Assembly: GCF_002277895.1 (NCBI RefSeq)
Contig: NZ_CP023000.1
Location: 1,426,001-1,490,000, forward strand
DNA length: 64,000 nucleotides
Reading direction: 5' to 3'
Source: Rhizobium sp. 11515TR
Lineage (GTDB): Bacteria; Pseudomonadota; Alphaproteobacteria; Rhizobiales; Rhizobiaceae
Part shown: positions 1-64,000 of the stretch, piece after piece
How positions within the stretch are numbered: the first letter of the stretch is position 1
Layout of the letters: the number at the start of each line of letters is the position of its first letter
The notes under the pieces: generated by a model
Databases searched by the model: none
What the model was told of the DNA's origin: nothing
What the model saw: the letters and a program-made list of their open reading frames with translations, nothing else
Program-made: the position numbers and the translations under genes

Positions 1-765
1 GGAGCCGGAACCGAGGCGCGCGGCAAGAATGACGCCGGCGACCGAGGCGGCTACACCCGATATTACATAGACGAACAAGGTGACGCGCCGCGTGTTGACG
101 CCGGCGCGGCGCACCGCCTCGGCATTGGCACCGATGCCGGTGACATATCGCCCGAACGGCGTTTCGTTAAAAGCGATATAGGCCGCGATGAGGGCAACGA
201 TCGCGATCATCGCGGGGGCGGGGATGCCAAAGAACCAGGCCTGGCCAATCGCCGTGAACGGGCTCTGCGGATCGACGGGGATCGAGTAGCCGCCGGTGAT
301 GAGAAGTGCGAGGCCCCTGATGACTGATAGCCCGGCCAGCGTGACGATGAAGGCCGGAATCCGTTCATAGGCGATGAAATATCCCTGGATTAATCCGGTC
401 GCCGCGCCAAGAAGCATCATCAGAATGACAACCAGCGGCCATGCGATTCCTGCCTGCAGGCAGGCGGCCGAAAGCGTTGCGGCAAGGGCCAATACGGATC
501 CAACCGAAAGATCGATACCGCCTGTCGTGATGACGAAGGTCATGGCCGCTGCCACGATCAACAGAGGCGCCGATTGTCTGACCACGTTCAAGAGATTGGG
601 CGCAGTCAGAAAGACGTTTGTAAAGAGGGAGAAGAAAATACAGACCGCGATGAAAAACAGGGCGATCGAAACAATGCCGCCATTGGCTATGGCCTTGTCA
701 TAGAGTCGTGCCTTGCGCAAACGAGATGAGGGGGCGGTTTGGGCGTGAGAGGATGTCATGGTCAT
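1..765 (-). CDS. Sugar-type ABC transporter permease (RbsC/FrcC-like), 3' end outside window
   Basis: Inner-membrane permease of a CUT2-type (ribose/fructose family) importer, cut by the window edge; the reading frame is open to base 1. The translation has a short cytoplasmic N-terminus (MTMTSSHAQTAPSSRL), several hydrophobic segments and the family signature TTGGIDLSVGSVLAL, plus FGRYVTGIGANAEAVRRAG further on. The ATG at 765 overlaps the stop of the upstream ATPase gene (ATGA), so the two are translationally coupled. An in-frame ATG at 759 is an alternative start. Together with the ATPase and binding protein upstream it forms a complete importer. The sugar transported cannot be read from the sequence. 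Confidence 0.88.
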   Translation of the reverse strand, partial: MTMTSSHAQTAPSSRLRKARLYDKAIANGGIVSIALFFIAVCIFFSLFTNVFLTAPNLLNVVRQSAPLLIVAAAMTFVITTGGIDLSVGSVLALAATLSAACLQAGIAWPLVVILMMLLGAATGLIQGYFIAYERIPAFIVTLAGLSVIRGLALLITGGYSIPVDPQSPFTAIGQAWFFGIPAPAMIAIVALIAAYIAFNETPFGRYVTGIGANAEAVRRAGVNTRRVTLFVYVISGVAASVAGVILAARLGSGS

Positions 766-1559
766 ACGGAAGCGCCTCGCTCGGTATGTTGGCCGGCCGA
801 GCGTGCGGAGAACTTGCGACCGACGATCAGGTTGACGACTTCTTCGATATTCGTTTCGGCGATAAGGCGCTCGGCGACGTTCTGCCCCTCATACATCACC
901 TGGATGCGATCGCAGACGAGGAAGAGATCCTGCAGCCGATGCGTAATCAGAATGACGCTGACGCCGCGGGCGCTGACCGTGCGGATGAGCTCCAGCACCG
1001 CCTCGACTTCGGCAACGGCTAGGGCCGCCGTCGGCTCGTCCATGATGAGGACCGAAGGATTGAATGACGCCGCACGTCCGATCGCGATGGACTGGCGTTG
1101 GCCGCCTGAGAGATTCTCGACCTTCAAATGCGTGTCCGGAATGACGATGCCGAGCCCTTCCAGCATATGGCGCGCCCGTTCATGCATGGTCTTCTTGTCG
1201 AGGATTGGAATGCCCGCAAGCTTCCATTTCGGTTCACGCCCCAGAAAAAGATTTCCCGCCACGTCGACGGTGTCGCAAAGGGACAGATCTTGGTAGACCA
1301 TCTCGACATGCGCGGCGCGTGCATCAGCGGGCGAGGTAAAGGAAACTGGTTTGCCGTCGATCTCGATCGTTCCCGAATCCGGGATCACCGCGCCTGAAAG
1401 AACCTTGCTCAAGGTCGATTTGCCGGCACCGTTATCGCCGACGAGACCGAGGACCTCGCCCGGCTTCAAGGTCAACGATACATTGTCCAAAGACTGCATC
1501 GTGCCATAGCGTTTGGAAATACCGGTCATTCTGACGCGGTAGGTATCAGCGTTTGTCAT
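762..1559 (-). CDS. Sugar ABC transporter ATP-binding protein, single-domain (FrcA-like)
   Basis: Energises the sugar importer encoded by its neighbours. Walker A GDNGAGKST lies near residue 41, the ABC signature LSGGQRQSIAIGRA in the middle, and Walker B VLIMDEPTAAL follows, with switch histidine ITHR. At about 265 residues it has one ATPase domain, like FrcA, rather than the two of RbsA or XylG. The reading frame stays open 23 codons further upstream, but ATG at 1559 (MTNADTYRVRM) starts where family homology starts and has AAGG upstream. It lies 90 bases after the binding-protein gene and overlaps the permease start. Confidence 0.9.
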   Translation of the reverse strand: MTNADTYRVRMTGISKRYGTMQSLDNVSLTLKPGEVLGLVGDNGAGKSTLSKVLSGAVIPDSGTIEIDGKPVSFTSPADARAAHVEMVYQDLSLCDTVDVAGNLFLGREPKWKLAGIPILDKKTMHERARHMLEGLGIVIPDTHLKVENLSGGQRQSIAIGRAASFNPSVLIMDEPTAALAVAEVEAVLELIRTVSARGVSVILITHRLQDLFLVCDRIQVMYEGQNVAERLIAETNIEEVVNLIVGRKFSARSAGQHTERGASV

Positions 1560-1649
1560 ATCAATGCTGCCTTGCGGAAATGGCCTCAGCCATGATGCCA
1601 CAACGTCACGGCCGATGCGATCGGCCATGACGTGACGAGATGCGGGGAG

Positions 1650-2591
1650 CTATTTGAACATGCCCCGAAACTTGTCGACATTTTCCTTGGTGACGATGGT
1701 GACAGGCACATTGATGATCGGATCGATCTTCTCGCCCTTTTTCACCTTGACGAGCGCTTCGACAGCCGCCTTACCTTCGCCGGCCGGATCCTGCTGGATA
1801 ACGGCCGTTACCCAACCCTGATCGATGCCCTCGATTGCCTGCTTGGTCAGATCCCAGCCGAAGACCTTCACGTTACCTGTTTTGCCCTGGCTGGTGACGG
1901 CCGCAACGGCGCCGAGGAGTGCCGGTTCGCCGGTCGCATAGAGCGTTGTCATGTCGGGATTGGCGGTAATGAGATTTTCCGCCGCACTGAGGGCGACATC
2001 CTGAACGTTCTGACCGTCGACGGTATCGAGGAAATCGACCTTCTGGCCGCCGGCCTTTACCGCCGCCTTGAATCCATCAAGACGCTGATTCTGGATGAAG
2101 GAATTGAGTGCGCCAACAACGCCGACTTTGGCGCTGCCGCCCATCTTGTCCTTGACGTAATCGGAATAGAACTTGCCGATCTCCTCACCAGCCTTGGTAT
2201 TGTCGACACCCACGAAGGCTATGTTGTCGCCGTTCGGAATCTGGGCATCGATAGCGATGACCGGGATGCCGGCCTTCTTGGCGGCGGTGATTGCCGGCTT
2301 CACTCCGTTTACGTCGATGGCGACCAATATGATGCCGTCGACCTTCTGGGTGATGTAGTTCTCGATGGCGTCATTTTGCGCGCTGGGCACGTTGTTGGCG
2401 TTGAATATGACGAGATCGGCGCCGGCTTTCTTCGCAGCCTCCCTGGCGCCGTCATTGATCTGGTTGAAGAAGAGAGCCTGCTGGTTGATCGTCACGAGAG
2501 CCAGCGTATTCGCCATCGCGGCGCCGGCACTGCAGGCAAGTGCAACGGTTGCGCCAATCGCGCAACCGAACAGATATTTCTTGAGATGCAT
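1650..2591 (-). CDS. Sugar ABC transporter periplasmic binding protein
   Basis: First gene of the importer operon. The 313-residue product opens with a signal peptide (MHLKKYLFGCAIGATVALAC, cleavage probably after AAMA). A periplasmic-binding-protein type I fold follows, with family patterns such as KVDGIILVAIDVNGVKPAI, FVGVDNTKAGEEIG and DQGWVTAVIQQDPAGEGK. It captures a sugar or sugar-like ligand in the periplasm and delivers it to the permease. The ligand is not determinable from sequence alone. Two palindromes about 40-70 bases upstream are the probable operator. Confidence 0.9.
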   Translation of the reverse strand: MHLKKYLFGCAIGATVALACSAGAAMANTLALVTINQQALFFNQINDGAREAAKKAGADLVIFNANNVPSAQNDAIENYITQKVDGIILVAIDVNGVKPAITAAKKAGIPVIAIDAQIPNGDNIAFVGVDNTKAGEEIGKFYSDYVKDKMGGSAKVGVVGALNSFIQNQRLDGFKAAVKAGGQKVDFLDTVDGQNVQDVALSAAENLITANPDMTTLYATGEPALLGAVAAVTSQGKTGNVKVFGWDLTKQAIEGIDQGWVTAVIQQDPAGEGKAAVEALVKVKKGEKIDPIINVPVTIVTKENVDKFRGMFK

Positions 2592-2627
2592 GATCGTTCC
2601 CCATGTTTTTGGATTGCAAGGGGAGTA

Positions 2628-2662
2628 TTCAAGTAACTTGAATGATTGTCAAGCGACTTGAA
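2628..2662. promoter_or_regulatory. Tandem palindromic operator, two copies of TCAAG-N3-CTTGA
   Basis: Between the sugar binding-protein start (2591) and the XRE/cupin regulator gene (ends 2713) stand two palindromes. TCAAG-TAA-CTTGA is at 2629-2641, extended by one base each side, and TCAAG-CGA-CTTGA is at 2649-2661. Their centres are 20 bp apart, about two helical turns, so two dimers would bind the same DNA face. Position and symmetry fit an operator for the regulator encoded next door. This is inference from sequence only. Confidence 0.6.
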
Positions 2663-2712
2663 TTTGTGGCGTTGAAGATGATCGCAAGTTCGCTTTCAGG
2701 ACAGTGGCGTCG

Positions 2713-3333
2713 TTAGAAGGTCGCCGGCGTATTGACCCAGAAGATGCTTGCTCGCTCCGCTCCCACATTGCGATACCAATGGGGCAGTTCGGAGTTGAAG
2801 ACGAAGCTGTCGCCGACGGAAAGCCGGAATGTCCGTTCGCCGACCATGAGTTCGATCTCGCCGGCAAGAACGTATCCGACCTCCTCGCCGACATGCTGGA
2901 TCGGCCCGGCACTTTGGCCACCGGCCTCAATGTGGTGGATGTTGCATTGAAGCAGATGACCTTGCGAATAGGGGATTATCCGTTCGAGAGAGATGCCTTC
3001 CCCTCTGCGCAACGGGTCGAGTCCAATCAAAGGCCTTGTCCCCGAACGGAAGACAATGCCCTCTTCACCGTCGGCCTCCTCGAACATCCAGCCAATATTC
3101 GTACCCAAAACACCGACAAGTCTATGCAACATCGGTAACGAGGGCGAAGCCTTGCCGTTTTCAATTTTCGACAAAAGGCTTTCAGAGCAATCCGCGGCCA
3201 GGGCGAGAGCCTTGAGAGTCAAGCCCCGGGTTTGCCTGGCGAGCCTTAGACGGCCTCCGAGCCGCGCCGGATTGGTCAGTATCTTTTCCTCGTTGTCTTC
3301 TCCCGATTTCCCGGGGGATCCAATCATGTTCAT
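2713..3333 (-). CDS. XRE-family regulator with C-terminal cupin domain
   Basis: Transcription regulator of the HTH-cupin type (PuuR-like layout), about 206 residues. The N-terminal helix-turn-helix reads RLRLARQTRGLTLKALA then SESLLSKIENGKASPSLP. The C-terminal cupin, with HVGEEVGYVLAGEIELMVG and LPHWYRNVG, probably senses a small ligand. ATG 3333 (MNMIGSPG) is preferred over the longer frame reaching 3414, which has no homology-like sequence; no strong ribosome site decides the start. It lies between agmatinase and the sugar importer, all on the minus strand. It may control either; the adjacent tandem palindrome favours the importer. Confidence 0.85.
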   Translation of the reverse strand: MNMIGSPGKSGEDNEEKILTNPARLGGRLRLARQTRGLTLKALALAADCSESLLSKIENGKASPSLPMLHRLVGVLGTNIGWMFEEADGEEGIVFRSGTRPLIGLDPLRRGEGISLERIIPYSQGHLLQCNIHHIEAGGQSAGPIQHVGEEVGYVLAGEIELMVGERTFRLSVGDSFVFNSELPHWYRNVGAERASIFWVNTPATF

Positions 3334-3573
3334 GGTTCTGGTATCGCCGTTACAAAGCCGAAGCTTAACGCCAGGCCTCCGCATCTGTCTAGGTATCACG
3401 AATACCAGTGACATGCGCGTCGAGTTGCCGCTTTGCTAGGGCTCCTCTCCATCAGCGCTTGTTTCGTCGAGAACGCTGATTGTCGTCCTGGATTCCGTTG
3501 CTCGGTCCTCGCTTCAACCTACGGCGATGCTGCCGGAGTATTCGCAGACTTCGCGTTGATTGACCCGCAACGC

Positions 3574-4635
3574 TCAGCGTTTGCCGATCGATGGGCTGAA
3601 CACCATGAGGCTCAGTATTTCGAAGAGCACCTGGGCTCCGGCATGCGCGGTGTTGGTCGTTGCGTCATATTGGGGAGCGACCTCGACGACGTCGCCACCT
3701 ATCAGATTTATTCCTTTCAGCCCGCGTATCAGTTCAAGAACTTCGCGCGTCGTCAATCCGCCGACTTCCGGTGTGCCCGTGCCGGGGGCAAAACTTGGAT
3801 CGAGGCTGTCGATGTCGAAGGAGAGATAGGTCGGGCCGTCACCGACGATGGATTTGGCTTTGGCGATGACGGCTTCCATCCCCATTCCGCTGAGGTCCTC
3901 GGCGTGGATCACGGTCATTCCCGATTTGTAGGAGAATTCCCACAGATATTCCGCTGAACCGCGTATGCCGATCTGGATTGTCCTTGTCGGATCGAGCACG
4001 CCATCCAGCACGGCGTTGCGAAACGGTCCGCCGTGATGAAACTTCGTCTGATCGAAGGCACCGCTGGTGTCGCAGTGCGCATCGATATGAATATGGCCGA
4101 CCGGCTCCTTCCGGCCGACAGCCTTCAGGATCGGATGTGTGATGGAGTGGTCACCCCCAACCGAGAGGGGCACGACGCCCGCATCGACGATCTGGCCGAT
4201 ACGCTTCTCGATGTCGTCGTGACTGAGCTCCAGCCGGTAGCGGCTCTGGAACGGCGCGTCGCCAATATCGGCAACACGAAGATCGAAGACGGGCGCCGTT
4301 CCCAGAACATGGTTGTAAGGACCGATCCTTTCGATGGCGCGAAGGGCGCGCGGTCCGAAGCGGGAGCCGGGACGGTTGGTGACGCCGAGATCCATCGGAA
4401 TTCCCGTTATCGCGACCTGGAGATTGCCAAAGTCCGGCTTGTCGGCCGCGACCTGCATGTAGGGCGCGCTGAGGAAAGTCGGCACACCGGCATATGGCGC
4501 CAGTCTCGTGCCGCTCTTGGAGATGATCTTCTCGGCGACTTTGCGAAACTTCTCATCGAATATCTCGCCGCCGCTAGCGTCTGAAAATTCCGCGCGCAGC
4601 TGTTCGAGCCGCATCTTGTCCCACACCATGCGCAT
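3574..4635 (-). CDS. speB: Agmatinase / arginase-family ureohydrolase
   Basis: Arginase-fold enzyme, about 353 residues, expected to hydrolyse agmatine (or a related guanidino compound) to putrescine and urea with two Mn ions. The metal-binding motifs are present in order: GGDHSITHP, DAHCDT and SFDIDSLDPSFAPGTG. The open frame runs upstream to 5118, but that part lies antisense to the divergent aminotransferase and is spurious. GGAG stands 4 bases before ATG 4635; ATG 4629 is also possible. The rhizobial agmatinase family includes guanidinobutyrase-type enzymes, so the exact substrate is open. Confidence 0.88.
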   Translation of the reverse strand: MRMVWDKMRLEQLRAEFSDASGGEIFDEKFRKVAEKIISKSGTRLAPYAGVPTFLSAPYMQVAADKPDFGNLQVAITGIPMDLGVTNRPGSRFGPRALRAIERIGPYNHVLGTAPVFDLRVADIGDAPFQSRYRLELSHDDIEKRIGQIVDAGVVPLSVGGDHSITHPILKAVGRKEPVGHIHIDAHCDTSGAFDQTKFHHGGPFRNAVLDGVLDPTRTIQIGIRGSAEYLWEFSYKSGMTVIHAEDLSGMGMEAVIAKAKSIVGDGPTYLSFDIDSLDPSFAPGTGTPEVGGLTTREVLELIRGLKGINLIGGDVVEVAPQYDATTNTAHAGAQVLFEILSLMVFSPSIGKR

Positions 4636-4660
4636 GCGTCTCCACTTGAGGTTCGTCTCG

Positions 4661-4711
4661 CTCAACAAAGAGGTTGAGAAAGCAATTGGTATCGTTGTAG
4701 CAATCGGTATC
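4661..4711. promoter_or_regulatory. Repeats in the divergent agmatinase/aminotransferase promoter
   Basis: The 90-base divergent space holds an inverted repeat CTCAAC-N6-GTTGAG (4661-4678) and a direct repeat, GCAATTGGTATC (4682-4693) and GCAATCGGTATC (4700-4711), 18 bp apart. Such spacing suggests a protein-binding site in the shared control region. No regulator is assigned. Confidence 0.35.
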
Positions 4712-4725
4712 AAAGAGAAATCGAT

Positions 4726-5889
4726 ATGACCGCTGCAAAATCCAATTCGCTCGTTGCCCGCCTCTCTCCTCCGCCCATCCCTTCCGTCGTTGCCTGGGGC
4801 CGCGAATACAAAGGGCAGAAGGGGCCGCTCATCGACTTGTCGCAGGCCGTGCCCGGTTATCCTGCGCATCCGGAAATGCTGCGTCTTCTCGGTGAGACGG
4901 CGGCGCAACAGGCGATGACGGGATATGGCCCGATCGAGGGCGAACCTTTGCTGCGGCAGGTCTATGCCGCACATGTCGCAGAAGTTTACGGCGCGGACAT
5001 ATCTGCCGGCAATATCCATATCACGGCCGGCTGCAATCAGGCGTTCATGTGCACGGCGATTGCGCTTGCTGGCGCCGGCGATACGGTCGCGCTCACCAAT
5101 CCCTTTTATTTCAATCACGACACGACGCTATCGATGCTGGGGATCGGGCGGCGACTGGTCGAGTGCGATCCTGCAGGCGGCTTTCTTCCCGAACTCGGCT
5201 CTGCCGAAGCCGCGCTTGCGGCCGGTGCGAAGATACTTGCCGTGGTCACGCCCAACAATCCTACCGGGGCTGTCTATCCGCCTGAGCTACTTCACGCGCT
5301 ATTCAGGCTCTGCCGAACATACGGCGCCTGGCTGGTCGTTGACGAAACCTATCGCGACTTCCTGGCCGAAGGTTACGGCCGGCCGCACGCCCTGCTGTCT
5401 GAGCCGGGCTGGGAGGATACGCTCGTCCTTCTCTACAGCTTTTCGAAATCCTTCTGCATCCCGGGTCATCGCCTTGGTGCCGTCACGGCAGGTCCTGCGC
5501 TCATCGCAGAGATCGCGAAGGTCATGGACAATATGCAGATCTGCGCTCCGCGTTCGGCTCAGATCGCCGTTGCCTCGGCTCTGCCTATCCTTGCCGACTG
5601 GCGGGCCGGCAACCGGCTGGAAATCGCCCGTCGTGCCGATGCCTTGAGACTGGCGTCTTCCGAGCTGGCTGGCTGGGAGATTGCAGCGATCGGCGCCTAT
5701 TTCGCCTTTGTTCGCCATCCTTTCGAGGGCCGATCGTCGTCCGAGGTTGCAGAAGAACTTGCTAGGGAACGCGGCGTGGTCTGCATTCCCGGGGCATATT
5801 TCGGCGAGGGGCAGGAGCGCTACCTTAGATTTGCCTTTGCCAATGTCGATGTTGCCTCGATCAGGTTATTGCCGGATCGTCTACGCTAG
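4726..5889 (+). CDS. Class I/II PLP-dependent aminotransferase
   Basis: Fold-type I aminotransferase of 387 residues. The PLP lysine lies in YSFSKSFCIPGHRLGAV. Other family marks are VTPNNPTGAVYPPELL (cofactor asparagine), VVDETYRDF (cofactor aspartate) and the C-terminal YLRFAFANVD (substrate arginine). The start ATG has AAAGAGAAA upstream. It is divergent from agmatinase, so a role in amino-acid or polyamine nitrogen metabolism is plausible, but the substrate cannot be told. Its last 9 bases overlap the convergent flavin reductase gene. Confidence 0.88.
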   Translation: MTAAKSNSLVARLSPPPIPSVVAWGREYKGQKGPLIDLSQAVPGYPAHPEMLRLLGETAAQQAMTGYGPIEGEPLLRQVYAAHVAEVYGADISAGNIHITAGCNQAFMCTAIALAGAGDTVALTNPFYFNHDTTLSMLGIGRRLVECDPAGGFLPELGSAEAALAAGAKILAVVTPNNPTGAVYPPELLHALFRLCRTYGAWLVVDETYRDFLAEGYGRPHALLSEPGWEDTLVLLYSFSKSFCIPGHRLGAVTAGPALIAEIAKVMDNMQICAPRSAQIAVASALPILADWRAGNRLEIARRADALRLASSELAGWEIAAIGAYFAFVRHPFEGRSSSEVAEELARERGVVCIPGAYFGEGQERYLRFAFANVDVASIRLLPDRLR

Positions 5890-6405
5890 ATAACGCTCAT
5901 CAACCGCCGCCGGAAGGTCATGATAACCGCCTCGCCAATAGAGTAGCGGTCCAATGTCCTGCCGGATTTCCATCGCACAGATATGCCCGATCAGAATGGC
6001 ATGGGAATGATGATGGAATGCGGTTTCGAGCTTGCAGTCGAGGACCGTCAGGGCGTTTTCAAGTGCGGCGGCACCTGTCTTGAGCCGATACCATCCGGCA
6101 CCCTCGTAGCGGTCGGCGCCCTTGCGTCCGTCGATCCCGGCAAAGGATTGCGCGACGTGCTGCTGGTCGGCCGCAAGCACATTGACGCAGAAACAGCCAT
6201 ACCGCTGCAGCGCCGGCCAGGAGGAAGAGGTTCTGTTGATGCTGACGATGACGGAAGGCCGATCCGCCGAAAATGAGGAAACCGATGTTGCGGTGAAGCC
6301 GGTGCGGTCTTGACCATCTCCAACCGTTATCACGCTGACCGCGCCCGCCAGGTGCCGCATCGATAGTCTGAATTCCTCATCGCTGATCAGAGCCTCGTCA
6401 CCCAT
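5881..6405 (-). CDS. Flavin reductase domain protein (FMN reductase component)
   Basis: 174-residue protein of the flavin reductase-like (FMN-binding split barrel) family, with RHLAGAVSVITVGDGQDRTG, FTATSVSSFSADRPSVIVSI and CFCVNVLAADQQ. It should reduce FMN with NAD(P)H and feed FMNH2 to the monooxygenase encoded 11 bases upstream in the same operon. The two form a typical two-component flavin monooxygenase system. Confidence 0.88.
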   Translation of the reverse strand: MGDEALISDEEFRLSMRHLAGAVSVITVGDGQDRTGFTATSVSSFSADRPSVIVSINRTSSSWPALQRYGCFCVNVLAADQQHVAQSFAGIDGRKGADRYEGAGWYRLKTGAAALENALTVLDCKLETAFHHHSHAILIGHICAMEIRQDIGPLLYWRGGYHDLPAAVDERYLA

Positions 6406-6416
6406 CGGACCGGCCC

Positions 6417-7757
6417 TCAGCTCTTGGCAAAGCGGTTTGCCGGCATTGAAATGCCGAGGTTTTCGCGCAATGTCTTGCCTTCATATTCCTCGCGGAACAG
6501 GCCGCGGCGGCGAAGCTCCGGCAGGACGAGCCGCACAAAGTCGTCGAGGCTGGACGGCAAGGTCGGAAACATCAGGATAAAGCCGTCGGCGGCACGCGTC
6601 TCGAACCACTCTTCCATGTAGTCGGCGATCTGGGACGGCGTGCCCGTTATACCATTTCCGGTGTGCTTCTCGGCATAGTGCCGAATCAGTTCGCCGACCG
6701 TGTGGCCGCTCTTGACGAAATCGACCAGTTCGTCGAACAGGGCACGCGACCCTTTCGGGGCGGCCGGCAGCCGCTCCATCGGGAAGGGTTCATCGAGAGC
6801 CACGCCACGCAGGTCCGCCTCCAGGAATTCGGAGAGCATCAACCGCCCGACATCGGGATGCATCTTGTCGATCAGATAGTCTACCTTGGCCTTTGCCTCG
6901 GCCTCGGTTTCACCGACATTGATGACGATGCCCGGCATGATTTTTAGATCGTCTCTCTCGCGGCCATAGGCCGCCATCCGGCTTTTGACATTGTCGTAGA
7001 AGGACCGGTTCCGCTCGATATTCGATGCGAGGCTGAAGACGATCTCGGCCGTGCGTGCCGCCATATCCATTCCGGGTTCGGAACCGCCCGCCTGGGCGAT
7101 GATAGGACGGCCTTGCGGCGTGCGCGCGATATTGAGGGGGCCGCGAACCTGAAAGTGCTTGCCCTTGTGGTTGAGCGTGTGGTGCTTGTCCTTGTCATAG
7201 TAGACGCCGGATTCGCGGTCGAGAAGGAGTGCGCCTTCCTCAAAGCTGTCCCAAAGGCCGAAGACGACATCGACGAACTCGTTGCCACGCTCGTAGCGCA
7301 CCGCGTGCGGATCCAGCCCCTCGCGATTAAAGTTGTAGCCGGTTTCGTCATGGTCTGACGTAACGACGTTCCAACAGGCGCGGCCCTTGCTCAGATGGTC
7401 GATCGAGGCAAACAGACGGGCCACATTGTAGGGTTCATAGTAGCTCGTCGAGACTGTTGCCACGAGACCGAGATCATTGGTCGTAACAGCCAGTGCCGAG
7501 AGTAGTGAGAGGGGCTCGAAGCGGTTCATCTTGGTTGGAATGCGGGCAAGCGCATTCGGATCGCCGACGGCCGCAGCCGGAGAATCCGCCATGAACATGA
7601 AATCGAATTTGGCCGCCTCGGATCGTTTGGCGACATCCAGCAGATGCGCGAAGTCGTTAGCGCCGTTGACATCGCTTGCCGGATGCAGCCAGGAGGCCGG
7701 ATGGAAGCCGAACGTATAGACGAAAGTTCCAAGCTTCATCTTGTCGGTCCGCGCCAT
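6417..7757 (-). CDS. FMNH2-dependent monooxygenase (NtaA/SnaA/DszA family)
   Basis: 446-residue luciferase-fold oxygenase, close in length to nitrilotriacetate and dibenzothiophene-sulfone monooxygenases. Features include FTYTFGFHPASW-like N-terminal strands, SLLSALAVTTNDLGLVATVS, VTSDHDETGYNFNREG and PIIAQAGGSEPGMDMAARTA. It uses reduced FMN from the downstream reductase and O2. Members act on chelators, sulfur compounds or other xenobiotics; the substrate here is unknown. A divergent amino-acid importer and two regulators follow on the next stretch, hinting at use of a nitrogen or sulfur source. Confidence 0.88.
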   Translation of the reverse strand: MARTDKMKLGTFVYTFGFHPASWLHPASDVNGANDFAHLLDVAKRSEAAKFDFMFMADSPAAAVGDPNALARIPTKMNRFEPLSLLSALAVTTNDLGLVATVSTSYYEPYNVARLFASIDHLSKGRACWNVVTSDHDETGYNFNREGLDPHAVRYERGNEFVDVVFGLWDSFEEGALLLDRESGVYYDKDKHHTLNHKGKHFQVRGPLNIARTPQGRPIIAQAGGSEPGMDMAARTAEIVFSLASNIERNRSFYDNVKSRMAAYGRERDDLKIMPGIVINVGETEAEAKAKVDYLIDKMHPDVGRLMLSEFLEADLRGVALDEPFPMERLPAAPKGSRALFDELVDFVKSGHTVGELIRHYAEKHTGNGITGTPSQIADYMEEWFETRAADGFILMFPTLPSSLDDFVRLVLPELRRRGLFREEYEGKTLRENLGISMPANRFAKS

Positions 7758-7868
7758 CGTATTCTTCCTTTATGTCGGCCACGCCCTCCTTTTGGAGGCG
7801 AATGCGTAAATTATCGCCAAGAGCAAAATTTCATCAATATCGTGCAGCTGAGTTCCGTTTTAGTTTTT

Positions 7869-8810
7869 CTAAAATGTTGATCCGGGCGCCGATATCAGGC
7901 CCTGCTGGCGGGAAATGGCGACGAGCCAATCGCGGAATTGGCGTCCATGCGGTTTTTCCAGGGCGGCCCTGTCCCAGGCGAGGAAGTAGCTTTCGCGCAA
8001 GGCAATGCGTATGTCGACGGGAATGACGAGCGTCTGCGCCTCCAGCTCATCTGCAATCATCGACATCTGCGCGAGAACGACGCCGCGCTTGTTGACGGCG
8101 GCGTCGATTGCGCTGCTCGAAAGGGTGAAGGAAAGGCCGGCGGCTGTTTCCTTGAGTGTCGCGCCCGTCTTCGCGGCGAATTCAAGCCAGCTTGGATAGG
8201 GCGTGAAGTGCCGCTCCCATTCGACATGCAGGAGCGGATATTGAAGAAGGTGTGCTGCGGAAGGCGCCTTGCCCTTAATCAAGGCCGGCGAGCAGGCGGG
8301 AACCACCCAATCGCGGAACAGCTCCGTATAATGTTCATGCTGCAGCACGTCCGATCCGTAGCTGATGCGGAAGTCGATGTCGTCGAAGCCCATGCGCGGT
8401 TCCTTGTCGCGACCGACGATCCTGACATGCGCGTTGGGATGCAGGGCCTGCCAGTCGAAGATCCGGCGCCCGATCCATTTGTTGACGACGGAAGACAGGG
8501 CACTGAGCACAAGGGCATTCTCGTTGCGTGCCCGTTCCAGGACCTGTTCAGCAACCGCGAATTGCTCGAATCCCTTCGATATTTCCTGATGATAGAGCCG
8601 TCCCCATTGGGTGAGCTCCACTGTGCGACCATTGCGCTCGAGCAAGGTGACGCCGAGAAAGCTCTCGATCTTACGGATCTGCTGACTGATCGCTCCCGGC
8701 GAAACCTTCAGCTCCAAGGCCGCGGCGTTCACGCCGCCGCAACGGCCGATGGCTTCGAAGGCTTGCAAGCCCTTGAGCGGAACCGCCCTGCTGATCCGTT
8801 TCTCGTTCAA
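7869..8810 (-). CDS. LysR-family transcription regulator (GcvA-like)
   Basis: 313 residues. The N-terminal winged helix-turn-helix is LKGLQAFEAIGRCGGVNAAA then VSPGAISQQIRKIESFLGV, and a type-2 periplasmic-binding-protein-like effector domain follows. The start is TTG 8810, overlapping the stop of the upstream GntR gene (TTGA), so the two regulators are co-translated. The likely targets are the adjacent monooxygenase pair and/or the divergent amino-acid importer. Confidence 0.87.
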   Translation of the reverse strand: MNEKRISRAVPLKGLQAFEAIGRCGGVNAAALELKVSPGAISQQIRKIESFLGVTLLERNGRTVELTQWGRLYHQEISKGFEQFAVAEQVLERARNENALVLSALSSVVNKWIGRRIFDWQALHPNAHVRIVGRDKEPRMGFDDIDFRISYGSDVLQHEHYTELFRDWVVPACSPALIKGKAPSAAHLLQYPLLHVEWERHFTPYPSWLEFAAKTGATLKETAAGLSFTLSSSAIDAAVNKRGVVLAQMSMIADELEAQTLVIPVDIRIALRESYFLAWDRAALEKPHGRQFRDWLVAISRQQGLISAPGSTF

Positions 8811-9610
8811 GAGGCGATTCCTTGCGGCAGTTGATCGATGGTCCTGCTTTCATTGGGATGGAAGTCACCGGCAAACTGGAAACGATCGCCAGGATGGATG
8901 AATTCGACATAGGTGACCGTGCGGCTGCTCTGCCATGTCTGGCGGATGAGCGTCAGGCAGGCTTCGCCGCGCTCGGTCTCAAGCAGGCGTGCCGTCGTGG
9001 CATCGGCCGAGACGGCTCGAATGACATGCCGGGCCTTCGACCAAGGCACCATGTCCAGCAACCATTTGCCTGGTGGAACCGAAGCGAAACTCTCGGTTCT
9101 TGCTGCTGGCACCAGGTCCAGCATGATGATGCGCCGCTCCAGCGCATTCGCCTTGCCGTCGACCGCATGCAGGCAGTGGAGCCGCAGGATTTCCGCTCCC
9201 ATGGTTTCGCCAAGCCGCAGCGCGGTGGCAGAATCGAGCCTCTCGACTTTTCGCATCAGCATCGTGTGACTGTGTTGATGCCCTGCCAACTCCGCTTCCG
9301 TGGAAATGTCCTGGATGTCCATGACCGTGCGGTCGATCTGCCGCGAAGCGACGAAGGAACCGAGCTTGCGGCGACGTATGATCATGCCACGCTCGGCCAG
9401 GGTCGAAAGCGCCTTGTTCACGGTCATCCGAGAGCATTGATACTCTTTCAGCAGCTCATGTTCGACGGGTATTCGGTGCCCCGGCGGCCAGATGCCGCTC
9501 ACGATCCTACTTTCGATATCCTTCAGAATTTTCTGATGAATTGGGACCAACGCTCGCCTTGCTCCGGCAATGAATTCAGTGTCCGTAAAAACCGCGTCTG
9601 CCAGATTCAT
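8807..9610 (-). CDS. GntR-family regulator with UTRA domain (HutC subfamily)
   Basis: 267 residues. The N-terminal GntR winged helix reads ILKDIESRIVSGIWPPGHRI, then CSRMTVNKALSTLAERGMI. The C-terminal UTRA ligand-binding domain contains PGKWLLDMVPWSKARHVIRA and TYVEFIHPGDRFQFAGDF. HutC-type repressors usually sense histidine-pathway intermediates or other small ligands. The gene is divergent from the amino-acid importer at 9783, and a TTGT-N4-ACAA site in between is a plausible operator. It overlaps the LysR gene downstream. Confidence 0.87.
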   Translation of the reverse strand: MNLADAVFTDTEFIAGARRALVPIHQKILKDIESRIVSGIWPPGHRIPVEHELLKEYQCSRMTVNKALSTLAERGMIIRRRKLGSFVASRQIDRTVMDIQDISTEAELAGHQHSHTMLMRKVERLDSATALRLGETMGAEILRLHCLHAVDGKANALERRIIMLDLVPAARTESFASVPPGKWLLDMVPWSKARHVIRAVSADATTARLLETERGEACLTLIRQTWQSSRTVTYVEFIHPGDRFQFAGDFHPNESRTIDQLPQGIAS

Positions 9611-9682
9611 CGGGCATCATACGGCATAATTCTTGCGTTCGTTATGTTTTGTGTTTGACAGTGTAGGCGAGGCTGTATCTAT

Positions 9683-9694
9683 TTGTATAGACAA
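9683..9694. promoter_or_regulatory. Candidate GntR/HutC operator
   Basis: The short imperfect palindrome TTGT-ATAG-ACAA lies in the space between the divergent GntR gene (starts 9610) and the importer operon (9783). GntR/HutC regulators commonly bind sites of this general shape. Assignment is inference. Confidence 0.35.
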
Positions 9695-9744
9695 AAAAGG
9701 TCATAGAAATCGGCCTGACGGGACAATGCTTTGGGGAACCTGAA

Positions 9745-9760
9745 CCTTCCAAAAGGAAGG
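9745..9760 (+). other. Small hairpin in importer leader
   Basis: CCTTCC-AAAA-GGAAGG forms a 6-bp stem with a 4-base loop, 22 bases before the binding-protein start and just upstream of its ribosome site (GGAGAG). It could stabilise the leader; no stronger role is visible. Confidence 0.3.
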
Positions 9761-9782
9761 GTACAAAACTGGAGAGAAAGAC

Positions 9783-10610
9783 ATGACGAAAAATTCGCTT
9801 CTGAAGGGGTTGGTTGGCGCCGCACTTTTGTTTGGCGCAACGATCTCGGCCCATGCGGCTGATACGCTTGCCGCGGTCAAGGCTGCCGGCACCCTGAAGG
9901 TCGGCACCGAGACGGCTTTCGCCCCGTTCGATTTCATCGACGCCGGCAAGCATGTCGGCTTGAACGTCGATCTCTTCGACGAGATCGGCAAGGAGCTGGG
10001 CGTGAAGATCGAATGGGTCACCCTGCCATGGGATGGCGTTTTCCCGGCGCTTGAAGCTGGAAAGTTCGACGTTGTTGCCGGTCCGGCGACGATCACCAAG
10101 AAGCGCATGGAGCGCTATCGCTTTACCCCGCCCTTGGCCGAAGCAACCATCGCGATCCTGAAGAAGGCCGGTGACAAGACGATCAGCAAGCCGGAAGACA
10201 TCGCCGGCAAGAAGATCGGCGTCGGCAAGGCGACCGCGCAGCTCGATCAGCTCAAGGAGTTTTCCGAAACCCTGCCGACTAAGGCCGATATCCGCGAATA
10301 TCCGGCCTTTACGGAATCCTATGCCGACCTCGCGGCCGGCCGTATCGCCGGCGTTGCCAACTCGCTGCCGAATATTGCATTCGTTGCCAAACAGCGTGAA
10401 GGCACGTTCGAAGTCGTGCTGCCGCCCTTCGGCAAGAAGTCCTATTTTGGCTTCATCGGCTTGAAGGATGCCGATCACGCACCATTGATGGACGCGATCG
10501 ACGCTGCCATGCTGAAAATCAAGGCTGACGGCCGCATGGCGACGCTGCAGAAGAAGTGGTTCGGTGCAAGCTTTGACACACCTGACGCCGTCAAGGACCC
10601 GGCATTCTGA
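9783..10610 (+). CDS. Polar amino-acid ABC transporter substrate-binding protein
   Basis: 275-residue family 3 solute-binding protein. The signal peptide (MTKNSLLKGLVGAALLFGAT) is probably cleaved after SAHA. The mature part begins with the family pattern LKVGTETAFAPFDFID, with GLNVDLFDEIGKELGVK, FDVVAGPATITKKRMERYRF and ADGRMATLQKKWFG. It binds an amino acid or opine-like compound in the periplasm. It heads a four-gene operon with two permeases and an ATPase. Confidence 0.92.
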   Translation: MTKNSLLKGLVGAALLFGATISAHAADTLAAVKAAGTLKVGTETAFAPFDFIDAGKHVGLNVDLFDEIGKELGVKIEWVTLPWDGVFPALEAGKFDVVAGPATITKKRMERYRFTPPLAEATIAILKKAGDKTISKPEDIAGKKIGVGKATAQLDQLKEFSETLPTKADIREYPAFTESYADLAAGRIAGVANSLPNIAFVAKQREGTFEVVLPPFGKKSYFGFIGLKDADHAPLMDAIDAAMLKIKADGRMATLQKKWFGASFDTPDAVKDPAF

Positions 10611-10707
10611 TCAGTCCTCGGAAATCGGCCGTGCCCGCTTTGCTGCCGGGCACGGCTGATGAGCGAGATCCCAGCTTCCTGGTCACCACGCGGGCGAACA
10701 CTCAACA

Positions 10708-11349
10708 ATGTCCATCGAGCTCTTTGGATTGCTGGTGCAGGCATCCATCTACACGGTGACGATCAGCTTTGTGTCGATCTTTATCGGTTTTGCAATTGCG
10801 ATCCTGATTTCTGGAATGTTGCTAACGGGGCGTAGCCTTTTCGTGCGACCTGCCCAGTTTTTCATCAGCTTTTTTCGCGGCGTGCCGCTGCTGGTGCAGT
10901 TACTGCTGATCTACAATCTGCTTCCGGCCGTTGGCCTGAACGTGCCGAGCATCGTTGCCGCCATCATCGGCCTGTCACTCTGCACGGCTGCCTACCAGGC
11001 AGAGAACCTGCGCGGCGGCTTTGCCAGCGTGCCGCTGGGCCTTGTGGAGTCGGCGGAGATGGTTGGCCTGACGCCGCGCCAGATTTTCCGCCGCATCAAG
11101 GTTCCAATTGCCCTGCGCCTGACCTTCCCGGCTCTCGTCAATGAGGCGATCCTTATTCTGAAGGCATCGTCGCTGGTCTCCGTTGTCGGTATCGTCGAAC
11201 TAACCCGTATGGCCCAGGATCTTGCCGGCAGCACCTTCCTGCCGCTGCAGATCTTCGCAGCCGCTGGCCTCATCTATCTCGTGATCAACTGGGTGGTGGC
11301 GCTTGCCGGCGGCCTGATCGAAAGCAGATTGCCGGGGGTAGCGCGATGA
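10708..11349 (+). CDS. Amino-acid ABC transporter permease 1 (HisM/GlnP type)
   Basis: 213-residue inner-membrane permease with about five hydrophobic spans. The loop facing the ATPase, APLGLVESAEMVGLTPRQIF-like (seen as SVPLGLVESAEMVGLTPRQ), matches the family EAA motif. It starts 97 bases after the binding-protein gene. The stop overlaps the next permease start (ATGA). Confidence 0.9.
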   Translation: MSIELFGLLVQASIYTVTISFVSIFIGFAIAILISGMLLTGRSLFVRPAQFFISFFRGVPLLVQLLLIYNLLPAVGLNVPSIVAAIIGLSLCTAAYQAENLRGGFASVPLGLVESAEMVGLTPRQIFRRIKVPIALRLTFPALVNEAILILKASSLVSVVGIVELTRMAQDLAGSTFLPLQIFAAAGLIYLVINWVVALAGGLIESRLPGVAR

Positions 11350-12014
11350 CCTTCGACATCAACGTTCTGATTGGGCAGTGGCCCGCCATCCTCAGCGGCG
11401 CCGGCGTAACGATCATGATCTGGATCCTGGGCACCATTGCTGCGGCCGTCATAGGCTTCCTGATGGCGGTCGCCCGGCAGTATGGCGGTATGGTGGTTGA
11501 CAAGATACTGGGTGCCGTCGTGGCCATATTGCGCGGCACGCCGTTTCTCATCCAGATCTTCCTCGTCTATTATGGCGGCCCTTTCGTCGGCCTCGAGCTC
11601 GATCCCGTGCCTGCCGGACTGATCGGCATTTCGATCTATGGTGCGGCCTATTTCAGCGAAATCTTCCGTTCCGGATTTCGGGCCGTGCCGAAAGGCCATA
11701 TCGAAGCGGGCGAATGCGTCGGCTTGACGCGCGGGCAGATCGTCAGGCGCATTCTCCTGCCGGAGATGACGATGCTGGTGCTGCCGCCCTGCGTGAATAT
11801 GACCGTCATCCTGATGAAGGAGACGGCGGTCCTCTCCATCATCACCGTGCCGGAATTGACAGCGACGCTCAGTGCGATCGGATCGCAGCAATATGCCTTC
11901 GTCGAGGCGCTGTCTGCGCTGGCGCTGTTCTACTGGGTGCTCGTCGAATTCACCGGCTGGCTTGGCAACCTTGCCGAAACGAAACTTTCCAGATTCAGGT
12001 TTTTCAACGCATGA
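11346..12014 (+). CDS. Amino-acid ABC transporter permease 2 (HisQ/GlnP type)
   Basis: 222-residue inner-membrane partner of the preceding permease. The EAA loop is AVPKGHIEAGECVGLTRGQI and the N-terminal part contains RGTPFLIQIFLVYYGG, typical of polar amino-acid permeases. Overlaps of 4 bases at both ends point to coupled translation and a heterodimeric membrane unit. Confidence 0.9.
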   Translation: MTFDINVLIGQWPAILSGAGVTIMIWILGTIAAAVIGFLMAVARQYGGMVVDKILGAVVAILRGTPFLIQIFLVYYGGPFVGLELDPVPAGLIGISIYGAAYFSEIFRSGFRAVPKGHIEAGECVGLTRGQIVRRILLPEMTMLVLPPCVNMTVILMKETAVLSIITVPELTATLSAIGSQQYAFVEALSALALFYWVLVEFTGWLGNLAETKLSRFRFFNA

Positions 12015-12802
12015 GCGTCCCCGCTATAGAAGTCAGGAATCTCGTCAAGACGTTCGGAGAGACGACGGTCCTTCATGGCATCGATCTCGCCATCGAGCCG
12101 GGGCAGGTCTCCTGTCTCATCGGCCCATCCGGCTCCGGCAAGAGCACGCTTTTGCGATGCATGGCTTTTCTCGAAGAGGCGACGCGCGGGACGATCTCCA
12201 TCAACGGCGAGGTTCTCGGCTTTGCCGAGGATTCTCAAGGGCGCCGTGAACCTATCTCGGCAGCGACAAATCGTTCGATCCGCGCCCAGATCGGCATGGT
12301 ATTCCAGCAGTTCAATCTCTGGCCGCATATGACGGCGCTCGGCAATGTCAGCGAGGCCTTGAAGACGGTTCACAAGATGAGCCGCAAACAGGCCGAGGAT
12401 GCAGCCATGGTGCAGCTCGTCAAGGTCGGGCTCGAAGCCAGAGCAGGCCATTATCCCTCGCAGCTTTCCGGCGGACAACAGCAACGCGTGGCTATCGCCC
12501 GCGCCCTGGCATTGAAGCCGAAGATCATGCTGTTCGATGAGTCCACCTCATCGCTCGATCCGGAACTGACCGGCGAAGTCCTGAACGTCATGCGCGACCT
12601 GGCGGCCGAGGGCATGACCATGGTGGTCGTTTCGCACGAAATCGGTTTCGCCGCGACCGTTGGCCAGCAGATCATCTTTCTCGATCACGGCAAGGTGCTG
12701 TTTAGCGGAGCGCCTCAGGAGGTCTTCAAGAAGCCGCGAAATCCTCGCCTTGAGCAATTCCTCGATACCTATCTCGATCGTGGTGCGTCGATGTTGCTCT
12801 GA
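12011..12802 (+). CDS. Amino-acid ABC transporter ATP-binding protein
   Basis: 263-residue ATPase of the importer. Walker A GPSGSGKSTLLRC, Q-loop MVFQQFNLWPHMT, signature LSGGQQQRVAIARAL and switch histidine VVSHEIGFA are intact. Walker B reads IMLFDESTSSLDPEL: the usual DEP is DES, with the catalytic glutamate kept. The frame is open upstream to 11714, but ATG 12011 overlaps the permease stop (ATGA) and begins the homologous region. Confidence 0.92.
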   Translation: MSVPAIEVRNLVKTFGETTVLHGIDLAIEPGQVSCLIGPSGSGKSTLLRCMAFLEEATRGTISINGEVLGFAEDSQGRREPISAATNRSIRAQIGMVFQQFNLWPHMTALGNVSEALKTVHKMSRKQAEDAAMVQLVKVGLEARAGHYPSQLSGGQQQRVAIARALALKPKIMLFDESTSSLDPELTGEVLNVMRDLAAEGMTMVVVSHEIGFAATVGQQIIFLDHGKVLFSGAPQEVFKKPRNPRLEQFLDTYLDRGASMLL

Positions 12803-12811
12803 CATCACGTC

Positions 12812-12862
12812 AAACACGTCCACTGCAGCCAACGCGAGGCAACTGCGCGAGTGGACGTGTTT
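12812..12862. terminator. Long inverted repeat between importer operon and usg
   Basis: A 13-bp perfect inverted repeat, AAACACGTCCACT (12812-12824) and AGTGGACGTGTTT (12850-12862), encloses a 25-base loop with a smaller GCAG/CTGC stem. It follows the ATPase stop by 9 bases and lies between convergent genes, so it probably acts as a bidirectional terminator, though no T-run follows. A protein-binding palindrome is the alternative. Confidence 0.5.
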
Positions 12863-12925
12863 AATTTCCCCTCCATCTTGACCTCGATCACCGAAGACCT
12901 GGGAAGGAAAATTTCGGTTTAGGTC

Positions 12926-13198
12926 TTAGTGGAGCTTGAACTCGCCTTCGACGCGACGCCATTCGTTTGGACCGATCAGGCGCTGATGGCTGTAGCGGAC
13001 GGAATGTAGTGGCCCGTCGAGATTGGTTTGCCAGAAATCGAGGAACCTGTGCATTTCGGGAAAATCGGGCGCTAGATCGTAATCCTGCCAGACGTAGGTC
13101 TGCAGGACGGATTCGAAATCGGGAATGTGATAGAGGATATGCGCGGTGGTCAGCCCATAGCCGTTTAGTTGACCTTCCAGTTCCGACGAAAATCGCAT
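12926..13198 (-). CDS. usg: Usg family protein
   Basis: 90-residue protein matching the alphaproteobacterial Usg family, named from its place near trpF in Caulobacter. The core LNGYGLTTAHILYHIPDFES, LLQTYVWQDYDLAPDFPE-like segment, RFLDFWQTNLDGPLHSVR and HQRLIGPNEWRRVEGEF is well kept. Function is unknown. It lies divergent from groESL, and an EcfG-like promoter (13264-13289) faces it, hinting at a stress role. Confidence 0.85.
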   Translation of the reverse strand: MRFSSELEGQLNGYGLTTAHILYHIPDFESVLQTYVWQDYDLAPDFPEMHRFLDFWQTNLDGPLHSVRYSHQRLIGPNEWRRVEGEFKLH

Positions 13199-13263
13199 GC
13201 TTCATCTCCGTTTCGTGACAGTCGGATGGTGGCGCACATTTTTGCGGCCATCAATGGATTTTC

Positions 13264-13289
13264 AACGCAGAATGCCATTTTCTTGTTCC
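13264..13289 (-). promoter_or_regulatory. EcfG-type promoter facing usg (GGAAC-N17-CGTT)
   Basis: On the minus strand GGAAC (13289-13285) and CGTT (13267-13264) are separated by 17 bases. This is an exact match to the general-stress sigma EcfG consensus GGAAC-N16/17-CGTT. The predicted start of transcription is about 60 bases before usg. Confidence 0.6.
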
Positions 13290-13300
13290 TTTCCAGCGTG

Positions 13301-13327
13301 TTAGCAGCCACCTAAAATGAGTGCTAA
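13301..13327. promoter_or_regulatory. CIRCE-like element (HrcA operator) before groESL
   Basis: TTAGCAGCC, nine bases, then GAGTGCTAA. The right arm matches the CIRCE consensus TTAGCACTC-N9-GAGTGCTAA exactly; the left arm differs at two of nine positions. It lies 150 bases before groES, where HrcA repression of groESL is usual. The weakened left arm may lower repressor affinity. Confidence 0.8.
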
Positions 13328-13476
13328 TTTTTTTGTCCATCCCTCTTGAAATCGAAAAATCCCAAAACCAGATCATTTCGCGCAAAAAGCTCGAACGAGG
13401 TTTTGCACCCGCCCGGACTGGTCATCCGGTCCGGTGAGGGGATCAACGTCATCTTTTTTGCTCAACGGAGGAAAAC

Positions 13477-13791
13477 ATGTCGTTCCGACCGCTTCATGAT
13501 CGCATTCTTGTCCGCCGCGTCGATTCCGAGGAAAAGACCAAGGGGGGCATCATCATTCCCGACACCGCCAAGGAAAAGCCGCAGGAAGGCGAGGTTATCG
13601 CCGTCGGCCCGGGCGCGCGCAACGACGCCGGCCAGATCCAGGCCCTCGACGTCAAGGCTGGCGATCGCATCTTGTTCGGAAAATGGTCCGGCACAGAGAT
13701 CAAGATCAACGGCGAAGACCTGCTCATCATGAAGGAAAGCGATGTCATGGGCATTATCGAAGCCCAGGCCGAGCAGAAACAGGCTGCCTGA
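13477..13791 (+). CDS. groES: Co-chaperonin GroES
   Basis: 104-residue GroES (Cpn10), the lid of the GroEL folding chamber. It shows [20 protein letters not shown], the mobile loop [20 protein letters not shown], and the roof/core [26 protein letters not shown] stands before the ATG. It is the first gene of groESL, 54 bases ahead of groEL, and is probably controlled by HrcA through the upstream CIRCE. Rhizobia usually carry several groESL copies; this is likely an accessory one. Confidence 0.97.
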
Positions 13792-13833
13792 GCCTCCACG
13801 CCATGAATCATCAGTCTGATAGCTGCCTATTGA

Positions 13834-15474
<1,641 letters not shown>

Positions 15475-15480
15475 GGGGCA

Positions 15481-15510
15481 AGCCCGCTCCACCCTCCAGT
15501 GGAGCGGGCT
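15481..15510 (+). terminator. Hairpin after groEL
   Basis: AGCCCGCTCCAC (15481-15492), six-base loop, GTGGAGCGGGCT (15499-15510): a 12-bp perfect GC-rich stem 7 bases after the groEL stop and 18 bases before the next start. No T-run follows, so it may be a partial terminator or an mRNA-stabilising 3' end that lowers expression of the downstream small genes. Confidence 0.6.
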
Positions 15511-15528
15511 CCGCAATGGAGATCACGA

Positions 15529-15768
15529 ATGGTTCAGACGATCATCAAGAGATCAGATGCGCCGCTCGATTCGCGCGACTTGGAACTTTGCCAGCGCGTG
15601 TTCGATGAGATCCGCGCAGCAGCGGATATCCCGCGCAGATCGGAAGAAGGCGAGCGCATCGCCGCTATCCTCATGGAGTTATATCGTCAGGGTGTCAGGA
15701 ATCCGGAGCAGTTGAAAATATTGGTTCAGGGTGCACGCGGCACTTTTCCGGAGGTGGCGGAAGGATGA
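15529..15768 (+). CDS. Small protein of unknown function downstream of groEL (copy 1)
   Basis: 79 residues. GTG 15499 is in frame, but ATG 15529 (MVQTIIKRSDAPL) has GGAG 8 bases upstream and avoids the hairpin. The core DLELCQRVFDEIRAAADIPR, EEGERIAAILMELYRQGVRN and PEQLK is helical. It resembles the next gene product over most of its length (shared L-x3-DL-x2-C-x2-V, then AxI, YR-G, P-x2-L), so the pair is a tandem duplication. Function unknown; likely cytoplasmic. Confidence 0.75.
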   Translation: MVQTIIKRSDAPLDSRDLELCQRVFDEIRAAADIPRRSEEGERIAAILMELYRQGVRNPEQLKILVQGARGTFPEVAEG

Positions 15769-16019
15769 ACAGCCATCATCCTCTTTCACGGGAAGATTTG
15801 CGGATGTGCGTGGACGTCGTCAAAGCGATCGCTCGCGATAGGGGAGTCTCACGAGACCCCACGGCCGTTGCTCGGATCATGGCGACGGTCGCGCGATATT
15901 ATCGCAGAGGCACGCACGAGCCGTCAGCCTTGCGTGCGGCAGCCCTCTCCGAAATCGAAAGCAATTCTCTTGCTGGAGGGGCGCTCATGGAGGCAGGACA
16001 CCGAGCTGAAGCCCCCTGA
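15765..16019 (+). CDS. Small protein of unknown function downstream of groEL (copy 2)
   Basis: 84 residues; the start ATGA overlaps the stop of the previous gene. The core DLRMCVDVVKAIARDRGVSR, AVARIMATVARYYRRGTHEP and SALR aligns with copy 1. The C-terminal tail LAGGALMEAGHRAEAP is extra and lacks conserved-looking character. Two coupled paralogues suggest a heteromeric complex, but no activity is recognisable. Confidence 0.72.
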   Translation: MNSHHPLSREDLRMCVDVVKAIARDRGVSRDPTAVARIMATVARYYRRGTHEPSALRAAALSEIESNSLAGGALMEAGHRAEAP

Positions 16020-16060
16020 CGTGGCAAGAGCTCAGCGACCAGACATCGATGGAGCCAGAT

Positions 16061-16474
16061 ATGAGAAAGGAAACCGACAATATCACAGTAACCGACCAAT
16101 CCACCGCTGCAATCACCTCGGCGCATTTGTTGCATCCTGCCCGACATTTTGCTCATCCACACGACGTTTTGGCGGCAGAGCACATCGCTAGGGATCACAA
16201 GCGCGCCATTCTGGCGTCCTGGGCCTCGGACATATTTGCAATTGACTCGATGCCGGGCTTTCGGCGCGTTCCAGGCGCAGACCATATCGTCTCCTATGAC
16301 GACATCATCGCGGCCTTGAAGTCCTTGGATGATAGCCAAGACATGATCTCGCTGCGCTCTACGGCAGCCGATAAACTCCATCGTCATGGCTCACGGCTGC
16401 GCCATTTTGCCAACCGTTTTGTTTCCAATAGCCTGCGAAAGGGAGGGCGCCGCCGCCAGCTATCAGAAGTCTAG
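16061..16474 (+). CDS. Conserved rhizobial protein of unknown function
   Basis: About 137 residues. ATG 16061 (MRKETDNITVTDQ) has GGAG 6 bases upstream and is preferred to ATG 16049. The central block HPARHFAHPHDVLAAEHIAR, DHKRAILASWASDIFAIDS and VSYDDIIAALKSLD resembles a short protein family seen often in Rhizobiales, usually beside stress or transport genes. The function is unknown. The basic C-terminus (RKGGRRRQLSEV) could bind nucleic acid. Same strand as groESL and 42 bases after the preceding small gene. Confidence 0.72.
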   Translation: MRKETDNITVTDQSTAAITSAHLLHPARHFAHPHDVLAAEHIARDHKRAILASWASDIFAIDSMPGFRRVPGADHIVSYDDIIAALKSLDDSQDMISLRSTAADKLHRHGSRLRHFANRFVSNSLRKGGRRRQLSEV

Positions 16475-16559
16475 ACTTTCACCCCGTAAACGCGTGCCTG
16501 TTTAGGACGCTACCCGATTTTTGCCGTCCATTCTTTGCTCTTATGAGGAGGTTTTGCCG

Positions 16560-17654
16560 ATGAAGATCGCCCAGATTGCGCCGCTTGCCGAAAGCGTTCC
16601 ACCGAAGCTTTATGGGGGAACCGAGCGCATCGTTTCCTATCTTACCGAAGAACTTGTCGCTCAAGGTCACGACGTCACGCTGTTTGCCAGCGGGGACTCC
16701 ATGACCGACGCTACCTTGGTGGCGTGCTCGGACCTCGCGCTCAGGCTTAATCCGTCCGTCAAGGACCATCTTCCGCATCAGGTCGTCCTGCTGGAGGAAG
16801 TCCGCCGGCGGGCGCATGAGTTCGATGTCCTACATTTCCATATCGATCTCCTGCATTTCCCGCTGATCCGGGATTTTGCGGATCGTACGATCACGACGCT
16901 ACACGGACGCCTCGACCTGCCGGATCTCAAGCCTTTCTACAAGGCTTTTCCAGATATCCCGCTCGTATCGATCTCCAATGACCAGCGTCGCCCGATGCCG
17001 CCGGTCAACTGGTCCGGGACGGTGTATCACGGTCTTCCGACCAATCTTCTTTCCTTCACGGCAAAGCCCAAAGGCAACTATCTTGCCTTCCTGGGACGAA
17101 TCTCCCCCGAGAAACGTCCGGATCGCGCGATCCGCATCGCAGCCAAGGTTGGTATGCCGCTGAAGATCGCCGCCAAGATCGACAATGCGGACAAGGCCTA
17201 TTGGGACACGGTGATCGCGCCGATGGTCAAGAGCCATCCGAACGTCGAGTTCATCGGTGAAATCAACGAGCACCAGAAGGCCGATTTCCTTGGTAACGCG
17301 GGCGCGTTGCTTTTCCCGATCGACTGGCCCGAACCGTTCGGGCTGGTGATGATCGAGGCAATGGCATGCGGCACCCCGGTGGTCGCGTTCGGATGCGGTT
17401 CGGTTCCGGAAGTGATTGATAACGGTATTTCGGGCGTCGTCGTCGATAGCGTTACGGAGGCGGCCGAGAATATCGAATGGGCGCTGCGAATGGATCGCCA
17501 CAAGGTGCGCGCGACCTTCGAACGGCGTTTCAGCGCGGAACGGATGGCGCAAGACTATCTCGCTATCTATCGTAACCTGCCCGGCGTTCGCACGAAGGCG
17601 GCGTCACTGCGCCGCGCCAACGGCCAAGATCTGGATCTCCAGGTCGTGGCGTAG
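16560..17654 (+). CDS. Family 4 glycosyltransferase
   Basis: 364-residue GT-B glycosyltransferase. The N-terminal acceptor domain has PKLYGGTERIVSYLTEELVA. The C-terminal nucleotide-sugar domain has YLAFLGRISPEKRPDRAIRI, and the donor site with the EX7E pattern lies in PEPFGLVMIEAMACGTPVVA. ATG 16560 follows GAGGAGG; the frame 13 codons longer is not needed. The next gene, 13 bases on, encodes a debranching enzyme, so the pair likely builds or remodels a glucan or other storage or protective polysaccharide. Confidence 0.88.
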   Translation: MKIAQIAPLAESVPPKLYGGTERIVSYLTEELVAQGHDVTLFASGDSMTDATLVACSDLALRLNPSVKDHLPHQVVLLEEVRRRAHEFDVLHFHIDLLHFPLIRDFADRTITTLHGRLDLPDLKPFYKAFPDIPLVSISNDQRRPMPPVNWSGTVYHGLPTNLLSFTAKPKGNYLAFLGRISPEKRPDRAIRIAAKVGMPLKIAAKIDNADKAYWDTVIAPMVKSHPNVEFIGEINEHQKADFLGNAGALLFPIDWPEPFGLVMIEAMACGTPVVAFGCGSVPEVIDNGISGVVVDSVTEAAENIEWALRMDRHKVRATFERRFSAERMAQDYLAIYRNLPGVRTKAASLRRANGQDLDLQVVA

Positions 17655-17667
17655 GAGACATAGCAGC

Positions 17668-19878
17668 ATGTCGACCGCTTCTGTGGACAGCACGCCATCC
17701 GTCGTGTCGGCAGAGCCGGCCGCCCCGGGGGCGCAGTTCTTCATCCCGGCAACCGCATCCCTGCAGGAGCGGCGACCGCGTACCCTGAAGCACGGCGATA
17801 CCTTCGCCGTCTTCGACCACAATGGCGATGCGCTTTCCGGGCCGGGTAGCCCGGAAGGCCTATTCCATCGTGATACGCGTTATCTCTCGCATTTCCATCT
17901 GACGATCAACGGCAAGCGGCCGATGCTGTTGTCGTCGACGCTGCGTGACGACAACGCGATGCTCACCTGCGATCTCACCAATCCCGATCTCTTCGACGAA
18001 AAAGGTAAGCTCACCCTCGGTCACGATCTCATTCATCTTCGCAGATCCCGATTCTTGTGGAATGGCGGTTACTATGAGCGGCTGGCCATCCGGAATTATG
18101 ACGATCGGCGGCAGCATGTTCGTATCGAAATCGTATTTGCGGCCGATTTCGCCGACCTGTTCGAGGTCCGCGGGACTGTGAGAGCACGCAAAGGTCGCCA
18201 TCTTACCCCCGTTGTGGAGCAGGATTCGATCCTGCTTTCCTATATCGGGCTTGATGAACGAAAGCGGTCGACCCGCGTTTGGTTTGATCCAAGGCCGAAG
18301 CAAATTCGCAGCGATCATGTTGTTTATGACCTCCAACTTGAGCCGCATGAGACACGATCGCTCTTCGTCGAGATAGGCTGCGATCAAGTCCCTGACCACA
18401 GGCCGAGCCACCGTTCCTTTTTCCTTGCGCTCAGGGATGCACGCCGAGCACTGCGTTCGTCTTCCTCGCGCGCGGCATCGATCGTTACGTCCAACGAGAT
18501 CTTCAATGAGGTGGTCCGCCGCAGCGTCTCCGATCTCTACATGCTGATGACCGACAAGCCGGAAGGACCTTATCCCTATGCCGGCATTCCCTGGTTCAGC
18601 ACCGTCTTCGGCCGCGACGCCCTGATCACCGCGCTGGAAACGCTCTGGCTCGATCCGCAAATTGCCCGTGGGGTGCTCGGCCATCTGGCAGCCAACCAGG
18701 CGACGGAGATCGATCCCATTGCGGATGCGGAGCCGGGCAAGATTTTGCACGAGGTCCGCTATGGAGAGATGGCCGAACTCGGCGAGGTGCCTTTCCGCCG
18801 CTATTATGGCAGTATCGACTCCACGCTCCTCTTCGTACTGCTGGCTGGCGAATATCTCAAACGCACGGCTGATTTTGCCACGATCCAGTCGTTGCTCCCT
18901 GCTATCGAGGCGGCCCTTGCCTGGATCGACGAACACGGCGATCGAGACGGCGACGGTTTCGTCGAATATGGACGACGGACAGAAGAAGGCCTGGTCAATC
19001 AGGCCTGGAAAGACAGCCACGATTCCATCTTCCACCTTGACGGCACGCTTGCGAGGGGACCGATCGCCATCGCCGAGGTTCAGGCCTATCTCTACGGCGC
19101 CTGGCAGGCGGCCGCCGAGATCTTTCGCCGGCTCGGCAAAGCGGAACGGGCCGCGAAATTCCTCGCGAGGAGTGAGGGCTTGCGCCGCGCTTTCGACACG
19201 AGCTTTTTCGATGAGGAACTCGGCACCTATGTACTTGCGTTGGACGGAGATAAACGCCCCTGCCGGGTTCGATCCTCCAATGCCGGACATGCCCTCTTCA
19301 CCGGCATCGCCTATCCCGAAAGGGCACGCGTCGCTGCCCGGACGCTGATGGGTGCTTCGTCCTTCTGCGGCTGGGGTATCCGCACCATTGCCTCGACCGA
19401 GGCGCGTTACAATCCCATGAGCTATCACAACGGCTCGATCTGGCCGCACGACAATGCCCTGATTGCCGCCGGCCTTGCCCGCTACGGCCATCGCGCTGAA
19501 GCTGCGCGGATTTTCGAAGGCCTGTTTGCGGCATCGACCTATATCGACCTGCGCCGGCTTCCAGAGCTCTTCTGCGGGCTGCCGCGCCAGCAGGCGCAAG
19601 GGCCGACCTTCTATCCGGTCGCGTGCTCCCCACAGGCATGGGCGGCGGCCGCGCCGCTCTTCCTGCTGCAATCGTGCCTGGGACTTGACTTCGACCCGAA
19701 CGCGCAGCACTTCAGCTTCAACGAGCCACAGCTGCCTTCTTTCCTCGATGAGGTGCTCCTGCGACGTCTGCGGATCGGCGACGGTTCGGCTGACATCGCC
19801 ATCCGCCGATCCGGCCGCCAATTCGTGGTTGACGTCGTCGATCGTCGAGGCGATGTTCGGGTGATCACGACGACTTGA
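17668..19878 (+). CDS. Amylo-alpha-1,6-glucosidase (glycogen debranching type)
   Basis: 736 residues. The N-terminal glycogen-debranching domain has FDHNGDALSGPGSPEGLFHR then DTRYLSHFHLTINGKRP. The C-terminal (alpha/alpha)6 amylo-1,6-glucosidase barrel carries YPYAGIPWFSTVFGRDALIT, GLVNQAWKDSHDS and YHNGSIWPHDNALIAAGLAR, where acidic catalytic residues are expected. ATG 17668 with GGAG upstream is the start; the frame reaching 17416 overlaps the previous gene. Operon partner of the glycosyltransferase. The product could trim alpha-1,6 branches of glycogen or act on a related glucan. Confidence 0.9.
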   Translation: MSTASVDSTPSVVSAEPAAPGAQFFIPATASLQERRPRTLKHGDTFAVFDHNGDALSGPGSPEGLFHRDTRYLSHFHLTINGKRPMLLSSTLRDDNAMLTCDLTNPDLFDEKGKLTLGHDLIHLRRSRFLWNGGYYERLAIRNYDDRRQHVRIEIVFAADFADLFEVRGTVRARKGRHLTPVVEQDSILLSYIGLDERKRSTRVWFDPRPKQIRSDHVVYDLQLEPHETRSLFVEIGCDQVPDHRPSHRSFFLALRDARRALRSSSSRAASIVTSNEIFNEVVRRSVSDLYMLMTDKPEGPYPYAGIPWFSTVFGRDALITALETLWLDPQIARGVLGHLAANQATEIDPIADAEPGKILHEVRYGEMAELGEVPFRRYYGSIDSTLLFVLLAGEYLKRTADFATIQSLLPAIEAALAWIDEHGDRDGDGFVEYGRRTEEGLVNQAWKDSHDSIFHLDGTLARGPIAIAEVQAYLYGAWQAAAEIFRRLGKAERAAKFLARSEGLRRAFDTSFFDEELGTYVLALDGDKRPCRVRSSNAGHALFTGIAYPERARVAARTLMGASSFCGWGIRTIASTEARYNPMSYHNGSIWPHDNALIAAGLARYGHRAEAARIFEGLFAASTYIDLRRLPELFCGLPRQQAQGPTFYPVACSPQAWAAAAPLFLLQSCLGLDFDPNAQHFSFNEPQLPSFLDEVLLRRLRIGDGSADIAIRRSGRQFVVDVVDRRGDVRVITTT

Positions 19879-20205
19879 TGAATGACGATCCCTCGGCCCG
19901 CCGGCTTCGTCGGGCTGATCGTCCTCGCCAGCCGTCAGCAAATCACCACCCCTGTCTGCCGGCAGATGTCCACCTTCGCCTATCAACGCTTCATCATTGC
20001 CGGCTCACGCAAATTGCCTGGGCGAGCGCAGACCACGTCGCGCCGGCCGCGATGGCCTCTGCCCAGCACTTCACCGACAGGTCCAAGGACGACGACAGCG
20101 CCGTCAAAAGTCATGGTCACGGCCAATTGCTCCTCCATTTTGCTCAACAGGAGCTTGGCGGGAACAATGAGAGATCAAATTTTTAAGCCGGATGATTCAC
20201 CTGTT
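19879..20205. other. No gene seen between debranching gene and hsp20 promoter
   Basis: About 330 bases between the debranching enzyme stop and the hsp20 promoter. Frames of 50-150 codons exist on both strands, but none has a good ribosome site, convincing composition or recognisable domain. Confidence 0.5.
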
Positions 20206-20206
20206 C

Positions 20207-20235
20207 TTGAAACCGGCAAACCACGGAATTATATG
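20207..20235 (+). promoter_or_regulatory. Housekeeping-type promoter for hsp20
   Basis: TTGAAA (20207-20212), 17 bases, TATATG (20230-20235). This resembles a sigma-70 promoter with ideal spacing. It would start transcription near 20242 and give a leader of about 95 bases containing the ROSE-like hairpins. ROSE-controlled genes are typically transcribed by housekeeping sigma and regulated at translation. Confidence 0.55.
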
Positions 20236-20273
20236 AATATTGTTCGATTGCCCAATGGGAATCGACGAAGTCC

Positions 20274-20330
20274 AGGAGGCGCCATGTGCTCTTGGCGCCT
20301 CCTTGTATCCATGTTGCTTATAAGGAGGAT
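20274..20330 (+). promoter_or_regulatory. ROSE-type RNA thermometer in hsp20 leader
   Basis: The leader ends in two stacked hairpins. The first has a perfect 10-bp stem, AGGAGGCGCC (20274-20283) and GGCGCCTCCT (20294-20303). The second pairs TTGCT (20314-20318) with the ribosome site in AAGGAGGAT (20322-20330). The arrangement U(U/C)GCU facing AGGAGGAU just before the start is the hallmark of rhizobial ROSE elements, which melt at heat-shock temperature and free the ribosome site. Confidence rests on motif and position, not on a fold calculation. Confidence 0.78.
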
Positions 20331-20336
20331 ATGGCT

Positions 20337-20813
20337 ATGAGGACAAACCTCGATTTTTCTCCCCTGTTCCGGTCGAGCATCGGTTTCGACCGAATGTTGA
20401 ATGCGCTCGAAGCTGCGAGCCGTGTCGATACGATCGACAACTGGCCGCCCTATGACATCGTCAAAACCGGTGAGGACGATTACCGCATTGCCATGGCAGT
20501 GGCGGGTTTCTCCGAGGACGAATTGACGATCACACAGGAGCAGAACCTTCTCGTCGTTTTAGGTCAGAAGGCAAACGGCGAAGACGTCCACTATCTGCAT
20601 CGCGGCATCGCAAACCGCGCATTCCAGCGCCGGTTCGAGCTCGCCGATCATGTCAAGGTCGTGGGCGCCGGTCTCGTGAACGGTCTGCTGACCGTCGATC
20701 TCAAGCGCGAAATCCCCGAAGAGATGAAGCCGCGCCGAATCGAGATTTCGACGGATATGGCTCTGCCGAAAGCGGAGACGAAGCAGATCGGGACTGAAAA
20801 GCACGCGGCTTAG
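20337..20813 (+). CDS. Small heat-shock protein Hsp20, IbpA-like (class A)
   Basis: 158-residue alpha-crystallin-type chaperone that holds unfolding proteins. The N-terminus FSPLFRSSIGFDRMLNALEA is typical of rhizobial class A Hsps. The crystallin domain includes YRIAMAVAGFSEDELTITQE, GIANRAFQRRFELADHVKV and GLLTVDLKREIPEEMKPRRI. Two ATGs compete: 20331 is only 2 bases from AGGAGG, 20337 is 8 bases away and is preferred. Expression should be temperature-controlled through the ROSE element. A second hsp20 gene follows. Confidence 0.93.
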   Translation: MRTNLDFSPLFRSSIGFDRMLNALEAASRVDTIDNWPPYDIVKTGEDDYRIAMAVAGFSEDELTITQEQNLLVVLGQKANGEDVHYLHRGIANRAFQRRFELADHVKVVGAGLVNGLLTVDLKREIPEEMKPRRIEISTDMALPKAETKQIGTEKHAA

Positions 20814-20835
20814 GCCTTCCACCAGTTCGATACGC

Positions 20836-20879
20836 GCAAAGGCGCCGGGCGAGGCTCGGCGCCAGCGAGCAAACTTTGC
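20836..20879. other. Nested hairpin between the two hsp20 genes
   Basis: Outer arms GCAAAG (20836-20841) and CTTTGC (20874-20879) enclose GGCGCC (20841-20846) and GGCGCC (20858-20863). The structure lies between the hsp20 genes and 28 bases before the second start. It may attenuate or process a joint transcript. It lacks the UUGCU/AGGAGG pairing of a ROSE element. Confidence 0.35.
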
Positions 20880-20907
20880 CAACAGACCAAGAGAAAGGAG
20901 AAATACG

Positions 20908-21417
20908 ATGAGTGTTCGTGATCTCATTCCCTGGAGCCGCAACAACGGCAACCAGGTTCCAAGTCTCCTGCGCGATGACGATCGTGATCCTTTCCTGTCG
21001 CTGCATCGCGAGGTGAACCGCCTCTTCGACGATGTCTTCCGCGGCTTCGGTTCGGGCCTGCCGTCTTTCGGCAAGAGCTCCGCATTCAACGCCGGCTGGC
21101 CAAGCGTTGAGATTTCCGATACCGACAAGGAGATCAAGGTGACGGCAGAGGTGCCCGGCCTCGAGGAGAAGGACATCGAGGTCCTGCTCAATGACGGCGT
21201 CCTGACGCTGAAGGGCGAAAAGCGTTCCGAGAACGAGGACAAGGATCGCCAGTTCTCCGAGCGTTATTACGGCCACTTCGAGCGTCGCATCCCGCTCGGC
21301 GTCGAGGTCAAGGAAGACCAGGTCGATGCCCGCTTCAAGAATGGCGTGCTGACCGTGACCTTGCCGAAGAGCGAGAAGGCGCAGTCGCAAGTCAAGCGCA
21401 TCGCCATCAAGAACTGA
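20908..21417 (+). CDS. Small heat-shock protein Hsp20 (class C-like)
   Basis: 169 residues with an alpha-crystallin domain: WPSVEISDTDKEIKVTAEVP, GLEEKDIEVLLNDGVLTLKG, FERRIPLGVEVKEDQVDARF and NGVLTVTLPK. The extended N-terminus (LIPWSRNNGNQVP, FLSLHREVNRLFDDVFRGFG) resembles class C rather than IbpA-type proteins, so the two neighbours are distinct paralogues able to hold different clients. Ribosome site AAAGGAG. A hairpin follows the stop. Confidence 0.93.
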   Translation: MSVRDLIPWSRNNGNQVPSLLRDDDRDPFLSLHREVNRLFDDVFRGFGSGLPSFGKSSAFNAGWPSVEISDTDKEIKVTAEVPGLEEKDIEVLLNDGVLTLKGEKRSENEDKDRQFSERYYGHFERRIPLGVEVKEDQVDARFKNGVLTVTLPKSEKAQSQVKRIAIKN

Positions 21418-21431
21418 TCGACCCAACCCAA

Positions 21432-21460
21432 CTGGTGGCCGACGCTCAGACGGCCGCCAG
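21432..21460 (+). terminator. Terminator-like hairpin after hsp20 pair
   Basis: CTGGTGGCCG (21432-21441), 9-base loop, CGGCCGCCAG (21451-21460); the 10-bp stem has one G-U pair. It starts 14 bases after the stop and is followed by TATCCTT, a weak T-rich tail. Confidence 0.55.
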
Positions 21461-21625
21461 TATCCTTCGCCGGTAGGGGGATGAACGATGGAGACCGCCA
21501 AAGACACACACTAGGAAATCAAAACACCGGCTTCCGGTTCCTGGTTGCCCATACGTCAGCAAGGCGCCTGTCAAAGTCTTCAGAGGTGAACCCAAGCTCC
21601 ATTCATGCGCAGGTCACAAAGGATC

Positions 21626-22144
21626 TTAGTGGATCGAGGCGGCACCACGTATCGAATTCTCTCCGAGGATTTTAACCAATGTCGCGCGTGCGCGTGATAC
21701 GCGGCTTTTAATCGTTCCGATCTCACACCCCGAAAGTCTCGCCGCATCGTCATATGACAAACCATCGACAATCATAAGAAGTGCGTCTCGTTGATATGGG
21801 GGAAGGCGAGCTAAGGCAGAGCGGACGTCAGCCGTATAAATGCAGAGCTGCTGGCGGCCTACTACTGGAATTTCGAAAAGTCCATCATCATTCGAACGAA
21901 GCTGGACTCGTTTTTGGCGCTTGTATTCAGTCATATAAGTGTTTCGCATAATGGTGAATGCCCAGCTCCTGAGCCTGGTTCCCGGAGTGAAGCTGTCGAG
22001 ATGGGCAAGCATTTTGCCCACGGTCTCCTGCGTGAGGTCGTCGACATCGGTCTCGCTAAAAACGAACCGCCGGGCAAAGTTGCGCAAAGCTGGCAGCAGG
22101 GCGACAACTTCGTCCTGCAATGTAGAACATGCGGTTATGAGCAT
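21626..22144 (-). CDS. ECF sigma factor, EcfG (general stress) type
   Basis: 172-residue RNA polymerase sigma factor. Region 2 reads LPALRNFARRFVFSETDVDD then LTQETVGKMLAHLDSF and LRSWAFTIMRNTYMTEYKRQ. Region 4 reads LPPYQRDALLMIVDGLSYDD then GCEIGTIKSRVSRARATL. This is the EcfG pattern, controlled in alphaproteobacteria by NepR and PhyR. Neither partner is in the window, so this may be a second, solitary EcfG paralogue. Start ATG 22144 has AGGAGG 9 bases upstream; longer frames lack this. The ribosome site is inside a perfect hairpin. A GGAAC-N16-CATT box upstream suggests autoregulation. Confidence 0.88.
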   Translation of the reverse strand: MLITACSTLQDEVVALLPALRNFARRFVFSETDVDDLTQETVGKMLAHLDSFTPGTRLRSWAFTIMRNTYMTEYKRQKRVQLRSNDDGLFEIPVVGRQQLCIYTADVRSALARLPPYQRDALLMIVDGLSYDDAARLSGCEIGTIKSRVSRARATLVKILGENSIRGAASIH

Positions 22145-22146
22145 TT

Positions 22147-22168
22147 GATTTATCCTCCTGGATAAATC
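22147..22168 (-). promoter_or_regulatory. Hairpin sequestering the sigma-factor ribosome site
   Basis: Reading the minus strand, GATTTATCC, loop AGGA, GGATAAATC: a perfect 9-bp stem with a tetraloop, ending 2 bases before the start codon. The AGGAGG ribosome site spans the loop and the 3' arm. If the whole hairpin is transcribed it would hide the ribosome site, as in an RNA thermometer or a translational switch. A DNA operator is the alternative. Confidence 0.55.
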
Positions 22169-22171
22169 TGG

Positions 22172-22196
22172 AATGCTTACTCGTCCAGCTTGTTCC
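22172..22196 (-). promoter_or_regulatory. EcfG-like promoter upstream of the sigma gene (GGAAC-N16-CATT)
   Basis: On the minus strand GGAAC (22196-22192), 16 bases, CATT (22175-22172). One mismatch to the CGTT -10 box. Points to autoregulation. The predicted transcription start lies near the outer edge of the ribosome-site hairpin, so how much of that hairpin reaches the RNA is uncertain. Confidence 0.45.
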
Positions 22197-22586
22197 CCTT
22201 TCATATTCTTCCGTACGCAAGCAGACAGAACTATGTTCGAATAGTTACAGATAGCTTGTCCTTCCCGATCACAACTCAGCATTTCTTCCTATCTAGGTTT
22301 GATATCAGTGCAGTGTTTCACAAAAGACATCACACCACTTTCTATAGTTGCAGCTAGAAAGACGATAGGAATCGCCGCAGCATCGATTTTTTCTTGGTGG
22401 TCAATCAGCATCATTTTGCTGACTTGAAAATATGGCAAAGCTGCTTTGCGAACTGTCTTCACGAGATATATTCGACTGTGGCTTTGGTCTTGTTTCGATC
22501 GCAATAGCCGGCCTCATAATTGTCGCTTCATCGACGAATGATCCGAAACTGAAATGAGACGATCGGTAATGTAGGCGGTAATCCGC
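22197..22586. other. Intergenic stretch without a convincing gene
   Basis: About 390 AT-richer bases between the sigma-factor promoter and the next minus-strand gene. A 71-codon minus frame (22289-22504) exists but lacks a ribosome site and recognisable features. Confidence 0.45.
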
Positions 22587-22952
22587 TTAGCGGATATGCC
22601 TCGAAGCAGACCCAACGGCTGTCGCAACGAGCGGTCTTGCCGCTATCATCATCAAGCTGAGAGGTAGCCGTCGAAGGACGCGTCCGGTCATAAAGGCCGC
22701 CAGTGATGCTGCGGATAACTTCAGCCATGGATAGGCTCCAAGTTGGTCATGCGCAGAGGCATCAACCCATCGGATTCCACTCCAGGCGACATTCCTTGCT
22801 CGATATCTAATCGTCAGTAGTCGAATTTGCACGATTGCAATTTCAGTTCGTAGCTCCAGCAATCGCAGCTGGAGCTTCTCGCGAGGGCCGATCTCTGCCT
22901 GGTGATGGGTTTCCAGTTTAACTGCATCCTCGAGGCTGTCATTCTGATTCAT
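22587..22952 (-). CDS. Unknown protein with hydrophobic C-terminal half
   Basis: About 121 residues; ATG 22952 (MNQNDSLEDAVK) with AAGGAGAG upstream is preferred to the frame start at 22973. The N-terminal half is charged and helical (EKLQLRLLELRTEIAIVQIR). The C-terminal half has a likely membrane segment around LKLSAASLAAFMTG and LPLSLMMIAARPLVATAVGS. It may be a membrane-anchored stress protein; no family recognised. Confidence 0.6.
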   Translation of the reverse strand: MNQNDSLEDAVKLETHHQAEIGPREKLQLRLLELRTEIAIVQIRLLTIRYRARNVAWSGIRWVDASAHDQLGAYPWLKLSAASLAAFMTGRVLRRLPLSLMMIAARPLVATAVGSASRHIR

Positions 22953-22984
22953 CTGGTACTCTCCTTGTGGCAAATCAGACTCTG

Positions 22985-23113
22985 CTACCGCAACAGTCCT
23001 TGCCCAATGTCGACGAATACCGCAGTGCCGGTGATAGGGGCGAGCAGATCGCTAATCAGCTTGGCGACATTAATGGCACTTGCTTCTTCCAGCCAAACCC
23101 ATTCACCTGAGGC
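22985..23113 (-). pseudogene. C-terminal remnant of a short-chain dehydrogenase
   Basis: The minus strand encodes, between two stops, a 40-residue tail: GEWVWLEEASAINVAKLISD, then LLAPITGTAVFVDIGQGLLR and TAG at 22985. The pattern (helix, then L-x-S-D-L-x-x-x-I-T-G, then a strand V-D-x-G) is the end of SDR-family oxidoreductases. There is no start codon, Rossmann motif or catalytic YxxxK, so this is a gene fragment left by deletion. It lies between two stress-type genes. Confidence 0.5.
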
Positions 23114-23182
23114 ACTTCAGTTATTGTGCGTCATCCTCAATCCGCCGGTGTCTCGGTGACGAGTTATTGATGATCGAATTGG

Positions 23183-23671
23183 CTAGCGTGTCATGCCACA
23201 CGCAAACCCTATCACCGCGGCCGCAACTATTGTCGTAATCGGGCGCTCGCGAATCCTATGCTTGAATTCGCTCAGCAGGCCGGCGCCATCTGGCAAAGAT
23301 ACGGAAGCGTCATGCGCAGTTGGCGCCGGATCAGTTCGGCTCGCTTGGCGCGCTGCTCGGTAAAGCGCACGAACCTCGGTTCTGGCGGCACCTTTGTCGC
23401 TGACACCGTCGCTTGTCGAGGCCTGCCTGTCTGAAGTGATAGGAAGTCTGTCTTCAAATGCATCAACATGATGCCGCGCCCTGCCTCTTTCGGGGGCTTC
23501 TGAGGAGGCATGCTTCGGTAAGACTGCTGTATGGGTCGCAGAAACGGGATCGGACGCCGGGAATGTGTCCTCAAGGCCCCTTTCGAGTTCGTTTTGCGTT
23601 GCTTGCTTCTGCTGCTCGTCGCGTTCGTTCGAGAGGGATTGAACTGCAGGAGAATCGTTCCGTTTGGGCAT
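23183..23671 (-). CDS. Hydrophilic stress-type protein with C-terminal membrane anchor
   Basis: About 162 residues; ATG 23671 (MPKRNDSPAVQ) with GGAG 6 bases upstream. Long charged, low-complexity N-terminal part with ELERGLEDTFPASDPVSATH, a TFPASDP motif common in small rhizobial stress proteins. The C-terminus FKHRIRERPITTIVAAAVIG then FACGMTR resembles the DUF883/ElaB-type membrane anchor. It may be a membrane-bound stress protein; function unknown. Confidence 0.7.
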   Translation of the reverse strand: MPKRNDSPAVQSLSNERDEQQKQATQNELERGLEDTFPASDPVSATHTAVLPKHASSEAPERGRARHHVDAFEDRLPITSDRQASTSDGVSDKGAARTEVRALYRAARQASRTDPAPTAHDASVSLPDGAGLLSEFKHRIRERPITTIVAAAVIGFACGMTR

Positions 23672-23753
23672 CTCTGGCTCCGTTCGTGGCAATCGACTTG
23701 TCTGAACCATAATGAACCTTGTTCACTAGGTACGTGTGAACTTACCGTTTACT

Positions 23754-24659
23754 TCAGAGACTCGGCCGGCGTGGCGCAACGACCAGGTCTTCTTCTTCGT
23801 CACGCTGCCGGCCGCCGAGGGCCGAAGCTGCGGACGCGATGAAAGCACCGACCAGGAGCGAAAGAGAACCGACCAGCGCGGTCGTCGCGCCCGCCTTCCT
23901 GGCCTTGTCAGCCGATTCTTTCGCAGCTGACGTCGCGTCATCGATCTGTTTGAGTACCGCATCGACGCGGTTGCGTGCATCGGCCTCAGAAAGGCCAGCA
24001 CGTGCGGAGATAATTGCTGCCATATAGGACTTATCGCTATCGGGAATTTCTCCGCTGGCCGCCCCTCGCAGGAGGATGCGTGAGATTTCTGCCGCTGCTG
24101 TGCGATCATCGGATTGGGCACGGTCTGAAACCTTTGCGGGCCGAAGCAGGGCGTCGGTAAAGTAAGCTGTCGCATCCGTCTTCGTCGCTGATGCGGCGGA
24201 GGCACTAACATCCGCTGCGGTCTGCGCGACCCTGCCCGCGGCATCGACTGACGCGCCCGCCAGTGATGTTAGCGAAGACGCTAGAAATCCAGCCACGAAC
24301 ACTGTTGCCAGCGCCCAACTTAGAAATCCATGGGCCGTGTCACGGAAAAAGACCTCATCGGAGTGGACCTCCACCCATTTCGTACGCAGTCTGCCCGTGA
24401 GATAGCCGCCGATCGCGGACGATAGCCATTGAACCACCACGAGCCAGATGGCTGCAGTGATACCGACGGTGGTCGCCGAGCTGTTTTGGCCGGACCACGG
24501 TGACACCATCGTCAACCCGACCCCGGAGCCGAGGAGAAGAAGGATAAGAGCAATGCCGGTCGCGGCGAGCGCGCCGCCGATGATCGGCCCCCAGACAATG
24601 GCCGGCTTGGACGACTCGACCGGGACGGTCCCGGCGGGTACTTCTTCGACAGAGGACAT
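23754..24659 (-). CDS. Membrane protein of unknown function, EcfG-controlled
   Basis: 301 residues. Membrane segments lie near residues 22-50 (IVWGPIIGGALAATGIALIL), 65-90 (GITAAIWLVVVQWLSSAIGG), 112-132 and 268-288 (TTALVGSLSLLVGAFIASAA). A long helical, alanine-rich domain in the middle (DARNRVDAVLKQIDDATSAA, KESADKARKAG) probably sits in the periplasm. Similar membrane proteins are common in rhizobial stress regions. It lies 9 bases after a 25-residue membrane peptide gene, both behind a perfect EcfG promoter. Confidence 0.8.
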   Translation of the reverse strand: MSSVEEVPAGTVPVESSKPAIVWGPIIGGALAATGIALILLLLGSGVGLTMVSPWSGQNSSATTVGITAAIWLVVVQWLSSAIGGYLTGRLRTKWVEVHSDEVFFRDTAHGFLSWALATVFVAGFLASSLTSLAGASVDAAGRVAQTAADVSASAASATKTDATAYFTDALLRPAKVSDRAQSDDRTAAAEISRILLRGAASGEIPDSDKSYMAAIISARAGLSEADARNRVDAVLKQIDDATSAAKESADKARKAGATTALVGSLSLLVGAFIASAASALGGRQRDEEEDLVVAPRRPSL

Positions 24660-24668
24660 CTGCGCCTC

Positions 24669-24746
24669 CTATCGCGTGAAGAGAACGAGAAGAATGACGA
24701 TTGGCAGCGGGATGCCGAGAAGCCAGAGCAGAATACCTCGACCCAT
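24669..24746 (-). CDS. 25-residue membrane peptide
   Basis: Translation: MGRGILLWLLGIPLPIVILL then VLFTR, TAG. One hydrophobic helix with a positive residue at each end. GGAGG stands 9 bases before ATG 24746. It is the first gene behind the perfect EcfG promoter at 24785-24809 and precedes the 301-residue membrane protein. Coding capacity is supported by the ribosome site, composition and position; function is unknown, possibly a small partner of the next protein. Confidence 0.65.
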   Translation of the reverse strand: MGRGILLWLLGIPLPIVILLVLFTR

Positions 24747-24784
24747 GTTGAATATCCTCCAGACGTGAAACTCACGCCTATTGC

Positions 24785-24809
24785 AACGGCGGTCGACATT
24801 GTTTGTTCC
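24785..24809 (-). promoter_or_regulatory. Perfect EcfG promoter (GGAAC-N16-CGTT)
   Basis: On the minus strand GGAAC (24809-24805), 16 bases, CGTT (24788-24785), exact consensus and spacing for the general-stress sigma factor. It is about 40 bases before the 25-residue membrane peptide gene and drives it together with the 301-residue membrane protein. Confidence 0.75.
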
Positions 24810-24883
24810 AGATGATCGCTCACCCGTGTGGCGGATTTTCTCCGGGATCGATGCAGTTTCCCGTCACGACATGAGGCGCTCTG

Positions 24884-24908
24884 GGAACCGCGACGCCGGA
24901 TGGGAGTT
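24884..24908 (+). promoter_or_regulatory. Candidate EcfG promoter at topoisomerase IB
   Basis: GGAAC (24884-24888), 16 bases, AGTT (24905-24908). Transcription would begin only a few bases before ATG 24917, implying a near-leaderless mRNA; this makes the assignment weaker than for the neighbouring sites. Confidence 0.35.
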
Positions 24909-24916
24909 ATCGGCCC

Positions 24917-25999
24917 ATGAACCAGATAGTCGCCAAAGTCGAAGCCGCTGCTGCGGCTGCCGAAGCAAAGCTTCATTCCGGACTGATCTACGTTGGCAAT
25001 CTCGAAGACGGCATCCGCCGAAAGCCCGGAAGGAACGGATTTGTCTATTACCTTCCAAACGGAATAAGGATTAGGGATCGAGACGAGATCGCTCGCCTGA
25101 ATGCCTTGGCTATTCCGCCCGCCTATACGGATGTCGTGATCTCAACCAATCCGCTGTCTCATCTTCAGGCCATCGGTTTCGACGCCCGGGGCCGCAAACA
25201 GTATCGCTATCATCCGGAATGGCAGTCCGAGCGTGCTCGCGCGAAGTTCGATCGTCTCGCCGATTTTGCCAACACCCTTCCCGAGATTCGCCAGCGCGTC
25301 GACGTCGATCTGCGCTCGCGCGGCTTGACGATGGAAAAGGCTTTGGCCACGGTGATCTGGATACTCGATAACCTCTATATTCGCGTCGGCAATACCGCCT
25401 ATGCCCAAGAGAACCAATCCTATGGAGTGACGACGCTGAAGAGCCGTCATGTCCAGGTGGAGGGCGGAACGGTCAAATTCCGCTTCAAGGGGAAATCGGG
25501 GAAAGAGTGGAATCTGGCTCATAACGACCGGCGTATCGCCAATGTCGTGCGACGTTTGCAGGAACTTCCAGGTCAGCAACTTTTTCAGTATGTCTGCGAT
25601 GACGGTGGTTGTCGTCAGATTTCGTCGCAAGATGTCAATACGTATATCAGAGAAACTATGGGAAGTGATTTCACCTCGCGCCAATTCAGGACGTGGGGAG
25701 CGACCTGTTTGGCAGTCTCGGCACTGGCTCCTCTCAAGGTCGAATCGTCGGAAAGCGCGATCACGCGGCAGCTTAATGAGGTGGTCGATGCTGTCGCAGC
25801 AATGCTCGTCAATACGCGCGCCGTTTGTAAGACATCCTATATTCATCCCGCGGTCTTCGAGGATTTCAGGAATGAGCGCCTCGGTGATGTGCTTAAGATT
25901 CAAACACGCAGTGAGCGGCTTTTAAATTGGATGGACATGGAGGAGATCCGCGTATTGCGGTGGCTTCAAAGACGCGCGGCGAGGGATGTCAACCTTTAA
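24917..25999 (+). CDS. DNA topoisomerase IB (poxvirus type)
   Basis: 360-residue enzyme that relaxes supercoils through a tyrosine-DNA intermediate. The N-terminal domain has RKPGRNGFVYYLPNGIRIRD and IPPAYTDVVIS; the catalytic domain has LDNLYIRVGNTAYAQENQSY, TLKSRHVQVEGGTVKFRFKG and KSGKEWNL. The nucleophile is the tyrosine in KTSYIHPAV. Bacterial members are accessory enzymes, frequent in rhizobia and other stress-tolerant bacteria. It sits divergent from the EcfG-driven membrane genes in the stress island. Confidence 0.93.
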   Translation: MNQIVAKVEAAAAAAEAKLHSGLIYVGNLEDGIRRKPGRNGFVYYLPNGIRIRDRDEIARLNALAIPPAYTDVVISTNPLSHLQAIGFDARGRKQYRYHPEWQSERARAKFDRLADFANTLPEIRQRVDVDLRSRGLTMEKALATVIWILDNLYIRVGNTAYAQENQSYGVTTLKSRHVQVEGGTVKFRFKGKSGKEWNLAHNDRRIANVVRRLQELPGQQLFQYVCDDGGCRQISSQDVNTYIRETMGSDFTSRQFRTWGATCLAVSALAPLKVESSESAITRQLNEVVDAVAAMLVNTRAVCKTSYIHPAVFEDFRNERLGDVLKIQTRSERLLNWMDMEEIRVLRWLQRRAARDVNL

Positions 26000-26057
26000 A
26001 AGGAGTCCGCATCCTCTTGGACGACGTGATCGGCGGACTGAGCATGGGAGGCGAGAA

Positions 26058-26921
26058 TTGTTTGACGGCATGGTAGTCGAGACCATGAATGTCGGCCCGG
26101 GTAGTCTGCGGGTTCGGTATGGAGGCAATGGGCCGCCCCTGCTTCTACTCCACGGGCATCCTCGAACGCACATGACTTGGGGCCAGGTGGCGGACTTGCT
26201 GTCTCCGCATTTCACCATCGTCTGTCCCGACCTCCGCGGGTTCGGGAAATCCTTTCAACCACCTGACACAGACGATAGCCGGCACTCGGCAAAGCGGGCA
26301 AAGGCGCTCGATTGCGTCAGCTTGATGCAGCTATTGGGCCATCGCAGCTTTGCCGTCGCGGGCCATGATCGTGGAAGCTACGTCGCTTTCAGGCTCGCCA
26401 TGGATTATCCCGAGATCATCACGAAACTCGTCGTGATCGACAGTATTCCCATTATCGAACATCTCGAACGGATGGATTGGCGGTTCGCGCGCGATTGGTA
26501 TCACTGGTTCTTCTTTGCCCAACCAGACAAACCAGAACAGGCGATCAATGCCGATCCAAGAGGCTGGTACAAGGCGATCACACCTGAATTCATGGGGGAG
26601 GAAGCCTATCAGGATCTCATGGCGGCGATCCATGATCCAGCGGTCGTCCATGGAATGATCGAAGATTATAGGGCTGGCTTGACAGTCGATCGCGAAGACG
26701 AATGGCAGGATCGCAAAGCTGGGAAAAAAATTGCATGTCCGCTGCTTTGCTTATGGTCAACACGTGACGATCTCGAGTATTTCTTCGGCGATCCGAGAAA
26801 AATCTGGCAATCGTGGGCAACCAACGTCTCGGGTCATGGCATCGAGAGCGGACACCATGTAGCGGAAGAGAACCCCCTCGATCTTGCACGCGCGCTGCTT
26901 CACTTCCTTAAGGCGTCCTGA
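26058..26921 (+). CDS. Alpha/beta hydrolase, haloacetate dehalogenase-like
   Basis: About 287 residues. Oxyanion motif LLLHGHPRTHMTWGQVADLL; nucleophile elbow AVAGHDRGSYVAFRLAMDYP with aspartate as in haloacetate dehalogenases and epoxide hydrolases; late histidine in IESGHHVAEENP. KIWQSWATNVSGHGIESGHH strongly resembles fluoroacetate dehalogenase. TTG 26058 with GGGAGG 6 bases upstream is the likely start; ATG 26070 is possible. The ORF opens at 25986 inside the topoisomerase gene end. The real substrate may be a stress-generated metabolite rather than a haloacid. Confidence 0.85.
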   Translation: MFDGMVVETMNVGPGSLRVRYGGNGPPLLLLHGHPRTHMTWGQVADLLSPHFTIVCPDLRGFGKSFQPPDTDDSRHSAKRAKALDCVSLMQLLGHRSFAVAGHDRGSYVAFRLAMDYPEIITKLVVIDSIPIIEHLERMDWRFARDWYHWFFFAQPDKPEQAINADPRGWYKAITPEFMGEEAYQDLMAAIHDPAVVHGMIEDYRAGLTVDREDEWQDRKAGKKIACPLLCLWSTRDDLEYFFGDPRKIWQSWATNVSGHGIESGHHVAEENPLDLARALLHFLKAS

Positions 26922-26956
26922 CGTAGGGTTTTCTGCTCGGCCCTTATCTCCCTTAT

Positions 26957-27172
26957 CTATTGTTGCGGCATTTCTTTCGTTAGCTCGTCAAAAGACGGCT
27001 TGCGCCCTTTTGCGGCCATCAGCAGATCGAGCTCGATTGAGGATGGACCGAAGCGGATGAAGAGATCTTCGGCGCTGCGGTCGTCGAGATTATACTTTTT
27101 CTGGAAATCGGTGAGCGTATATGCTGCGCCTCTTAACGGTCGACGTCGCTCGAAACGCCGTTGCTTCTCCAT
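26957..27172 (-). CDS. Small basic protein of unknown function
   Basis: 71 residues from ATG 27172 (MEKQRRFERRRPLRGAAYTL) with AAGGAG 9 bases upstream; the frame open to 27349 is a non-coding extension. The segment LTDFQKKYNLDDRSAEDLFI then RFGPSSIELDLLMAAKGRKP resembles small DNA-binding-like or DUF3606-type rhizobial proteins, but the match is loose. It lies divergent from the Nramp-like gene at 27406. Confidence 0.6.
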   Translation of the reverse strand: MEKQRRFERRRPLRGAAYTLTDFQKKYNLDDRSAEDLFIRFGPSSIELDLLMAAKGRKPSFDELTKEMPQQ

Positions 27173-27327
27173 ATGCGCGGTCTCCTTAATTGCATCGTAG
27201 ATCAAATCGATCTGGATGCAGAAGGTTCCCACGCGGACAAGATATTCCGAAGAGCAAGCTGGAATTGATCGTGTCGTCCATTGCAAGCTTTTGAAATTGG
27301 ATTGCTTTAGCGTGGGCTGCGTGTCCG

Positions 27328-27353
27328 GGAACAAATGACCAACAAGCACGGTT
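27328..27353 (+). promoter_or_regulatory. EcfG-like promoter for Nramp-like gene (GGAAC-N17-GGTT)
   Basis: GGAAC (27328-27332), 17 bases, GGTT (27350-27353). One mismatch in the -10 box. It is 53 bases before the transporter start and in the right orientation. Confidence 0.5.
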
Positions 27354-27405
27354 TGTTCGCACCGCGACCGACAAGATGTGCGGTCCGGTTCTGCAGGAGG
27401 CAGTC

Positions 27406-28704
27406 ATGAGCGGCTATCAGATGGACGACAAAAGCTCAGTCGTCGAACCTTCAAAACCACGTCTGCTGGAAATTCTGGGACCAGGTCTGGTCACTGGCGC
27501 CTCGGACGACGACCCTAGCGGGATCGCGACTTACTCGCAGGCCGGTGCGCAGTTCGGCTACGTCGCGAGTTGGACGCTGGTGTTCACCTATCCGTTGATG
27601 GTGGCGGTGCAGATGATCAGTGCCCGCATCGGCCGAACCACGGGCCGAGGTTTGGCGGGCAGCATGGCGAAATGTTATCCGCGCTGGGTGGGCGTCAGTG
27701 TCACCGTTCCGCTCCTGATTGCCAATGTCATCAATCTCGGCGCCGATCTCGGCGCGATGGGGGATGCGGCACATTTGCTGTTGAATGGCAATTCGCTCAT
27801 TTACGTCGCGGCTTTCGGCGTGATCTGTATCCTTCTGCAGGTCCTTCTGAAGTACAAGCGCTACGTCGCCGTCCTGAAATGGTTGAGCCTGGCGCTCTTG
27901 TCATACATTGCGACCCTCTTTGTGGTGCATGTCGACTGGTTGGCCTTCAGCCGCGGTCTCCTGTTCCCCACCATCAAGGCGGATGCGAATTACTGGTCAA
28001 TGATCGTCGCGATCTTCGGAACCACCATCAGCCCCTATCTCTTCTTCTGGCAAGCATCTCAAGAAGCCGAAGACCTCAAGGAGAAGCCGCATGAAGAACC
28101 TCTCGTCGAGCATCCGCGGGAGGCGGAGAAGGCAAATACACGGATTACACTGGATACGTTCATTGGCATGGCCGCTTCCAATATCGTCGCGCTCGCGATC
28201 ATCACGGCGACCGCCGCGACCCTTAACACAGCGGGCTCAACGAATATCGAAAGCTCTGTCGACGCGGCGAAAGCGATCGAACCGCTGGCTGGACCTTTTG
28301 CCAAGATCATCTTTGCAACAGGCATTATTGGAACCGGTCTTTTGGCCGTGCCCGTTCTTGCAGGTTCAGCTGCGTATGCGGTCGGCGAGGCGGCTCGTTG
28401 GAAGGTCGGCCTATCTCGCGAGCCGAGCGAGGCCAAGGCTTTCTATACGACCGTCGGTCTGGCGACTATCGTTGGCATGCTTTTGAACTTCACCCCCATC
28501 CCACCGATGAAAGCCTTGTTCTGGAGTGCTGTGATCAACGGCGTCGTCGCTGTTCCCGTTATGGTGATCCTCATGCTGATCGCCTCCGATCGCGATGTCA
28601 TGAAACAGTTCGTCATCGGCAGGGGCCTGCGTGCTGTCGGCTGGGCTGCGTGTCTAGCGATGTTCGCTGCCGTTATAGGAATGGCGGTAACCGCGTTTTT
28701 TTGA
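27406..28704 (+). CDS. Nramp-like divalent metal transporter 1 (DDPSG/SPY variant)
   Basis: 432 residues, about 11 membrane helices. Start ATG 27406 (MSGYQMDDKSSVV) has GGAGG upstream. Helix 1 holds GASDDDPSGIATYSQAGAQF where classical Nramps have DPGN. Helix 6 has FGTTISPYLFFWQASQEAED where they have MPH. Loss of the helix-6 methionine removes the sulfur ligand that selects Mn and Fe over Mg and Ca, so the substrate may not be a transition metal. Conserved N-glycine pattern and length fit the Nramp fold. One of three such genes in the window; an EcfG-like promoter lies upstream. Confidence 0.85.
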   Translation: MSGYQMDDKSSVVEPSKPRLLEILGPGLVTGASDDDPSGIATYSQAGAQFGYVASWTLVFTYPLMVAVQMISARIGRTTGRGLAGSMAKCYPRWVGVSVTVPLLIANVINLGADLGAMGDAAHLLLNGNSLIYVAAFGVICILLQVLLKYKRYVAVLKWLSLALLSYIATLFVVHVDWLAFSRGLLFPTIKADANYWSMIVAIFGTTISPYLFFWQASQEAEDLKEKPHEEPLVEHPREAEKANTRITLDTFIGMAASNIVALAIITATAATLNTAGSTNIESSVDAAKAIEPLAGPFAKIIFATGIIGTGLLAVPVLAGSAAYAVGEAARWKVGLSREPSEAKAFYTTVGLATIVGMLLNFTPIPPMKALFWSAVINGVVAVPVMVILMLIASDRDVMKQFVIGRGLRAVGWAACLAMFAAVIGMAVTAFF

Positions 28705-28713
28705 TCGCTGCCG

Positions 28714-28738
28714 GGAACCAACATGTCCCAAGCCTGTT
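28714..28738 (+). promoter_or_regulatory. EcfG-like promoter before KGG-type gene (GGAAC-N16-TGTT)
   Basis: GGAAC (28714-28718), 16 bases, TGTT (28735-28738), one mismatch in the -10 box. The predicted start is at the beginning of the hairpin at 28745. Confidence 0.6.
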
Positions 28739-28744
28739 TGAAGC

Positions 28745-28768
28745 TGCGAGACCAATGAAGGTCTCGCA
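28745..28768 (+). other. Perfect 5'-leader hairpin
   Basis: TGCGAGACC, six-base loop, GGTCTCGCA: a 9-bp perfect stem placed at the predicted 5' end of the KGG-type mRNA and 22 bases before its start. It may protect the RNA 5' end, or terminate the Nramp transcript upstream (no T-run). Confidence 0.45.
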
Positions 28769-28790
28769 ATCAAACAAGAGGAGAAACATC

Positions 28791-28973
28791 ATGGCTTCCC
28801 AAGGTGGGTCCCACGATCAGCACGTCAAAGCCGGCCAGCAGAGCCACAAGAACACCGACAAGGATACCAATACGAAGCAGGCTTCGTCTCGTAACGAGCA
28901 GTCGGGCGGCACCCGTGGCGGTAGCCACGAACAGCATGTGAAGGCCGGCCAGCAAAGCCACAAGAATTCCTGA
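28791..28973 (+). CDS. KGG-type stress protein with two repeated motifs
   Basis: 60 residues, very hydrophilic. The motif GGSHDQHVKAGQQSHKN near the start recurs as GGSHEQHVKAGQQSHKN at the end, separated by a Lys/Thr/Asn-rich linker. Such Gly-His-Gln-rich repeats resemble KGG-type stress-induced proteins and are probably disordered. Start ATG 28791 follows GAGGAG; the longer frame is rejected. EcfG-like promoter and leader hairpin upstream; a good terminator follows. Confidence 0.75.
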   Translation: MASQGGSHDQHVKAGQQSHKNTDKDTNTKQASSRNEQSGGTRGGSHEQHVKAGQQSHKNS

Positions 28974-28986
28974 TTGAGCTCGCGAC

Positions 28987-29013
28987 GGAGGTCCGCATGG
29001 CGGACTTCCTTTT
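28987..29013 (+). terminator. Rho-independent terminator
   Basis: GGAGGTCCGC (28987-28996), loop ATG, GCGGACTTCC (29000-29009) with one G-U pair, then TTTT. It follows the KGG-type gene by 13 bases. Confidence 0.75.
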
Positions 29014-29038
29014 AATCCTTATTCGATGGAGGACATCC

Positions 29039-29539
29039 ATGGCATCCGAAAAGACACTCAACGACCTCTTTCTGGAAACGCTGAAAGACATCTATTACGC
29101 GGAAAAGCAGATCCTCAAAGCCTTGCCGAAGATGGCGCGCGCAGCACAGGCGCAGGAAGGCAAGGATGGCTTTCTCCACCATCGCGATGAGACCCAAGGT
29201 CACGTCGAACGCCTGGAACAGGTATTCGAGCTCCTTGGAAAGCCCGCGCGCGGCAAGACCTGCGAAGCGATTCAGGGTATCATCGCAGAGGCTGACGAAA
29301 TCATCGAAGAGTTCAAGGGAACCCCGGCACTCGATGCAGGTCTGATCTCTTCGGCGCAGGCCGTCGAGCATTACGAGATCGCACGCTATGGCACTCTGAT
29401 CGAATGGGCCAAGCAACTCGGCCTGAAGGACGCGGTACCTCTTCTCCAGCAGACGCTCGTGGAGGAAAAGGCGACGGATCAGAAGTTGACGAAGCTGGCG
29501 GAAACAGCGGCCAATGCAAAAGCCAAAAAGGCGGCATAG
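29039..29539 (+). CDS. Ferritin-like DUF892 protein (YciE/YciF family)
   Basis: 166-residue four-helix protein. Family blocks: LNDLFLETLKDIYYAEKQIL, LPKMARAAQAQE, HVERLEQVFELLGKPARGKT and AQAVEHYEIARYGTLIEWAK. Glutamate and histidine residues on the helices (YAEKQ, HRDETQGHVERLE, VEHYE) suggest a di-metal site as in ferritin-like proteins. Induced by stress in enterobacteria; the activity is not established. ATG 29039 follows GGAGG. It stands just after a terminator, so it has its own promoter. Confidence 0.9.
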   Translation: MASEKTLNDLFLETLKDIYYAEKQILKALPKMARAAQAQEGKDGFLHHRDETQGHVERLEQVFELLGKPARGKTCEAIQGIIAEADEIIEEFKGTPALDAGLISSAQAVEHYEIARYGTLIEWAKQLGLKDAVPLLQQTLVEEKATDQKLTKLAETAANAKAKKAA

Positions 29540-29601
29540 GACTGCAGCCGGCACTTCTTCTTCGGTGCGTTGCCCCGGCAGCGCACCGCCAGAGGTCGAA
29601 C

Positions 29602-29856
29602 ATGACAAACTTTTATTTCGCAACGAAAGATCGCGAGACAGTGCTTGATGATGACGAGGGGCAAGATCTCCCGGATCTCATATCAGCCGTTGATGAGGGG
29701 AAGCGAATACTGGCGGAGATGGCCTTGGACGGTATCCCGAACAAGAACGGCGAATGTCTTGCTGTCGAAATCGCCAGGAGCGACAGGATTCCGGTGGTGC
29801 GGCTCACTCTGACGATGGAGATCACGTACCTGGCTCTCAAGAATGATGGAACCTGA
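29602..29856 (+). CDS. DUF6894-type small protein
   Basis: 84 residues: NFYFATKDRETVLDDDEGQD then LPDLISAVDEGKRILAEMAL. This N-terminal beta-hairpin/helix arrangement matches a small rhizobial family (RYYFDIRDG... DEEGxELPDLEAAR...). A second member lies at 33109. The frame is open from 29404, but ATG 29602 is the only start beginning at the domain. Function unknown. Confidence 0.7.
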   Translation: MTNFYFATKDRETVLDDDEGQDLPDLISAVDEGKRILAEMALDGIPNKNGECLAVEIARSDRIPVVRLTLTMEITYLALKNDGT

Positions 29857-29981
29857 CTGTATCCCGGCGACCCGCCCCGTCGCCAGTCGTTGCAATCAGA
29901 TTATTGCAGCTCCCTGGCGTGCATGGCGAGGAAGCATTGCTGCCGCTCTTCGCCTGAAATCCATCTTCTCCTGAATTTGTG

Positions 29982-30006
29982 GGAACAATCGGCCCTTCGC
30001 TTGGTT
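29982..30006 (+). promoter_or_regulatory. EcfG-like promoter (GGAAC-N16-GGTT)
   Basis: GGAAC (29982-29986), 16 bases, GGTT (30003-30006). One mismatch in the -10 box; 29 bases before the secreted-protein gene at 30035, and may also serve the YflT-like gene after it. Confidence 0.55.
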
Positions 30007-30034
30007 CGCATCGGCAGCAACGAAAGGCTTGAAC

Positions 30035-30346
30035 ATGAACCAGCTTATCAGCATCACGTTTGTCGCGATGGCTTTTGCGACGGGATCGTTTGCGCAAAGC
30101 GAGAAGCCAACCACATCGCAGACAACGCCCGCCGTCAACACTGAGCGCAACCCTGGAGCTCCGATCGCCGGCAAGAACAGCTTCAGTCAGAAGCAGGCGA
30201 AATCCCGCTTCGAGAACGCCGGATACAAGAATATTCGCGATCTGAAGCTCGACAGCCAGGGCGTCTGGCGTGCAAGCGCCGATAAGGATGGCAGGCCAGT
30301 CGGCGTCTCCCTGGATTTCCAGGGCAACGTGACAATGGCGAAATAA
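30035..30346 (+). CDS. Secreted PepSY-like small protein
   Basis: 103 residues. Signal peptide MNQLISITFVAMAFATGSFA then a Thr/Ser-rich linker and a domain NSFSQKQAKSRFENAGYKNI, RDLKLDSQGVWRASADKDGR, PVGVSLDFQGNVTM. This layout (helix, then three to four strands) is that of PepSY-type periplasmic proteins common in rhizobia. ATG 30035 with AAAGG upstream; TTG 30029 is less likely. Function unknown, perhaps protease inhibition or envelope stress. Confidence 0.7.
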   Translation: MNQLISITFVAMAFATGSFAQSEKPTTSQTTPAVNTERNPGAPIAGKNSFSQKQAKSRFENAGYKNIRDLKLDSQGVWRASADKDGRPVGVSLDFQGNVTMAK

Positions 30347-30371
30347 TCGACAACAAAGCGAGGAGCATCCA

Positions 30372-30980
30372 ATGCAAACGGTTACTGGACTTTACGACAG
30401 CTATGATAATGCCCGCACGGCTGTAAAGGCCCTTGAGGATGCCGGTGTCGCGTCTGACGAGATCAGCATCATCACCAACAAGGCCGATGGCGTCGATGCA
30501 GAAGGGCAAGGTAGTCATGGCGCGGAAGGTGCCGGTACCGGTGCGGGCATCGGTGCCGTTGCAGGTGGAGCCGGGGGCCTGCTCGCCGGCCTCGGCATGA
30601 TCGCCATCCCCGGAGTGGGGCCGGTCGTTGCAGCCGGCTGGCTTGCTGCGACGGCCGCGGGTGCAGTAGCGGGCGCTGTGGCCGGGGGAGCGGTAGGGGG
30701 GATTATTGGCGCGATGATCAAGGAAGGAATTCCCGAAGAGGATGTGCATTTCTATGCAGAGGGTATTCGTCGCGGCGGATCGCTGGTCGCTGCTCATGTC
30801 GAAGACAGCCGCGTACCGGAGGCTCAATCGATCCTTGCCGCGTCTGGGTCGGTCGACATTGCACAACGGCGCGCGAGCTATGTGGAGCAAGGATGGACCC
30901 GCTTCGACGAAGCCGCACCTCCTTACACGTCGGAACAGATCCTGGCCGAGCGCGAGCGCAATCGCGCGCACCGCATCTAG
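30372..30980 (+). CDS. General stress protein with YflT-like N-terminus and glycine-zipper core
   Basis: 202 residues. The N-terminus VTGLYDSYDNARTAVKALED, AGVASDEISIITNK is typical of heat-induced stress proteins of the YflT/17M type. A long glycine/alanine-rich hydrophobic stretch follows (residues ~54-120; GAGTGAGIGAVAGGAGGLLA, GAVAGAVAGGAVGGIIGAMI), perhaps membrane-inserting. The end reads GIPEEDVHFYAEGIRRGGSL, VAAHVEDSR. It starts 25 bases after the preceding gene. Its TAG stop is the left edge of a RIME-like repeat, so the original C-terminus may have been altered. Confidence 0.8.
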   Translation: MQTVTGLYDSYDNARTAVKALEDAGVASDEISIITNKADGVDAEGQGSHGAEGAGTGAGIGAVAGGAGGLLAGLGMIAIPGVGPVVAAGWLAATAAGAVAGAVAGGAVGGIIGAMIKEGIPEEDVHFYAEGIRRGGSLVAAHVEDSRVPEAQSILAASGSVDIAQRRASYVEQGWTRFDEAAPPYTSEQILAERERNRAHRI

Positions 30981-31082
30981 AGCAATTCCAGGAAAAGTGT
31001 ATAGCGGTTTTTCGTCTGGAATTACGTGAAAACAAAGAGATAGAGCGGTTCAAAGATTCCGCGAAAAGCTGAACCGCTCTAG
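30978..31082. repeat. RIME-like intergenic mosaic repeat, copy A (full length)
   Basis: About 105 bases with two hairpins. The first pairs GCAATTCCA near the left end with TGGAATTAC. The second is a perfect 12-bp stem, TAGAGCGGTTCA (31041-31052) and TGAACCGCTCTA (31070-31081). Between them stands AAAACAAAGAGATAG, also in copies B and C. It lies between convergent genes and supplies the stop codon of both: TAG at its left edge for the YflT-like gene and TAG (minus strand) at its right edge for the histidine kinase. Confidence 0.8.
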
Positions 31083-31921
31083 GAAGCATTCGTCGAGAAC
31101 TCATGGAGCAGAAGTGCGAGCGACGTCAGCGTCGTTCCGCGGACTGGCACGTCCTGGCCGCGAATGGAAGCCCGTTCGATGTCGGCGCCTTGGTGGGCGG
31201 CGAAAAGGGCTTTGACGAGTGTAAATAGCGACGTCTCGCGAAACTGAACGACGGTGAGGCCGATGTCTGGCAGCGTCAATTCATAGGCGATCGCCAAGGT
31301 GTTTATCCTTGCTCGGATGTCGCTCGTCAATTCCTTGACCGTCGTTGCCGTGCGTTCGCTTACTCCGATTACCGCGCTCATGATGGCGAAGATATTCTTG
31401 ACGCGGTGGTTCATTTCCCGCAGCAACAGCATCTGGCGCTGCGCCGCATGCTTGCGCTCGGAAATGCCGCGCGCAATTTTCGAGGCACCGATAATAGCGC
31501 CGTTACTGTCGCGAACCGGCGAAACCGTTAAGGAAATGTCGAGCAGACTTCCATCCTTGTGGCGACGGACGGTTTCATAGTGCTCTATTCGCTTTCCCTC
31601 GCGGATGCTGGCGATGATCGTGTCTTCCTCATGCCGGCGATCTGCCGGAATGAGGATGGCGATATGCTGTCCGACTGCCTCTTCTGCGCTGAAGCCGAAA
31701 AGCCGCTCGGCGCCCTTATTCCAACTGGTAATGAAGCCGTCGAGAGATTTACTGATGATCGCGTCATCCGAACTTTCGACGATGGCAGCAAGCAGAGCTT
31801 GAGCTGAGGGGATATCGCTGCCGCCCTGCGGGGTCGCAATATCGAGGACTGTCGACGCAGGTATTCTTGGTGTGACATAAGGGATATCTGTTGACGACGC
31901 GGACCGATTTGTCTTCCCAGG
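31079..31921 (-). pseudogene. PAS histidine kinase truncated before its ATPase domain
   Basis: 280 residues from ATG 31921 (GGGAGG upstream). A PAS domain (AIVESSDDAIISKSLDGFIT, SWNKGAERLFGFSAEEAVGQ, KDGSLLDISLTVSPVRD) and a HWE/HisKA_2-type phospho-acceptor region with H-box LLLREMNHRVKNIFAIMSAV are intact. The protein stops at LALLLHEFSTNAS: the N-box that should continue as HELATNAxKYGAL and the whole ATP-binding domain are missing. The stop TAG is provided by the RIME-like repeat. It cannot autophosphorylate alone; it could still accept phosphate or sense through PAS, or is simply dead. Confidence 0.75.
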
Positions 31922-32053
31922 CATCTCCACCTCCCATTTTTCGGCAGACCAGGTCACATGTCTCTCCCGGTGCTCCTGTGACGCCTATGTAGAAGTATGC
32001 CAGCGAGATTTTATCTCGCAGATGATATGGCGCTCCGCATTCCTGAGCCGATA

Positions 32054-32242
32054 TCATTTAAGTAACGCCTTCAGCTCCTCAGCAGAAGGCCGCCGCCCTC
32101 CTTCACGGGCGGTAATGGCTACCGGCTTGTAGGTACCATGCATCCAGCGAACGCGTACAGGTAAAATAGGCGTAATTACGAGCTTTGCCACAAAATCCGC
32201 TCTTCCGTCTGCTAGCGTACATTCCTTGTGACGCAGCTCCAA
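32054..32242 (-). CDS. Possible small protein, weakly supported
   Basis: 62 codons from TTG 32242; a GTG at about 32191 would give 45. The tail RWMHGTYKPVAITAREGGRR then PSAEELKALLK has natural-looking composition, but no ribosome site or family is seen. It is the only candidate in the 410 bases between the truncated kinase and the Crp-type gene. Confidence 0.25.
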   Translation of the reverse strand: MELRHKECTLADGRADFVAKLVITPILPVRVRWMHGTYKPVAITAREGGRRPSAEELKALLK

Positions 32243-32332
32243 GAGGAGTAGCTTCTTTCATATTGTCCGGCTGGAGCTCAGACGGCAAGGCGTGCATGCC
32301 ATGCTCTTGCCTAACCAGGAGGAAGCGCTGTC

Positions 32333-33049
32333 ATGCCAGCTCCCCACCAGTCCAATATGCAAAACAAACTGCTCTCCATTCTTCCGTCTGCGGATTATGA
32401 GCAGATCGCGCCAGAGCTTGAATATATGGCGCTTCCGCGCGGCACGCTCATCGGAAAAGCCGGCCAGTCCATCGACTATGTTTATTTTCTGACATCCGGC
32501 ATCGGATCAATCGTCGCGGCGACGCCGGAAGGCCGCCGCGCCGAGGCTGGCGTGTTCGGCGTTGACGGCTATGTGCCGACATCGGCGGTTGCTGGCACCG
32601 AATTTAATGCTCACGATATTATCGTGCAGCTCGAGGCGGAGTCCTATAGGATGAACTATGGATCGTTTCGTCATTTCATGGATAGAAATCGAAATTTCAA
32701 CAAACTAATGGTCCGTTCCATCGAGGCCTTCTCCGTCCAATTGGCCTACACCGCTATTTCCAACGCTCTTCATGACGTGAACGAGAGGCTGGCGCGATGG
32801 CTGCTGATGTGCCACGACCGTGTATCCGGCAACGAGATCGCACTGACACATGAATTCATATCCCTAATGCTTGCCGTACGCCGGCCAAGCGTGACCACCT
32901 CGCTGCATATTCTCGAAGGCAATCGCTTCATCACGGCGGAGCGCGGCAGCATCACCATTCGAAATCGAGCGGCTCTCGAGGAATTCGCCCATGATGCGTA
33001 TGGCAAGCCGGAAGAGGAATATCGGCGTTTGATGAAGGATCTCTTTTGA
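32333..33049 (+). CDS. Crp/Fnr-family regulator 1
   Basis: 238 residues. N-terminal cyclic-nucleotide-type beta-roll (LEYMALPRGTLIGKAGQSID, YVYFLTSGIGSIVAATPEGR, RAEAGVFGVDGYVPTSAVAG) and C-terminal winged helix (MCHDRVSGNEIALTHEFISL, MLAVRRPSVTTSLHILEGNR). No cysteine cluster for an Fe-S centre, so not a classic Fnr. Strongly similar to the convergent regulator at 33358-34071, sharing NERLARWLLMCHDRV and YGKPEEEYRRL. AGGAGG 10 bases before ATG. A DUF6894 gene separates the two. Confidence 0.88.
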   Translation: MPAPHQSNMQNKLLSILPSADYEQIAPELEYMALPRGTLIGKAGQSIDYVYFLTSGIGSIVAATPEGRRAEAGVFGVDGYVPTSAVAGTEFNAHDIIVQLEAESYRMNYGSFRHFMDRNRNFNKLMVRSIEAFSVQLAYTAISNALHDVNERLARWLLMCHDRVSGNEIALTHEFISLMLAVRRPSVTTSLHILEGNRFITAERGSITIRNRAALEEFAHDAYGKPEEEYRRLMKDLF

Positions 33050-33108
33050 TAGCGGCGGCAATTGCGCCAGTGGTATACTGGCGGTGGATAAGGGCTGAAG
33101 GGGCCTGC

Positions 33109-33351
33109 ATGACGCGCTACTTCTTTCATATTCGCCGAAATGGCGAAATCGTTCGCGATGGCGAAGGCGATGAATTTGCCACCATCGATGACGCGCGTTC
33201 GAGTGCGATAAGGGCCGTGCGGGAACTCGTTGCCGCGCGGATCAAGAATGGCCAGATGGTTCCCGATGAGCGTATCGAGGTTCACGACGAGGCAGATAAG
33301 CTGCAGTTCTCGATTTCATTTCACGCGGTCATTCGCGACCATTTGAAATAG
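33109..33351 (+). CDS. DUF6894 family small protein
   Basis: 80 residues: TRYFFHIRRNGEIVRDGEGD, EFATIDDARSSAIRAVRELV, then RIEVHDEADKLQFSISFHAV. Matches the rhizobial DUF6894 pattern (aromatic beta strand, DxEG, helix). Paralogue of the 29602 product. It lies between two convergent Crp/Fnr paralogues, 59 bases after the first and 6 bases from the end of the second, a placement often seen for this family with such regulators. Confidence 0.82.
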   Translation: MTRYFFHIRRNGEIVRDGEGDEFATIDDARSSAIRAVRELVAARIKNGQMVPDERIEVHDEADKLQFSISFHAVIRDHLK

Positions 33352-33357
33352 CGCTTG

Positions 33358-34071
33358 TCAGAAATCACCGATAAGGCGGCGATACTCCTCTTCCGGCTTG
33401 CCATAGGAGCCGCCAGTAAATTCCTCAAGTCCTCTTCTGTCGCGGATCGTAATGCGACCACGCTCGGCTCTGATGAGCTTCCTTCCCTCAAGAACGTGGA
33501 GCGCCGTCGTGATGCTCGGTCTTCTGACACTCAACATCGCGGCGATGAAGTCATGCGTCAAGGCAATCTCGTCGCCATCCACCCGGTCATGGCACATGAG
33601 CAGCCAACGGGCGAGCCGTTCGTCCACCTGATAGTTTGCATTGCAAAGGGCCGTATAGGAGATCTGTGTCGCAAAGGTCTGAATGAAACGGGCCAAAAGA
33701 TTGGCGAAGACGGGGTTTTCCGGCAATGCGGCGAGGAGTGCATACAGCGGCATCCGTACACCCTGGCCATCCATTTGCATAAAGACCTCGTGGATGCTGA
33801 TCGTCCCACCGACGCCGGCCGGCATCGGCAGAAAGCCTTCGCGTCCGACCATGCCGGCTTCGGCGCGCTGACCGCCGGGCGAAATGGTAACGACAGAGCT
33901 AATTCCGCTTGAAAGGAAATAGACATGGTCGATCAGGCAATCGGCTCCGGCAATGTTGAAGCCGCGCTCGAGATCGATCTGCTCCAACTGCTTGCCGATG
34001 TTGCGAAATTCATCTGCGGGCAGGCGAGCGAGAAGCCGGTTCGTTGTCATTAAACGTTCTAGGTCGAGCAT
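33358..34071 (-). CDS. Crp/Fnr-family regulator 2
   Basis: 237 residues, paralogue of the 32333 product. Sensor beta-roll LIDHVYFLSSGISSVVTISP, GGQRAEAGMVGREGFLPMPA, then the DNA-binding part DEIALTHDFIAAMLSVRRPS, ITTALHVLEGRKLIRAERGR. Again no Fe-S cysteine cluster, and the tail YGKPEEEYRRLIGDF matches copy 1. ATG 34071 is used; ATG 34050 is an alternative. Convergent with the DUF6894 gene. Confidence 0.87.
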   Translation of the reverse strand: MLDLERLMTTNRLLARLPADEFRNIGKQLEQIDLERGFNIAGADCLIDHVYFLSSGISSVVTISPGGQRAEAGMVGREGFLPMPAGVGGTISIHEVFMQMDGQGVRMPLYALLAALPENPVFANLLARFIQTFATQISYTALCNANYQVDERLARWLLMCHDRVDGDEIALTHDFIAAMLSVRRPSITTALHVLEGRKLIRAERGRITIRDRRGLEEFTGGSYGKPEEEYRRLIGDF

Positions 34072-34535
34072 GGCTCTCGCGAAAGATCGAGCATGGGAAT
34101 TGGGTCCTCGCCGGCATGCCCTTAGCTTTGTGGGCGGATCGCGATTCTATAGCACCCCCGTGTTCGGGATGATTTTGTGTACGCTGGCGGACGCTCGTCG
34201 CGCACAAAGTCCTGCGGCTGTTTCCGAGCTGGCGTTACCGTGTTGTACGAAGCGACGGGAGGAGGACAAACCCTCGTATTGGATACTCCGTTTTGGATAA
34301 TGTCCGCCAATGCTAACCTAATGCATGCGTTCGCTATAGCCAACATTCGGCGGCAGAAGACCATCGGCAGGAATCACGGCCCGCCAGGAGCATCTTTCGC
34401 GACCTTTTTCGCTCACGAAATTTGTCGCATGAGGTGAACTCGTGATGGCTGCAGATGGTAGCCAAAGAGGAACATTCTGAGGGCTGCGCAATTTTCCTTT
34501 CAGTTCATAAGAGCTAAAATGTAAAGGAGAATGCT
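34072..34535. other. Intergenic stretch without a convincing gene
   Basis: 464 bases. Frames of 65-86 codons exist on both strands but none has a ribosome site or familiar domain. It must hold the promoters of the divergent regulator 2 and the DUF1236 gene. Confidence 0.5.
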
Positions 34536-34934
34536 ATGAGAACGAGACTTATCGCTTCAGCGGTTGCTGCCTTTGGCCTTCTCGCTGGTTCAGCCTTGGC
34601 ACAGTCTTCCACGGTCACTGGAGCCGCGGGCGGCGCCGCCACCGGAGCGGTTGTAGGTGGCCCCGTCGGTGCCGCAGTTGGCGGTGTTGCCGGAGCGATT
34701 GCCGGTACTGCGATCGATCCGCCGCCGCAAAAAGTAATTACCTATGTTCAAGAGCAGCCAATGCCTCCATCCGAGGCCGTCGTACAAGACGAGATTGTCG
34801 TCGGTCGAACTCTCCCAGAGACCGTTGTCATCACACCGGTTCCGGACAACCCGACATACGGTTATGCTGTCGTGAACCATGAACGCGTCATCGTCCAACC
34901 GAAGACGCGCAAGGTTGTTCGCATCATTGAATAA
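34536..34934 (+). CDS. DUF1236 family secreted protein with glycine zipper
   Basis: 132 residues. Signal peptide MRTRLIASAVAAFGLLAGSA, cleaved after ALA, a glycine-zipper stretch (GAAGGAATGAVVGGPVGAAV, GGVAGAIAGTAID), then a DUF1236 domain: KVITYVQEQPMPPSEAVVQD, EIVVGRTLPETVVITPVPDN, YGYAVVNHERVIVQPKTRKV. Rhizobia carry several such envelope proteins of unknown role. AAAGGAG before ATG; a strong terminator follows. Confidence 0.85.
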   Translation: MRTRLIASAVAAFGLLAGSALAQSSTVTGAAGGAATGAVVGGPVGAAVGGVAGAIAGTAIDPPPQKVITYVQEQPMPPSEAVVQDEIVVGRTLPETVVITPVPDNPTYGYAVVNHERVIVQPKTRKVVRIIE

Positions 34935-34940
34935 TGCCGA

Positions 34941-34966
34941 GAGGGCCTCCGAGAGAGGCCCTTTTC
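34941..34966 (+). terminator. Rho-independent terminator of the DUF1236 gene
   Basis: GGGCCTC (34943-34949), loop CGAGA, GAGGCCC (34955-34961), then TTTT. It starts 6 bases after the stop. Confidence 0.85.
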
Positions 34967-34975
34967 GCTGCACCT

Positions 34976-35047
34976 TTCCGTCCGGAATTGCCTGAAAACA
35001 AAGAGATAGAACAGTTCAGAGATTCCGCAAAAACTGAACAGCTCTAG
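34976..35047. repeat. RIME-like repeat, copy B (left arm missing)
   Basis: Begins at CCGTCCGGAATTG, the right arm of the first hairpin, so the left third of the element is absent; it keeps AAAACAAAGAGATAG and the second hairpin, TAGAACAGTTCA and TGAACAGCTCTA, with two unpaired positions. Its right-edge TAG is the stop codon of the divergent-running LysR gene (minus strand), exactly as copy A stops the kinase. Confidence 0.75.
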
Positions 35048-35958
35048 GCGAACTCTGAATATCGTTTGATGTTCTCTTCGAGAAGGTTGAGCAGCAGGTC
35101 GCGGGTTGGATCCCTCACAGCCTTCACCCAGGCGACCGCCAGCGGCAGCTTCTCCAACCGCGTGCCTGCGTGATCTGCCAGCGGCACGAACGTTACGCCA
35201 TGAACAGCCAATTTTGATGTCCACCGCGGGACGATCGCAGAACCAATTCCGGCGGCGACGAGGTTGATGATTGTCTGCTTTTCATCGGCGACTTGGGCAA
35301 TGCGGGGGCGCATGTCGAATTCGGAAAAAAGTGTCATCGTCAGATCGTGGCTATGCGGTCGGGAACGCCGTTCGGGCACGATGAGTGGTTCGTCACTGAG
35401 ATCGACTATTCGGATTTCGTCTTTTAAAGCCAGAGGGCTTGTCGAGGCGATGGCAACGACGGCTGTTTCATGCAAGAGCGGCTTGATCACCAGGCTTCGG
35501 CTTATCCCGTCGCGAGGACGAATTAGGGCTATGTCAAGCCGACCGGCAAGCAGCTTCGGGATGAGCCTGATCGATTTGTCTTCCACAAGCTGCGTTACCG
35601 CATTTGGGGCAATTGCGCGAAAGTCGTGAAGAAGCAAGGGAACCAGGCCGGCAGCTGCGCTGTCGATCGCACCGATTCTTAAGAGCGGACTCGATTTGCG
35701 CCCTGTCGCTCGAAATTTCTCCGCCACGGCATCCAATCGGGCAAGGATTGGTTTGACCTCATCGAGGAGGAGAATCCCCTCTTCGCTCAGAGAAACGCTT
35801 CGTGTCGTTCGGCTGAAGAGCACGACGCCCAAGGATTCTTCCAGCATGCGAATGTGACGGCCAATGGATGCAGGCAGAATCCCAAGCCTTTGAGCCGCCC
35901 TACCGAAATGAAGTTCTTCGGCAACGGCAACGAAGCATCTGATTTGTTCGAGTTCCAT
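35044..35958 (-). CDS. ttuA: LysR-family regulator of tartrate genes (TtuA-like)
   Basis: 304 residues: winged helix MELEQIRCFVAVAEELHFGR, then RHIRMLEESLGVVLFSRTTR, and an effector-binding domain (LLRIGAIDSAAAGLVPLLLH). It is divergent from the MFS transporter and ttuCD-like genes, which in Agrobacterium vitis is the arrangement of ttuA to ttuBCD. The symbol rests on this synteny. The stop TAG lies in the RIME-like repeat copy B; the length is normal for the family. Confidence 0.75.
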   Translation of the reverse strand: MELEQIRCFVAVAEELHFGRAAQRLGILPASIGRHIRMLEESLGVVLFSRTTRSVSLSEEGILLLDEVKPILARLDAVAEKFRATGRKSSPLLRIGAIDSAAAGLVPLLLHDFRAIAPNAVTQLVEDKSIRLIPKLLAGRLDIALIRPRDGISRSLVIKPLLHETAVVAIASTSPLALKDEIRIVDLSDEPLIVPERRSRPHSHDLTMTLFSEFDMRPRIAQVADEKQTIINLVAAGIGSAIVPRWTSKLAVHGVTFVPLADHAGTRLEKLPLAVAWVKAVRDPTRDLLLNLLEENIKRYSEFA

Positions 35959-35979
35959 ATGTTAGCCATTATATCATTT

Positions 35980-35991
35980 AATTATATAATT
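35980..35991. promoter_or_regulatory. AT-rich palindrome in the ttu divergent promoter
   Basis: AATTATATAATT, a 12-bp perfect palindrome in a very AT-rich stretch (35962-35995) 22-34 bases upstream of the LysR start. LysR regulators often bind such sites in shared control regions. Inference only. Confidence 0.4.
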
Positions 35992-36082
35992 ACCTGAGTA
36001 TTCATCCTTTGCAAGGGAGGACTTAGCCTTCAGGAACTGCGCGAGAGGACGCGCTTGTTTCAAACAATGGGAGGAGCTTGCA

Positions 36083-37381
36083 ATGGAGCGTGAGCTGGAA
36101 ACGCGCGTGTTGCGCAAGATTACCTGGCGCATCGTGCCATTCATAATGGTTCTTTATCTTATCGCGTTCATTGATCGCGTGAACATCGGCTTTGCCTCCC
36201 TGACGATGAACCAGGATCTGGGGTTTTCGTCGACTGTTTTTGGCGTCGGCGCCGGCATCTTCTTTCTCGGCTATTTCATTTTCGAAGTGCCTTCGAACTT
36301 GATCTTGCACAAGCTCGGAGCCCGCATCTGGATCGCGCGGGTCATGATCACCTGGGGTCTCGTCTCCGGTGCGATGGCGCTGGTTCAAGGCACGACGAGC
36401 TTCTACATATTACGTTTTCTTCTGGGGGTGGCCGAGGCCGGCTTTTTCCCAGGCATCATCCTTTATCTGAGCTATTGGTTTCCCGCCCGCCGGCGCGCGG
36501 CGGTGACGGCGATGTTCATGGCCGCGGCGCCGCTTTCCACGGCGATCGGTTCCCCCATCTCGGGCGCATTGCTTGAAATGCATGGGATCTGGGGCCTGGA
36601 AGGCTGGCAGTGGATGTTCATCATCGAGGCTATCCCTGCGCTTGTCTTCGGTGTCGTCGTACTTTTCTATCTGACAGACCGCCCGGAAAAGGCGAAATGG
36701 CTCTCTGTTGACGAGCGCACCTGGCTTGCCAAGACCATGGAAGAGGACCAGGCCGGAAAGCCGAAAACCAGCCACAGCATCTGGGCAGGACTGGCCGATA
36801 TCCGCGTTCTCGCGCTCTCGCTCGTCTATTTTGGGACATCGGCAGGCCTTTACACGCTTGGTATATGGGCGCCGCAAATTATCAAAAGCTTCGGTTTGTC
36901 GTCATTCCAGGTCGGATTGATCAATGCGGTCCCGGCCGTTTTTGCGGTGGTTGGCATGATCCTCTGGGCCCGGCATTCCGATAAGTCTGGCGAGCGTACA
37001 TGGCATGTCGTCGGGGCCTGCCTGCTTGCTGCAGCGGGTCTTGCGTTCGCGACCGGCGCAACCAGCGTTTTTGCGGTCTTGATGGCGCTGACGCTGGTAA
37101 ACATTGGTATCAGCGCATCGAAGCCGCCGCTCTGGAGCATGCCAACGCTTTTCCTGTCCGGACCTGGCGCCGCTGCAGGCATTGCAACGATCAATTCGAT
37201 CGGTAACCTCGGCGGTTTCGTCGGTCCATCGATGATCGGCTGGATCAAGGACACGACCGGAAGCTTTGCAGGTGGCCTATACTTCGTCGCAGCACTTCTG
37301 CTGGTCTCCGCCACCGTCACTCTGATCCTGGCGCGCAGCAGCGCGCGGGATCCACAAACCAAAGCATCAGCCCAGCACTGA
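36083..37381 (+). CDS. ttuB: MFS transporter, anion:cation symporter type (TtuB-like)
   Basis: 432 residues with about 12 membrane helices. Typical of the ACS/phthalate permease family: FIDRVNIGFASLTMNQDLGF, GYFIFEVPSNLILHKLGARI, FLLGVAEAGFFPGIILYLSY and WFPARRRAAVTAMFMAAAPL. It likely imports tartrate or a related dicarboxylate. First gene of the ttuBCD-like operon, 21 bases before the dehydrogenase. GGGAGG before ATG. Confidence 0.83.
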   Translation: MERELETRVLRKITWRIVPFIMVLYLIAFIDRVNIGFASLTMNQDLGFSSTVFGVGAGIFFLGYFIFEVPSNLILHKLGARIWIARVMITWGLVSGAMALVQGTTSFYILRFLLGVAEAGFFPGIILYLSYWFPARRRAAVTAMFMAAAPLSTAIGSPISGALLEMHGIWGLEGWQWMFIIEAIPALVFGVVVLFYLTDRPEKAKWLSVDERTWLAKTMEEDQAGKPKTSHSIWAGLADIRVLALSLVYFGTSAGLYTLGIWAPQIIKSFGLSSFQVGLINAVPAVFAVVGMILWARHSDKSGERTWHVVGACLLAAAGLAFATGATSVFAVLMALTLVNIGISASKPPLWSMPTLFLSGPGAAAGIATINSIGNLGGFVGPSMIGWIKDTTGSFAGGLYFVAALLLVSATVTLILARSSARDPQTKASAQH

Positions 37382-37402
37382 TTATCAAAATGGAGAATGA
37401 AT

Positions 37403-38497
37403 ATGCGTGAATACAAGATTGCAGCGATTCCGGCAGATGGGATCGGCCCGGAAGTGATCGCGGCCGGGCTACAGGTTCTCGATGCTCTCGCGGCCCGCAG
37501 CGGCGACTTCAAGATCCATTCCGAAACCTTCGATTGGGGATCCGACTACTACAAGAAGCACGGCGTCATGATGCCGGCCGATGGCCTGGAGACGCTGAAG
37601 AAATTCGACGCCATCTATTTCGGGGCAGTCGGCGCTCCTGATGTGCCGGATCACATTACCCTCTGGGGTCTGCGTCTGCCGATCTGCCAGGGCTTCGATC
37701 AATATGCCAACGTTCGTCCGACGAAGATCCTGCCTGGAATTACTCCGCCGCTGCGCAATTGCGGGCCTGGCGATCTTGACTGGGTTATCGTGCGCGAAAA
37801 CTCCGAAGGCGAATATTCGGGCCATGGTGGCCGCGCTCATAGGGGCCTGCCCGAGGAAGTCGGTACCGAGGTGGCGATCTTCACCCGCGTCGGCGTCACC
37901 CGCATTATGCGTTACGCCTTCAAGCTGGCGCAGTCGCGGCCGCGCAAGCTGCTCACCGTCGTCACGAAGTCCAATGCACAGCGCCACGGCATGGTGATGT
38001 GGGACGAGATTGCGGCCGAGGTCTCGAAGGAGTTCCCAGACGTTACCTGGGACAAGATGCTGGTCGACGCCATGACCGTGCGCATGACCCTGAAGCCACA
38101 GAGCCTCGACACGATCGTAGCGACCAATCTGCATGCCGACATTCTGTCCGACCTTGCCGGAGCGCTCGCCGGCTCCCTCGGTGTCGCGCCTACCGGCAAC
38201 ATCGATCCGGAGCGCCGCTTTCCGTCCATGTTCGAACCGATCCACGGCTCGGCCTTCGACATCACCGGCAAGGGCATTGCCAACCCGGTCGCTACCTTCT
38301 GGACGGCGGCGCAGATGCTCGAACATCTTGGCGAGCGGGATGCCGCTACGCGACTGATGAACGCCGTCGAACGGGTGACCGAAGCTGGTATTCTGACCCC
38401 GGACGTAGGGGGCAAAGCAACCACACAACAGGTCACTGATGCGGTGTGCGATGCAATCGCGGGTTCAAACATCCTGAAAGTAGCGGCTGCACAATGA
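37403..38497 (+). CDS. ttuC: Tartrate dehydrogenase / beta-hydroxyacid oxidative decarboxylase
   Basis: 364 residues of the isocitrate/isopropylmalate dehydrogenase family. MREYKIAAIPADGIGPEVIA, FGAVGAPDVPDHITLWGLRL, DWVIVRENSEGEYSGHGGRA and NLHADILSDLAGALAGSLGV (metal-binding aspartates) fit TtuC/tartrate dehydrogenases. Tartrate is oxidised with NAD and Mg or Mn. ATG 37403 has GGAG 7 bases upstream and is preferred to ATG 37397. The stop overlaps the next start. Confidence 0.87.
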   Translation: MREYKIAAIPADGIGPEVIAAGLQVLDALAARSGDFKIHSETFDWGSDYYKKHGVMMPADGLETLKKFDAIYFGAVGAPDVPDHITLWGLRLPICQGFDQYANVRPTKILPGITPPLRNCGPGDLDWVIVRENSEGEYSGHGGRAHRGLPEEVGTEVAIFTRVGVTRIMRYAFKLAQSRPRKLLTVVTKSNAQRHGMVMWDEIAAEVSKEFPDVTWDKMLVDAMTVRMTLKPQSLDTIVATNLHADILSDLAGALAGSLGVAPTGNIDPERRFPSMFEPIHGSAFDITGKGIANPVATFWTAAQMLEHLGERDAATRLMNAVERVTEAGILTPDVGGKATTQQVTDAVCDAIAGSNILKVAAAQ

Positions 38498-39762
38498 ATT
38501 GGGACGACGTATCTGCTCGCGGCCTGCTGCGCCGGCTATTCGACGCGGCGGTCGCAAGTGCGGATCCAATGAAGGTTGTCGCACGGCATCTTCCTGAAAA
38601 ACCTAGAGGACGCTGCGTCGTCATTGGGGCTGGCAAGGCATCGGCGGCGATGGCCGCGGCAGTGGATGCAGCTTGGAAAGATGTCGAACTGAGTGGAGTG
38701 GTCGTGACGCGCTACGGTCACGCGATACCTGCGGGACGCATCGAGATTATCGAGGCTGCACATCCCGTTCCCGACGAGATGAGCGTAGTAGGTGCGCAGC
38801 GGTTGCTCGCCAGCGTCGAAGGACTTGGACCGGATGATCTTGTCATTGCCCTGATTTCCGGGGGCGGCTCTTCGCTTGCCATCGCGCCGGCTGGAGAGAT
38901 GACACTCGCGGACAAGAGATCGGTCAATCAGGCGCTGCTCGCCAGCGGCGCCAGCATTTCCGAAATGAATACCGTTCGCAAGCAGCTCTCCCGGATTAAG
39001 GGCGGCCGTCTGGTGCAGGCCGCTTATCCGGCACGCGTCGTTACACTCGTGATTTCCGATGTGCCTGGTGACGATCCCTCGCAGATCGCCTCCGGTCCAA
39101 CGGTTGCAAGTAGATCCACGCTCGATGAGGCCCGAGAAATCGTTGCTCGTTACAAGCTGGCGCTGCCGGCAACGGCGACGGAAGTGCTCCGTCAAGGAGC
39201 GACGATCGAAGCGGCAGCGCCAATGAACAGCGACGTCAGGCTTGTTGCCTCACCGTCCATGGCTTTGGAGGAGGCCGCCAATGCTGCGGCTGCGAGCGGG
39301 CTGCAAATAGTGGACTTGGGTGACGCGCTTCAAGGGGAGGCGAGGGAGGTAGGAACGCTGTTGGCCGGTATTGCAGCCTCCGTCCGCTCACGCGGGCGAC
39401 CGGCTGCCGGACCCGCCATTATCCTGTCCGGTGGGGAAACGTCCGTGACACTCGGATCGGGATCCACCGGTCGCGGCGGCAGAAATACCGAATTTTTGCT
39501 AGGTCTTGCGATTGCATTGAATGGGATGGATCGCGTCTGGGCAATTGCCGGCGATACCGATGGCATCGATGGTGTCGAAGACGCAGCCGGTGCCATCATC
39601 GATCCATCGACCCTGTCGCGTATGTCAAATGCCGGTATTTCACCGCGCTTGGCGCTTTTGAACCACGACAGCTACGGGGCTTTCAGTGCGATCGGCGATC
39701 TTGTCGTCACTGGCCCGACGCTCACAAACGTCAATGACATTCGCGCCATACTCATTGGATAA
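38494..39762 (+). CDS. ttuD: Glycerate 2-kinase / TtuD family
   Basis: 422 residues of the MOFRL/glycerate kinase type-2 family. Landmarks: GRCVVIGAGKASAAMAAAVD, VIALISGGGSSLAIAPAGEM, VRKQLSRIKGGRLVQAAYPA and the C-terminal GRGGRNTEFLLGLAIALNGM, AIAGDTDGIDGVEDAAGAII. First described in Agrobacterium vitis as hydroxypyruvate reductase, the family is now known to act as glycerate kinase; it would feed tartrate-derived glycerate into central metabolism. ATGA overlap with ttuC. No ttuE pyruvate kinase follows. Confidence 0.87.
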   Translation: MNWDDVSARGLLRRLFDAAVASADPMKVVARHLPEKPRGRCVVIGAGKASAAMAAAVDAAWKDVELSGVVVTRYGHAIPAGRIEIIEAAHPVPDEMSVVGAQRLLASVEGLGPDDLVIALISGGGSSLAIAPAGEMTLADKRSVNQALLASGASISEMNTVRKQLSRIKGGRLVQAAYPARVVTLVISDVPGDDPSQIASGPTVASRSTLDEAREIVARYKLALPATATEVLRQGATIEAAAPMNSDVRLVASPSMALEEAANAAAASGLQIVDLGDALQGEAREVGTLLAGIAASVRSRGRPAAGPAIILSGGETSVTLGSGSTGRGGRNTEFLLGLAIALNGMDRVWAIAGDTDGIDGVEDAAGAIIDPSTLSRMSNAGISPRLALLNHDSYGAFSAIGDLVVTGPTLTNVNDIRAILIG

Positions 39763-39922
39763 TTCACGTCGGCGATAATATTAGCGAGAAAAGCCAAAAT
39801 GCCTCGTGCGATCCCTCTGTTCCGGAATAGTTGCGTCTGACATATCAGCGTTGCCAAATCCAGGATTTATAAAGTCCTGCCCAGCTTGGAGATCGTTGTC
39901 TCGCGCATTCTGCGATGCAGTC

Positions 39923-39947
39923 GGAACATTTTTGTGGCGATATCGTT
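39923..39947 (+). promoter_or_regulatory. Perfect EcfG promoter for the copper cluster (GGAAC-N16-CGTT)
   Basis: GGAAC (39923-39927), 16 bases, CGTT (39944-39947). Exact consensus and spacing, 23 bases before ATG 39970. It places the copper-handling genes under the general-stress sigma factor. Confidence 0.75.
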
Positions 39948-39969
39948 CGGCGGGGAAAGGGAATGCCCC

Positions 39970-40302
39970 ATGATGCCGTTTCGAAGAATCTTCTACTGTC
40001 TGAGAATCGCCGCCATGGCCGCCACTATCTTCTTAAATGTGGCGGCGGTGAGCCATGCATACTCTGAGGAGACGGGCAGCGGCTGCGTAATCGAACGGAG
40101 CGGCGAGCGTGGAGTGCAGACAAAAGGCACACCGCAGCCGTGTTGTTGTTCCGTCGGACATTGTTGCGCGCTGATTCCCGATTTCTTTGCCGGCGGGCAG
40201 CACATCAGGGAAGCCGACAATCCGGTGGCTCGAACGATCCAGCCGAATCCGCTCCTCCTTATCAGGGCGCCGGATCCGCCGCCTCGATCTTCGTTTGGTT
40301 GA
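39970..40302 (+). CDS. Secreted cysteine-rich protein of a copper cluster
   Basis: 110 residues. ATG 39970 follows GGGAAAGGG; the frame open to 39886 overlaps the EcfG promoter. A signal peptide near IAAMAATIFLNVAAVSHAYS is followed by a short exported domain with the cysteine cluster PQPCCCSVGHCCALIPDFFA and a tail NPLLLIRAPDPPPRSSFG. This resembles DUF2946-type metal-associated proteins loosely. It probably binds or traffics copper in the periplasm. Followed by DUF305 and Csp-like genes. Confidence 0.65.
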   Translation: MMPFRRIFYCLRIAAMAATIFLNVAAVSHAYSEETGSGCVIERSGERGVQTKGTPQPCCCSVGHCCALIPDFFAGGQHIREADNPVARTIQPNPLLLIRAPDPPPRSSFG

Positions 40303-40334
40303 GAGAAATCGAACCAAATCAGAAGGAGATCGAC

Positions 40335-40751
40335 ATGAATATCACCAGGAAGATCGCATTTGCAGCAATCGTCGCCGCGGCAGTCTTCGCGCTGAAACCC
40401 GCCGGCGCAGCAGCGCAGATGGCCTATCCGGACAAATGTAAATCCGAGGAAATGCAGATGTCGTCGGCGGGCATGCAAATGCCCGACAACATGACCGACT
40501 ACCAGAAAGCGGCCATGGACGGAATGAAGAGCATGAATTCCAACATGATGCAGGGAATGATGAAGAAGGACGCGGACGTGTCCTTCCTTTGCGGGATGAT
40601 CGCTCATCACATGGGTGCGATCAGCATGTCGCAGGTCGAACTCAAGTACGGCCATAATAAATTGGCGCGGCAAAAGGCTCGCAAGATCATTAACGATCAG
40701 ACGAAGGAAATCAAACAGATGACCGGCTGGCTCGACAGCGAAGTCAAGTAA
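40335..40751 (+). CDS. DUF305 protein, copper-associated periplasmic
   Basis: 138 residues: signal peptide MNITRKIAFAAIVAAAVFAL (cleaved after AGAAA), then the DUF305 ferritin-like helical domain with methionine-rich SSAGMQMPDNMTDYQKAAMD, GMKSMNSNMMQGMMKKDADV and the HH pattern CGMIAHHMGAISMSQVELKY. DUF305 proteins are repeatedly found with copper resistance genes. Its Met and His residues are potential Cu(I) ligands. AGAAGGAG before ATG. Confidence 0.85.
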   Translation: MNITRKIAFAAIVAAAVFALKPAGAAAQMAYPDKCKSEEMQMSSAGMQMPDNMTDYQKAAMDGMKSMNSNMMQGMMKKDADVSFLCGMIAHHMGAISMSQVELKYGHNKLARQKARKIINDQTKEIKQMTGWLDSEVK

Positions 40752-40763
40752 GGAGGATTCCCA

Positions 40764-41096
40764 ATGCACCAAGTTTCAGCCGAAATGAAGAGCTGCATCG
40801 AAGACTGCCTCGCCTGCTACGGCGAATGCCTGTCGACGGCGATGGGACACTGTCTCGAGGCCGGAGGCGAGCACACCAGGCCGCCGCACTTCAAGCTGAT
40901 GATGGCCTGTAGCGAGATATGCCGGACGGCTGCACACTTCATGCTGATAAGCTCTGAACATCATCGCCACGTTTGTCGTGAATGCGCGGAAATCTGCGTC
41001 CAATGCGCGGATGATTGCGAACGGATCGGTGACATGCAGGATTGCGTTAACGCCTGCCGCCGCTGTGCGGACAGTTGCCATCGCATGGCCGCCTAA
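40764..41096 (+). CDS. Csp-like copper storage protein (DUF326 four-helix bundle)
   Basis: 110 residues with 16 cysteines on a four-helix pattern: MKSCIEDCLACYGECLSTAM, MACSEICRTAAHFML, HVCRECAEICVQCADDCERI and MQDCVNACRRCADSCHRMAA. This is the DUF326/Csp layout in which Cys residues line a helical bundle that stores many Cu(I) ions. No signal peptide, so it is cytosolic (Csp3-like). 12 bases after the DUF305 gene. The TAA stop is the left edge of RIME-like copy C. Confidence 0.87.
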   Translation: MHQVSAEMKSCIEDCLACYGECLSTAMGHCLEAGGEHTRPPHFKLMMACSEICRTAAHFMLISSEHHRHVCRECAEICVQCADDCERIGDMQDCVNACRRCADSCHRMAA

Positions 41097-41197
41097 AGCA
41101 ATTCCGGGAAAAGTGCGGAGCGGTTTCCGTCCGGAACTGCGTAAAAACAAAGAAATAGAGCGCTTCAGATACTCCGTGAAAAGCTGAAGCGCTCTGG
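41094..41197. repeat. RIME-like intergenic mosaic repeat, copy C
   Basis: About 104 bases, with the order of copy A: AGCAATTCCGG pairing with CCGGAACTGC, AAAACAAAGAAATAG, then AGAGCGCTTCA (41157-41167) and TGAAGCGCTCT. The second stem differs from copy A by paired changes on both arms (GCGGTTCA/TGAACCGC against GCGCTTCA/TGAAGCGC), so the hairpin is kept by compensatory mutation. Its left edge forms the TAA stop of the Csp-like gene. Confidence 0.75.
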
Positions 41198-41399
41198 ATG
41201 GAGGGCGCCCGGCGCCTCTTATCGTCCGCTTCTCCTCCGAAATGAAGTGGCTGATGTATCGCGCCTATCGAACCGAAGTAACGATGGATGCCTATGCTGT
41301 CACAGAGGTCGCTACCTTCTAAAATAGCGAACTTCTAAAGGCTTGCAGAATGAAGTAGATGCGTATGGCAAACACGGTTCATCAGCAATGTGCGTGCGC

Positions 41400-41714
41400 T
41401 CATGGTGCGCTCGTGCGGAGTTCGGCGACGGTACATCGGAGTTTCAGATGAGTGGAATTCCCTATATCGAGCTTGTCCCACGGAACGATGTAACTGGTCG
41501 GCCGCTCTGCGAATCCGAAGAGCCGCAGCATGACGCTGCCGATCGTCGTTGCCGACAGTCTTTCGAGCAAGCCAAGAGCTCCGAGGTGATATTCGACAAC
41601 GAAGAAATCTTCCTCCGCAGCTTCCGCTTTGATCTCTTCCAAGCGTGCGATCGGCTTACCATTTAAATCATGGACCTTCATTCCAAGCAGAAGCTCCAGA
41701 TGAATCTCCGTCAT
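41400..41714 (-). CDS. PRC-barrel-like cytoplasmic protein 2 of the Nramp operon
   Basis: 104 residues from ATG 41714 (MTEIHLELLLGMKVHDLNGK), with GGGAGG upstream. The sequence PIARLEEIKAEAAEEDFFVV, EYHLGALGLLERLSATTIGS and SYIVPWDKLDIGNSTHLKL looks like a PRC-barrel-type domain with a VPWDKLD strand. It overlaps the previous gene (ATGA) as the last of four operon genes. Such proteins may regulate or scaffold the transporter; this is inference. Confidence 0.65.
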   Translation of the reverse strand: MTEIHLELLLGMKVHDLNGKPIARLEEIKAEAAEEDFFVVEYHLGALGLLERLSATTIGSVMLRLFGFAERPTSYIVPWDKLDIGNSTHLKLRCTVAELRTSAP

Positions 41715-42076
41715 GACAGCCCTCCCGGGATGCGCCTGAGAATATGTTGCCTCAACCATTCCTGCGTCTGTTCTAGAGGTGTGTCGCTGTCGTCGATATC
41801 AACTTGAATGTCGACGCCCGCATCAGTGATTTTCGACCATGGGATCCGATAGGGGCATCGATCGCGTCCCGCCCGCGCCCGTTGGGAAAGGGCAAGCAGC
41901 CAGCGATATAGGCGTGGGCTCAGCCTTCGCATCAGCGTCAAGTGGCCCATTTCGAGAAAGCTGATCTTGAGCCGGCCGTCGTTTTCGGTCGTAAGCACGA
42001 TCCCGTCGACCTTTCCAATACGAGCCTGTTTGCGATCGACCACCTGCTTATCCAGAATGTCGCGCACAAGATACAT
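41711..42076 (-). CDS. PRC-barrel-like protein 1 of the Nramp operon
   Basis: 121 residues: MYLVRDILDKQVVDRKQARI, GKVDGIVLTTENDGRLKISF, CPYRIPWSKITDAGVDIQVD. The pattern resembles PRC-barrel domains found with MgtE-like and Mg transport systems (RDxLDKQVVDRxxxRxGKVDGIV). It starts one base after the transporter stop and overlaps the next gene by 4 bases, so the three are co-translated. Likely cytoplasmic partner of the transporter. Confidence 0.7.
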   Translation of the reverse strand: MYLVRDILDKQVVDRKQARIGKVDGIVLTTENDGRLKISFLEMGHLTLMRRLSPRLYRWLLALSQRARAGRDRCPYRIPWSKITDAGVDIQVDIDDSDTPLEQTQEWLRQHILRRIPGGLS

Positions 42077-42077
42077 G

Positions 42078-43295
42078 TCAGCCTCCCAGGATTTCCAGAG
42101 GGGTAGTTACAATTGAAAGCACGAAAGCCATCGCAACGATAAAGATGACCGCGGCATTGCTTATCCACCCGTTTCTATGCTTTCCCACATAGGTCGGATC
42201 GTTCATCAGGATAAGGAAGGGAACCACGCCGAACGGCAGGCTGAGAGCTGAGAGGGCCATCGAAAAGATGGTGATCCGAAGCGGATCTACACCGATGACG
42301 ATTGGGATCACGGCAATCATAAGGCAGGCTGTGTAGACGAGGCAAAAAGCGGGATTTTCTTTCGGCTTCATGTTTTCAGACCAATTCCATCCGAAGCCCT
42401 GTGCGACCAGATAGGCCTGTGCCAGGCTCACTTCGAGGGTCGCGCCCAAACATGTAATCCCGAGCGAGATTGCAAAGAGGTAAAGTCCCCATTTTCCAAA
42501 GGCGGGCGTGAGGATCATGGCAATCTGCTCATATCCTTCAATGTCTTCAATCCCGCTAGAGGGATAAATCATTGCAGCCGATACCATGACAGCGGCGGTA
42601 ATGATCGCGCCAAAACTCATGCCAAGGATCGCGATCGCGCGATTGGCGCCAAAGTAACTCTTGTCCCATTCGTCTTCGAGGGCGCCCGAGGAATAGAAGT
42701 AAAAGAGATAGGGAGAAATGACAGCGCCCAATATCCCGACGACGATGAAGCTATAGTGTAGCGGATCTTTACTGGGCAGGGTCGGCAGAAGGCCCTTCGC
42801 AATTTCACCCCATGGCGGATCCATGACGAACACGGCGACGACGAAAGAAAGCGCCAAAAGTCCTAAAGCCGATATGCCATTTTCGATAAGGCCGAATGTG
42901 CCTCGCCAAAGCAGCAACCAGGCCATAAATGTCACCGGCAACGACCACCACGGAAATTTCACTCCGGTCAGGAATTGCAGCGCAAGCGAGATGCCGCCGA
43001 TCTCGGCTGCAAGAACGAGAAGATTGACGACGAAGACTATGGATATAGTCAGAAGAAAAATGTTGGAGCCGAAGCGGTCCCGAATTCCGTCGACAATCGT
43101 ATAATGGCTCGCGATTGCGAAACGCCCCGACATTTCGACGAGAAAAATCACACAGATCGTACCGAGCACAATAGCCCAAAGGGGAGTATAGCCATAGGCT
43201 GCTCCAGCTTGGCTGGAAGTTGCGATATTTCCCGTTTCAAGAAAACCGCCGATGCTTGTGATGATGCCAAGCGATACCTGCAGCAATTTCTTCAA
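42078..43295 (-). CDS. Nramp-like transporter 2 (ETGN/SPY variant)
   Basis: 405 residues, about 11 membrane helices. Helix 1 has IGGFLETGNIATSSQAGAAY (classical DPGN is ETGN here) and helix 6 VGILGAVISPYLFYFYSSGA, with SPY instead of MPH. The acidic residue is moved and the metal-selective methionine is lost, so Mg or another hard cation is a reasonable guess. TTG 43295 overlaps the stop of the lipoprotein gene upstream (TTGA). Two PRC-barrel-like proteins are encoded downstream. Confidence 0.83.
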   Translation of the reverse strand: MKKLLQVSLGIITSIGGFLETGNIATSSQAGAAYGYTPLWAIVLGTICVIFLVEMSGRFAIASHYTIVDGIRDRFGSNIFLLTISIVFVVNLLVLAAEIGGISLALQFLTGVKFPWWSLPVTFMAWLLLWRGTFGLIENGISALGLLALSFVVAVFVMDPPWGEIAKGLLPTLPSKDPLHYSFIVVGILGAVISPYLFYFYSSGALEDEWDKSYFGANRAIAILGMSFGAIITAAVMVSAAMIYPSSGIEDIEGYEQIAMILTPAFGKWGLYLFAISLGITCLGATLEVSLAQAYLVAQGFGWNWSENMKPKENPAFCLVYTACLMIAVIPIVIGVDPLRITIFSMALSALSLPFGVVPFLILMNDPTYVGKHRNGWISNAAVIFIVAMAFVLSIVTTPLEILGG

Positions 43296-43675
43296 TCTGC
43301 TGCTCCTGATTTAGCTCTTAACTCGCTTTCGAGGCTTCGCAAATCGCGAAGATGTTGGGAAAGCCCATCCGTCCGGCCATTGATGAGCTCGCGATGCGCT
43401 GAACCGGTGATCATGTTCAACCGGCCGGCGAGGGCAGCCAGATTCTCTGGGAATGTCGGGAGCTCCTTCGATAGAGAGCCGATCTCCTTTGTACACCGCT
43501 CTATCGTCAGGATGGCAAAACTATTCGATACGAGCATTTTCGTTCGCGCGTCCAAGACCATCTCCGCGGTTGCGCTCCAAGAGAGCACATCACGAATTTT
43601 TCGTTCGCGCTGTTGCTGTCCATCCGAGCAGGAGGTTAAGGAGACTAAGAAAAGGGCGATGATGAACAGTTTCAC
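43292..43675 (-). CDS. Small lipoprotein, first gene of the Nramp/PRC operon
   Basis: About 127 residues from GTG 43675 with GAGG upstream: VKLFIIALFLVSLTSCSDGQ, an N-terminal signal with lipobox LTSC. The rest is helical and charged (DGLSQHLRDLRSLESELRAK). Anchored to the outer or inner membrane, it may help ion uptake or sense the periplasm; no family recognised. Its stop overlaps the transporter start. Confidence 0.65.
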   Translation of the reverse strand: MKLFIIALFLVSLTSCSDGQQQRERKIRDVLSWSATAEMVLDARTKMLVSNSFAILTIERCTKEIGSLSKELPTFPENLAALAGRLNMITGSAHRELINGRTDGLSQHLRDLRSLESELRAKSGAAD

Positions 43676-43985
43676 AGCAGAGTCCTCGTAGCGTCCCGCC
43701 CAAACTCCGTTTTCCTCATATATCCTCATATAATCGAATAGAGCCGGGTGAGTTCCAACGCAGTGACGGCTGGTACTGTCCCATGGAACTTTAACCGGGC
43801 GGACGGCCTAGCACCTCGACCACAGCAATACGTTTGAAGGGACAAATCAGTTCGCGAATGCCCATCACTGATGATCCGTTGTCCGTGCGCTCAGCGGCGT
43901 ATCAACATCTGTCTTAAATGGGCAATGGAACAACCGCCCGTCGACGGTGTTCAAGTCGATATGTCTTCAGCGAGGCGGTGATCAA
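43676..43985. other. Divergent intergenic space without a convincing gene
   Basis: 310 bases between the lipoprotein start and the next plus-strand gene. No long frame, hairpin or EcfG consensus is seen; GGAAC near 43786 lacks a proper -10. Confidence 0.5.
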
Positions 43986-44804
43986 ATGAATGCTCCCGCG
44001 AATATGGATTTAAGCACCAGGGATAATTCGCCGATGGAAGCGAAGGCGGTGCCTAGGTTAACCGATCCAGATGCTGAAGCCTTCGTTGCGAGTGTTATCA
44101 AGGATCTCGTTGAGTCCCGGGTCCCGTTCCTTGTCGCGGGCACTTACGCGGTCAGCGCCTACACGGGAATTTCGCGCGAAACGAAGGATTGCGATATTTT
44201 CTGCAAGGCAGGCGATTTTCTGCGGATTCTCTCGAATTTTCAGAGTCATGGCTATTCGGTAGAGGTGATAGATGAGCGCTGGCTAGGGAAGATCTCCAAG
44301 GGGCGGCACTTCTTCGATGTGATCTTTGCATCCCCTGATGGAGCAATGCCTGTAAACGATAACTGGTTCGAGGACGCCCGCCGGTTCCAGATGTGCGATT
44401 GCTCTGTCCGCATCGCTGGGGCAACCGAGTTAATCTGGTCGAAATGCTTCGTTCAGCTGCGGCATCGCTATGACGGCGCCGACGTCGCCCATGTGATCCT
44501 GAAGGCACACGACAAGGTCAATTGGCGTAAGCTGTTGGAATATCTCGAGGTAAATTGGGAAGTGTTGCTGATCCATCTTCTCAACTTCCGCTGGATCTAT
44601 CCTTCCGAGCGCGACAAAATTCCGGACTGGCTGATGGACGAGCTACTCGACCGGTTAAGCGCTCAGCGTGACCTGCCTTTGCCACAGACGAAGATATGCC
44701 GCGGCCGGATGTATTCTCGTATCGATTTTGAAATTGACGTGAAGGAATGGGGTTTTGCCGACGTAAGCGGCGACGGCGAATGGCGCGACGAAGAGGAGAG
44801 TTGA
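43986..44804 (+). CDS. Nucleotidyltransferase-fold protein of unknown role
   Basis: 272 residues from ATG 43986 (MNAPANMDLSTRD), GAGG nearby. The core VPFLVAGTYAVSAYTGISRE, TKDCDIFCKAGDFLRILSNF resembles minimal nucleotidyltransferases (GG/AGxxA then DxD), but the usual GS pair is AGTYA here. FFDVIFASPDGAMPVNDNWF follows. It could modify a protein or RNA or serve in a toxin-antitoxin-like pair. It lies 2 bases before the phosphoesterase gene, so the two probably act together. Confidence 0.6.
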   Translation: MNAPANMDLSTRDNSPMEAKAVPRLTDPDAEAFVASVIKDLVESRVPFLVAGTYAVSAYTGISRETKDCDIFCKAGDFLRILSNFQSHGYSVEVIDERWLGKISKGRHFFDVIFASPDGAMPVNDNWFEDARRFQMCDCSVRIAGATELIWSKCFVQLRHRYDGADVAHVILKAHDKVNWRKLLEYLEVNWEVLLIHLLNFRWIYPSERDKIPDWLMDELLDRLSAQRDLPLPQTKICRGRMYSRIDFEIDVKEWGFADVSGDGEWRDEEES

Positions 44805-44806
44805 CG

Positions 44807-45532
44807 ATGGCCAATGATCAACGACGGAAATTGAGAGTCGCCGCCGTCGCAGATCTTCATGTCAAGGAAGATCGGGAGCAATCCTACAAGGCGCTTTTTG
44901 CCGATATTTGTTCGGTCGCCGATGTCTTGGTCATCGCCGGCGATCTGACCGACCTCGGCAAGCCGAAAGAGGCCGAATTGCTTGCCGCCGACCTGCGCAA
45001 CTGCACGGTTCCGGTGGTGGCGGTGCTCGGCAATCATGATTATGAAAGCGGTGCCGTCGAGGAGGTAACGTCCATTCTCACGGAGGTCGGCGTGAAGCTT
45101 TTGAACGGCCGAGCAGTAGAGATCGACGGAGTTGGCTTCGTCGGCGTGAAAGGCTTTGCCGGAGGGTTTGGACGCTACATGCTGAGTTCCTTCGGAGAGC
45201 CCGCCATCAAGGCGATGGTCGCTGAAAGCGTCGATGAAACCATGCGGCTGGAAAACGCCATGCGTCAGGTTCGGGCCAGCCGCTCCATGGTGGTTCTGCA
45301 CTATGCGCCGATCACAGAGACAGTCGTCGGCGAACCGCCGGAAATCTTTCCCTTTCTCGGCTCATCGCGTCTTGCCGAAACGATCGATCGCTTCAAGGTC
45401 GATGCGGTCGTCCATGGACACGCGCACCGGGGCAGCTATGAGGGCCGGACCCCCGCAGGAGCACCAGTTTTCAATGTCGCCGCCCACATCGAGAAACCCA
45501 CGGGCAAGCCTTACGCACTCATCGATCTCTAG
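44807..45532 (+). CDS. Calcineurin-like metallophosphoesterase
   Basis: 241 residues. ATG 44807 (MANDQRRKLR) after GAGGAGAG; the frame to 44747 overlaps the preceding gene. The metallophosphoesterase motifs are in order: AAVADLHVKEDRE, VLVIAGDLTDLG, VLGNHDYESGAVEE, VVLHYAP and VVHGHAHRGSYEG. It binds two metal ions and hydrolyses phosphoesters. Substrate unknown; the coupled nucleotidyltransferase-like gene suggests a nucleotide or nucleotidylated substrate. Confidence 0.87.
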   Translation: MANDQRRKLRVAAVADLHVKEDREQSYKALFADICSVADVLVIAGDLTDLGKPKEAELLAADLRNCTVPVVAVLGNHDYESGAVEEVTSILTEVGVKLLNGRAVEIDGVGFVGVKGFAGGFGRYMLSSFGEPAIKAMVAESVDETMRLENAMRQVRASRSMVVLHYAPITETVVGEPPEIFPFLGSSRLAETIDRFKVDAVVHGHAHRGSYEGRTPAGAPVFNVAAHIEKPTGKPYALIDL

Positions 45533-45633
45533 CGGCAATCCCGACTGATGCCATGGCCGTCGTCACCGGCACAGGCGCTAGGGAACAGAAAAGCTTGTCG
45601 TTGGTTCTTTGTGGGAAATCGAGGATCTTCATC

Positions 45634-48036
45634 ATGGCTACCCAACCGAGAAACGAACCATCGAGAACACCCGGCAAACCCGCAGCAGGTGGATGGGGTT
45701 CTGCAAAGTCGGTGGGTGGCATTCTCCTTCGGGAGCATATTCCGATCGCGGGCCCATCCCTTCTGGCGCATCAGAACAAGCCCGATGGCTACATGTGTGT
45801 CAGTTGTGCGTGGGGCAAGCCTGCCAAGCCTCATCCGTTGGAGTTCTGCGAAAATGGTGCCAAGGCTACCAGTTGGGAAGTTACCAACCGGCGCGCCGAT
45901 CGTGCCTTCTTCGCGGCACATACGCTCGCCGAACTTGAAACCTGGTCCGACCATGATCTCGAGGAACAAGGGCGTCTGACGCATCCCATGCGCTGGGATG
46001 CCGAAAAGGACAAATACGTACCCATAGCCTGGCATGTGGCTTTTGAGGAGATCGGCCGCGAATTGAGGGCGCTGTCCCCAGAGCAGGTTGATTTCTATAC
46101 GTCCGGGCGCGCGTCGCTCGAAACGGCTTACATGTATCAGTTGTTCGCGCGCATATACGGCAGCAATCATTTGCCGGATTCGTCAAACATGTGCCACGAA
46201 AGCACATCCGTCGCCCTGCCGGAAAGCATCGGCGCTTCGATCGGTACGGCGATTCTGTCCGATTTCCAAAATTGCGACTGCATCTTCTATCTTGCGCAGA
46301 ACGTTGGCACGTCCTCGCCGAGAATGCTTCACGACCTGCAGGATGCGGTCAACCGGGGCGTCAAGATCGTCACCTTCAACCCACTTCACGAGCCGGGGCT
46401 GCAGCGTTTCATCAATCCTCAGATGCCCGGTCAGATGCTCACCGGCAAGGAAACGCCGATTTCCTCGGAATACTATCAGGTCAAGAACGGCGGCGATATC
46501 GCCGCGCTTTTCGGTGTGTGCAAGGCGCTCATCGAGGCCGACGATGCTCTGAAGGCATCCGGTAGCAGCAAGGTCGCGGGAAGCGATGCTATACCGGACG
46601 ATCCCTCCGATGCCGGAACGGTCGCCTTTGCCGCAGCGATTGCCGCCGCCGACAAGAAGCATGTCCTTGACCACGATTTCATCCGCCAACATACCGCGGG
46701 CTTCGAGGAGTTCGCGGCCGCGGCGCGGAATTACGATTGGGCCGAGCTGGAGCGTGTCTCGGGCCTGACGCGGGCTCAGATGCAGCAGGCGGCTTCCACC
46801 TATGCCAACTCGAATGCGGTTCTCATGGTTTATGGCATGGGCCTTACGCAGCATGTCATGGGTGTCCAAAACGTACATATGGTCGTCAACCTCGCGCTTC
46901 TGCGCGGCAATATCGGTAAGCCGGGAGCCAATATCTGCGCAGTCCGTGGCCATTCGAATGTTCAGGGCCAGCGCACGGTGGGGATCACGGAAAAGCCGGG
47001 CCTCGTGCCGCTGGACAAGCTGGCTGCACTTTATCAGTTCGAGCCGCCGGAATGGATCGGCCACACCACGGTCGAAACATGCAAAGCGATTCTTGAAGGC
47101 GAGTCGCGGGCGTTCGTCAGCCTCGGCGGAAATTTTCTGCGAGCCATTCCTGAAACCGTTGCAATGGAGAATGCATGGAGGAAGCTGCGCCTGACCGTCC
47201 AGATCGCCACCAAGCTCAATCGCAGCCACGTCATTCATGGCGAAATCGCCTATCTCCTGCCGTGTCTCGGCCGCATCGAAATCGATGAACAGGCGAGCGG
47301 CCCGCAGGCCGTTTCGATGGAAAGCTCGGTTGCGCATTTTCACGGCTCGCGTGGAAGAGCCAAGCCCGCCAGTCCGGAATTGCTTTCCGAGCCAGCAATT
47401 ATCGCCGGGATGGCAAAGGCGACGCTGACCAAGGGTGTGGTGCCATGGGACCGCTGGGTTGCTGACTATTCGACTATTCGCGACGCCATCGAGCAAACCT
47501 ATCCGGAGACGTTCAAGGACTTCAACGAGCGCATGTTCCACCCCGGCGGCATTCCAAGGCCATTGCCCGCGCGGGAGCGCAAATGGGTGACCCCCAACGG
47601 CAAGGCCAATTTCATTACACCTGACCGCCTGTTTCCGGAGTTTTCGCTCGATGCGCAAAGCGACGATGTCCTTCATCTCGCGACGTTGCGTTCTAACGAT
47701 CAGTTCAACACGACGATTTATGGCTTTAGCGACCGCTATCGCGGCATCGAAGGAACCAGGCGGGTCGTCTTCGTCAACACAAACGATATAGGACGTCTGG
47801 GTTTCAGCAATGGCGAGGCCGTCGATCTGGTGACCGCGATCGATCGGGAAACGGAGCGGCGGGTTACAGGGTTCACCATTGTTGCCTATAACATGCCGGA
47901 AGGTTGTTGCTGTGCCTACTACCCGGAAGCCAACCCGCTGTTCCCTTTGAGCCATCATGACGCCAAGGCAAAGACACCCTCCTACAAGCTTTTGCCCGTG
48001 CGCCTTGTCCGCTCTGGCGCTGCTCCCGTTCATTGA
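45634..48036 (+). CDS. Molybdopterin oxidoreductase, formate dehydrogenase-like (YdeP/FDH4 alpha family)
   Basis: 800 residues, cytoplasmic (no Tat signal), Mo/W-bis-MGD enzyme. The N-terminal Fe-S site is GYMCVSCAWGKPAKPHPLEF then CENG. SSNMCHESTSVALPESIGAS supplies a cysteine (with the adjacent His), the position of SeCys/Cys metal ligands in formate dehydrogenases. Cofactor-binding stretches include LRGNIGKPGANICAVRGHSN and MPEGCCCAYYPEANPLFPLS. ATG 45634 (MATQPRNE) after GAGGA. It ends 26 bases before a cytochrome c gene and the caa3 oxidase operon. Formate is the likely donor; other donors are possible. Confidence 0.85.
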   Translation: MATQPRNEPSRTPGKPAAGGWGSAKSVGGILLREHIPIAGPSLLAHQNKPDGYMCVSCAWGKPAKPHPLEFCENGAKATSWEVTNRRADRAFFAAHTLAELETWSDHDLEEQGRLTHPMRWDAEKDKYVPIAWHVAFEEIGRELRALSPEQVDFYTSGRASLETAYMYQLFARIYGSNHLPDSSNMCHESTSVALPESIGASIGTAILSDFQNCDCIFYLAQNVGTSSPRMLHDLQDAVNRGVKIVTFNPLHEPGLQRFINPQMPGQMLTGKETPISSEYYQVKNGGDIAALFGVCKALIEADDALKASGSSKVAGSDAIPDDPSDAGTVAFAAAIAAADKKHVLDHDFIRQHTAGFEEFAAAARNYDWAELERVSGLTRAQMQQAASTYANSNAVLMVYGMGLTQHVMGVQNVHMVVNLALLRGNIGKPGANICAVRGHSNVQGQRTVGITEKPGLVPLDKLAALYQFEPPEWIGHTTVETCKAILEGESRAFVSLGGNFLRAIPETVAMENAWRKLRLTVQIATKLNRSHVIHGEIAYLLPCLGRIEIDEQASGPQAVSMESSVAHFHGSRGRAKPASPELLSEPAIIAGMAKATLTKGVVPWDRWVADYSTIRDAIEQTYPETFKDFNERMFHPGGIPRPLPARERKWVTPNGKANFITPDRLFPEFSLDAQSDDVLHLATLRSNDQFNTTIYGFSDRYRGIEGTRRVVFVNTNDIGRLGFSNGEAVDLVTAIDRETERRVTGFTIVAYNMPEGCCCAYYPEANPLFPLSHHDAKAKTPSYKLLPVRLVRSGAAPVH

Positions 48037-48062
48037 AGCCCGAACAGGTTGGAACATCAGCC

Positions 48063-48668
48063 ATGCCGTGGGAGGTAAGTAGAGAATTCTTTGATCGCGC
48101 ATTCATAGCCGTCGCTTTTCTGGTGACTCTCGGCGCGGCCGCGCTCATCGGCGAGGCGCGAGAAGGGCGACAATATCGAACCGATCCCACCGTCGGAGCC
48201 GCCTTGGACGAGCTGCGCCTGATGCCGAACGGTATCAGTGGCACTCCGCCGGAAATCTATTTTGCCCTCGGCAAACCTTATGAGACCACCGCTTACGATC
48301 TCAGCCAGGGCAAACGGCTCTATTCCTGGTTCGGTTGCGGGGCATGCCATGGCGACGGGCGTGGCGGGAGAGGCCCTTCTTTCCTGGATGGCTGGTGGCT
48401 CTATGGTCCGGAGATGGTGTCGATCGCAGCCTCCATCCGCGACGGCCGTCCGCATGGAATGCCGGCTTTTCGCGACAAGATGACGATTGACGAGATCTGG
48501 CAGCTCGCAGGCTACGTCCAGACGATCGGCGCATATAAGGCCAAGATCACCGCGCCGAGCCGCAATGACGACAAGCAGACCCGCCCAGCGGAAAACCGAG
48601 CGCCGGCGGCAATCCTGTTCGACGAAGGCCCTGTCGGACCGAACGCTGTACAGGAGCCGTCCCATTGA
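48063..48668 (+). CDS. Membrane-anchored monoheme cytochrome c
   Basis: 201 residues. N-terminal anchor FFDRAFIAVAFLVTLGAAAL, then one heme site GCGACHGDGRGGRGPSFLDG and the axial methionine likely in RPHGMPAFRDKMT. It would carry electrons between the preceding Mo enzyme and the following caa3 oxidase. ATG 48063 is used; its ribosome site is weak. Its stop overlaps the TTG start of the oxidase subunit II gene. Confidence 0.82.
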   Translation: MPWEVSREFFDRAFIAVAFLVTLGAAALIGEAREGRQYRTDPTVGAALDELRLMPNGISGTPPEIYFALGKPYETTAYDLSQGKRLYSWFGCGACHGDGRGGRGPSFLDGWWLYGPEMVSIAASIRDGRPHGMPAFRDKMTIDEIWQLAGYVQTIGAYKAKITAPSRNDDKQTRPAENRAPAAILFDEGPVGPNAVQEPSH

Positions 48669-49663
48669 AAGCGGGCGCTGCCGTTGTCCTGTTCGTGTCG
48701 GCCATCCTGATTGCAGGATGCAACGGCGCTCAGTCGGCCCTGAATGCTGAGGGAGCCGCGGCTGTTCAGCTCAAGCATCTCATCATCGGGATCGTGGTGG
48801 TCTGCTCTGTCGTATGGGCGCTGGTCATGGTCGTTCTGGTCCTCGCATTGCTGCGAGCCAGGACACCGCGGGAAAGTCCAAGTTCCGAGAGCGAGCGGCG
48901 GATGGGCAAGCTGGTGACGGCGGCTGTCGCGGCGACCGTTGTCATCATCGCCGGTTTGACGATTGCAAGCTTCTATGCAACGCGCGGCCTCGGCATGTCC
49001 GAGGATGCCACTCTCGCGATCAAGGTTCGCGGCCAGCAATGGTGGTGGCAATTCATCTACGATGATGTCGATCCGGCCAAGTCCTTTCAGACGGCCAACG
49101 AGATGCATATCCCGGTCGGCGTGGATATTCGCATCGAGCTCGAAAGCTCGGATGTCATTCATTCCTTCTGGGTACCGAGCCTAGCCGGTAAGCGCGACCT
49201 CATTCCCGGCCGGCAGAACGTCATAACCATACGAGCGGAGCGGCCAGGTGTTTATCGCGGTCAATGCGCGGAATTCTGCGGGCTTCAGCACAGTCACATG
49301 GCACTGTTCGTCATCGCGGAGAACATGGCCGCCTATCAGCGCTGGGCTGCCGCCCAGAGGGCCAGTAGCGTATCGTCGGCCGATCCGGAGGCGACAGCCG
49401 GCAAGGCTCTCTTCATGCGCAAGCCCTGTGCGGCCTGCCATACCATACGCGGAACCGAGGCATCGGGATCGACGGGGCCGGATCTGACGCATGTCGGAAG
49501 TCGCCAGACGATTGCGGCAGGGTTGCTCGACAATACCCGCGGTTCGCTTGCCGCCTGGATTGCCGATCCGCAGACACTGAAACCGGGGAACAACATGCCG
49601 ATGGTTCCGCTCTCCAGTGACGAGTTGCGGCAGCTTTCCGCCTATATGGAAAGCCTCAAATGA
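48665..49663 (+). CDS. ctaC: Cytochrome c oxidase subunit II with fused cytochrome c (caa3 type)
   Basis: 332 residues. Lipobox-like signal SAILIAGCNG, two membrane helices, a CuA domain with ligands in SDVIHSFWVPSLAGKRDLIP and RGQCAEFCGLQHSHMALFVI, and a C-terminal cytochrome c with CAACHTI heme site and the axial NMPMVP. The fusion is characteristic of caa3-type oxidases, which take electrons directly from an attached cytochrome. TTG 48665 is the start, overlapping the previous stop (TTGA). Confidence 0.92.
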   Translation: MKAGAAVVLFVSAILIAGCNGAQSALNAEGAAAVQLKHLIIGIVVVCSVVWALVMVVLVLALLRARTPRESPSSESERRMGKLVTAAVAATVVIIAGLTIASFYATRGLGMSEDATLAIKVRGQQWWWQFIYDDVDPAKSFQTANEMHIPVGVDIRIELESSDVIHSFWVPSLAGKRDLIPGRQNVITIRAERPGVYRGQCAEFCGLQHSHMALFVIAENMAAYQRWAAAQRASSVSSADPEATAGKALFMRKPCAACHTIRGTEASGSTGPDLTHVGSRQTIAAGLLDNTRGSLAAWIADPQTLKPGNNMPMVPLSSDELRQLSAYMESLK

Positions 49664-51573
49664 CGAACGACAACAAACCCGCACAACCGACGGATTTGAT
49701 GTTCGGCGATGACGAGCTCGAACGGCGGCTCGCGCAGACCTGGAGGACACCGGCCGGTGTCTGGGGTGCCCTCACGACAGTCGACCACAAGATCATCGGC
49801 CGCCGTTACATCGTTACTGCATTCGTCTTTCTTGCCTTGGGCGGGTTGCTCGCGCTCGCGATGCGGCTGCAATTGGCGCAGCCGGAGGCACGCTTCATCG
49901 GTCCGGACCGCTACAATCAGATTTTCACCATGCATGGCTCAAACATGATGTTCCTGTTTGCCGTGCCGGTCATGGAAGCCATGGCGGTCTATCTCGTGCC
50001 GCTGATGGTCGGCACCCGCAATATCGCCTTCCCGCGCTTGAATGCCTTTTCCTATTGGATCTATCTGGCTGGCGGTCTGTTGTTATGGATCTCGTTTGCG
50101 CTCGATACTGCGCCCGACGTCGGATGGTTTGCCTACGTGCCCTTGTCTGGACCGCAATATGGTGCGGGCAAGCGCGCCGACCTTTGGGCGCAGATGATCA
50201 CTTTCACGGAAGTTGCGGCTTTGGCCGTTGCGGTGGAAATCGTCGTCACCGTCTTCAAGCAGCGTGCGCCGGGCATGTCGCTCGACCGCATTCCGCTGTT
50301 CGTCTGGTCGATGCTCGTCACGGCCTTCCTCGTCATCATGGCCATGCCGGCGATCATGCTCGCCAGCTCGACGCTGATCCTCGATCGCCTGGTCGGAACA
50401 CATTTCTACAATCCCGCAGAGGGCGGCGATGCACTGCTATGGCAGCACCTGTTCTGGTTCTTCGGCCATCCCGAGGTCTATATCATCTTCCTGCCGGCCG
50501 TCGGCATGGTGTCGACGATAATAGCGACCTTCTCGCGCCGGCCCGTATTTGGTTATCTTCCGCTCGTCATGGCGCTGATCGCCACGGGAATCCTGGCGTT
50601 CGGCCTTTGGGTGCATCACATGTTCGTCGTCGGCCTGCCGAAGCTCGGCGAAAGCTTCTTCACCGCCTCCAGCATGGCGATCGCTATTCCCGCTGGCATC
50701 CAGATATTCTGCTGGCTGGCCACGCTATGGGGTGGACAGCCCGTGCTCAAGACGCCGATGCTGTTTGTCCTCGGCTTCATCGTGACCTTCGTCATAGGCG
50801 GTCTGACGGGGGTGATGGTCGCGTCGGTGCCGTTCGATACTCAGGTACACGATACCTATTTCGTCGTCGCGCATTTCCATTACGTGCTTGTCGGCGGCGC
50901 CGTGTTTCCCTTGCTCGGTGCTATTTATTACTGGTTTCCCAAGATAAGCGGGCGGATGATGAGCGAGACGCTCGGTCGCTGGGCATTCGCGCTGATCTTT
51001 GCCGGCTTCAATCTGACATTCTTTCCCATGCATATTCTCGGGCTCGAGGGCATGCCGCGGCGCATCTACACCTATCAGCCGGAAATGCCCTGGGCCGGGA
51101 TGAATATGTTCGTAAGCTTCAGCGCGCTTATCCTTTCGCTGGGATTCCTCGTTTTTTTCGTCGATGTCATCCGCAGCACTCGGTCCGGGCAGATCGCAGG
51201 CGAAAACCCCTGGGGTGCCTCGACGCTCGAATGGGCGACATCGTCGCCGCCGCCATGCTTCAATTTTCGCCGTATTCCCGTAGTCGGCGCTCGCGATCCG
51301 CTGTGGTCGCAGCCGGATGAACTCACGGTCGCCGGCGGGCTGCGCACTGATCGGCGCGAATTGATCGTCAGCAGCGTCGTCGAGGCACAACCCGAAGCAA
51401 GCGAGTCCTCGCCTCGAAATTCGATCTGGCCGCTCCTGGCGGCTCTCGCCACCACGGTGATGCTGATCTGGTCGATCTTCTCGCCTTGGGCGGTCATTTG
51501 GGGATCGATTCCGATCGGGATCACGTTGACCGGGTGGTTCTGGCCGAAGCAGACACCGGAGGACGAATCATGA
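49660..51573 (+). CDS. ctaD: Cytochrome c oxidase subunit I (caa3 type)
   Basis: 637 residues, about 13-14 membrane helices. It holds heme a, heme a3 and CuB: FTMHGSNMMFLFAVPVMEAM (heme a His), WQHLFWFFGHPEVYIIFLPA (CuB His and cross-linked Tyr), LWVHHMFVVGL and VHDTYFVVAHFHYVLVGGAV (heme ligands). Reduces O2 to water and pumps protons. ATGA overlaps on both sides with subunits II and III. The C-terminus is extended as in caa3 enzymes. Confidence 0.95.
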   Translation: MTNDNKPAQPTDLMFGDDELERRLAQTWRTPAGVWGALTTVDHKIIGRRYIVTAFVFLALGGLLALAMRLQLAQPEARFIGPDRYNQIFTMHGSNMMFLFAVPVMEAMAVYLVPLMVGTRNIAFPRLNAFSYWIYLAGGLLLWISFALDTAPDVGWFAYVPLSGPQYGAGKRADLWAQMITFTEVAALAVAVEIVVTVFKQRAPGMSLDRIPLFVWSMLVTAFLVIMAMPAIMLASSTLILDRLVGTHFYNPAEGGDALLWQHLFWFFGHPEVYIIFLPAVGMVSTIIATFSRRPVFGYLPLVMALIATGILAFGLWVHHMFVVGLPKLGESFFTASSMAIAIPAGIQIFCWLATLWGGQPVLKTPMLFVLGFIVTFVIGGLTGVMVASVPFDTQVHDTYFVVAHFHYVLVGGAVFPLLGAIYYWFPKISGRMMSETLGRWAFALIFAGFNLTFFPMHILGLEGMPRRIYTYQPEMPWAGMNMFVSFSALILSLGFLVFFVDVIRSTRSGQIAGENPWGASTLEWATSSPPPCFNFRRIPVVGARDPLWSQPDELTVAGGLRTDRRELIVSSVVEAQPEASESSPRNSIWPLLAALATTVMLIWSIFSPWAVIWGSIPIGITLTGWFWPKQTPEDES

Positions 51574-52172
51574 AGGAGCGCGTCGTCCTCGACGTTTCAA
51601 GGCTGCCGCCCCACGGCATGGGGAGGGCAAGCCCGACCTGGTGGGGCACCTGCGCCTTCATGCTCATCGAAGGGTCCGGCTTCGCATTGGCGATCGCAGT
51701 CTATTTCTACCTGATGAGCCTCGCCCCGCACTGGCCGATCGACGCGCCGGCGCCCGGCCTCGTTCCCGGCACGACCCTGACCGCGATATTACTCGCGAGC
51801 GTCGTACCCAACATTCTCCTATCCAGATGGGCGCGGCAAAGAGATCTGCGCAAGGTGCGGATCGGGCTTATCGTCATGTCGGTATTCGGGGCGGTGCCGC
51901 TAATCTTGCGCGGTTTCGAATTCGCCGTCCTCAACATACGCTGGGACGATAACGCCTATGGCTCAATCATCTGGACGATGCTGGGGCTTCATACGACCCA
52001 CATCGTCACCGATCTCATCGATACACTGGTACTGACCGGTTTGATGTTTTCGAAGCATGCCGATAATCCGCGCCGCTTCGGCGATGTCGAAGATAATGCC
52101 ATGTACTGGAACTTTGTCGTGGTGGCGTGGATTCCCTTATACGCATGCATTTACTGGGTGCCACGTCTATGA
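51570..52172 (+). CDS. ctaE: Cytochrome c oxidase subunit III
   Basis: 200 residues, about five membrane helices. LEGSGFALAIAVYFYLMSLA-like (seen as MLIEGSGFALAIAVYFYL) and LGLHTTHIVTDLIDTLVLTG match the subunit III family; the protein is shorter than the mitochondrial type, as in caa3 oxidases. ATG 51570 overlaps the subunit I stop; the frame to 51486 is spurious. Confidence 0.88.
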   Translation: MKERVVLDVSRLPPHGMGRASPTWWGTCAFMLIEGSGFALAIAVYFYLMSLAPHWPIDAPAPGLVPGTTLTAILLASVVPNILLSRWARQRDLRKVRIGLIVMSVFGAVPLILRGFEFAVLNIRWDDNAYGSIIWTMLGLHTTHIVTDLIDTLVLTGLMFSKHADNPRRFGDVEDNAMYWNFVVVAWIPLYACIYWVPRL

Positions 52173-52480
52173 TGACCACGGCGGCAAAATATGGCGGTTT
52201 GATCCTTGCCCCGCTTGTATGGGCCGGCAATACCCAGCTTGGCCAGCTCCTCCCCTATGTCGATTGCAGCCGGCATGCGTATTGGTCCGTCCTGACATCT
52301 TCCGTCGCAATTCTGCTTGTGTTGGCGAGCGCGGCGATACCGCAGGCCGGTTCTACGGCGGAGGAGGCGCGAACGGGGCTGTTCCTCCGTCATCTCAGTG
52401 TCCTCGTTGGGCTCGCTTTCGCCTTCGCGCTTTTCCTGCAGGGAGGAGCCGTGTGGCTCTTGGACGTATGCGAGCATTAG
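52169..52480 (+). CDS. Small membrane protein of the caa3 operon
   Basis: 103 residues with three hydrophobic segments: GLILAPLVWAGNTQLGQLLP, SVLTSSVAILLVLASAAIPQ and LVGLAFAFALFLQGGAVWLL. The N-terminus ATGA overlaps the subunit III stop. It may be a small oxidase subunit (subunit IV-like) or an assembly factor; the family is not recognised. Confidence 0.7.
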   Translation: MMTTAAKYGGLILAPLVWAGNTQLGQLLPYVDCSRHAYWSVLTSSVAILLVLASAAIPQAGSTAEEARTGLFLRHLSVLVGLAFAFALFLQGGAVWLLDVCEH

Positions 52481-53364
52481 CCGCCCTCATGATCCTGCTG
52501 TTGACGGGGCGGGAGGCTGCCGCGCATGGCGCGGAAGCCCATCTCTTTCATTCGGTCTGGACGATCGACCCGTGGATCGTGACACCATTAGCGGTCGCGG
52601 CTTTTCTTTACGGCCGAGGCTGCTGGAGGCTGAGGCGACGCGCTCGGACGAGCAGGCCCGTCGTAGCAAAGCGTGCCCTTTGTTGTTGGGCCGGCTGGCT
52701 AACGCTTGCCGGTGCGCTGCTGTCTCCGCTGCACTGGCTCGGAGAGCAGCTTTTTACGTTTCACATGATCGAGCACGAAATCATCATGGCGATCTCCGCT
52801 CCGATGATCGTCATCGCGCGGCCGGCCGGCATGTTTCTCTGGGGACTGCCGGATCGGCTGAGGCGCTGGACGGGGAGGGCGATGAGGCGGAGTTCCGTGC
52901 GGATCGCCTGGCGCTGGCTGAGCGGAGGAACCAATGCCACCCTGTTGCATGCCGTCGCCCTATGGACCTGGCATGCGCCGATCCTGTTCGATGCCGCCGT
53001 CGGCGATGTCACGCTGCATCGCCTCCAGCATGTGAGCTTCTTCGCCACCGCTATTCTATTCTGGTGGTCGATCTTCTGGCGCAGCAATCGCGGCGTGGCG
53101 GCGTGGCATCTGTTCCTAACCATGCTGCACACAGGAGCGCTCGGTGCGCTGATGGCGCTGGCGCCACGCGTCCTTTATGTCGCGCAGACGCATGCTGCGG
53201 AAACATGGGGCCTTACGCCGATCGAGGATCAGCAGCTCGCCGGGATAGTCATGTGGATTCCAGCCGGGACGATTTACGCCGGCGCTGCGCTCGCAATGGC
53301 AGCGCTATGGATAGCAAATGCCGGTAGGGGAGCGGACGATGTTCAGCACATCCGCCCATTATAG
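52453..53364 (+). CDS. ctaG: Cytochrome oxidase assembly protein, caa3-CtaG type
   Basis: About 303 residues with seven membrane helices. The DUF1404/caa3_CtaG-type pattern includes WLGEQLFTFHMIEHEIIMAI, SAPMIVIARPAGMFLWGLPD, LHAVALWTWHAPILFDAAVG and DQQLAGIVMWIPAGTIYAGA, with conserved histidines likely binding copper for CuB insertion. GTG 52453 (GGGAGG upstream) or ATG 52468 starts it; both overlap the previous gene. The frame reaching 52057 lies in other genes. Confidence 0.83.
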   Translation: MALGRMRALAALMILLLTGREAAAHGAEAHLFHSVWTIDPWIVTPLAVAAFLYGRGCWRLRRRARTSRPVVAKRALCCWAGWLTLAGALLSPLHWLGEQLFTFHMIEHEIIMAISAPMIVIARPAGMFLWGLPDRLRRWTGRAMRRSSVRIAWRWLSGGTNATLLHAVALWTWHAPILFDAAVGDVTLHRLQHVSFFATAILFWWSIFWRSNRGVAAWHLFLTMLHTGALGALMALAPRVLYVAQTHAAETWGLTPIEDQQLAGIVMWIPAGTIYAGAALAMAALWIANAGRGADDVQHIRPL

Positions 53365-53758
53365 ATACCGCGGTATCTGGCTGGGTGCGGCAGCCATTGC
53401 AGTACTTTGCACTGTGATCGGCGTAAACTGGGCAAAGACTTCGCAGCAGCGATTGCAGGTCGCGCGCGTGCTGACCGGAGGCGGCGATCCCTCCCGAGCA
53501 CCACCGATCTTTCGTCGGTACGGCTGCACCGGATGCCATGAAATCCCTGGAATCGCCGGTGCGGATGGTCAGGTAGGCGGGACTTTGGTGGGTCTTCAAA
53601 AACGGGTCTACATCGCCGGCGTCGTCAATAATACGGGCGATAATCTCGTTCATTGGATCGTGTCACCGCAGGATTTCTCGCCCAACTCGGCGATGCCGAA
53701 AACAGGGATTTCGCAAGCCGAGGCACGCGATCTCGCCGCCTATCTCTACACTCACTAA
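53339..53758 (+). CDS. Small membrane-anchored cytochrome c
   Basis: 139 residues from ATG 53339, overlapping the ctaG end by 26 bases, with GGGGAG upstream. Anchor GIWLGAAAIAVLCTVIGVNW, heme site YGCTGCHEIPGIAGADGQVG, axial Met probably NSAMPKTG. Last gene of the caa3 operon; likely an electron carrier. It ends 6 bases from a convergent cytochrome gene. Confidence 0.82.
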   Translation: MFSTSAHYRYRGIWLGAAAIAVLCTVIGVNWAKTSQQRLQVARVLTGGGDPSRAPPIFRRYGCTGCHEIPGIAGADGQVGGTLVGLQKRVYIAGVVNNTGDNLVHWIVSPQDFSPNSAMPKTGISQAEARDLAAYLYTH

Positions 53759-53764
53759 TCCCAT

Positions 53765-54670
53765 TTAAGGATGCGGCGTCGGTCGAGGAGGCAGGCTCTT
53801 GATGTAGCGCGCGATGGCATCGCGATCGCTCTGCGGCAGCATCGCCATGTTGGTGACGACCTCGGCCATGGACGAGCCGACGCGGCCATGATTCGGCGTA
53901 TTGCCGCTCTTCAGCATTTCCGCGATGTCGGCTTCGGACCAATTTCCGATCCGGCTCGGCGTGATATTGGGAACGAAGCCCGTGTCTTCAGGATCGGTGC
54001 CGCCGGCAAACCGTGTTTCGGGCTTTATCGCACCGAACATATTGCGCGATGAGTGACATTCTGCACAGTGGCCCAGGGTCTCGACCAGATAGCGGCCACG
54101 AGCCACGGCAGGATCGGTGCTGGCGGGTCCTTGCGTCTGCCCTTCATGGAAGAACAGCAATTTCCAAAAACCCAGCAGGCGGCGCATGCGGAATGGGAAG
54201 AACAGATCATGCGCGGGGGGGCGGCCGGAAACCGGAGCCAATGTCCTCAGATAGGCCCTTAGATCGCTGATGTCCTCGAGCCGCATGCCCGTATAGCTGG
54301 GATAGGGAAATACCGGATAGTAGTGCTGATGTCGCGGCGAAACACCGCCAATCAAGGCGTTAGCGAGATCGACGGTGCTCCATTTTCCGATGCCATCAAC
54401 GGGATCGGATGAAATATTGGGTGCACGAAATGTGCCGAAAGGCGATGCAAGTGCGAGACCGCCGCCCAATTTCAGACGGTCCTTCTGGCCTGGGGTGGCG
54501 TGGCAGGACGCGCAGTCGCCGGCGGCGAATATAAGCTGGCCCCGCACCGGATCGCCGTTGTCTTGAAGGCGAGGATCACCGGCTGCAAAAGGCATGGCAG
54601 GGTCCGTCACGAACCAGATCACAGGGACGGCCAGCAAGGCGGCCAGGCACAGCCAAATCAGAATGCGCAT
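53765..54670 (-). CDS. Diheme cytochrome c
   Basis: About 301 residues. ATG 54670 (MRILIWLCLAALLAVPVIWF) begins the signal anchor; GTG 54691 is an upstream alternative. Two heme sites, AAGDCASCHATPGQKDRLKL and LGHCAECHSSRNMFGAIKPE, match the cytochrome subunits of alcohol/aldehyde and gluconate dehydrogenases. It has no dehydrogenase neighbour, so it may hand electrons to the caa3 enzyme or a quinol route. An EcfG-like promoter (54719-54743) lies upstream. Confidence 0.83.
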   Translation of the reverse strand: MRILIWLCLAALLAVPVIWFVTDPAMPFAAGDPRLQDNGDPVRGQLIFAAGDCASCHATPGQKDRLKLGGGLALASPFGTFRAPNISSDPVDGIGKWSTVDLANALIGGVSPRHQHYYPVFPYPSYTGMRLEDISDLRAYLRTLAPVSGRPPAHDLFFPFRMRRLLGFWKLLFFHEGQTQGPASTDPAVARGRYLVETLGHCAECHSSRNMFGAIKPETRFAGGTDPEDTGFVPNITPSRIGNWSEADIAEMLKSGNTPNHGRVGSSMAEVVTNMAMLPQSDRDAIARYIKSLPPRPTPHP

Positions 54671-54718
54671 GGTTCTATCGACCAATTCCACGGAGCGCGA
54701 AAGATCGTGCTCTCGTAA

Positions 54719-54743
54719 AACTGCCCATCGGACTATCCGTTCC
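54719..54743 (-). promoter_or_regulatory. EcfG-like promoter for diheme cytochrome c (GGAAC-N16-AGTT)
   Basis: On the minus strand GGAAC (54743-54739), 16 bases, AGTT (54722-54719). One mismatch in the -10 box; about 40 bases before the cytochrome start. Confidence 0.5.
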
Positions 54744-54812
54744 GTTTGTGGGCGGCGGGCTCTAAAGATTATCGATTGTCAATCGCGCATGTCCCTTCCA
54801 TTGGTTCCGTGC

Positions 54813-55373
54813 CTAAGTGGTGATTTTCAGAAGGTTTCCTTGCGCAAGGGCAAGCAGCAGGGCAGAGGTGTGAATGGCTTGGCAGATTCCACCTGTGAGG
54901 GCTTTGTTTACCGCCTCCGTCAAAGGCAGCTGACGCAGTATGACACGTTCTGAAGGATCATTCATCGGCGCTTGGCTCTCCATCAGCCCGGTCGCTAAAA
55001 CGATGTGGCTATAGTTGGTTTGCATGGCTGGATTGGGTGCAAGGCGCCCACAATATTGCCAATGGCGAGCCTCAAAGCCGGTCTCTTCAAGAAGTTCACG
55101 CTTGCCGGCTTCCAAAGGTGTTTCGCCAGCATCAATTCCGCCACCGGGTACTTCGAGCGATACGATACCGAGCCCATGGCGGTACTGTTCCAGCAACAGG
55201 ACGGAGCTGTCGTCACCGATTGCAACGACGTGCACCCAGTCAGGATATGAAAGAACGTAGTAGGGAGAGATCGAGTGACCTTCGCTGGTTACGCAATCAT
55301 CGGCCCTTACGTCGATCCACCGATCCTTTAGGATCTGCCGCGATGATTGAACCGTCCACGGCTTCAATTCCAT
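54813..55373 (-). CDS. NUDIX hydrolase, ADP-ribose pyrophosphatase-like
   Basis: 186 residues. Complete Nudix box GGGIDAGETPLEAGKRELLE then ETGFEA. The strand VLLLEQYRHGLGIVSLEVPG before it matches the ADP-ribose pyrophosphatase subgroup. It hydrolyses a nucleoside diphosphate linked to another moiety, with Mg. Single gene. Confidence 0.88.
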   Translation of the reverse strand: MELKPWTVQSSRQILKDRWIDVRADDCVTSEGHSISPYYVLSYPDWVHVVAIGDDSSVLLLEQYRHGLGIVSLEVPGGGIDAGETPLEAGKRELLEETGFEARHWQYCGRLAPNPAMQTNYSHIVLATGLMESQAPMNDPSERVILRQLPLTEAVNKALTGGICQAIHTSALLLALAQGNLLKITT

Positions 55374-55658
55374 TGTCGTTTCCCTCCGTTAACGCCATTT
55401 GGCCAAGAGTTGCAAAGAGAATGTGACGATCCCGCGGCCAGAAGCCGAGTTTGCCATCGCTCAACGCGCATTGGCGATAAAGGTGCCGCAGATGAGCGGG
55501 AAACTTCTTGCTGCCAAGAATGGAGTGAACAAAACGTGAGCTAAAAAGAAGCGCCGCTCTGGCCGAAAATGCAATCGCGGAGAGAGCTCGTACATCGCTT
55601 CCTTTCGGGCTCCTTCCCGAGCCCAGCGATTAAGGCACGGCGCTAGGCCTTGAAAGCG
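55374..55658. other. Intergenic stretch, no gene seen
   Basis: 285 bases upstream of the EcfG-like promoter at 55659. Only short frames without ribosome sites. Confidence 0.5.
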
Positions 55659-55684
55659 GGAACCAAGTCGATTGCGTGGCAGTT
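55659..55684 (+). promoter_or_regulatory. EcfG-like promoter (GGAAC-N17-AGTT)
   Basis: GGAAC (55659-55663), 17 bases, AGTT (55681-55684). One mismatch; 34 bases before ATG 55718. Confidence 0.45.
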
Positions 55685-55717
55685 ATGGAACCGATGCAGG
55701 AAACAACGAGGAATGTC

Positions 55718-56173
55718 ATGTCGAATGTTTCGAGAACAGGCACCGACGATGTCAATAATGCAACCAGTAGGACAACTTTCGGGCGATCAGTCGAGAGCAA
55801 GAGCCAGCTTCGGGATGCGGCAACCATTGCTACAGGAACCGATGTCGGGGAGGTGCTGAATATCTACCGTTTGGAACCCATCGCCGCTCCGGAAGATCCG
55901 CATTGGGACAACGCCCCCAATCATGGCACGGTTGTCGTGGCAGCCAGGACTGCAGGCGACGCGCGCATCGTGGCGGCGAGCAATGAGCTTGATTTTATGG
56001 AAGTCGATGCGGCCCCTGCCGAAGATGTGACGACCAGCAATGCGAGCGCATTTCGCGATGATAAGCTTTATACCGTGATCGAGATTGCTCGAGGCCGAAC
56101 CGACCTCAAACGCGGCGTGCTGGAAGGTGAGGTGTCTGTCGATACGATTCTTCCGACGCAAATCGATCGCTGA
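55718..56173 (+). CDS. Hydrophilic protein of unknown function
   Basis: 151 residues from ATG 55718 (MSNVSRTGTDDVNNATSRTT) with GAGGA upstream; ATGs at 55685 and 55694 are alternatives. Thr/Ser-rich N-terminus, then a compact domain: LNIYRLEPIAAPEDPHWDNA, VVVAARTAGDARIVAASNEL, DKLYTVIEIARGRTDLKRGV. Probably cytoplasmic. No family recognised; an EcfG-like promoter hints at a stress role. Confidence 0.65.
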   Translation: MSNVSRTGTDDVNNATSRTTFGRSVESKSQLRDAATIATGTDVGEVLNIYRLEPIAAPEDPHWDNAPNHGTVVVAARTAGDARIVAASNELDFMEVDAAPAEDVTTSNASAFRDDKLYTVIEIARGRTDLKRGVLEGEVSVDTILPTQIDR

Positions 56174-56250
56174 TCATTTGACCTGAAGCCAGAATTCAGA
56201 GCGCTGCGAAAACGGCGGCGCGCTGAACGCGGCAAGACGACATTTTGGAT

Positions 56251-56275
56251 GGAACAATGCCTGACGTTGCAAGTT
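56251..56275 (+). promoter_or_regulatory. EcfG-like promoter for the cyo operon (GGAAC-N16-AGTT)
   Basis: GGAAC (56251-56255), 16 bases, AGTT (56272-56275), 31 bases before cyoA. One mismatch. If used, quinol oxidase is part of the stress regulon. Confidence 0.45.
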
Positions 56276-56306
56276 CGGTGAGCCGCAACGGAGAGGACGA
56301 TCCAGA

Positions 56307-57236
56307 ATGAGCGGCTTGGAAAATCCAAAATCGGCATCCGCTCGCATATGGCGCAGCACAGCTTTTGGCCTGTTGAGTTTTGGCCTCTCCTCATGTTCCC
56401 TAGCGGTATTGAATCCGGTTGGTCCCGTGGGCGCCGGTGATGCTGCAATTCTGATCAACGCGACCGTAATCATGCTTGCCATCGTGGTTCCGACCATCCT
56501 GCTGGCGTTCTGGATGGCATGGCGTTATCGCGCCTCGAATCCCCGAGCGGAATATCTTCCGTATTGGTCCTATTCCGGACGGATCGAGGCGGTCGTCTGG
56601 TCAATTCCGATCCTGACGATCATGTTCATCGGCGGCCTGATCTGGATCGGGTCGCACAGGCTCGACCCGTTCAGGCCGCTATCGTCGAGCAAGCCGCCTG
56701 TCGAGGTGCAGGTCGTATCGCTCGATTGGAAATGGCTTTTCATCTATCCGAAAAACGGGATTGCTACCGTCAATCAGGTCGTGATTCCGACCGGCACGCC
56801 GGTGCACTTTTCGATCACGTCTGCAAGTGTTTTCAACGCGTTCTTCGTGCCTCGGCTTGGATCGATGATCTACGCCATGCCTGGCATGATCTCGCAACTG
56901 CACCTCCAGTCGGATGAATCCGCTCGCCTGCGGGGCATATCCGCCCAATTTTCCGGTGACGGTTTCTCGGACATGCAGTTCGAGGTCAAAAGCGTCCCGG
57001 ATGCCGAGTTTGAAACCTGGATGAAGAGCGCTCAGGCAACCGATCTTCCCCTCGATCGGGATGTCTATGGCAAGCTCTTACAGCAGAGCGAGCGCGTCCA
57101 GCCTGCGACCTACCGCTTGGCGGATCCCGAGCTTTTCAATGCCATCGTTCAACAGACGATTCCGCCAGGCCCCGGTCCAGAGGCCGAGTCCCGACAACAT
57201 GCGGGTCGCGAGACTTCCACCGGGGGAAAGGATTGA
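56307..57236 (+). CDS. cyoA: Cytochrome bo3 quinol oxidase subunit II
   Basis: 309 residues. Lipobox-like signal [20 protein letters not shown], two membrane helices ([40 protein letters not shown]), then a cupredoxin domain with [20 protein letters not shown]. The CuA ligands are absent, as expected for quinol oxidases. First gene of cyoABCD; cyoB starts 2 bases after the stop. Confidence 0.93.
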
Positions 57237-57238
57237 AC

Positions 57239-59251
57239 ATGTTGGGAAAACTCGGGCTTTCGGCGATTCCCTTGTCTCAGCCGATCCCGCTGATCACATC
57301 CATCGCCGTTATCCTCATCGCAGCTGCGGTCTTGATTCTGGTCACCGTAAGAAGATGGTGGCCCTATTTGTGGCGAGAGTGGATCACAAGCGTCGATCAC
57401 AAGCGTATCGGCATCATGTATTGTCTGCTCGGTGTCGTCATGCTCATCCGCGGCTTTGCCGATGCTATCATGATGCGCACCCAGCAGGCAGTCGCGATCG
57501 ATGCCCCCGGTTATTTGCCGCCAGAACATTATAATCAGATCTTCACCGCGCATGGAACGATCATGATCCTGTTCGGCGCCATGCCGCTAGTGCTGGGATT
57601 CATGAATTTCCTCGTGCCGCTGCAGCTTGGCGTCCGCGACGTTGCCTTCCCGACATTCAACTCGGTTGGGTTCTGGCTGACCGCCAGCGGCGCGCTCCTC
57701 GTCAATGTGTCGCTCTTCATCGGCGAGTTCGCCCGCACCGGATGGCTGCCATACCCGCCCCTCAGCGAGACGAGCTATACGCCAGGCGTGGGCGTCGACT
57801 ACTATCTTTGGGCCGTGCAGATTTCCGGCATCGGAACCCTGATAACCGGTATCAATATCGTCACGACGATATTGAAAATGCGGTGCCGGGGCATGAGCTA
57901 TCTCCGAATGCCGGTCTTTTGCTGGACCGCGCTAGCTTCTTGTCTGCTGATTGTGGCAGCCTTCCCGATCCTGACGGCAACGCTCGCGATGCTGACGCTC
58001 GATCGCTATGTCGGATGGCATTATTTCACAAATACGGCGGGCGGAAATCCGATGATGTTTGTGAACCTGATATGGGCGTGGGGTCATCCGGAAGTCTACA
58101 TCCTCGTCCTGCCTGCCTTCGGCATCTTTTCCGAAGTCTTTTCGACCTTTTCCGGCAAGCCGCTATTTGGCTACCGCTCCATGGTCGCGGCGACGATGTT
58201 CATTTGCATCGTTTCGATGCTGGTATGGCTGCACCACTTCTTCACAATGGGGGCCGGCGCCGCGGTCAACACCTTCTTCGGCATCTCCTCCAGCATCATT
58301 GCCGTCGGCACCGGCGTCAAAATCTACAACTGGATCTTTACGATGTATGGCGGAAGGGTTCGTTTCGAAGTGCCGATGCTTTGGTCAATGGGCTTCATCT
58401 TCACCTTCATCATAGGCGGGTTGACAGGTGTCCTGCTCGCCATACCACCAGCGGACTTCCTGACGCATAATTCCATGTTTCTGGTGGCGCATTTTCACAA
58501 TGTCATCATTGGTGGCGTCGTGTTCGGCGTTTTCGCGGGCATGGAATTCTGGTTTCCGAAAGCATTCGGTTTCCGGCTTCACGCAGGGTGGGGCAAAGCG
58601 GCTTTCTGGCTCGCCTTCTTGGGGTTTTGGGTAACCTTCACGCCTCTTTACGTTCTCGGACTTGATGGGATGACACGGCGGTTGCAGCACATCGACGTTC
58701 CCGAATGGGCGCCCTGGCTTTATGTCTCCGCCGCCGGTGTCGGCATTCTTGTCCTGGGGGTCATCGCGCAGGTCATTCAACTGGTGGTCAGCATTCGCGA
58801 ACGGGAAAAGCTGCGGGATATTACCGGAGACCCCTGGGATGGTCGTTCTCTTGAATGGGCAACCCCGTCACCGCCGCCGTTTTTCAACTTCGCCGTCATG
58901 CCGAATGTCGAGGGTGAGGAGGCCTATTGGGGTATCAAACTTCGCGCCGTGGAATCACAGCAACTGTCGCCCGAACCGGATTATGAGCCGATCGAGATGC
59001 CGGTGAACAGTCCGGTCGGCATCTATACGGCCTTTTTCGCCACGGTCTTCGGTTTCGCGATGATCTGGTACATCTGGTGGCTCGCTATCGTGGCGCTCGT
59101 GGCGGCCTTCATCGGCTTCGTGGTCTTCGCATGGCGCGACGTTCATGAATTCGAGGTTTCTGCCGAAGAGGTCGCGCGCGTCGATCGTGGCCGGCGCTCC
59201 GCTCGCGAGGCGATGCTTGCGCGCATGTCCGAACAGGGAGTCTTGCCATGA
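57239..59251 (+). CDS. cyoB: Cytochrome bo3 quinol oxidase subunit I
   Basis: 670 residues, about 15 membrane helices. Heme b, heme o3 and CuB ligands: [51 protein letters not shown] and [20 protein letters not shown]. The long N-terminal extension with [20 protein letters not shown] is typical of CyoB. Oxidises ubiquinol and pumps protons. ATG 57239 after GGGGGAAAGG. Stop overlaps cyoC by 4 bases. Confidence 0.95.
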
Positions 59252-59940
59252 CCGATACCGGCCTGCCGGCGAGCGTCGAAGCCATACGGCGCGTTCGCGA
59301 AGACCCGCATCGTCTGGGCCATCGTGCTCACGGCTCGGGGGAGCCCGCGGCGGGAACTGGCCAGGGCGCTACCGGTCCCGCCGACAAGCGGATTCTTGTC
59401 GGCTACGGTTTCTGGATCTATCTGCTGAGCGACATCATCATTTTCTCGTGCTTTTTCGCCGCATTCGCCGTGCAAAGGGCAGCGACGGCTGGCGGGCCGA
59501 CGATTGCCGATATCGTCGATGTGCAGCGCGTGGGATTCGAGACGGCGGCGCTGCTATTGTCGAGTTACACCTGCATGCTGTCATTTGCGGCGACGAATGC
59601 ACGCAACAGGCTGTGGACGCTCATCTTTCTGTTTCTGACAGGCCTGCTGGGATTGATATTCGTTCTTCTTGAACTGTGGGAATTCGTCGAGCTCGCCGAT
59701 CGCGGCTTCACGCCGCAGCGCAGCGCAATGCTTACTTCCTTCTATGGGCTGGTCGGACTGCATGGCTTGCACGTCACGCTCGGCGGCGTCTGGCTGGCCA
59801 CGATGATGGCCCAGGTTTTCATAAAAGGATTTCGCCGGGAGATCATCCATCGATTGATCTGTTTCAATCTCTTCTGGCATGCACTCGACATCGTCTGGAT
59901 CGGCATTTTCACGATCGTCTATCTGATGGGAGTTCACTGA
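59248..59940 (+). CDS. cyoC: Cytochrome bo3 quinol oxidase subunit III
   Basis: 230 residues, five membrane helices: [80 protein letters not shown], and [20 protein letters not shown]. Matches CyoC. Overlaps cyoB (ATGA) and shares one base with cyoD (TGATG). Confidence 0.93.
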
Positions 59941-60353
59941 TGAGTACCTCCGACACCGACACGGACGTATATGATAACCGACAAAATTTGCGGGATGATC
60001 ATGCGCCCGGCGACGAGCCACCGGAAGAAAGCGGCCACTGGGTGCTGAACGCAAACTTGGGCCTGGGATTTTCTATCATTCTGACGGCTGCTTCCTTCTT
60101 GCTGGCCACTTCCAACATTGTTTACGGGCCGGCAATTCCGGTAGCGCTTATCGTCCTCGCAATTGCACAAATGGGCGTGCATCTGGTGTTCTTTCTGCAT
60201 ATCACCACAGGCCCCGACAATACCAACAACGTCCTCGCACTGGCATTCGGCATACTGGTCGTCGTGCTGATCGTTCTCGGTTCCATCTGGATCATGGACC
60301 ATCTGAAGCAAAACATGATGCCGATGGATCAGTTAATGAATATGCAGCCATAA
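59940..60353 (+). CDS. cyoD: Cytochrome bo3 quinol oxidase subunit IV
   Basis: 137 residues. Charged N-terminus (DTDVYDNRQNLRDDHAPGDE), then three membrane helices: LNANLGLGFSIILTAASFLL, AIPVALIVLAIAQMGVHLVF, LALAFGILVVVLIVLGSIWI. Matches CyoD, needed for assembly. Last gene of cyo; the next 33-codon gene starts 84 bases on. Confidence 0.92.
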   Translation: MSTSDTDTDVYDNRQNLRDDHAPGDEPPEESGHWVLNANLGLGFSIILTAASFLLATSNIVYGPAIPVALIVLAIAQMGVHLVFFLHITTGPDNTNNVLALAFGILVVVLIVLGSIWIMDHLKQNMMPMDQLMNMQP

Positions 60354-60436
60354 GTATCTGGATTATGCAGGCGAAGCTGCGTGACGCCGCATCGCAATGC
60401 TTGCCAAGTAGAGAAATACAGTGAAGGAGCTTCAAT

Positions 60437-60538
60437 ATGTCACCGAAGTGCTTCGCTCTTCTATTTGCGATCTGCATTTCGCTGACGGCTGGATATATGC
60501 TCAGCTTCGTATGGCTTTCCGCTGCAATAGCCTACTAG
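60437..60538 (+). CDS. 33-residue membrane peptide downstream of cyo
   Basis: Translation: MSPKCFALLFAICISLTAGY then MLSFVWLSAAIAY, TAG. One membrane helix. AAGGAG stands 7 bases before the ATG. It lies 84 bases after cyoD and on the same strand. Small hydrophobic subunits accompany several terminal oxidases (CydX, CcoS-like proteins), so it may be an accessory peptide of the quinol oxidase; this is inference. No match recognised. Confidence 0.55.
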   Translation: MSPKCFALLFAICISLTAGYMLSFVWLSAAIAY

Positions 60539-60568
60539 ATTTTCATCCGGTCGGTACGGAATACTGTC

Positions 60569-60772
60569 CTATTCCTTTGCGCGTGGCTTGCCCCGATCAT
60601 TCCTGGAAATGCGCACGCCCGATTTACCAATCGGTGTCACCAGATCTTTTTCAAGGACAGTTGGGGCCATTCCCTCTTGTTCACTCGATTGCTGGATCGG
60701 AGCGGGATTGTCCGATGTCGTTTTCCTGGAAGGAGTGTTCGGATCGTCGGACTTTGTTTCTTTGCCTGTCAT
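60569..60772 (-). CDS. Small hydrophilic protein, probable
   Basis: 67 residues: MTGKETKSDDPNTPSRKTTS, then DNPAPIQQSSEQEGMAPTVL and EKDLVTPIGKSGVRISRNDR. Disordered-looking. AAAGG stands 7 bases before ATG. Supports a small stress-type protein; no homology recognised. Confidence 0.45.
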   Translation of the reverse strand: MTGKETKSDDPNTPSRKTTSDNPAPIQQSSEQEGMAPTVLEKDLVTPIGKSGVRISRNDRGKPRAKE

Positions 60773-60943
60773 GATGCAGCCTTTCTTTGGAAACGAACCT
60801 TACTGCGAAAGAGCCGCAAAGTTCCACGAGATCGGAAGGGTGAGAGGTATTTGCTGGTCGCACGGAACTTCCGCCGGTTTCGCCGCTTAGGCGGAAATGA
60901 CATCTTTCATGCGATTGTTTCATAGCGAACTGACAACCCCTAG

Positions 60944-60968
60944 ACGCTCCCCGGTCATGACCGAGCGT
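60944..60968. promoter_or_regulatory. Palindromic site before Nramp-like gene 3
   Basis: ACGCTC, CC, then the perfect 12-bp palindrome CGGTCATGACCG, then AGCGT; the outer arms ACGCT and AGCGT also pair. It lies 18 bases before the transporter start. Either a leader hairpin or an operator for a metal-responsive repressor. Confidence 0.45.
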
Positions 60969-60985
60969 GTCCGGAAGGTCTCGCA

Positions 60986-62272
60986 ATGAAGCACCAGGAG
61001 AGCGATGGATCCCCCACCAGGCAACGTCATGAAGGAGTGAGCCTGCTCGGCCGCGGTCTCATTTCTGGAGCGGCTGACGACGATCCCTCCGCAATCGGCA
61101 CCTATGCCAGCGCCGGAGCACGCTTCGGTCTCGGGATGCTATGGACCGCGCCCGTTACGCTGCCGATGATGTTCACGGTCGTGTACCTTTCGTCGAAACT
61201 CGGGCAGGTAACCGGACGTGGACTGTTCCAAGTCATCCACGACAATTATCCCCGATGGTTTCTTTATCTGGCGTTGGCCGGAGTCGTTATCGGCAATACG
61301 ATCGAGGCCGCTGCCGACTTGGGCGGAATGGCAGCGGCCGTCAACCTTTTCGTGCCGCTTTCCGTTCCCCTTATCGTTGCCATGATGGCGGTCATTCTGC
61401 TCTGTCTACAGGTGGTGGGCTCCTATATCCTCATTCGCCGCATTTTCCGCTGGCTGGCCCTTAGCCTGCTGGCTTATGCAGGCGCGGCTATATTGGCGAA
61501 ACCGGACTGGATGGCCGTTCTTAAGGGCTCGCTCATTCCATCCATCGAATTCAACGAGGAATTTCTTTCGATCATCGTGGCGATCATCGGCACCACGCTG
61601 TCGGCGTATCTCTACACTTGGCAATCCAATGAAGAGGTCGAGGAAAAAATCGCCGACGGAAAGATTTCGGTGAAAGCTAGACGAGGCGTCAGCAGCTCGA
61701 AACTGGCTCGGTCCCGCAAGGAAATCCTTGTGGGCATGACGTTCTCCAACCTGGTCATGTACTTCATTATTATGGCGACCGGCGCGACGCTGCATGTTCA
61801 GGGGCATACGGATATCCAGACGGCCGCGCAGGCGGCCGAAGCGCTAAAGCCAATCGCCGGGCAGGCAGCCGGGTATTTGTTTGCCGCTGGAATCATAGCG
61901 GTCGGATTTCTGGCAGTTCCCGTCATGACGACGGGGGCCGCCTATGACCTCGCCCAGTCAATCGGCATCAACGGCAGCCTGAACGCCGGTGCCCGAGAGG
62001 CGCCGGGATTTTACGTCATCATCGCAGCGGTAACGTTGGTCGCGGTCGCGATGAACTTCGTTGGCATAAATCCGATGAAAGCCCTGGTATGGTCCGGCGT
62101 GGTTCAGGGGTTTTCTACTCCACCTCTCTTGTTATTGCTGCTGCTCATGACGAACAACAAGGCAATCATGGGCGAGCATGTGAATTCACGTCTTATGAAC
62201 ATCGCTGGCTGGCTAACGGTTCTGGCCATATTCTCGGCGAGCGCCGGGCTGGTGGTGACATGGATCATATAG
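60986..62272 (+). CDS. Nramp-like transporter 3 (DDPSA/SAY variant)
   Basis: 428 residues, about 11 helices. Helix 1 holds GAADDDPSAIGTYASAGARF; helix 6 holds IIGTTLSAYLYTWQSNEEVE, with SAY in place of MPH. Closest to copy 1 by the DDDPS motif, Lys-rich helix-6/7 loop (VEEKIADGKISVKARRG) and conserved tail. Metal-selecting methionine is absent. GAAGG upstream of ATG. A palindrome lies just before it. Confidence 0.84.
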   Translation: MKHQESDGSPTRQRHEGVSLLGRGLISGAADDDPSAIGTYASAGARFGLGMLWTAPVTLPMMFTVVYLSSKLGQVTGRGLFQVIHDNYPRWFLYLALAGVVIGNTIEAAADLGGMAAAVNLFVPLSVPLIVAMMAVILLCLQVVGSYILIRRIFRWLALSLLAYAGAAILAKPDWMAVLKGSLIPSIEFNEEFLSIIVAIIGTTLSAYLYTWQSNEEVEEKIADGKISVKARRGVSSSKLARSRKEILVGMTFSNLVMYFIIMATGATLHVQGHTDIQTAAQAAEALKPIAGQAAGYLFAAGIIAVGFLAVPVMTTGAAYDLAQSIGINGSLNAGAREAPGFYVIIAAVTLVAVAMNFVGINPMKALVWSGVVQGFSTPPLLLLLLLMTNNKAIMGEHVNSRLMNIAGWLTVLAIFSASAGLVVTWII

Positions 62273-62320
62273 GATGGGAGATGGAGGAGGTATCCGCCTG
62301 CCGATGGAAGAATAAGCTTC

Positions 62321-62554
62321 TCACATCCGGCAGAAGATCTGGCCTTGAAGGCTCAGATTGGCGCGCATGGATGCGACGCGGCGCTCCGCGTCGGCCAGAT
62401 CATAGGCCCAGAAACTGATGCCGAACGTCCCCCCGTCGATTTGGTAATCGGCCAGGAAGCGGAACATGGCACGCCCGTTGCGATCGCTTGTACGGAACTC
62501 GGGTTCGGGGTCACGATCGCTTCGACGGGCCTGCGGAAGCCGGATCACGTTCAT
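62321..62554 (-). CDS. Small conserved-looking protein of unknown function
   Basis: 77 residues from ATG 62554 (MNVIRLPQARRSDRDPEPEF) with AGGAG 8 bases upstream. The core MFRFLADYQIDGGTFGISFW, AYDLADAERRVASMRANLSL and GQIFCRM has the look of a small alpha-beta protein. No family recognised. An EcfG-like promoter (62634-62658) is upstream. Confidence 0.65.
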   Translation of the reverse strand: MNVIRLPQARRSDRDPEPEFRTSDRNGRAMFRFLADYQIDGGTFGISFWAYDLADAERRVASMRANLSLQGQIFCRM

Positions 62555-62633
62555 TGTCGAAACTCCTGTCACTCATGCGCTTTCGCCGGCGATCCCGTGG
62601 TGATGTCCAACGGCCCTCACCGGTCCATTCTCA

Positions 62634-62658
62634 AACTTCCGGATACAGTCGTTGTTCC
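62634..62658 (-). promoter_or_regulatory. EcfG-like promoter (GGAAC-N16-AGTT)
   Basis: On the minus strand GGAAC (62658-62654), 16 bases, AGTT (62637-62634). One mismatch; about 70 bases of leader before ATG 62554. Confidence 0.45.
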
Positions 62659-62802
62659 AGCGGTGAGCGGCAGTTTGTAGAGGGCGTCTGGAGAACGAGC
62701 CGGGTTACGACCTGCTCTTTTGAACCGATTCCTTGGTTCTCGCAGGATCTTGCAAAAGTGGAGAAAGCGAAAGCGCGGCCGGTCTTGCAGCGTGGCAAAT
62801 CA

Positions 62803-63684
62803 TCAGGGCCGGCAATAGGCCGTGCCGTCTGTAGCTCTTGCCGGATGACCGACATATCGGCCGTCCGGTGGCACTGCAATATCCCAGAAATTGGTTGCCA
62901 GCGTATCGAGGGCTGCGCGCAAGCCAGCCCCGCCCAGCGCCGGGCCATGGCCGCTGATCAATCGTTCCGGCTTGAGACTGGCAATCTGCTTTGCTGATTG
63001 TTCCGATGCCTGCCAGTCGATCGTCAGATAGCGAGGCGGACCATGCAGCCTGGGAGCCTGCGTCACTACGTCGTAGACGGATTCCTGGCCTGTCGTGATG
63101 ACGGCGTCACCGGCGACGAGGGTGCGATCGCTTTCGCGCCAAAGGGAGATATGTCCCGGTGTATGGCCGGGTGTATGCAGCCATGACCATTCGGAAGCGA
63201 AAGGTACGGTGCCATTGGCAGGCAGGCTTTGAAGCAGGCTGCCGAGGTTGGAGGGGCCGCGCGGCAGCAGGGGCGACATGAGCGCAAAGCTTCCGCCACC
63301 AACCCACGGGTCTGCAGGCGGATAGGAGGCGCGTCCATCCAGGTAAGGATGCTCGAGCGGATGGGCGTAGACCGGCACATCCCAAAAAGCGGCCAGGCGT
63401 TCGACAGATCCGGCGTGGTCGATATGTCCGTGAGTCATGATAATGGCAGCGGGCCGGGAGGTCGCACCGAAGCGGCGCGCCGCGGCTGCCAAGATCCGAT
63501 CCTGTGACGATGGCAAACCGGTATCGATGAGGAGCCAGCTACTATCCGGCACAGGTCTGCCGAGAAAAACCGCATTGACGATGGAGAGCTTCAGGTAGGC
63601 CACATCATCGCAGATTTTTCGCGTTCCATCCTCGTTTTCGACTTCGATGACATCGCTATCGCTGAGATGCAGTTGGTCATCCAT
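62803..63684 (-). CDS. Metallo-beta-lactamase-fold hydrolase
   Basis: 293 residues; ATG 63684 (MDDQLHLSDSDVI) with GGAG 8 bases upstream is preferred to the start at 63735. The di-zinc motif is IIMTHGHIDHAGSVERLAAF, followed by LHTPGHTPGHISLW and VAGDAVITTGQESVY, and a late histidine in LISGHGPALGG. Similar to lactonase/glyoxalase-type MBL proteins. Substrate unknown. Confidence 0.85.
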   Translation of the reverse strand: MDDQLHLSDSDVIEVENEDGTRKICDDVAYLKLSIVNAVFLGRPVPDSSWLLIDTGLPSSQDRILAAAARRFGATSRPAAIIMTHGHIDHAGSVERLAAFWDVPVYAHPLEHPYLDGRASYPPADPWVGGGSFALMSPLLPRGPSNLGSLLQSLPANGTVPFASEWSWLHTPGHTPGHISLWRESDRTLVAGDAVITTGQESVYDVVTQAPRLHGPPRYLTIDWQASEQSAKQIASLKPERLISGHGPALGGAGLRAALDTLATNFWDIAVPPDGRYVGHPARATDGTAYCRP

Positions 63685-63818
63685 TTCCCACACTCCGTTG
63701 CGAGCCAAATCGTCTCCGAACCGCCCATCAATCACTTCGAGATCGATTGTGTTTCACCTCCGGATGAGCGGATGAAATACAGCCATGCTATAGCCATCCA
63801 CTCATCCCGGTGGCCTTT

Positions 63819-64000
63819 TTACTTTGGAAGTTCCTTGGCCATTTGCAGATGCTGCTCGAGTTTCGGCCGCGTATTGGCAGCCCAGGTCTTCAGGCTTGCA
63901 TCCTCGCCACCATTTCCATAGCGTTTGAAAAGATCAACCGCATTCGCATGGGCTGAACGCTGGTCCGCGTCGTAGCGTTTGACAAAGTCATTTCCCTGCA
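63819..64000 (-). CDS. DUF4142 protein, C-terminal end (rest beyond window)
   Basis: Reading into the window edge: DFVKRYDADQRSAHANAVDL, FKRYGNGGEDASLKTWAANT, RPKLEQHLQMAKELPK, TAA. This is the typical end of DUF4142 proteins, helical secreted or periplasmic proteins often linked with stress. The start and signal peptide are outside the window. Confidence 0.75.
   Translation of the reverse strand, partial: QGNDFVKRYDADQRSAHANAVDLFKRYGNGGEDASLKTWAANTRPKLEQHLQMAKELPK

Follow-up and report, generated by a model that had tools for sequence, protein, structure and literature searches.

The methanol oxidation chain comprises a PQQ dehydrogenase, cytochrome cL, and an aa3 oxidase. Escherichia coli YdeP, a member of the FdhF/YdeP family whose NCBIfam name is that of an acid-resistance oxidoreductase, is tied to acid stress and not to proven formate oxidation. 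The same family contains Fdh4A from Methylorubrum extorquens and PP_0256 and PP_4596 from Pseudomonas putida, for which there is genetic evidence of formate oxidation or tolerance; the portions of that report drawn on here mention no oxidase operon for them (PMC10308882), and Fdh4 is reportedly NAD-independent (PMC6520949). In Rhizobium etli, coxPONM is upregulated in stationary phase in the wild type and not in an rsh mutant (PMC3188799), whereas RHE_PB00063-66, a putative cytochrome c oxidase operon distinct from coxMNOP, is named but "not specifically addressed" in the sections consulted (PMC4274787). Apart from that naming, no study of an operon joining a formate dehydrogenase (FDH) to an oxidase was found in our literature search, which was mostly confined to work outside subscription.

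Here, we describe a plasmid operon for an FDH-like enzyme and an oxidase that is conserved across root-nodule bacteria. Like rhizobial coxMNOP, it encodes an aa3-type alternative oxidase. We propose, with a probability of roughly 0.6, that it is a stress-induced C1-respiration module in which an EcfG-type promoter, a cytosolic FDH, cytochromes, and a caa3-type oxidase are combined in a unit of PQQ-dehydrogenase ancestry.

Results and Discussion

The window is a 64,000-nucleotide stretch of contig NZ_CP023000.1 from Rhizobium sp. 11515TR. At 45634–53758, it contains a near-gapless run of plus-strand genes from a Mo enzyme to the cytochrome gene cytB, with every gene at the place, and in the operon layout, assigned by an earlier sequence-only reading. 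The first gene (45634–48036) encodes an 800-residue Mo-bis-MGD oxidoreductase. An ATG at 45553 would give a longer protein but sits upstream of the promoter-like site described below, making 45634 the better start. The ATG of cytA (48063–48668) follows after 26 bases; its product is a monohaem cytochrome c with CXXCH at residue 92 and an N-terminal membrane anchor, the hydrophobic segment beginning near residue 14. Next are the genes for CoxB (48665–49663), CoxI (49660–51573; A-family haem-copper oxidase, TIGR02891, 738 bits against a cut-off of 671), CoxIII (51570–52172; Pfam COX3, 44 bits), a small membrane protein with a PY-x-DC motif and no NCBIfam family (52169–52480), a CtaG-type caa3 assembly factor (52468–53364), and cytB, an anchored monohaem cytochrome c containing CTGCH (53318–53758, with the start at 53318 or 53339). 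Four-base overlaps at 48665/48668, 49660/49663, 51570/51573, and 52169/52172, together with overlaps between the small protein and CtaG genes and between CtaG and cytB, fit the expectation for a single message. A dihaem cytochrome c gene (53765–54691, minus strand), which neighbor comparison identifies as a conserved neighbor, converges on the operon.

CoxB exceeds its NCBIfam cut-off (170 versus 148 bits), is also recognized by Pfam, and carries a lipobox. Its CuA ligands (H166, C201, E203, C205, H209, and M212) and the CXXCH at residue 255 of a fused C-terminal haem c domain are conserved, bearing out the earlier assignment of a caa3-type oxidase. The assembly factor falls below the NCBIfam CtaG cut-off (45 versus 279 bits) and matches Pfam Caa3_CtaG (PF09678) with 164 bits. 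Weak resemblance of CytA to cytochrome cL (MoxG) is seen with TIGR03872 (21.6 bits, cut-off 148).

Mo/W formate dehydrogenases use a Cys or Sec ligand to Mo, the His that follows it, and an Arg as catalytic residues. The Mo enzyme belongs to the FdhF/YdeP family (TIGR01701, 1071 bits versus a cut-off of 582), in agreement with its earlier description as an FDH4/YdeP-type protein. C187, H188, and R438 are invariant in an alignment of 36 Mo sequences and align with Sec140, His141, and Arg333 of FdhH, which also upholds the proposed Cys ligand to Mo. The genome encodes a single FdhD, on the chromosome; in Bradyrhizobium barranii, fdhD heads the oxidase operon, and an FDH of 58% identity is encoded upstream of the dihaem gene. 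The invariant Cys-His-Arg triad and the presence of fdhD within this Bradyrhizobium cluster make formate the likeliest substrate, and the formate role of Fdh4A and PP_0256 was counted in favor of this assignment. The acid-stress association of YdeP, which shares 46% identity with the Mo enzyme and has no oxidase within 14 kb around its gene, counts against it. So does the N-terminal cluster region, where only C55, C58, and C72 are invariant in 36 rows, as opposed to the four-Cys [4Fe-4S] motif of Mo/W formate dehydrogenases such as FdhH; a non-Cys ligand or a [3Fe-4S] cluster is possible. With a mean pLDDT of 49.7, the structure predicted for the Mo enzyme was too poor to judge this cluster and was set aside.

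The same operon, which the sequence-only reading suggested seeking in other Rhizobiales, was found on many plasmids. Among the PLSDB matches listed (60 of 406 records), 58 plasmid records contain a Mo homologue of at least 74% identity, and in 56 of these, many from closely related strains, the oxidase lies beside it. Adjacency was judged by comparing positions by eye, and the A. pusense and Mesorhizobium sp. 131-3-5 records were settled by a closer look at the locus. The exceptions are Rhizobium sp. CB3090, in which ~450 kb separates the genes, and Mesorhizobium sp. 131-3-5, in which the oxidase is absent. In the Mo tree, the proteins labeled as cox-linked fall into one clade of 41 rows, which includes two unlinked proteins; the FDHs of L058 and L097 lie outside it yet are linked to the same oxidase, and those of L137 and L185 were left out of the tree. 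RHE_PB00063-66 is most likely the R. etli p42b operon, going by the match of tag to place; this operon has 79% CoxI identity and differs in that the CFN42 record shows a frameshift in the Mo gene. Either half can be lost. The Mo gene is missing from the operon locus in R. tropici L070 and is a remnant in L087, whereas the oxidase is missing in Mesorhizobium L139, no oxidase match lies beside Mo-cytA in L101, and the Mo genes of L067 and L130 have no oxidase nearby. At 13 oxidase loci, the position directly upstream lacks a Mo gene, although L058, L097, and L137 have an FDH gene elsewhere in the cluster.

Two candidate associations were discarded. A Zn alcohol dehydrogenase near some loci scored 183 bits against a cut-off of 637 for glutathione-independent formaldehyde dehydrogenase, and R. 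leguminosarum fdsA3, which is bacteroid-induced, is RHLp7098 and adjoins nifB (RHLp7097), with no tie to the Mo gene seen in the part of the source consulted. Among the neighbor-scan loci, L070 and L071 alone have the upstream metallophosphatase and nucleotidyltransferase-like genes beside the operon; a site at 43927 precedes these genes in the window.

The sequence GGAAC-N17-GTT (45582–45606, plus strand) precedes the Mo gene in the window and is found before 36 of 44 Mo-first operons, compared with a mean of 0.35 in shuffled sequences. When spacings of 12–22 were scanned, 38 occurrences had a spacing of 17, none had 16 or 18, and 9 were spread over all others. The site also precedes cytA at seven loci where the Mo gene is not upstream (L058, L070, L078, L080, L085, L089, and L131) and is present at 24 of 54 dihaem cytochrome loci, including that of the window (54719–54743, minus strand). 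It is missing from 8 of the 44 Mo-first rows and 9 of 16 "no-Mo" rows. The R. etli EcfG1 motif is GGAAC-N16-CGTT in the source as consulted (PMC3892343), whose main text, apart from supplementary tables, makes no mention of cytochrome, oxidase, or formate. The 36 operon sites equal this motif in the −35 element, spacing, and GTT. However, where the published motif has C immediately ahead of GTT, 35 of 38 sites carry A or G, so a sigma factor other than EcfG may read the site. The chromosome encodes NepR with an adjoining ECF sigma factor, and the window itself encodes an ECF sigma factor with a PhyR_sigma2 match over the cut-off. The promoter looks like one of the rhizobial general-stress (EcfG) type, from which expression of the operon under stress would be expected.

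That the genes simply came together by chance on accessory plasmids would agree with the many plasmid-borne copies and their variable surroundings. It is, however, highly improbable given that strand, order, a single Mo clade, and one promoter spacing stay constant over much divergence and that 36 promoter sites are found where shuffling gives 0.35. A shared promoter could also be all that the two halves have in common, with the cytosolic Mo enzyme detoxifying formate or, like YdeP, aiding acid stress. The EcfG-type site and the independent loss of either half are in keeping with mere co-regulation, as is the presence near some copies of stress-type genes, namely those for an HPII-like catalase (912 bits, cut-off 1102), Ku/LigD, Hsp20, PrkA-YeaH-SpoVR, and a ferritin-like protein. 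We nonetheless consider it rather unlikely: other gene arrangements connect this oxidase with FDHs from outside the 41-row clade (L058 and L097), with those of L137 and L185, and with fdhD, whether by separate linkage or by replacement, and an alcohol dehydrogenase fills the slot in distant relatives.

In those distant relatives of cytA, a PQQ alcohol dehydrogenase gene, a MoxJ-like gene, or both lie beside cytA in 8 of 8 cases (the PQQ gene of L059 being seen by tblastn), and 7 of the 8 also have CoxI in the same stretch. In a parallel to the methanol chain, distant relatives have genes for a PQQ dehydrogenase, a MoxJ-like protein, CytA, and this oxidase sharing one cluster; unlike in that chain, the dehydrogenase of the present operon is a cytosolic FDH. 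In G812, an FDH gene occurs alongside the oxidase and a PQQ-dehydrogenase-like gene, whose product scores below its family cut-off (443.5 versus 480 bits). The genome of Rhizobium sp. 11515TR encodes no PQQ alcohol dehydrogenase that passes the cut-off. In the CoxI tree, which carries a long-branch warning and only samples the class, FDH-linked CoxI is nested within PQQ-linked CoxI, with outgroup forks in which one row, the second oxidase of L134, lacks a PQQ gene. This nesting suggests that the operon likely descends from an alcohol-oxidizing one whose first enzyme was exchanged for an FDH.

The sequence-only reading had proposed a complete path from the Mo enzyme to O2 without quinone. Such direct wiring, bypassing quinone and bc1, would need a conduit or an exported enzyme. 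It gains from the tight operon, kept over ~76% protein identity; from the PQQ dehydrogenase in the slot of distant relatives, which would deliver electrons straight to CytA within the periplasm; and from the dihaem gene, which lies directly behind the FDH gene in L185, 7 bp apart, and near an FDH gene in B. barranii. Nevertheless, the window Mo protein has neither a Tat motif nor a hydrophobic N-terminus, in line with that reading's finding of no signal peptide; a loose RR match occurs in 2 of 72 family rows; and no recognizable transmembrane electron conduit is found among the operon's genes. Either half can also be lost without the other, as at the loci named above, and the halves stand apart at the 13 oxidase loci and in L067, L130, and L139. 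A complete quinone-free path is not supported by these comparisons, and direct wiring is quite improbable. The EcfG-type promoter, the kinship with PQQ dehydrogenase units, and the changed channel residues described next were beyond the reach of the sequence-only reading. 

Lys and Asp residues of the K- and D-channels are held essential for proton uptake, the canonical A-family pair being K362 and D132 in R. sphaeroides numbering. The operon's CoxI has neither: the Lys position is Gln in 60 of 60 rows, and the Asp position is Asn in 57 of 60, with one His, one Ser, and one gap (two rows being repeats). The four other haem-copper subunits I found in the same genome retain both residues. A class-wide sample of 30 CoxI sequences rules out restriction of both losses to the operon, with Gln at the Lys position in 27 and Asp retained in 27; Lys loss extends across a wide alphaproteobacterial branch, and Asp loss is mostly confined to the operon's own clade. 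N139 is retained, and another of the compared columns corresponds to N121. One of the two D-channel Ser residues (S200) is Ser in 48 of 56 rows and Ala in the window CoxI, and two conserved Glu residues have been added in helix IV. Family A variants of the K- and D-channels, including K-channel losses, are already in print; section 11 of that article, in the portion consulted, treats archaeal sequences, and "rhizobi" does not occur in its main text (PMC8239418). The loss of both canonical residues together with the added Glu pair raises the idea of a general-stress oxidase that pumps few or no protons as it reduces O2 and serves as an overflow valve for electrons. Its driver would be a cytosolic FDH that replaced a periplasmic alcohol dehydrogenase and passes electrons to periplasmic cytochromes by an undescribed route. 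We put this combined reading forward tentatively and consider it improbable.

Conclusions

Our analysis allows us to outline how the proposed stress-induced C1-respiration module might operate. Transcription from the site at 45582 would depend on a sigma factor of the EcfG type, which serves the general stress response of Alphaproteobacteria, and would yield a single message for the cytosolic FDH, an anchored cytochrome c, the caa3-type oxidase, the factor that assembles it, and another anchored cytochrome. The convergent gene for the dihaem cytochrome would be expressed from a similar site of its own. In the cytosol, formate would be oxidized by the FDH, whose bis-MGD cofactor would be sulfurated by the single chromosomal FdhD. 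Electrons from the FDH would enter the respiratory chain via a shared carrier encoded elsewhere, which may be NAD, quinone, or some other protein, and would pass onward through bc1 and periplasmic cytochromes. CytA and CytB would then deliver them to CoxB, whose haem c and CuA would relay them toward O2. In the ancestral unit, a periplasmic PQQ alcohol dehydrogenase would have fed CytA directly, and the FDH would have replaced this first enzyme in rhizobia.

Through this locus, an alternative terminal oxidase and the oxidation of formate are both connected to what appears to be the alphaproteobacterial general stress response. R. tropici L070 and Mesorhizobium L139 are natural one-half variants with which cooperation between the halves can be tested, and the oxidase branch supplies natural variants at residues held essential for proton uptake, making the uptake route directly testable. 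With an FDH apparently installed before the same oxidase in place of a PQQ alcohol dehydrogenase, the operon provides an example of respiration remodeled for stress that can be put to the test.

Results and Discussion

The operon comprises eight genes that run in one direction on the plus strand (45634-53758); the first two are 26 bases apart, and the later junctions overlap. The first gene, starting at 45634, encodes a molybdenum enzyme matching the FdhF/YdeP family (the Mo enzyme). It is followed by genes for an anchored monohaem cytochrome c (cytA), CoxB-haem c, CoxI, CoxIII, a membrane protein of 103 aa that belongs to no recognised family, CtaG, and another anchored cytochrome c (cytB), which ends at 53758. 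A dihaem cytochrome c gene is convergent to the operon (53765-54691, minus strand). The 7.07-Mb genome is in three contigs, and the window lies on the 1.5-Mb contig; the closest plasmid for the region, among the matches listed, is that of Rhizobium sp. AB2/73 (93.8%), and among named genome loci those of R. tropici and R. leucaenae are nearest. The minus strand at 41711-43295 encodes a transporter of the Nramp type and has a small gene with no Pfam family; 10 of 61 compared stretches also have the two close to the operon. A cyoABC-like quinol oxidase operon, a second terminal oxidase, lies 1.6 kb downstream (56251-59940, plus strand). It has its own GGAAC-N17-GTT site, a stress-type promoter pattern, immediately upstream, making two adjacent oxidase operons with such sites.

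The sequence-only reading described this operon and proposed looking for it in other Rhizobiales, where it is indeed found. Searching with cytA recovered 42 genome loci, including ones in Rhizobium, Mesorhizobium, Bradyrhizobium, Phyllobacterium, Neorhizobium, and Tardiphaga. By tblastn, the Mo gene is immediately upstream of cytA in 34, counting one locus cut by a contig end (L095), one without oxidase matches (L101), and two with the Mo gene in two pieces (L074 and L092); of the rest, L087 has a Mo remnant and seven have no Mo gene before cytA. L092 also has ~1 kb between coxI pieces (11822-12837), perhaps an insertion. When the Mo gene was searched against PLSDB, the oxidase adjoined it in 56 of 58 records at ≥74% identity, among the matches listed. 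In a Mo tree built by a quick method without bootstrap, cox-linked proteins form one 41-row clade (SH-aLRT 100), with two unlinked members nested inside. The operon is real and conserved. The unit is uncommon: among 397 genomes from the order, a cytA relative (E 1e-15) occurs in 13.

Either half can be lost alone. In R. tropici L070, the Mo gene is absent from its place, and the promoter-like site and matches to every oxidase gene are kept; the Mo gene is a remnant in L087 and frameshifted in R. etli CFN42. Conversely, Mesorhizobium L139 has no oxidase and keeps the Mo gene, which adjoins the dihaem cytochrome gene, and in L067 and L130 the Mo gene is present with no oxidase nearby. A strict electron wire between the halves should not come apart this readily. 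The proposed path from the Mo enzyme to O2 without quinone is not supported.

A GGAAC-N17-GTT site lies 27 bases upstream of the Mo start (45582-45606). Counted from -400 to +40 relative to the first gene, this pattern occurs in 36 of 44 Mo-first operons, whereas shuffles gave 0.35 on average and at most 4. After removal of similar upstream regions, it occurs in 30 of 38 operons, versus 0.17 in shuffles. When spacings of 12-22 were counted in 46 Mo loci, 38 sites had a spacing of 17; spacings 16 and 18 were empty, and all others combined had nine sites. Sixteen rows have no Mo upstream (13 of them true cases), and in 7 of these the site precedes cytA; where Mo is present, the scanned 350 bases upstream of cytA contain no site with spacing 15-18. 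Random 410-base pieces from the same loci contain a site with such spacing in 758 of 11400 cases. The dihaem gene has its own site of this kind (54719-54743), as in 24 of 54 loci. The genome encodes NepR with an adjoining ECF sigma factor (C1:3370192), and a second ECF sigma with a PhyR_sigma2 match above cut-off lies in the window (21626-22282, minus strand); sigmas related to the latter are at C3:15854 and C2:1543558. A sigma-70 scan of the region found promoter-like and terminator-like sites no more often than in shuffles. The strict promoter pattern is not enriched genome-wide (64 and 50, versus 90 and 88 in the reversed control). A lone site is therefore weak evidence, and the weight lies in conservation. 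The operon is probably under stress control. The R. etli EcfG1 motif is published as GGAAC-N16-CGTT (PMC3892343), equal in spacing to the operon site. Of 38 operon sites, 35 have A or G just ahead of GTT rather than the published C; this substitution, in nearly all operon sites of L055-L131, may reflect a distinct sigma paralogue. The entire window holds 17 GGAAC-N15-18-GTT sites versus 5.1 expected, and may be a plasmid stress island.

Every sequence in a 36-row alignment, E. coli YdeP among them, keeps Cys187-His188 and Arg438 of the Mo enzyme, which align with the catalytic residues of E. coli FdhH (Sec140-His141 and Arg333). Two points count against a formate reading: FdhH has four cluster cysteines, of which just three are conserved throughout here, and YdeP is known as an acid-resistance gene. 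Gene context points toward formate dehydrogenase (FDH). In Bradyrhizobium barranii, fdhD is first in the oxidase operon, and the region upstream of the dihaem gene holds an FDH with 58% identity; FDH is inside the cluster in other layouts in B. stylosanthis (L097) and genomes G317 (L058) and G812 (L185). Genetic evidence supports a formate dehydrogenase role for members of the family in P. putida and M. extorquens (PMC10308882), and Fdh4 is reported to work without NAD (PMC6520949). Formate is thus the best-supported candidate substrate.

In 56 close CoxI rows, of which two are repeats, the histidine ligands of haem and CuB are intact except for a single gap at the haem a position, and so are the Tyr and the HPEVY Glu. 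The proton channels are altered. The K-channel Lys is Gln in 56/56 close rows and in 4/4 rows at 66-70% identity; the D-channel Asp is Asn in 53/56 (the others being one His, one Ser, and one gap) and in the same 4/4. These columns are also visible when aligned to solved actinobacterial enzymes. Helix IV carries two added Glu residues, E184 (60/60 rows) and E193 (57/60). The genome's four other subunits I keep both Asp and Lys. In a class-wide sample of 30 CoxI from 24 other genomes (25/385 counting our own), Gln replaces Lys in 27 and Asp is kept in 27, with a PQQ gene (≥50%) near only 5. The Lys change and added Glu are thus marks of a broad branch. Asp to Asn was seen, among the CoxI sampled, only in the FDH-oxidase clade and its nearest PQQ-linked relatives. 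Family A oxidases with an altered K-channel have already been described (PMC8239418). In five PQQ- or MoxJ-linked CoxI (L190, L193, L196, L063, and L066), Trp replaces the HPEVY Glu and the K-channel Lys is absent.

A PQQ dehydrogenase and/or MoxJ-like gene adjoins cytA in 8/8 distant relatives found with the cytA bait (L059-L066; the L066 stretch starts within its moxJ). CoxI is in the stretch in seven of them, at 46-70% identity; in L063 and L064, cytA lies on the other strand. Three PQQ genes, scanned as the right ORF, score 631-642 bits for the methanol/ethanol family (cut-off 480), and one MoxJ-like protein scores 307 bits (cut-off 212). The L061 enzyme has a DYD motif, a mark of lanthanide enzymes. 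GGAAC-N17-GTT lies upstream of the PQQ gene in L060, L062, and L063, as raw matches without shuffle control. In the CoxI tree, rooted at the midpoint and carrying a long-branch warning, PQQ-linked rows are successive outgroups; one outgroup fork includes the second oxidase of L134, whose stretch has no PQQ gene. A nested 55-row clade (support 100/98) holds all FDH-linked rows plus 11 FDH-less or unassigned. One G812 cluster combines a PQQ-dehydrogenase-like gene (443.5 bits, under the 480 cut-off), the oxidase, FDH, and the dihaem cytochrome. Our own genome has a bc1 Rieske protein and no PQQ alcohol dehydrogenase above cut-off. The simplest reading is that a dehydrogenase-cytochrome-oxidase chain would have gained FDH, after which the PQQ enzyme would have been lost in rhizobia. 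This putative dehydrogenase swap ahead of a channel-altered oxidase, which the sequence-only reading did not propose, is the most interesting part.
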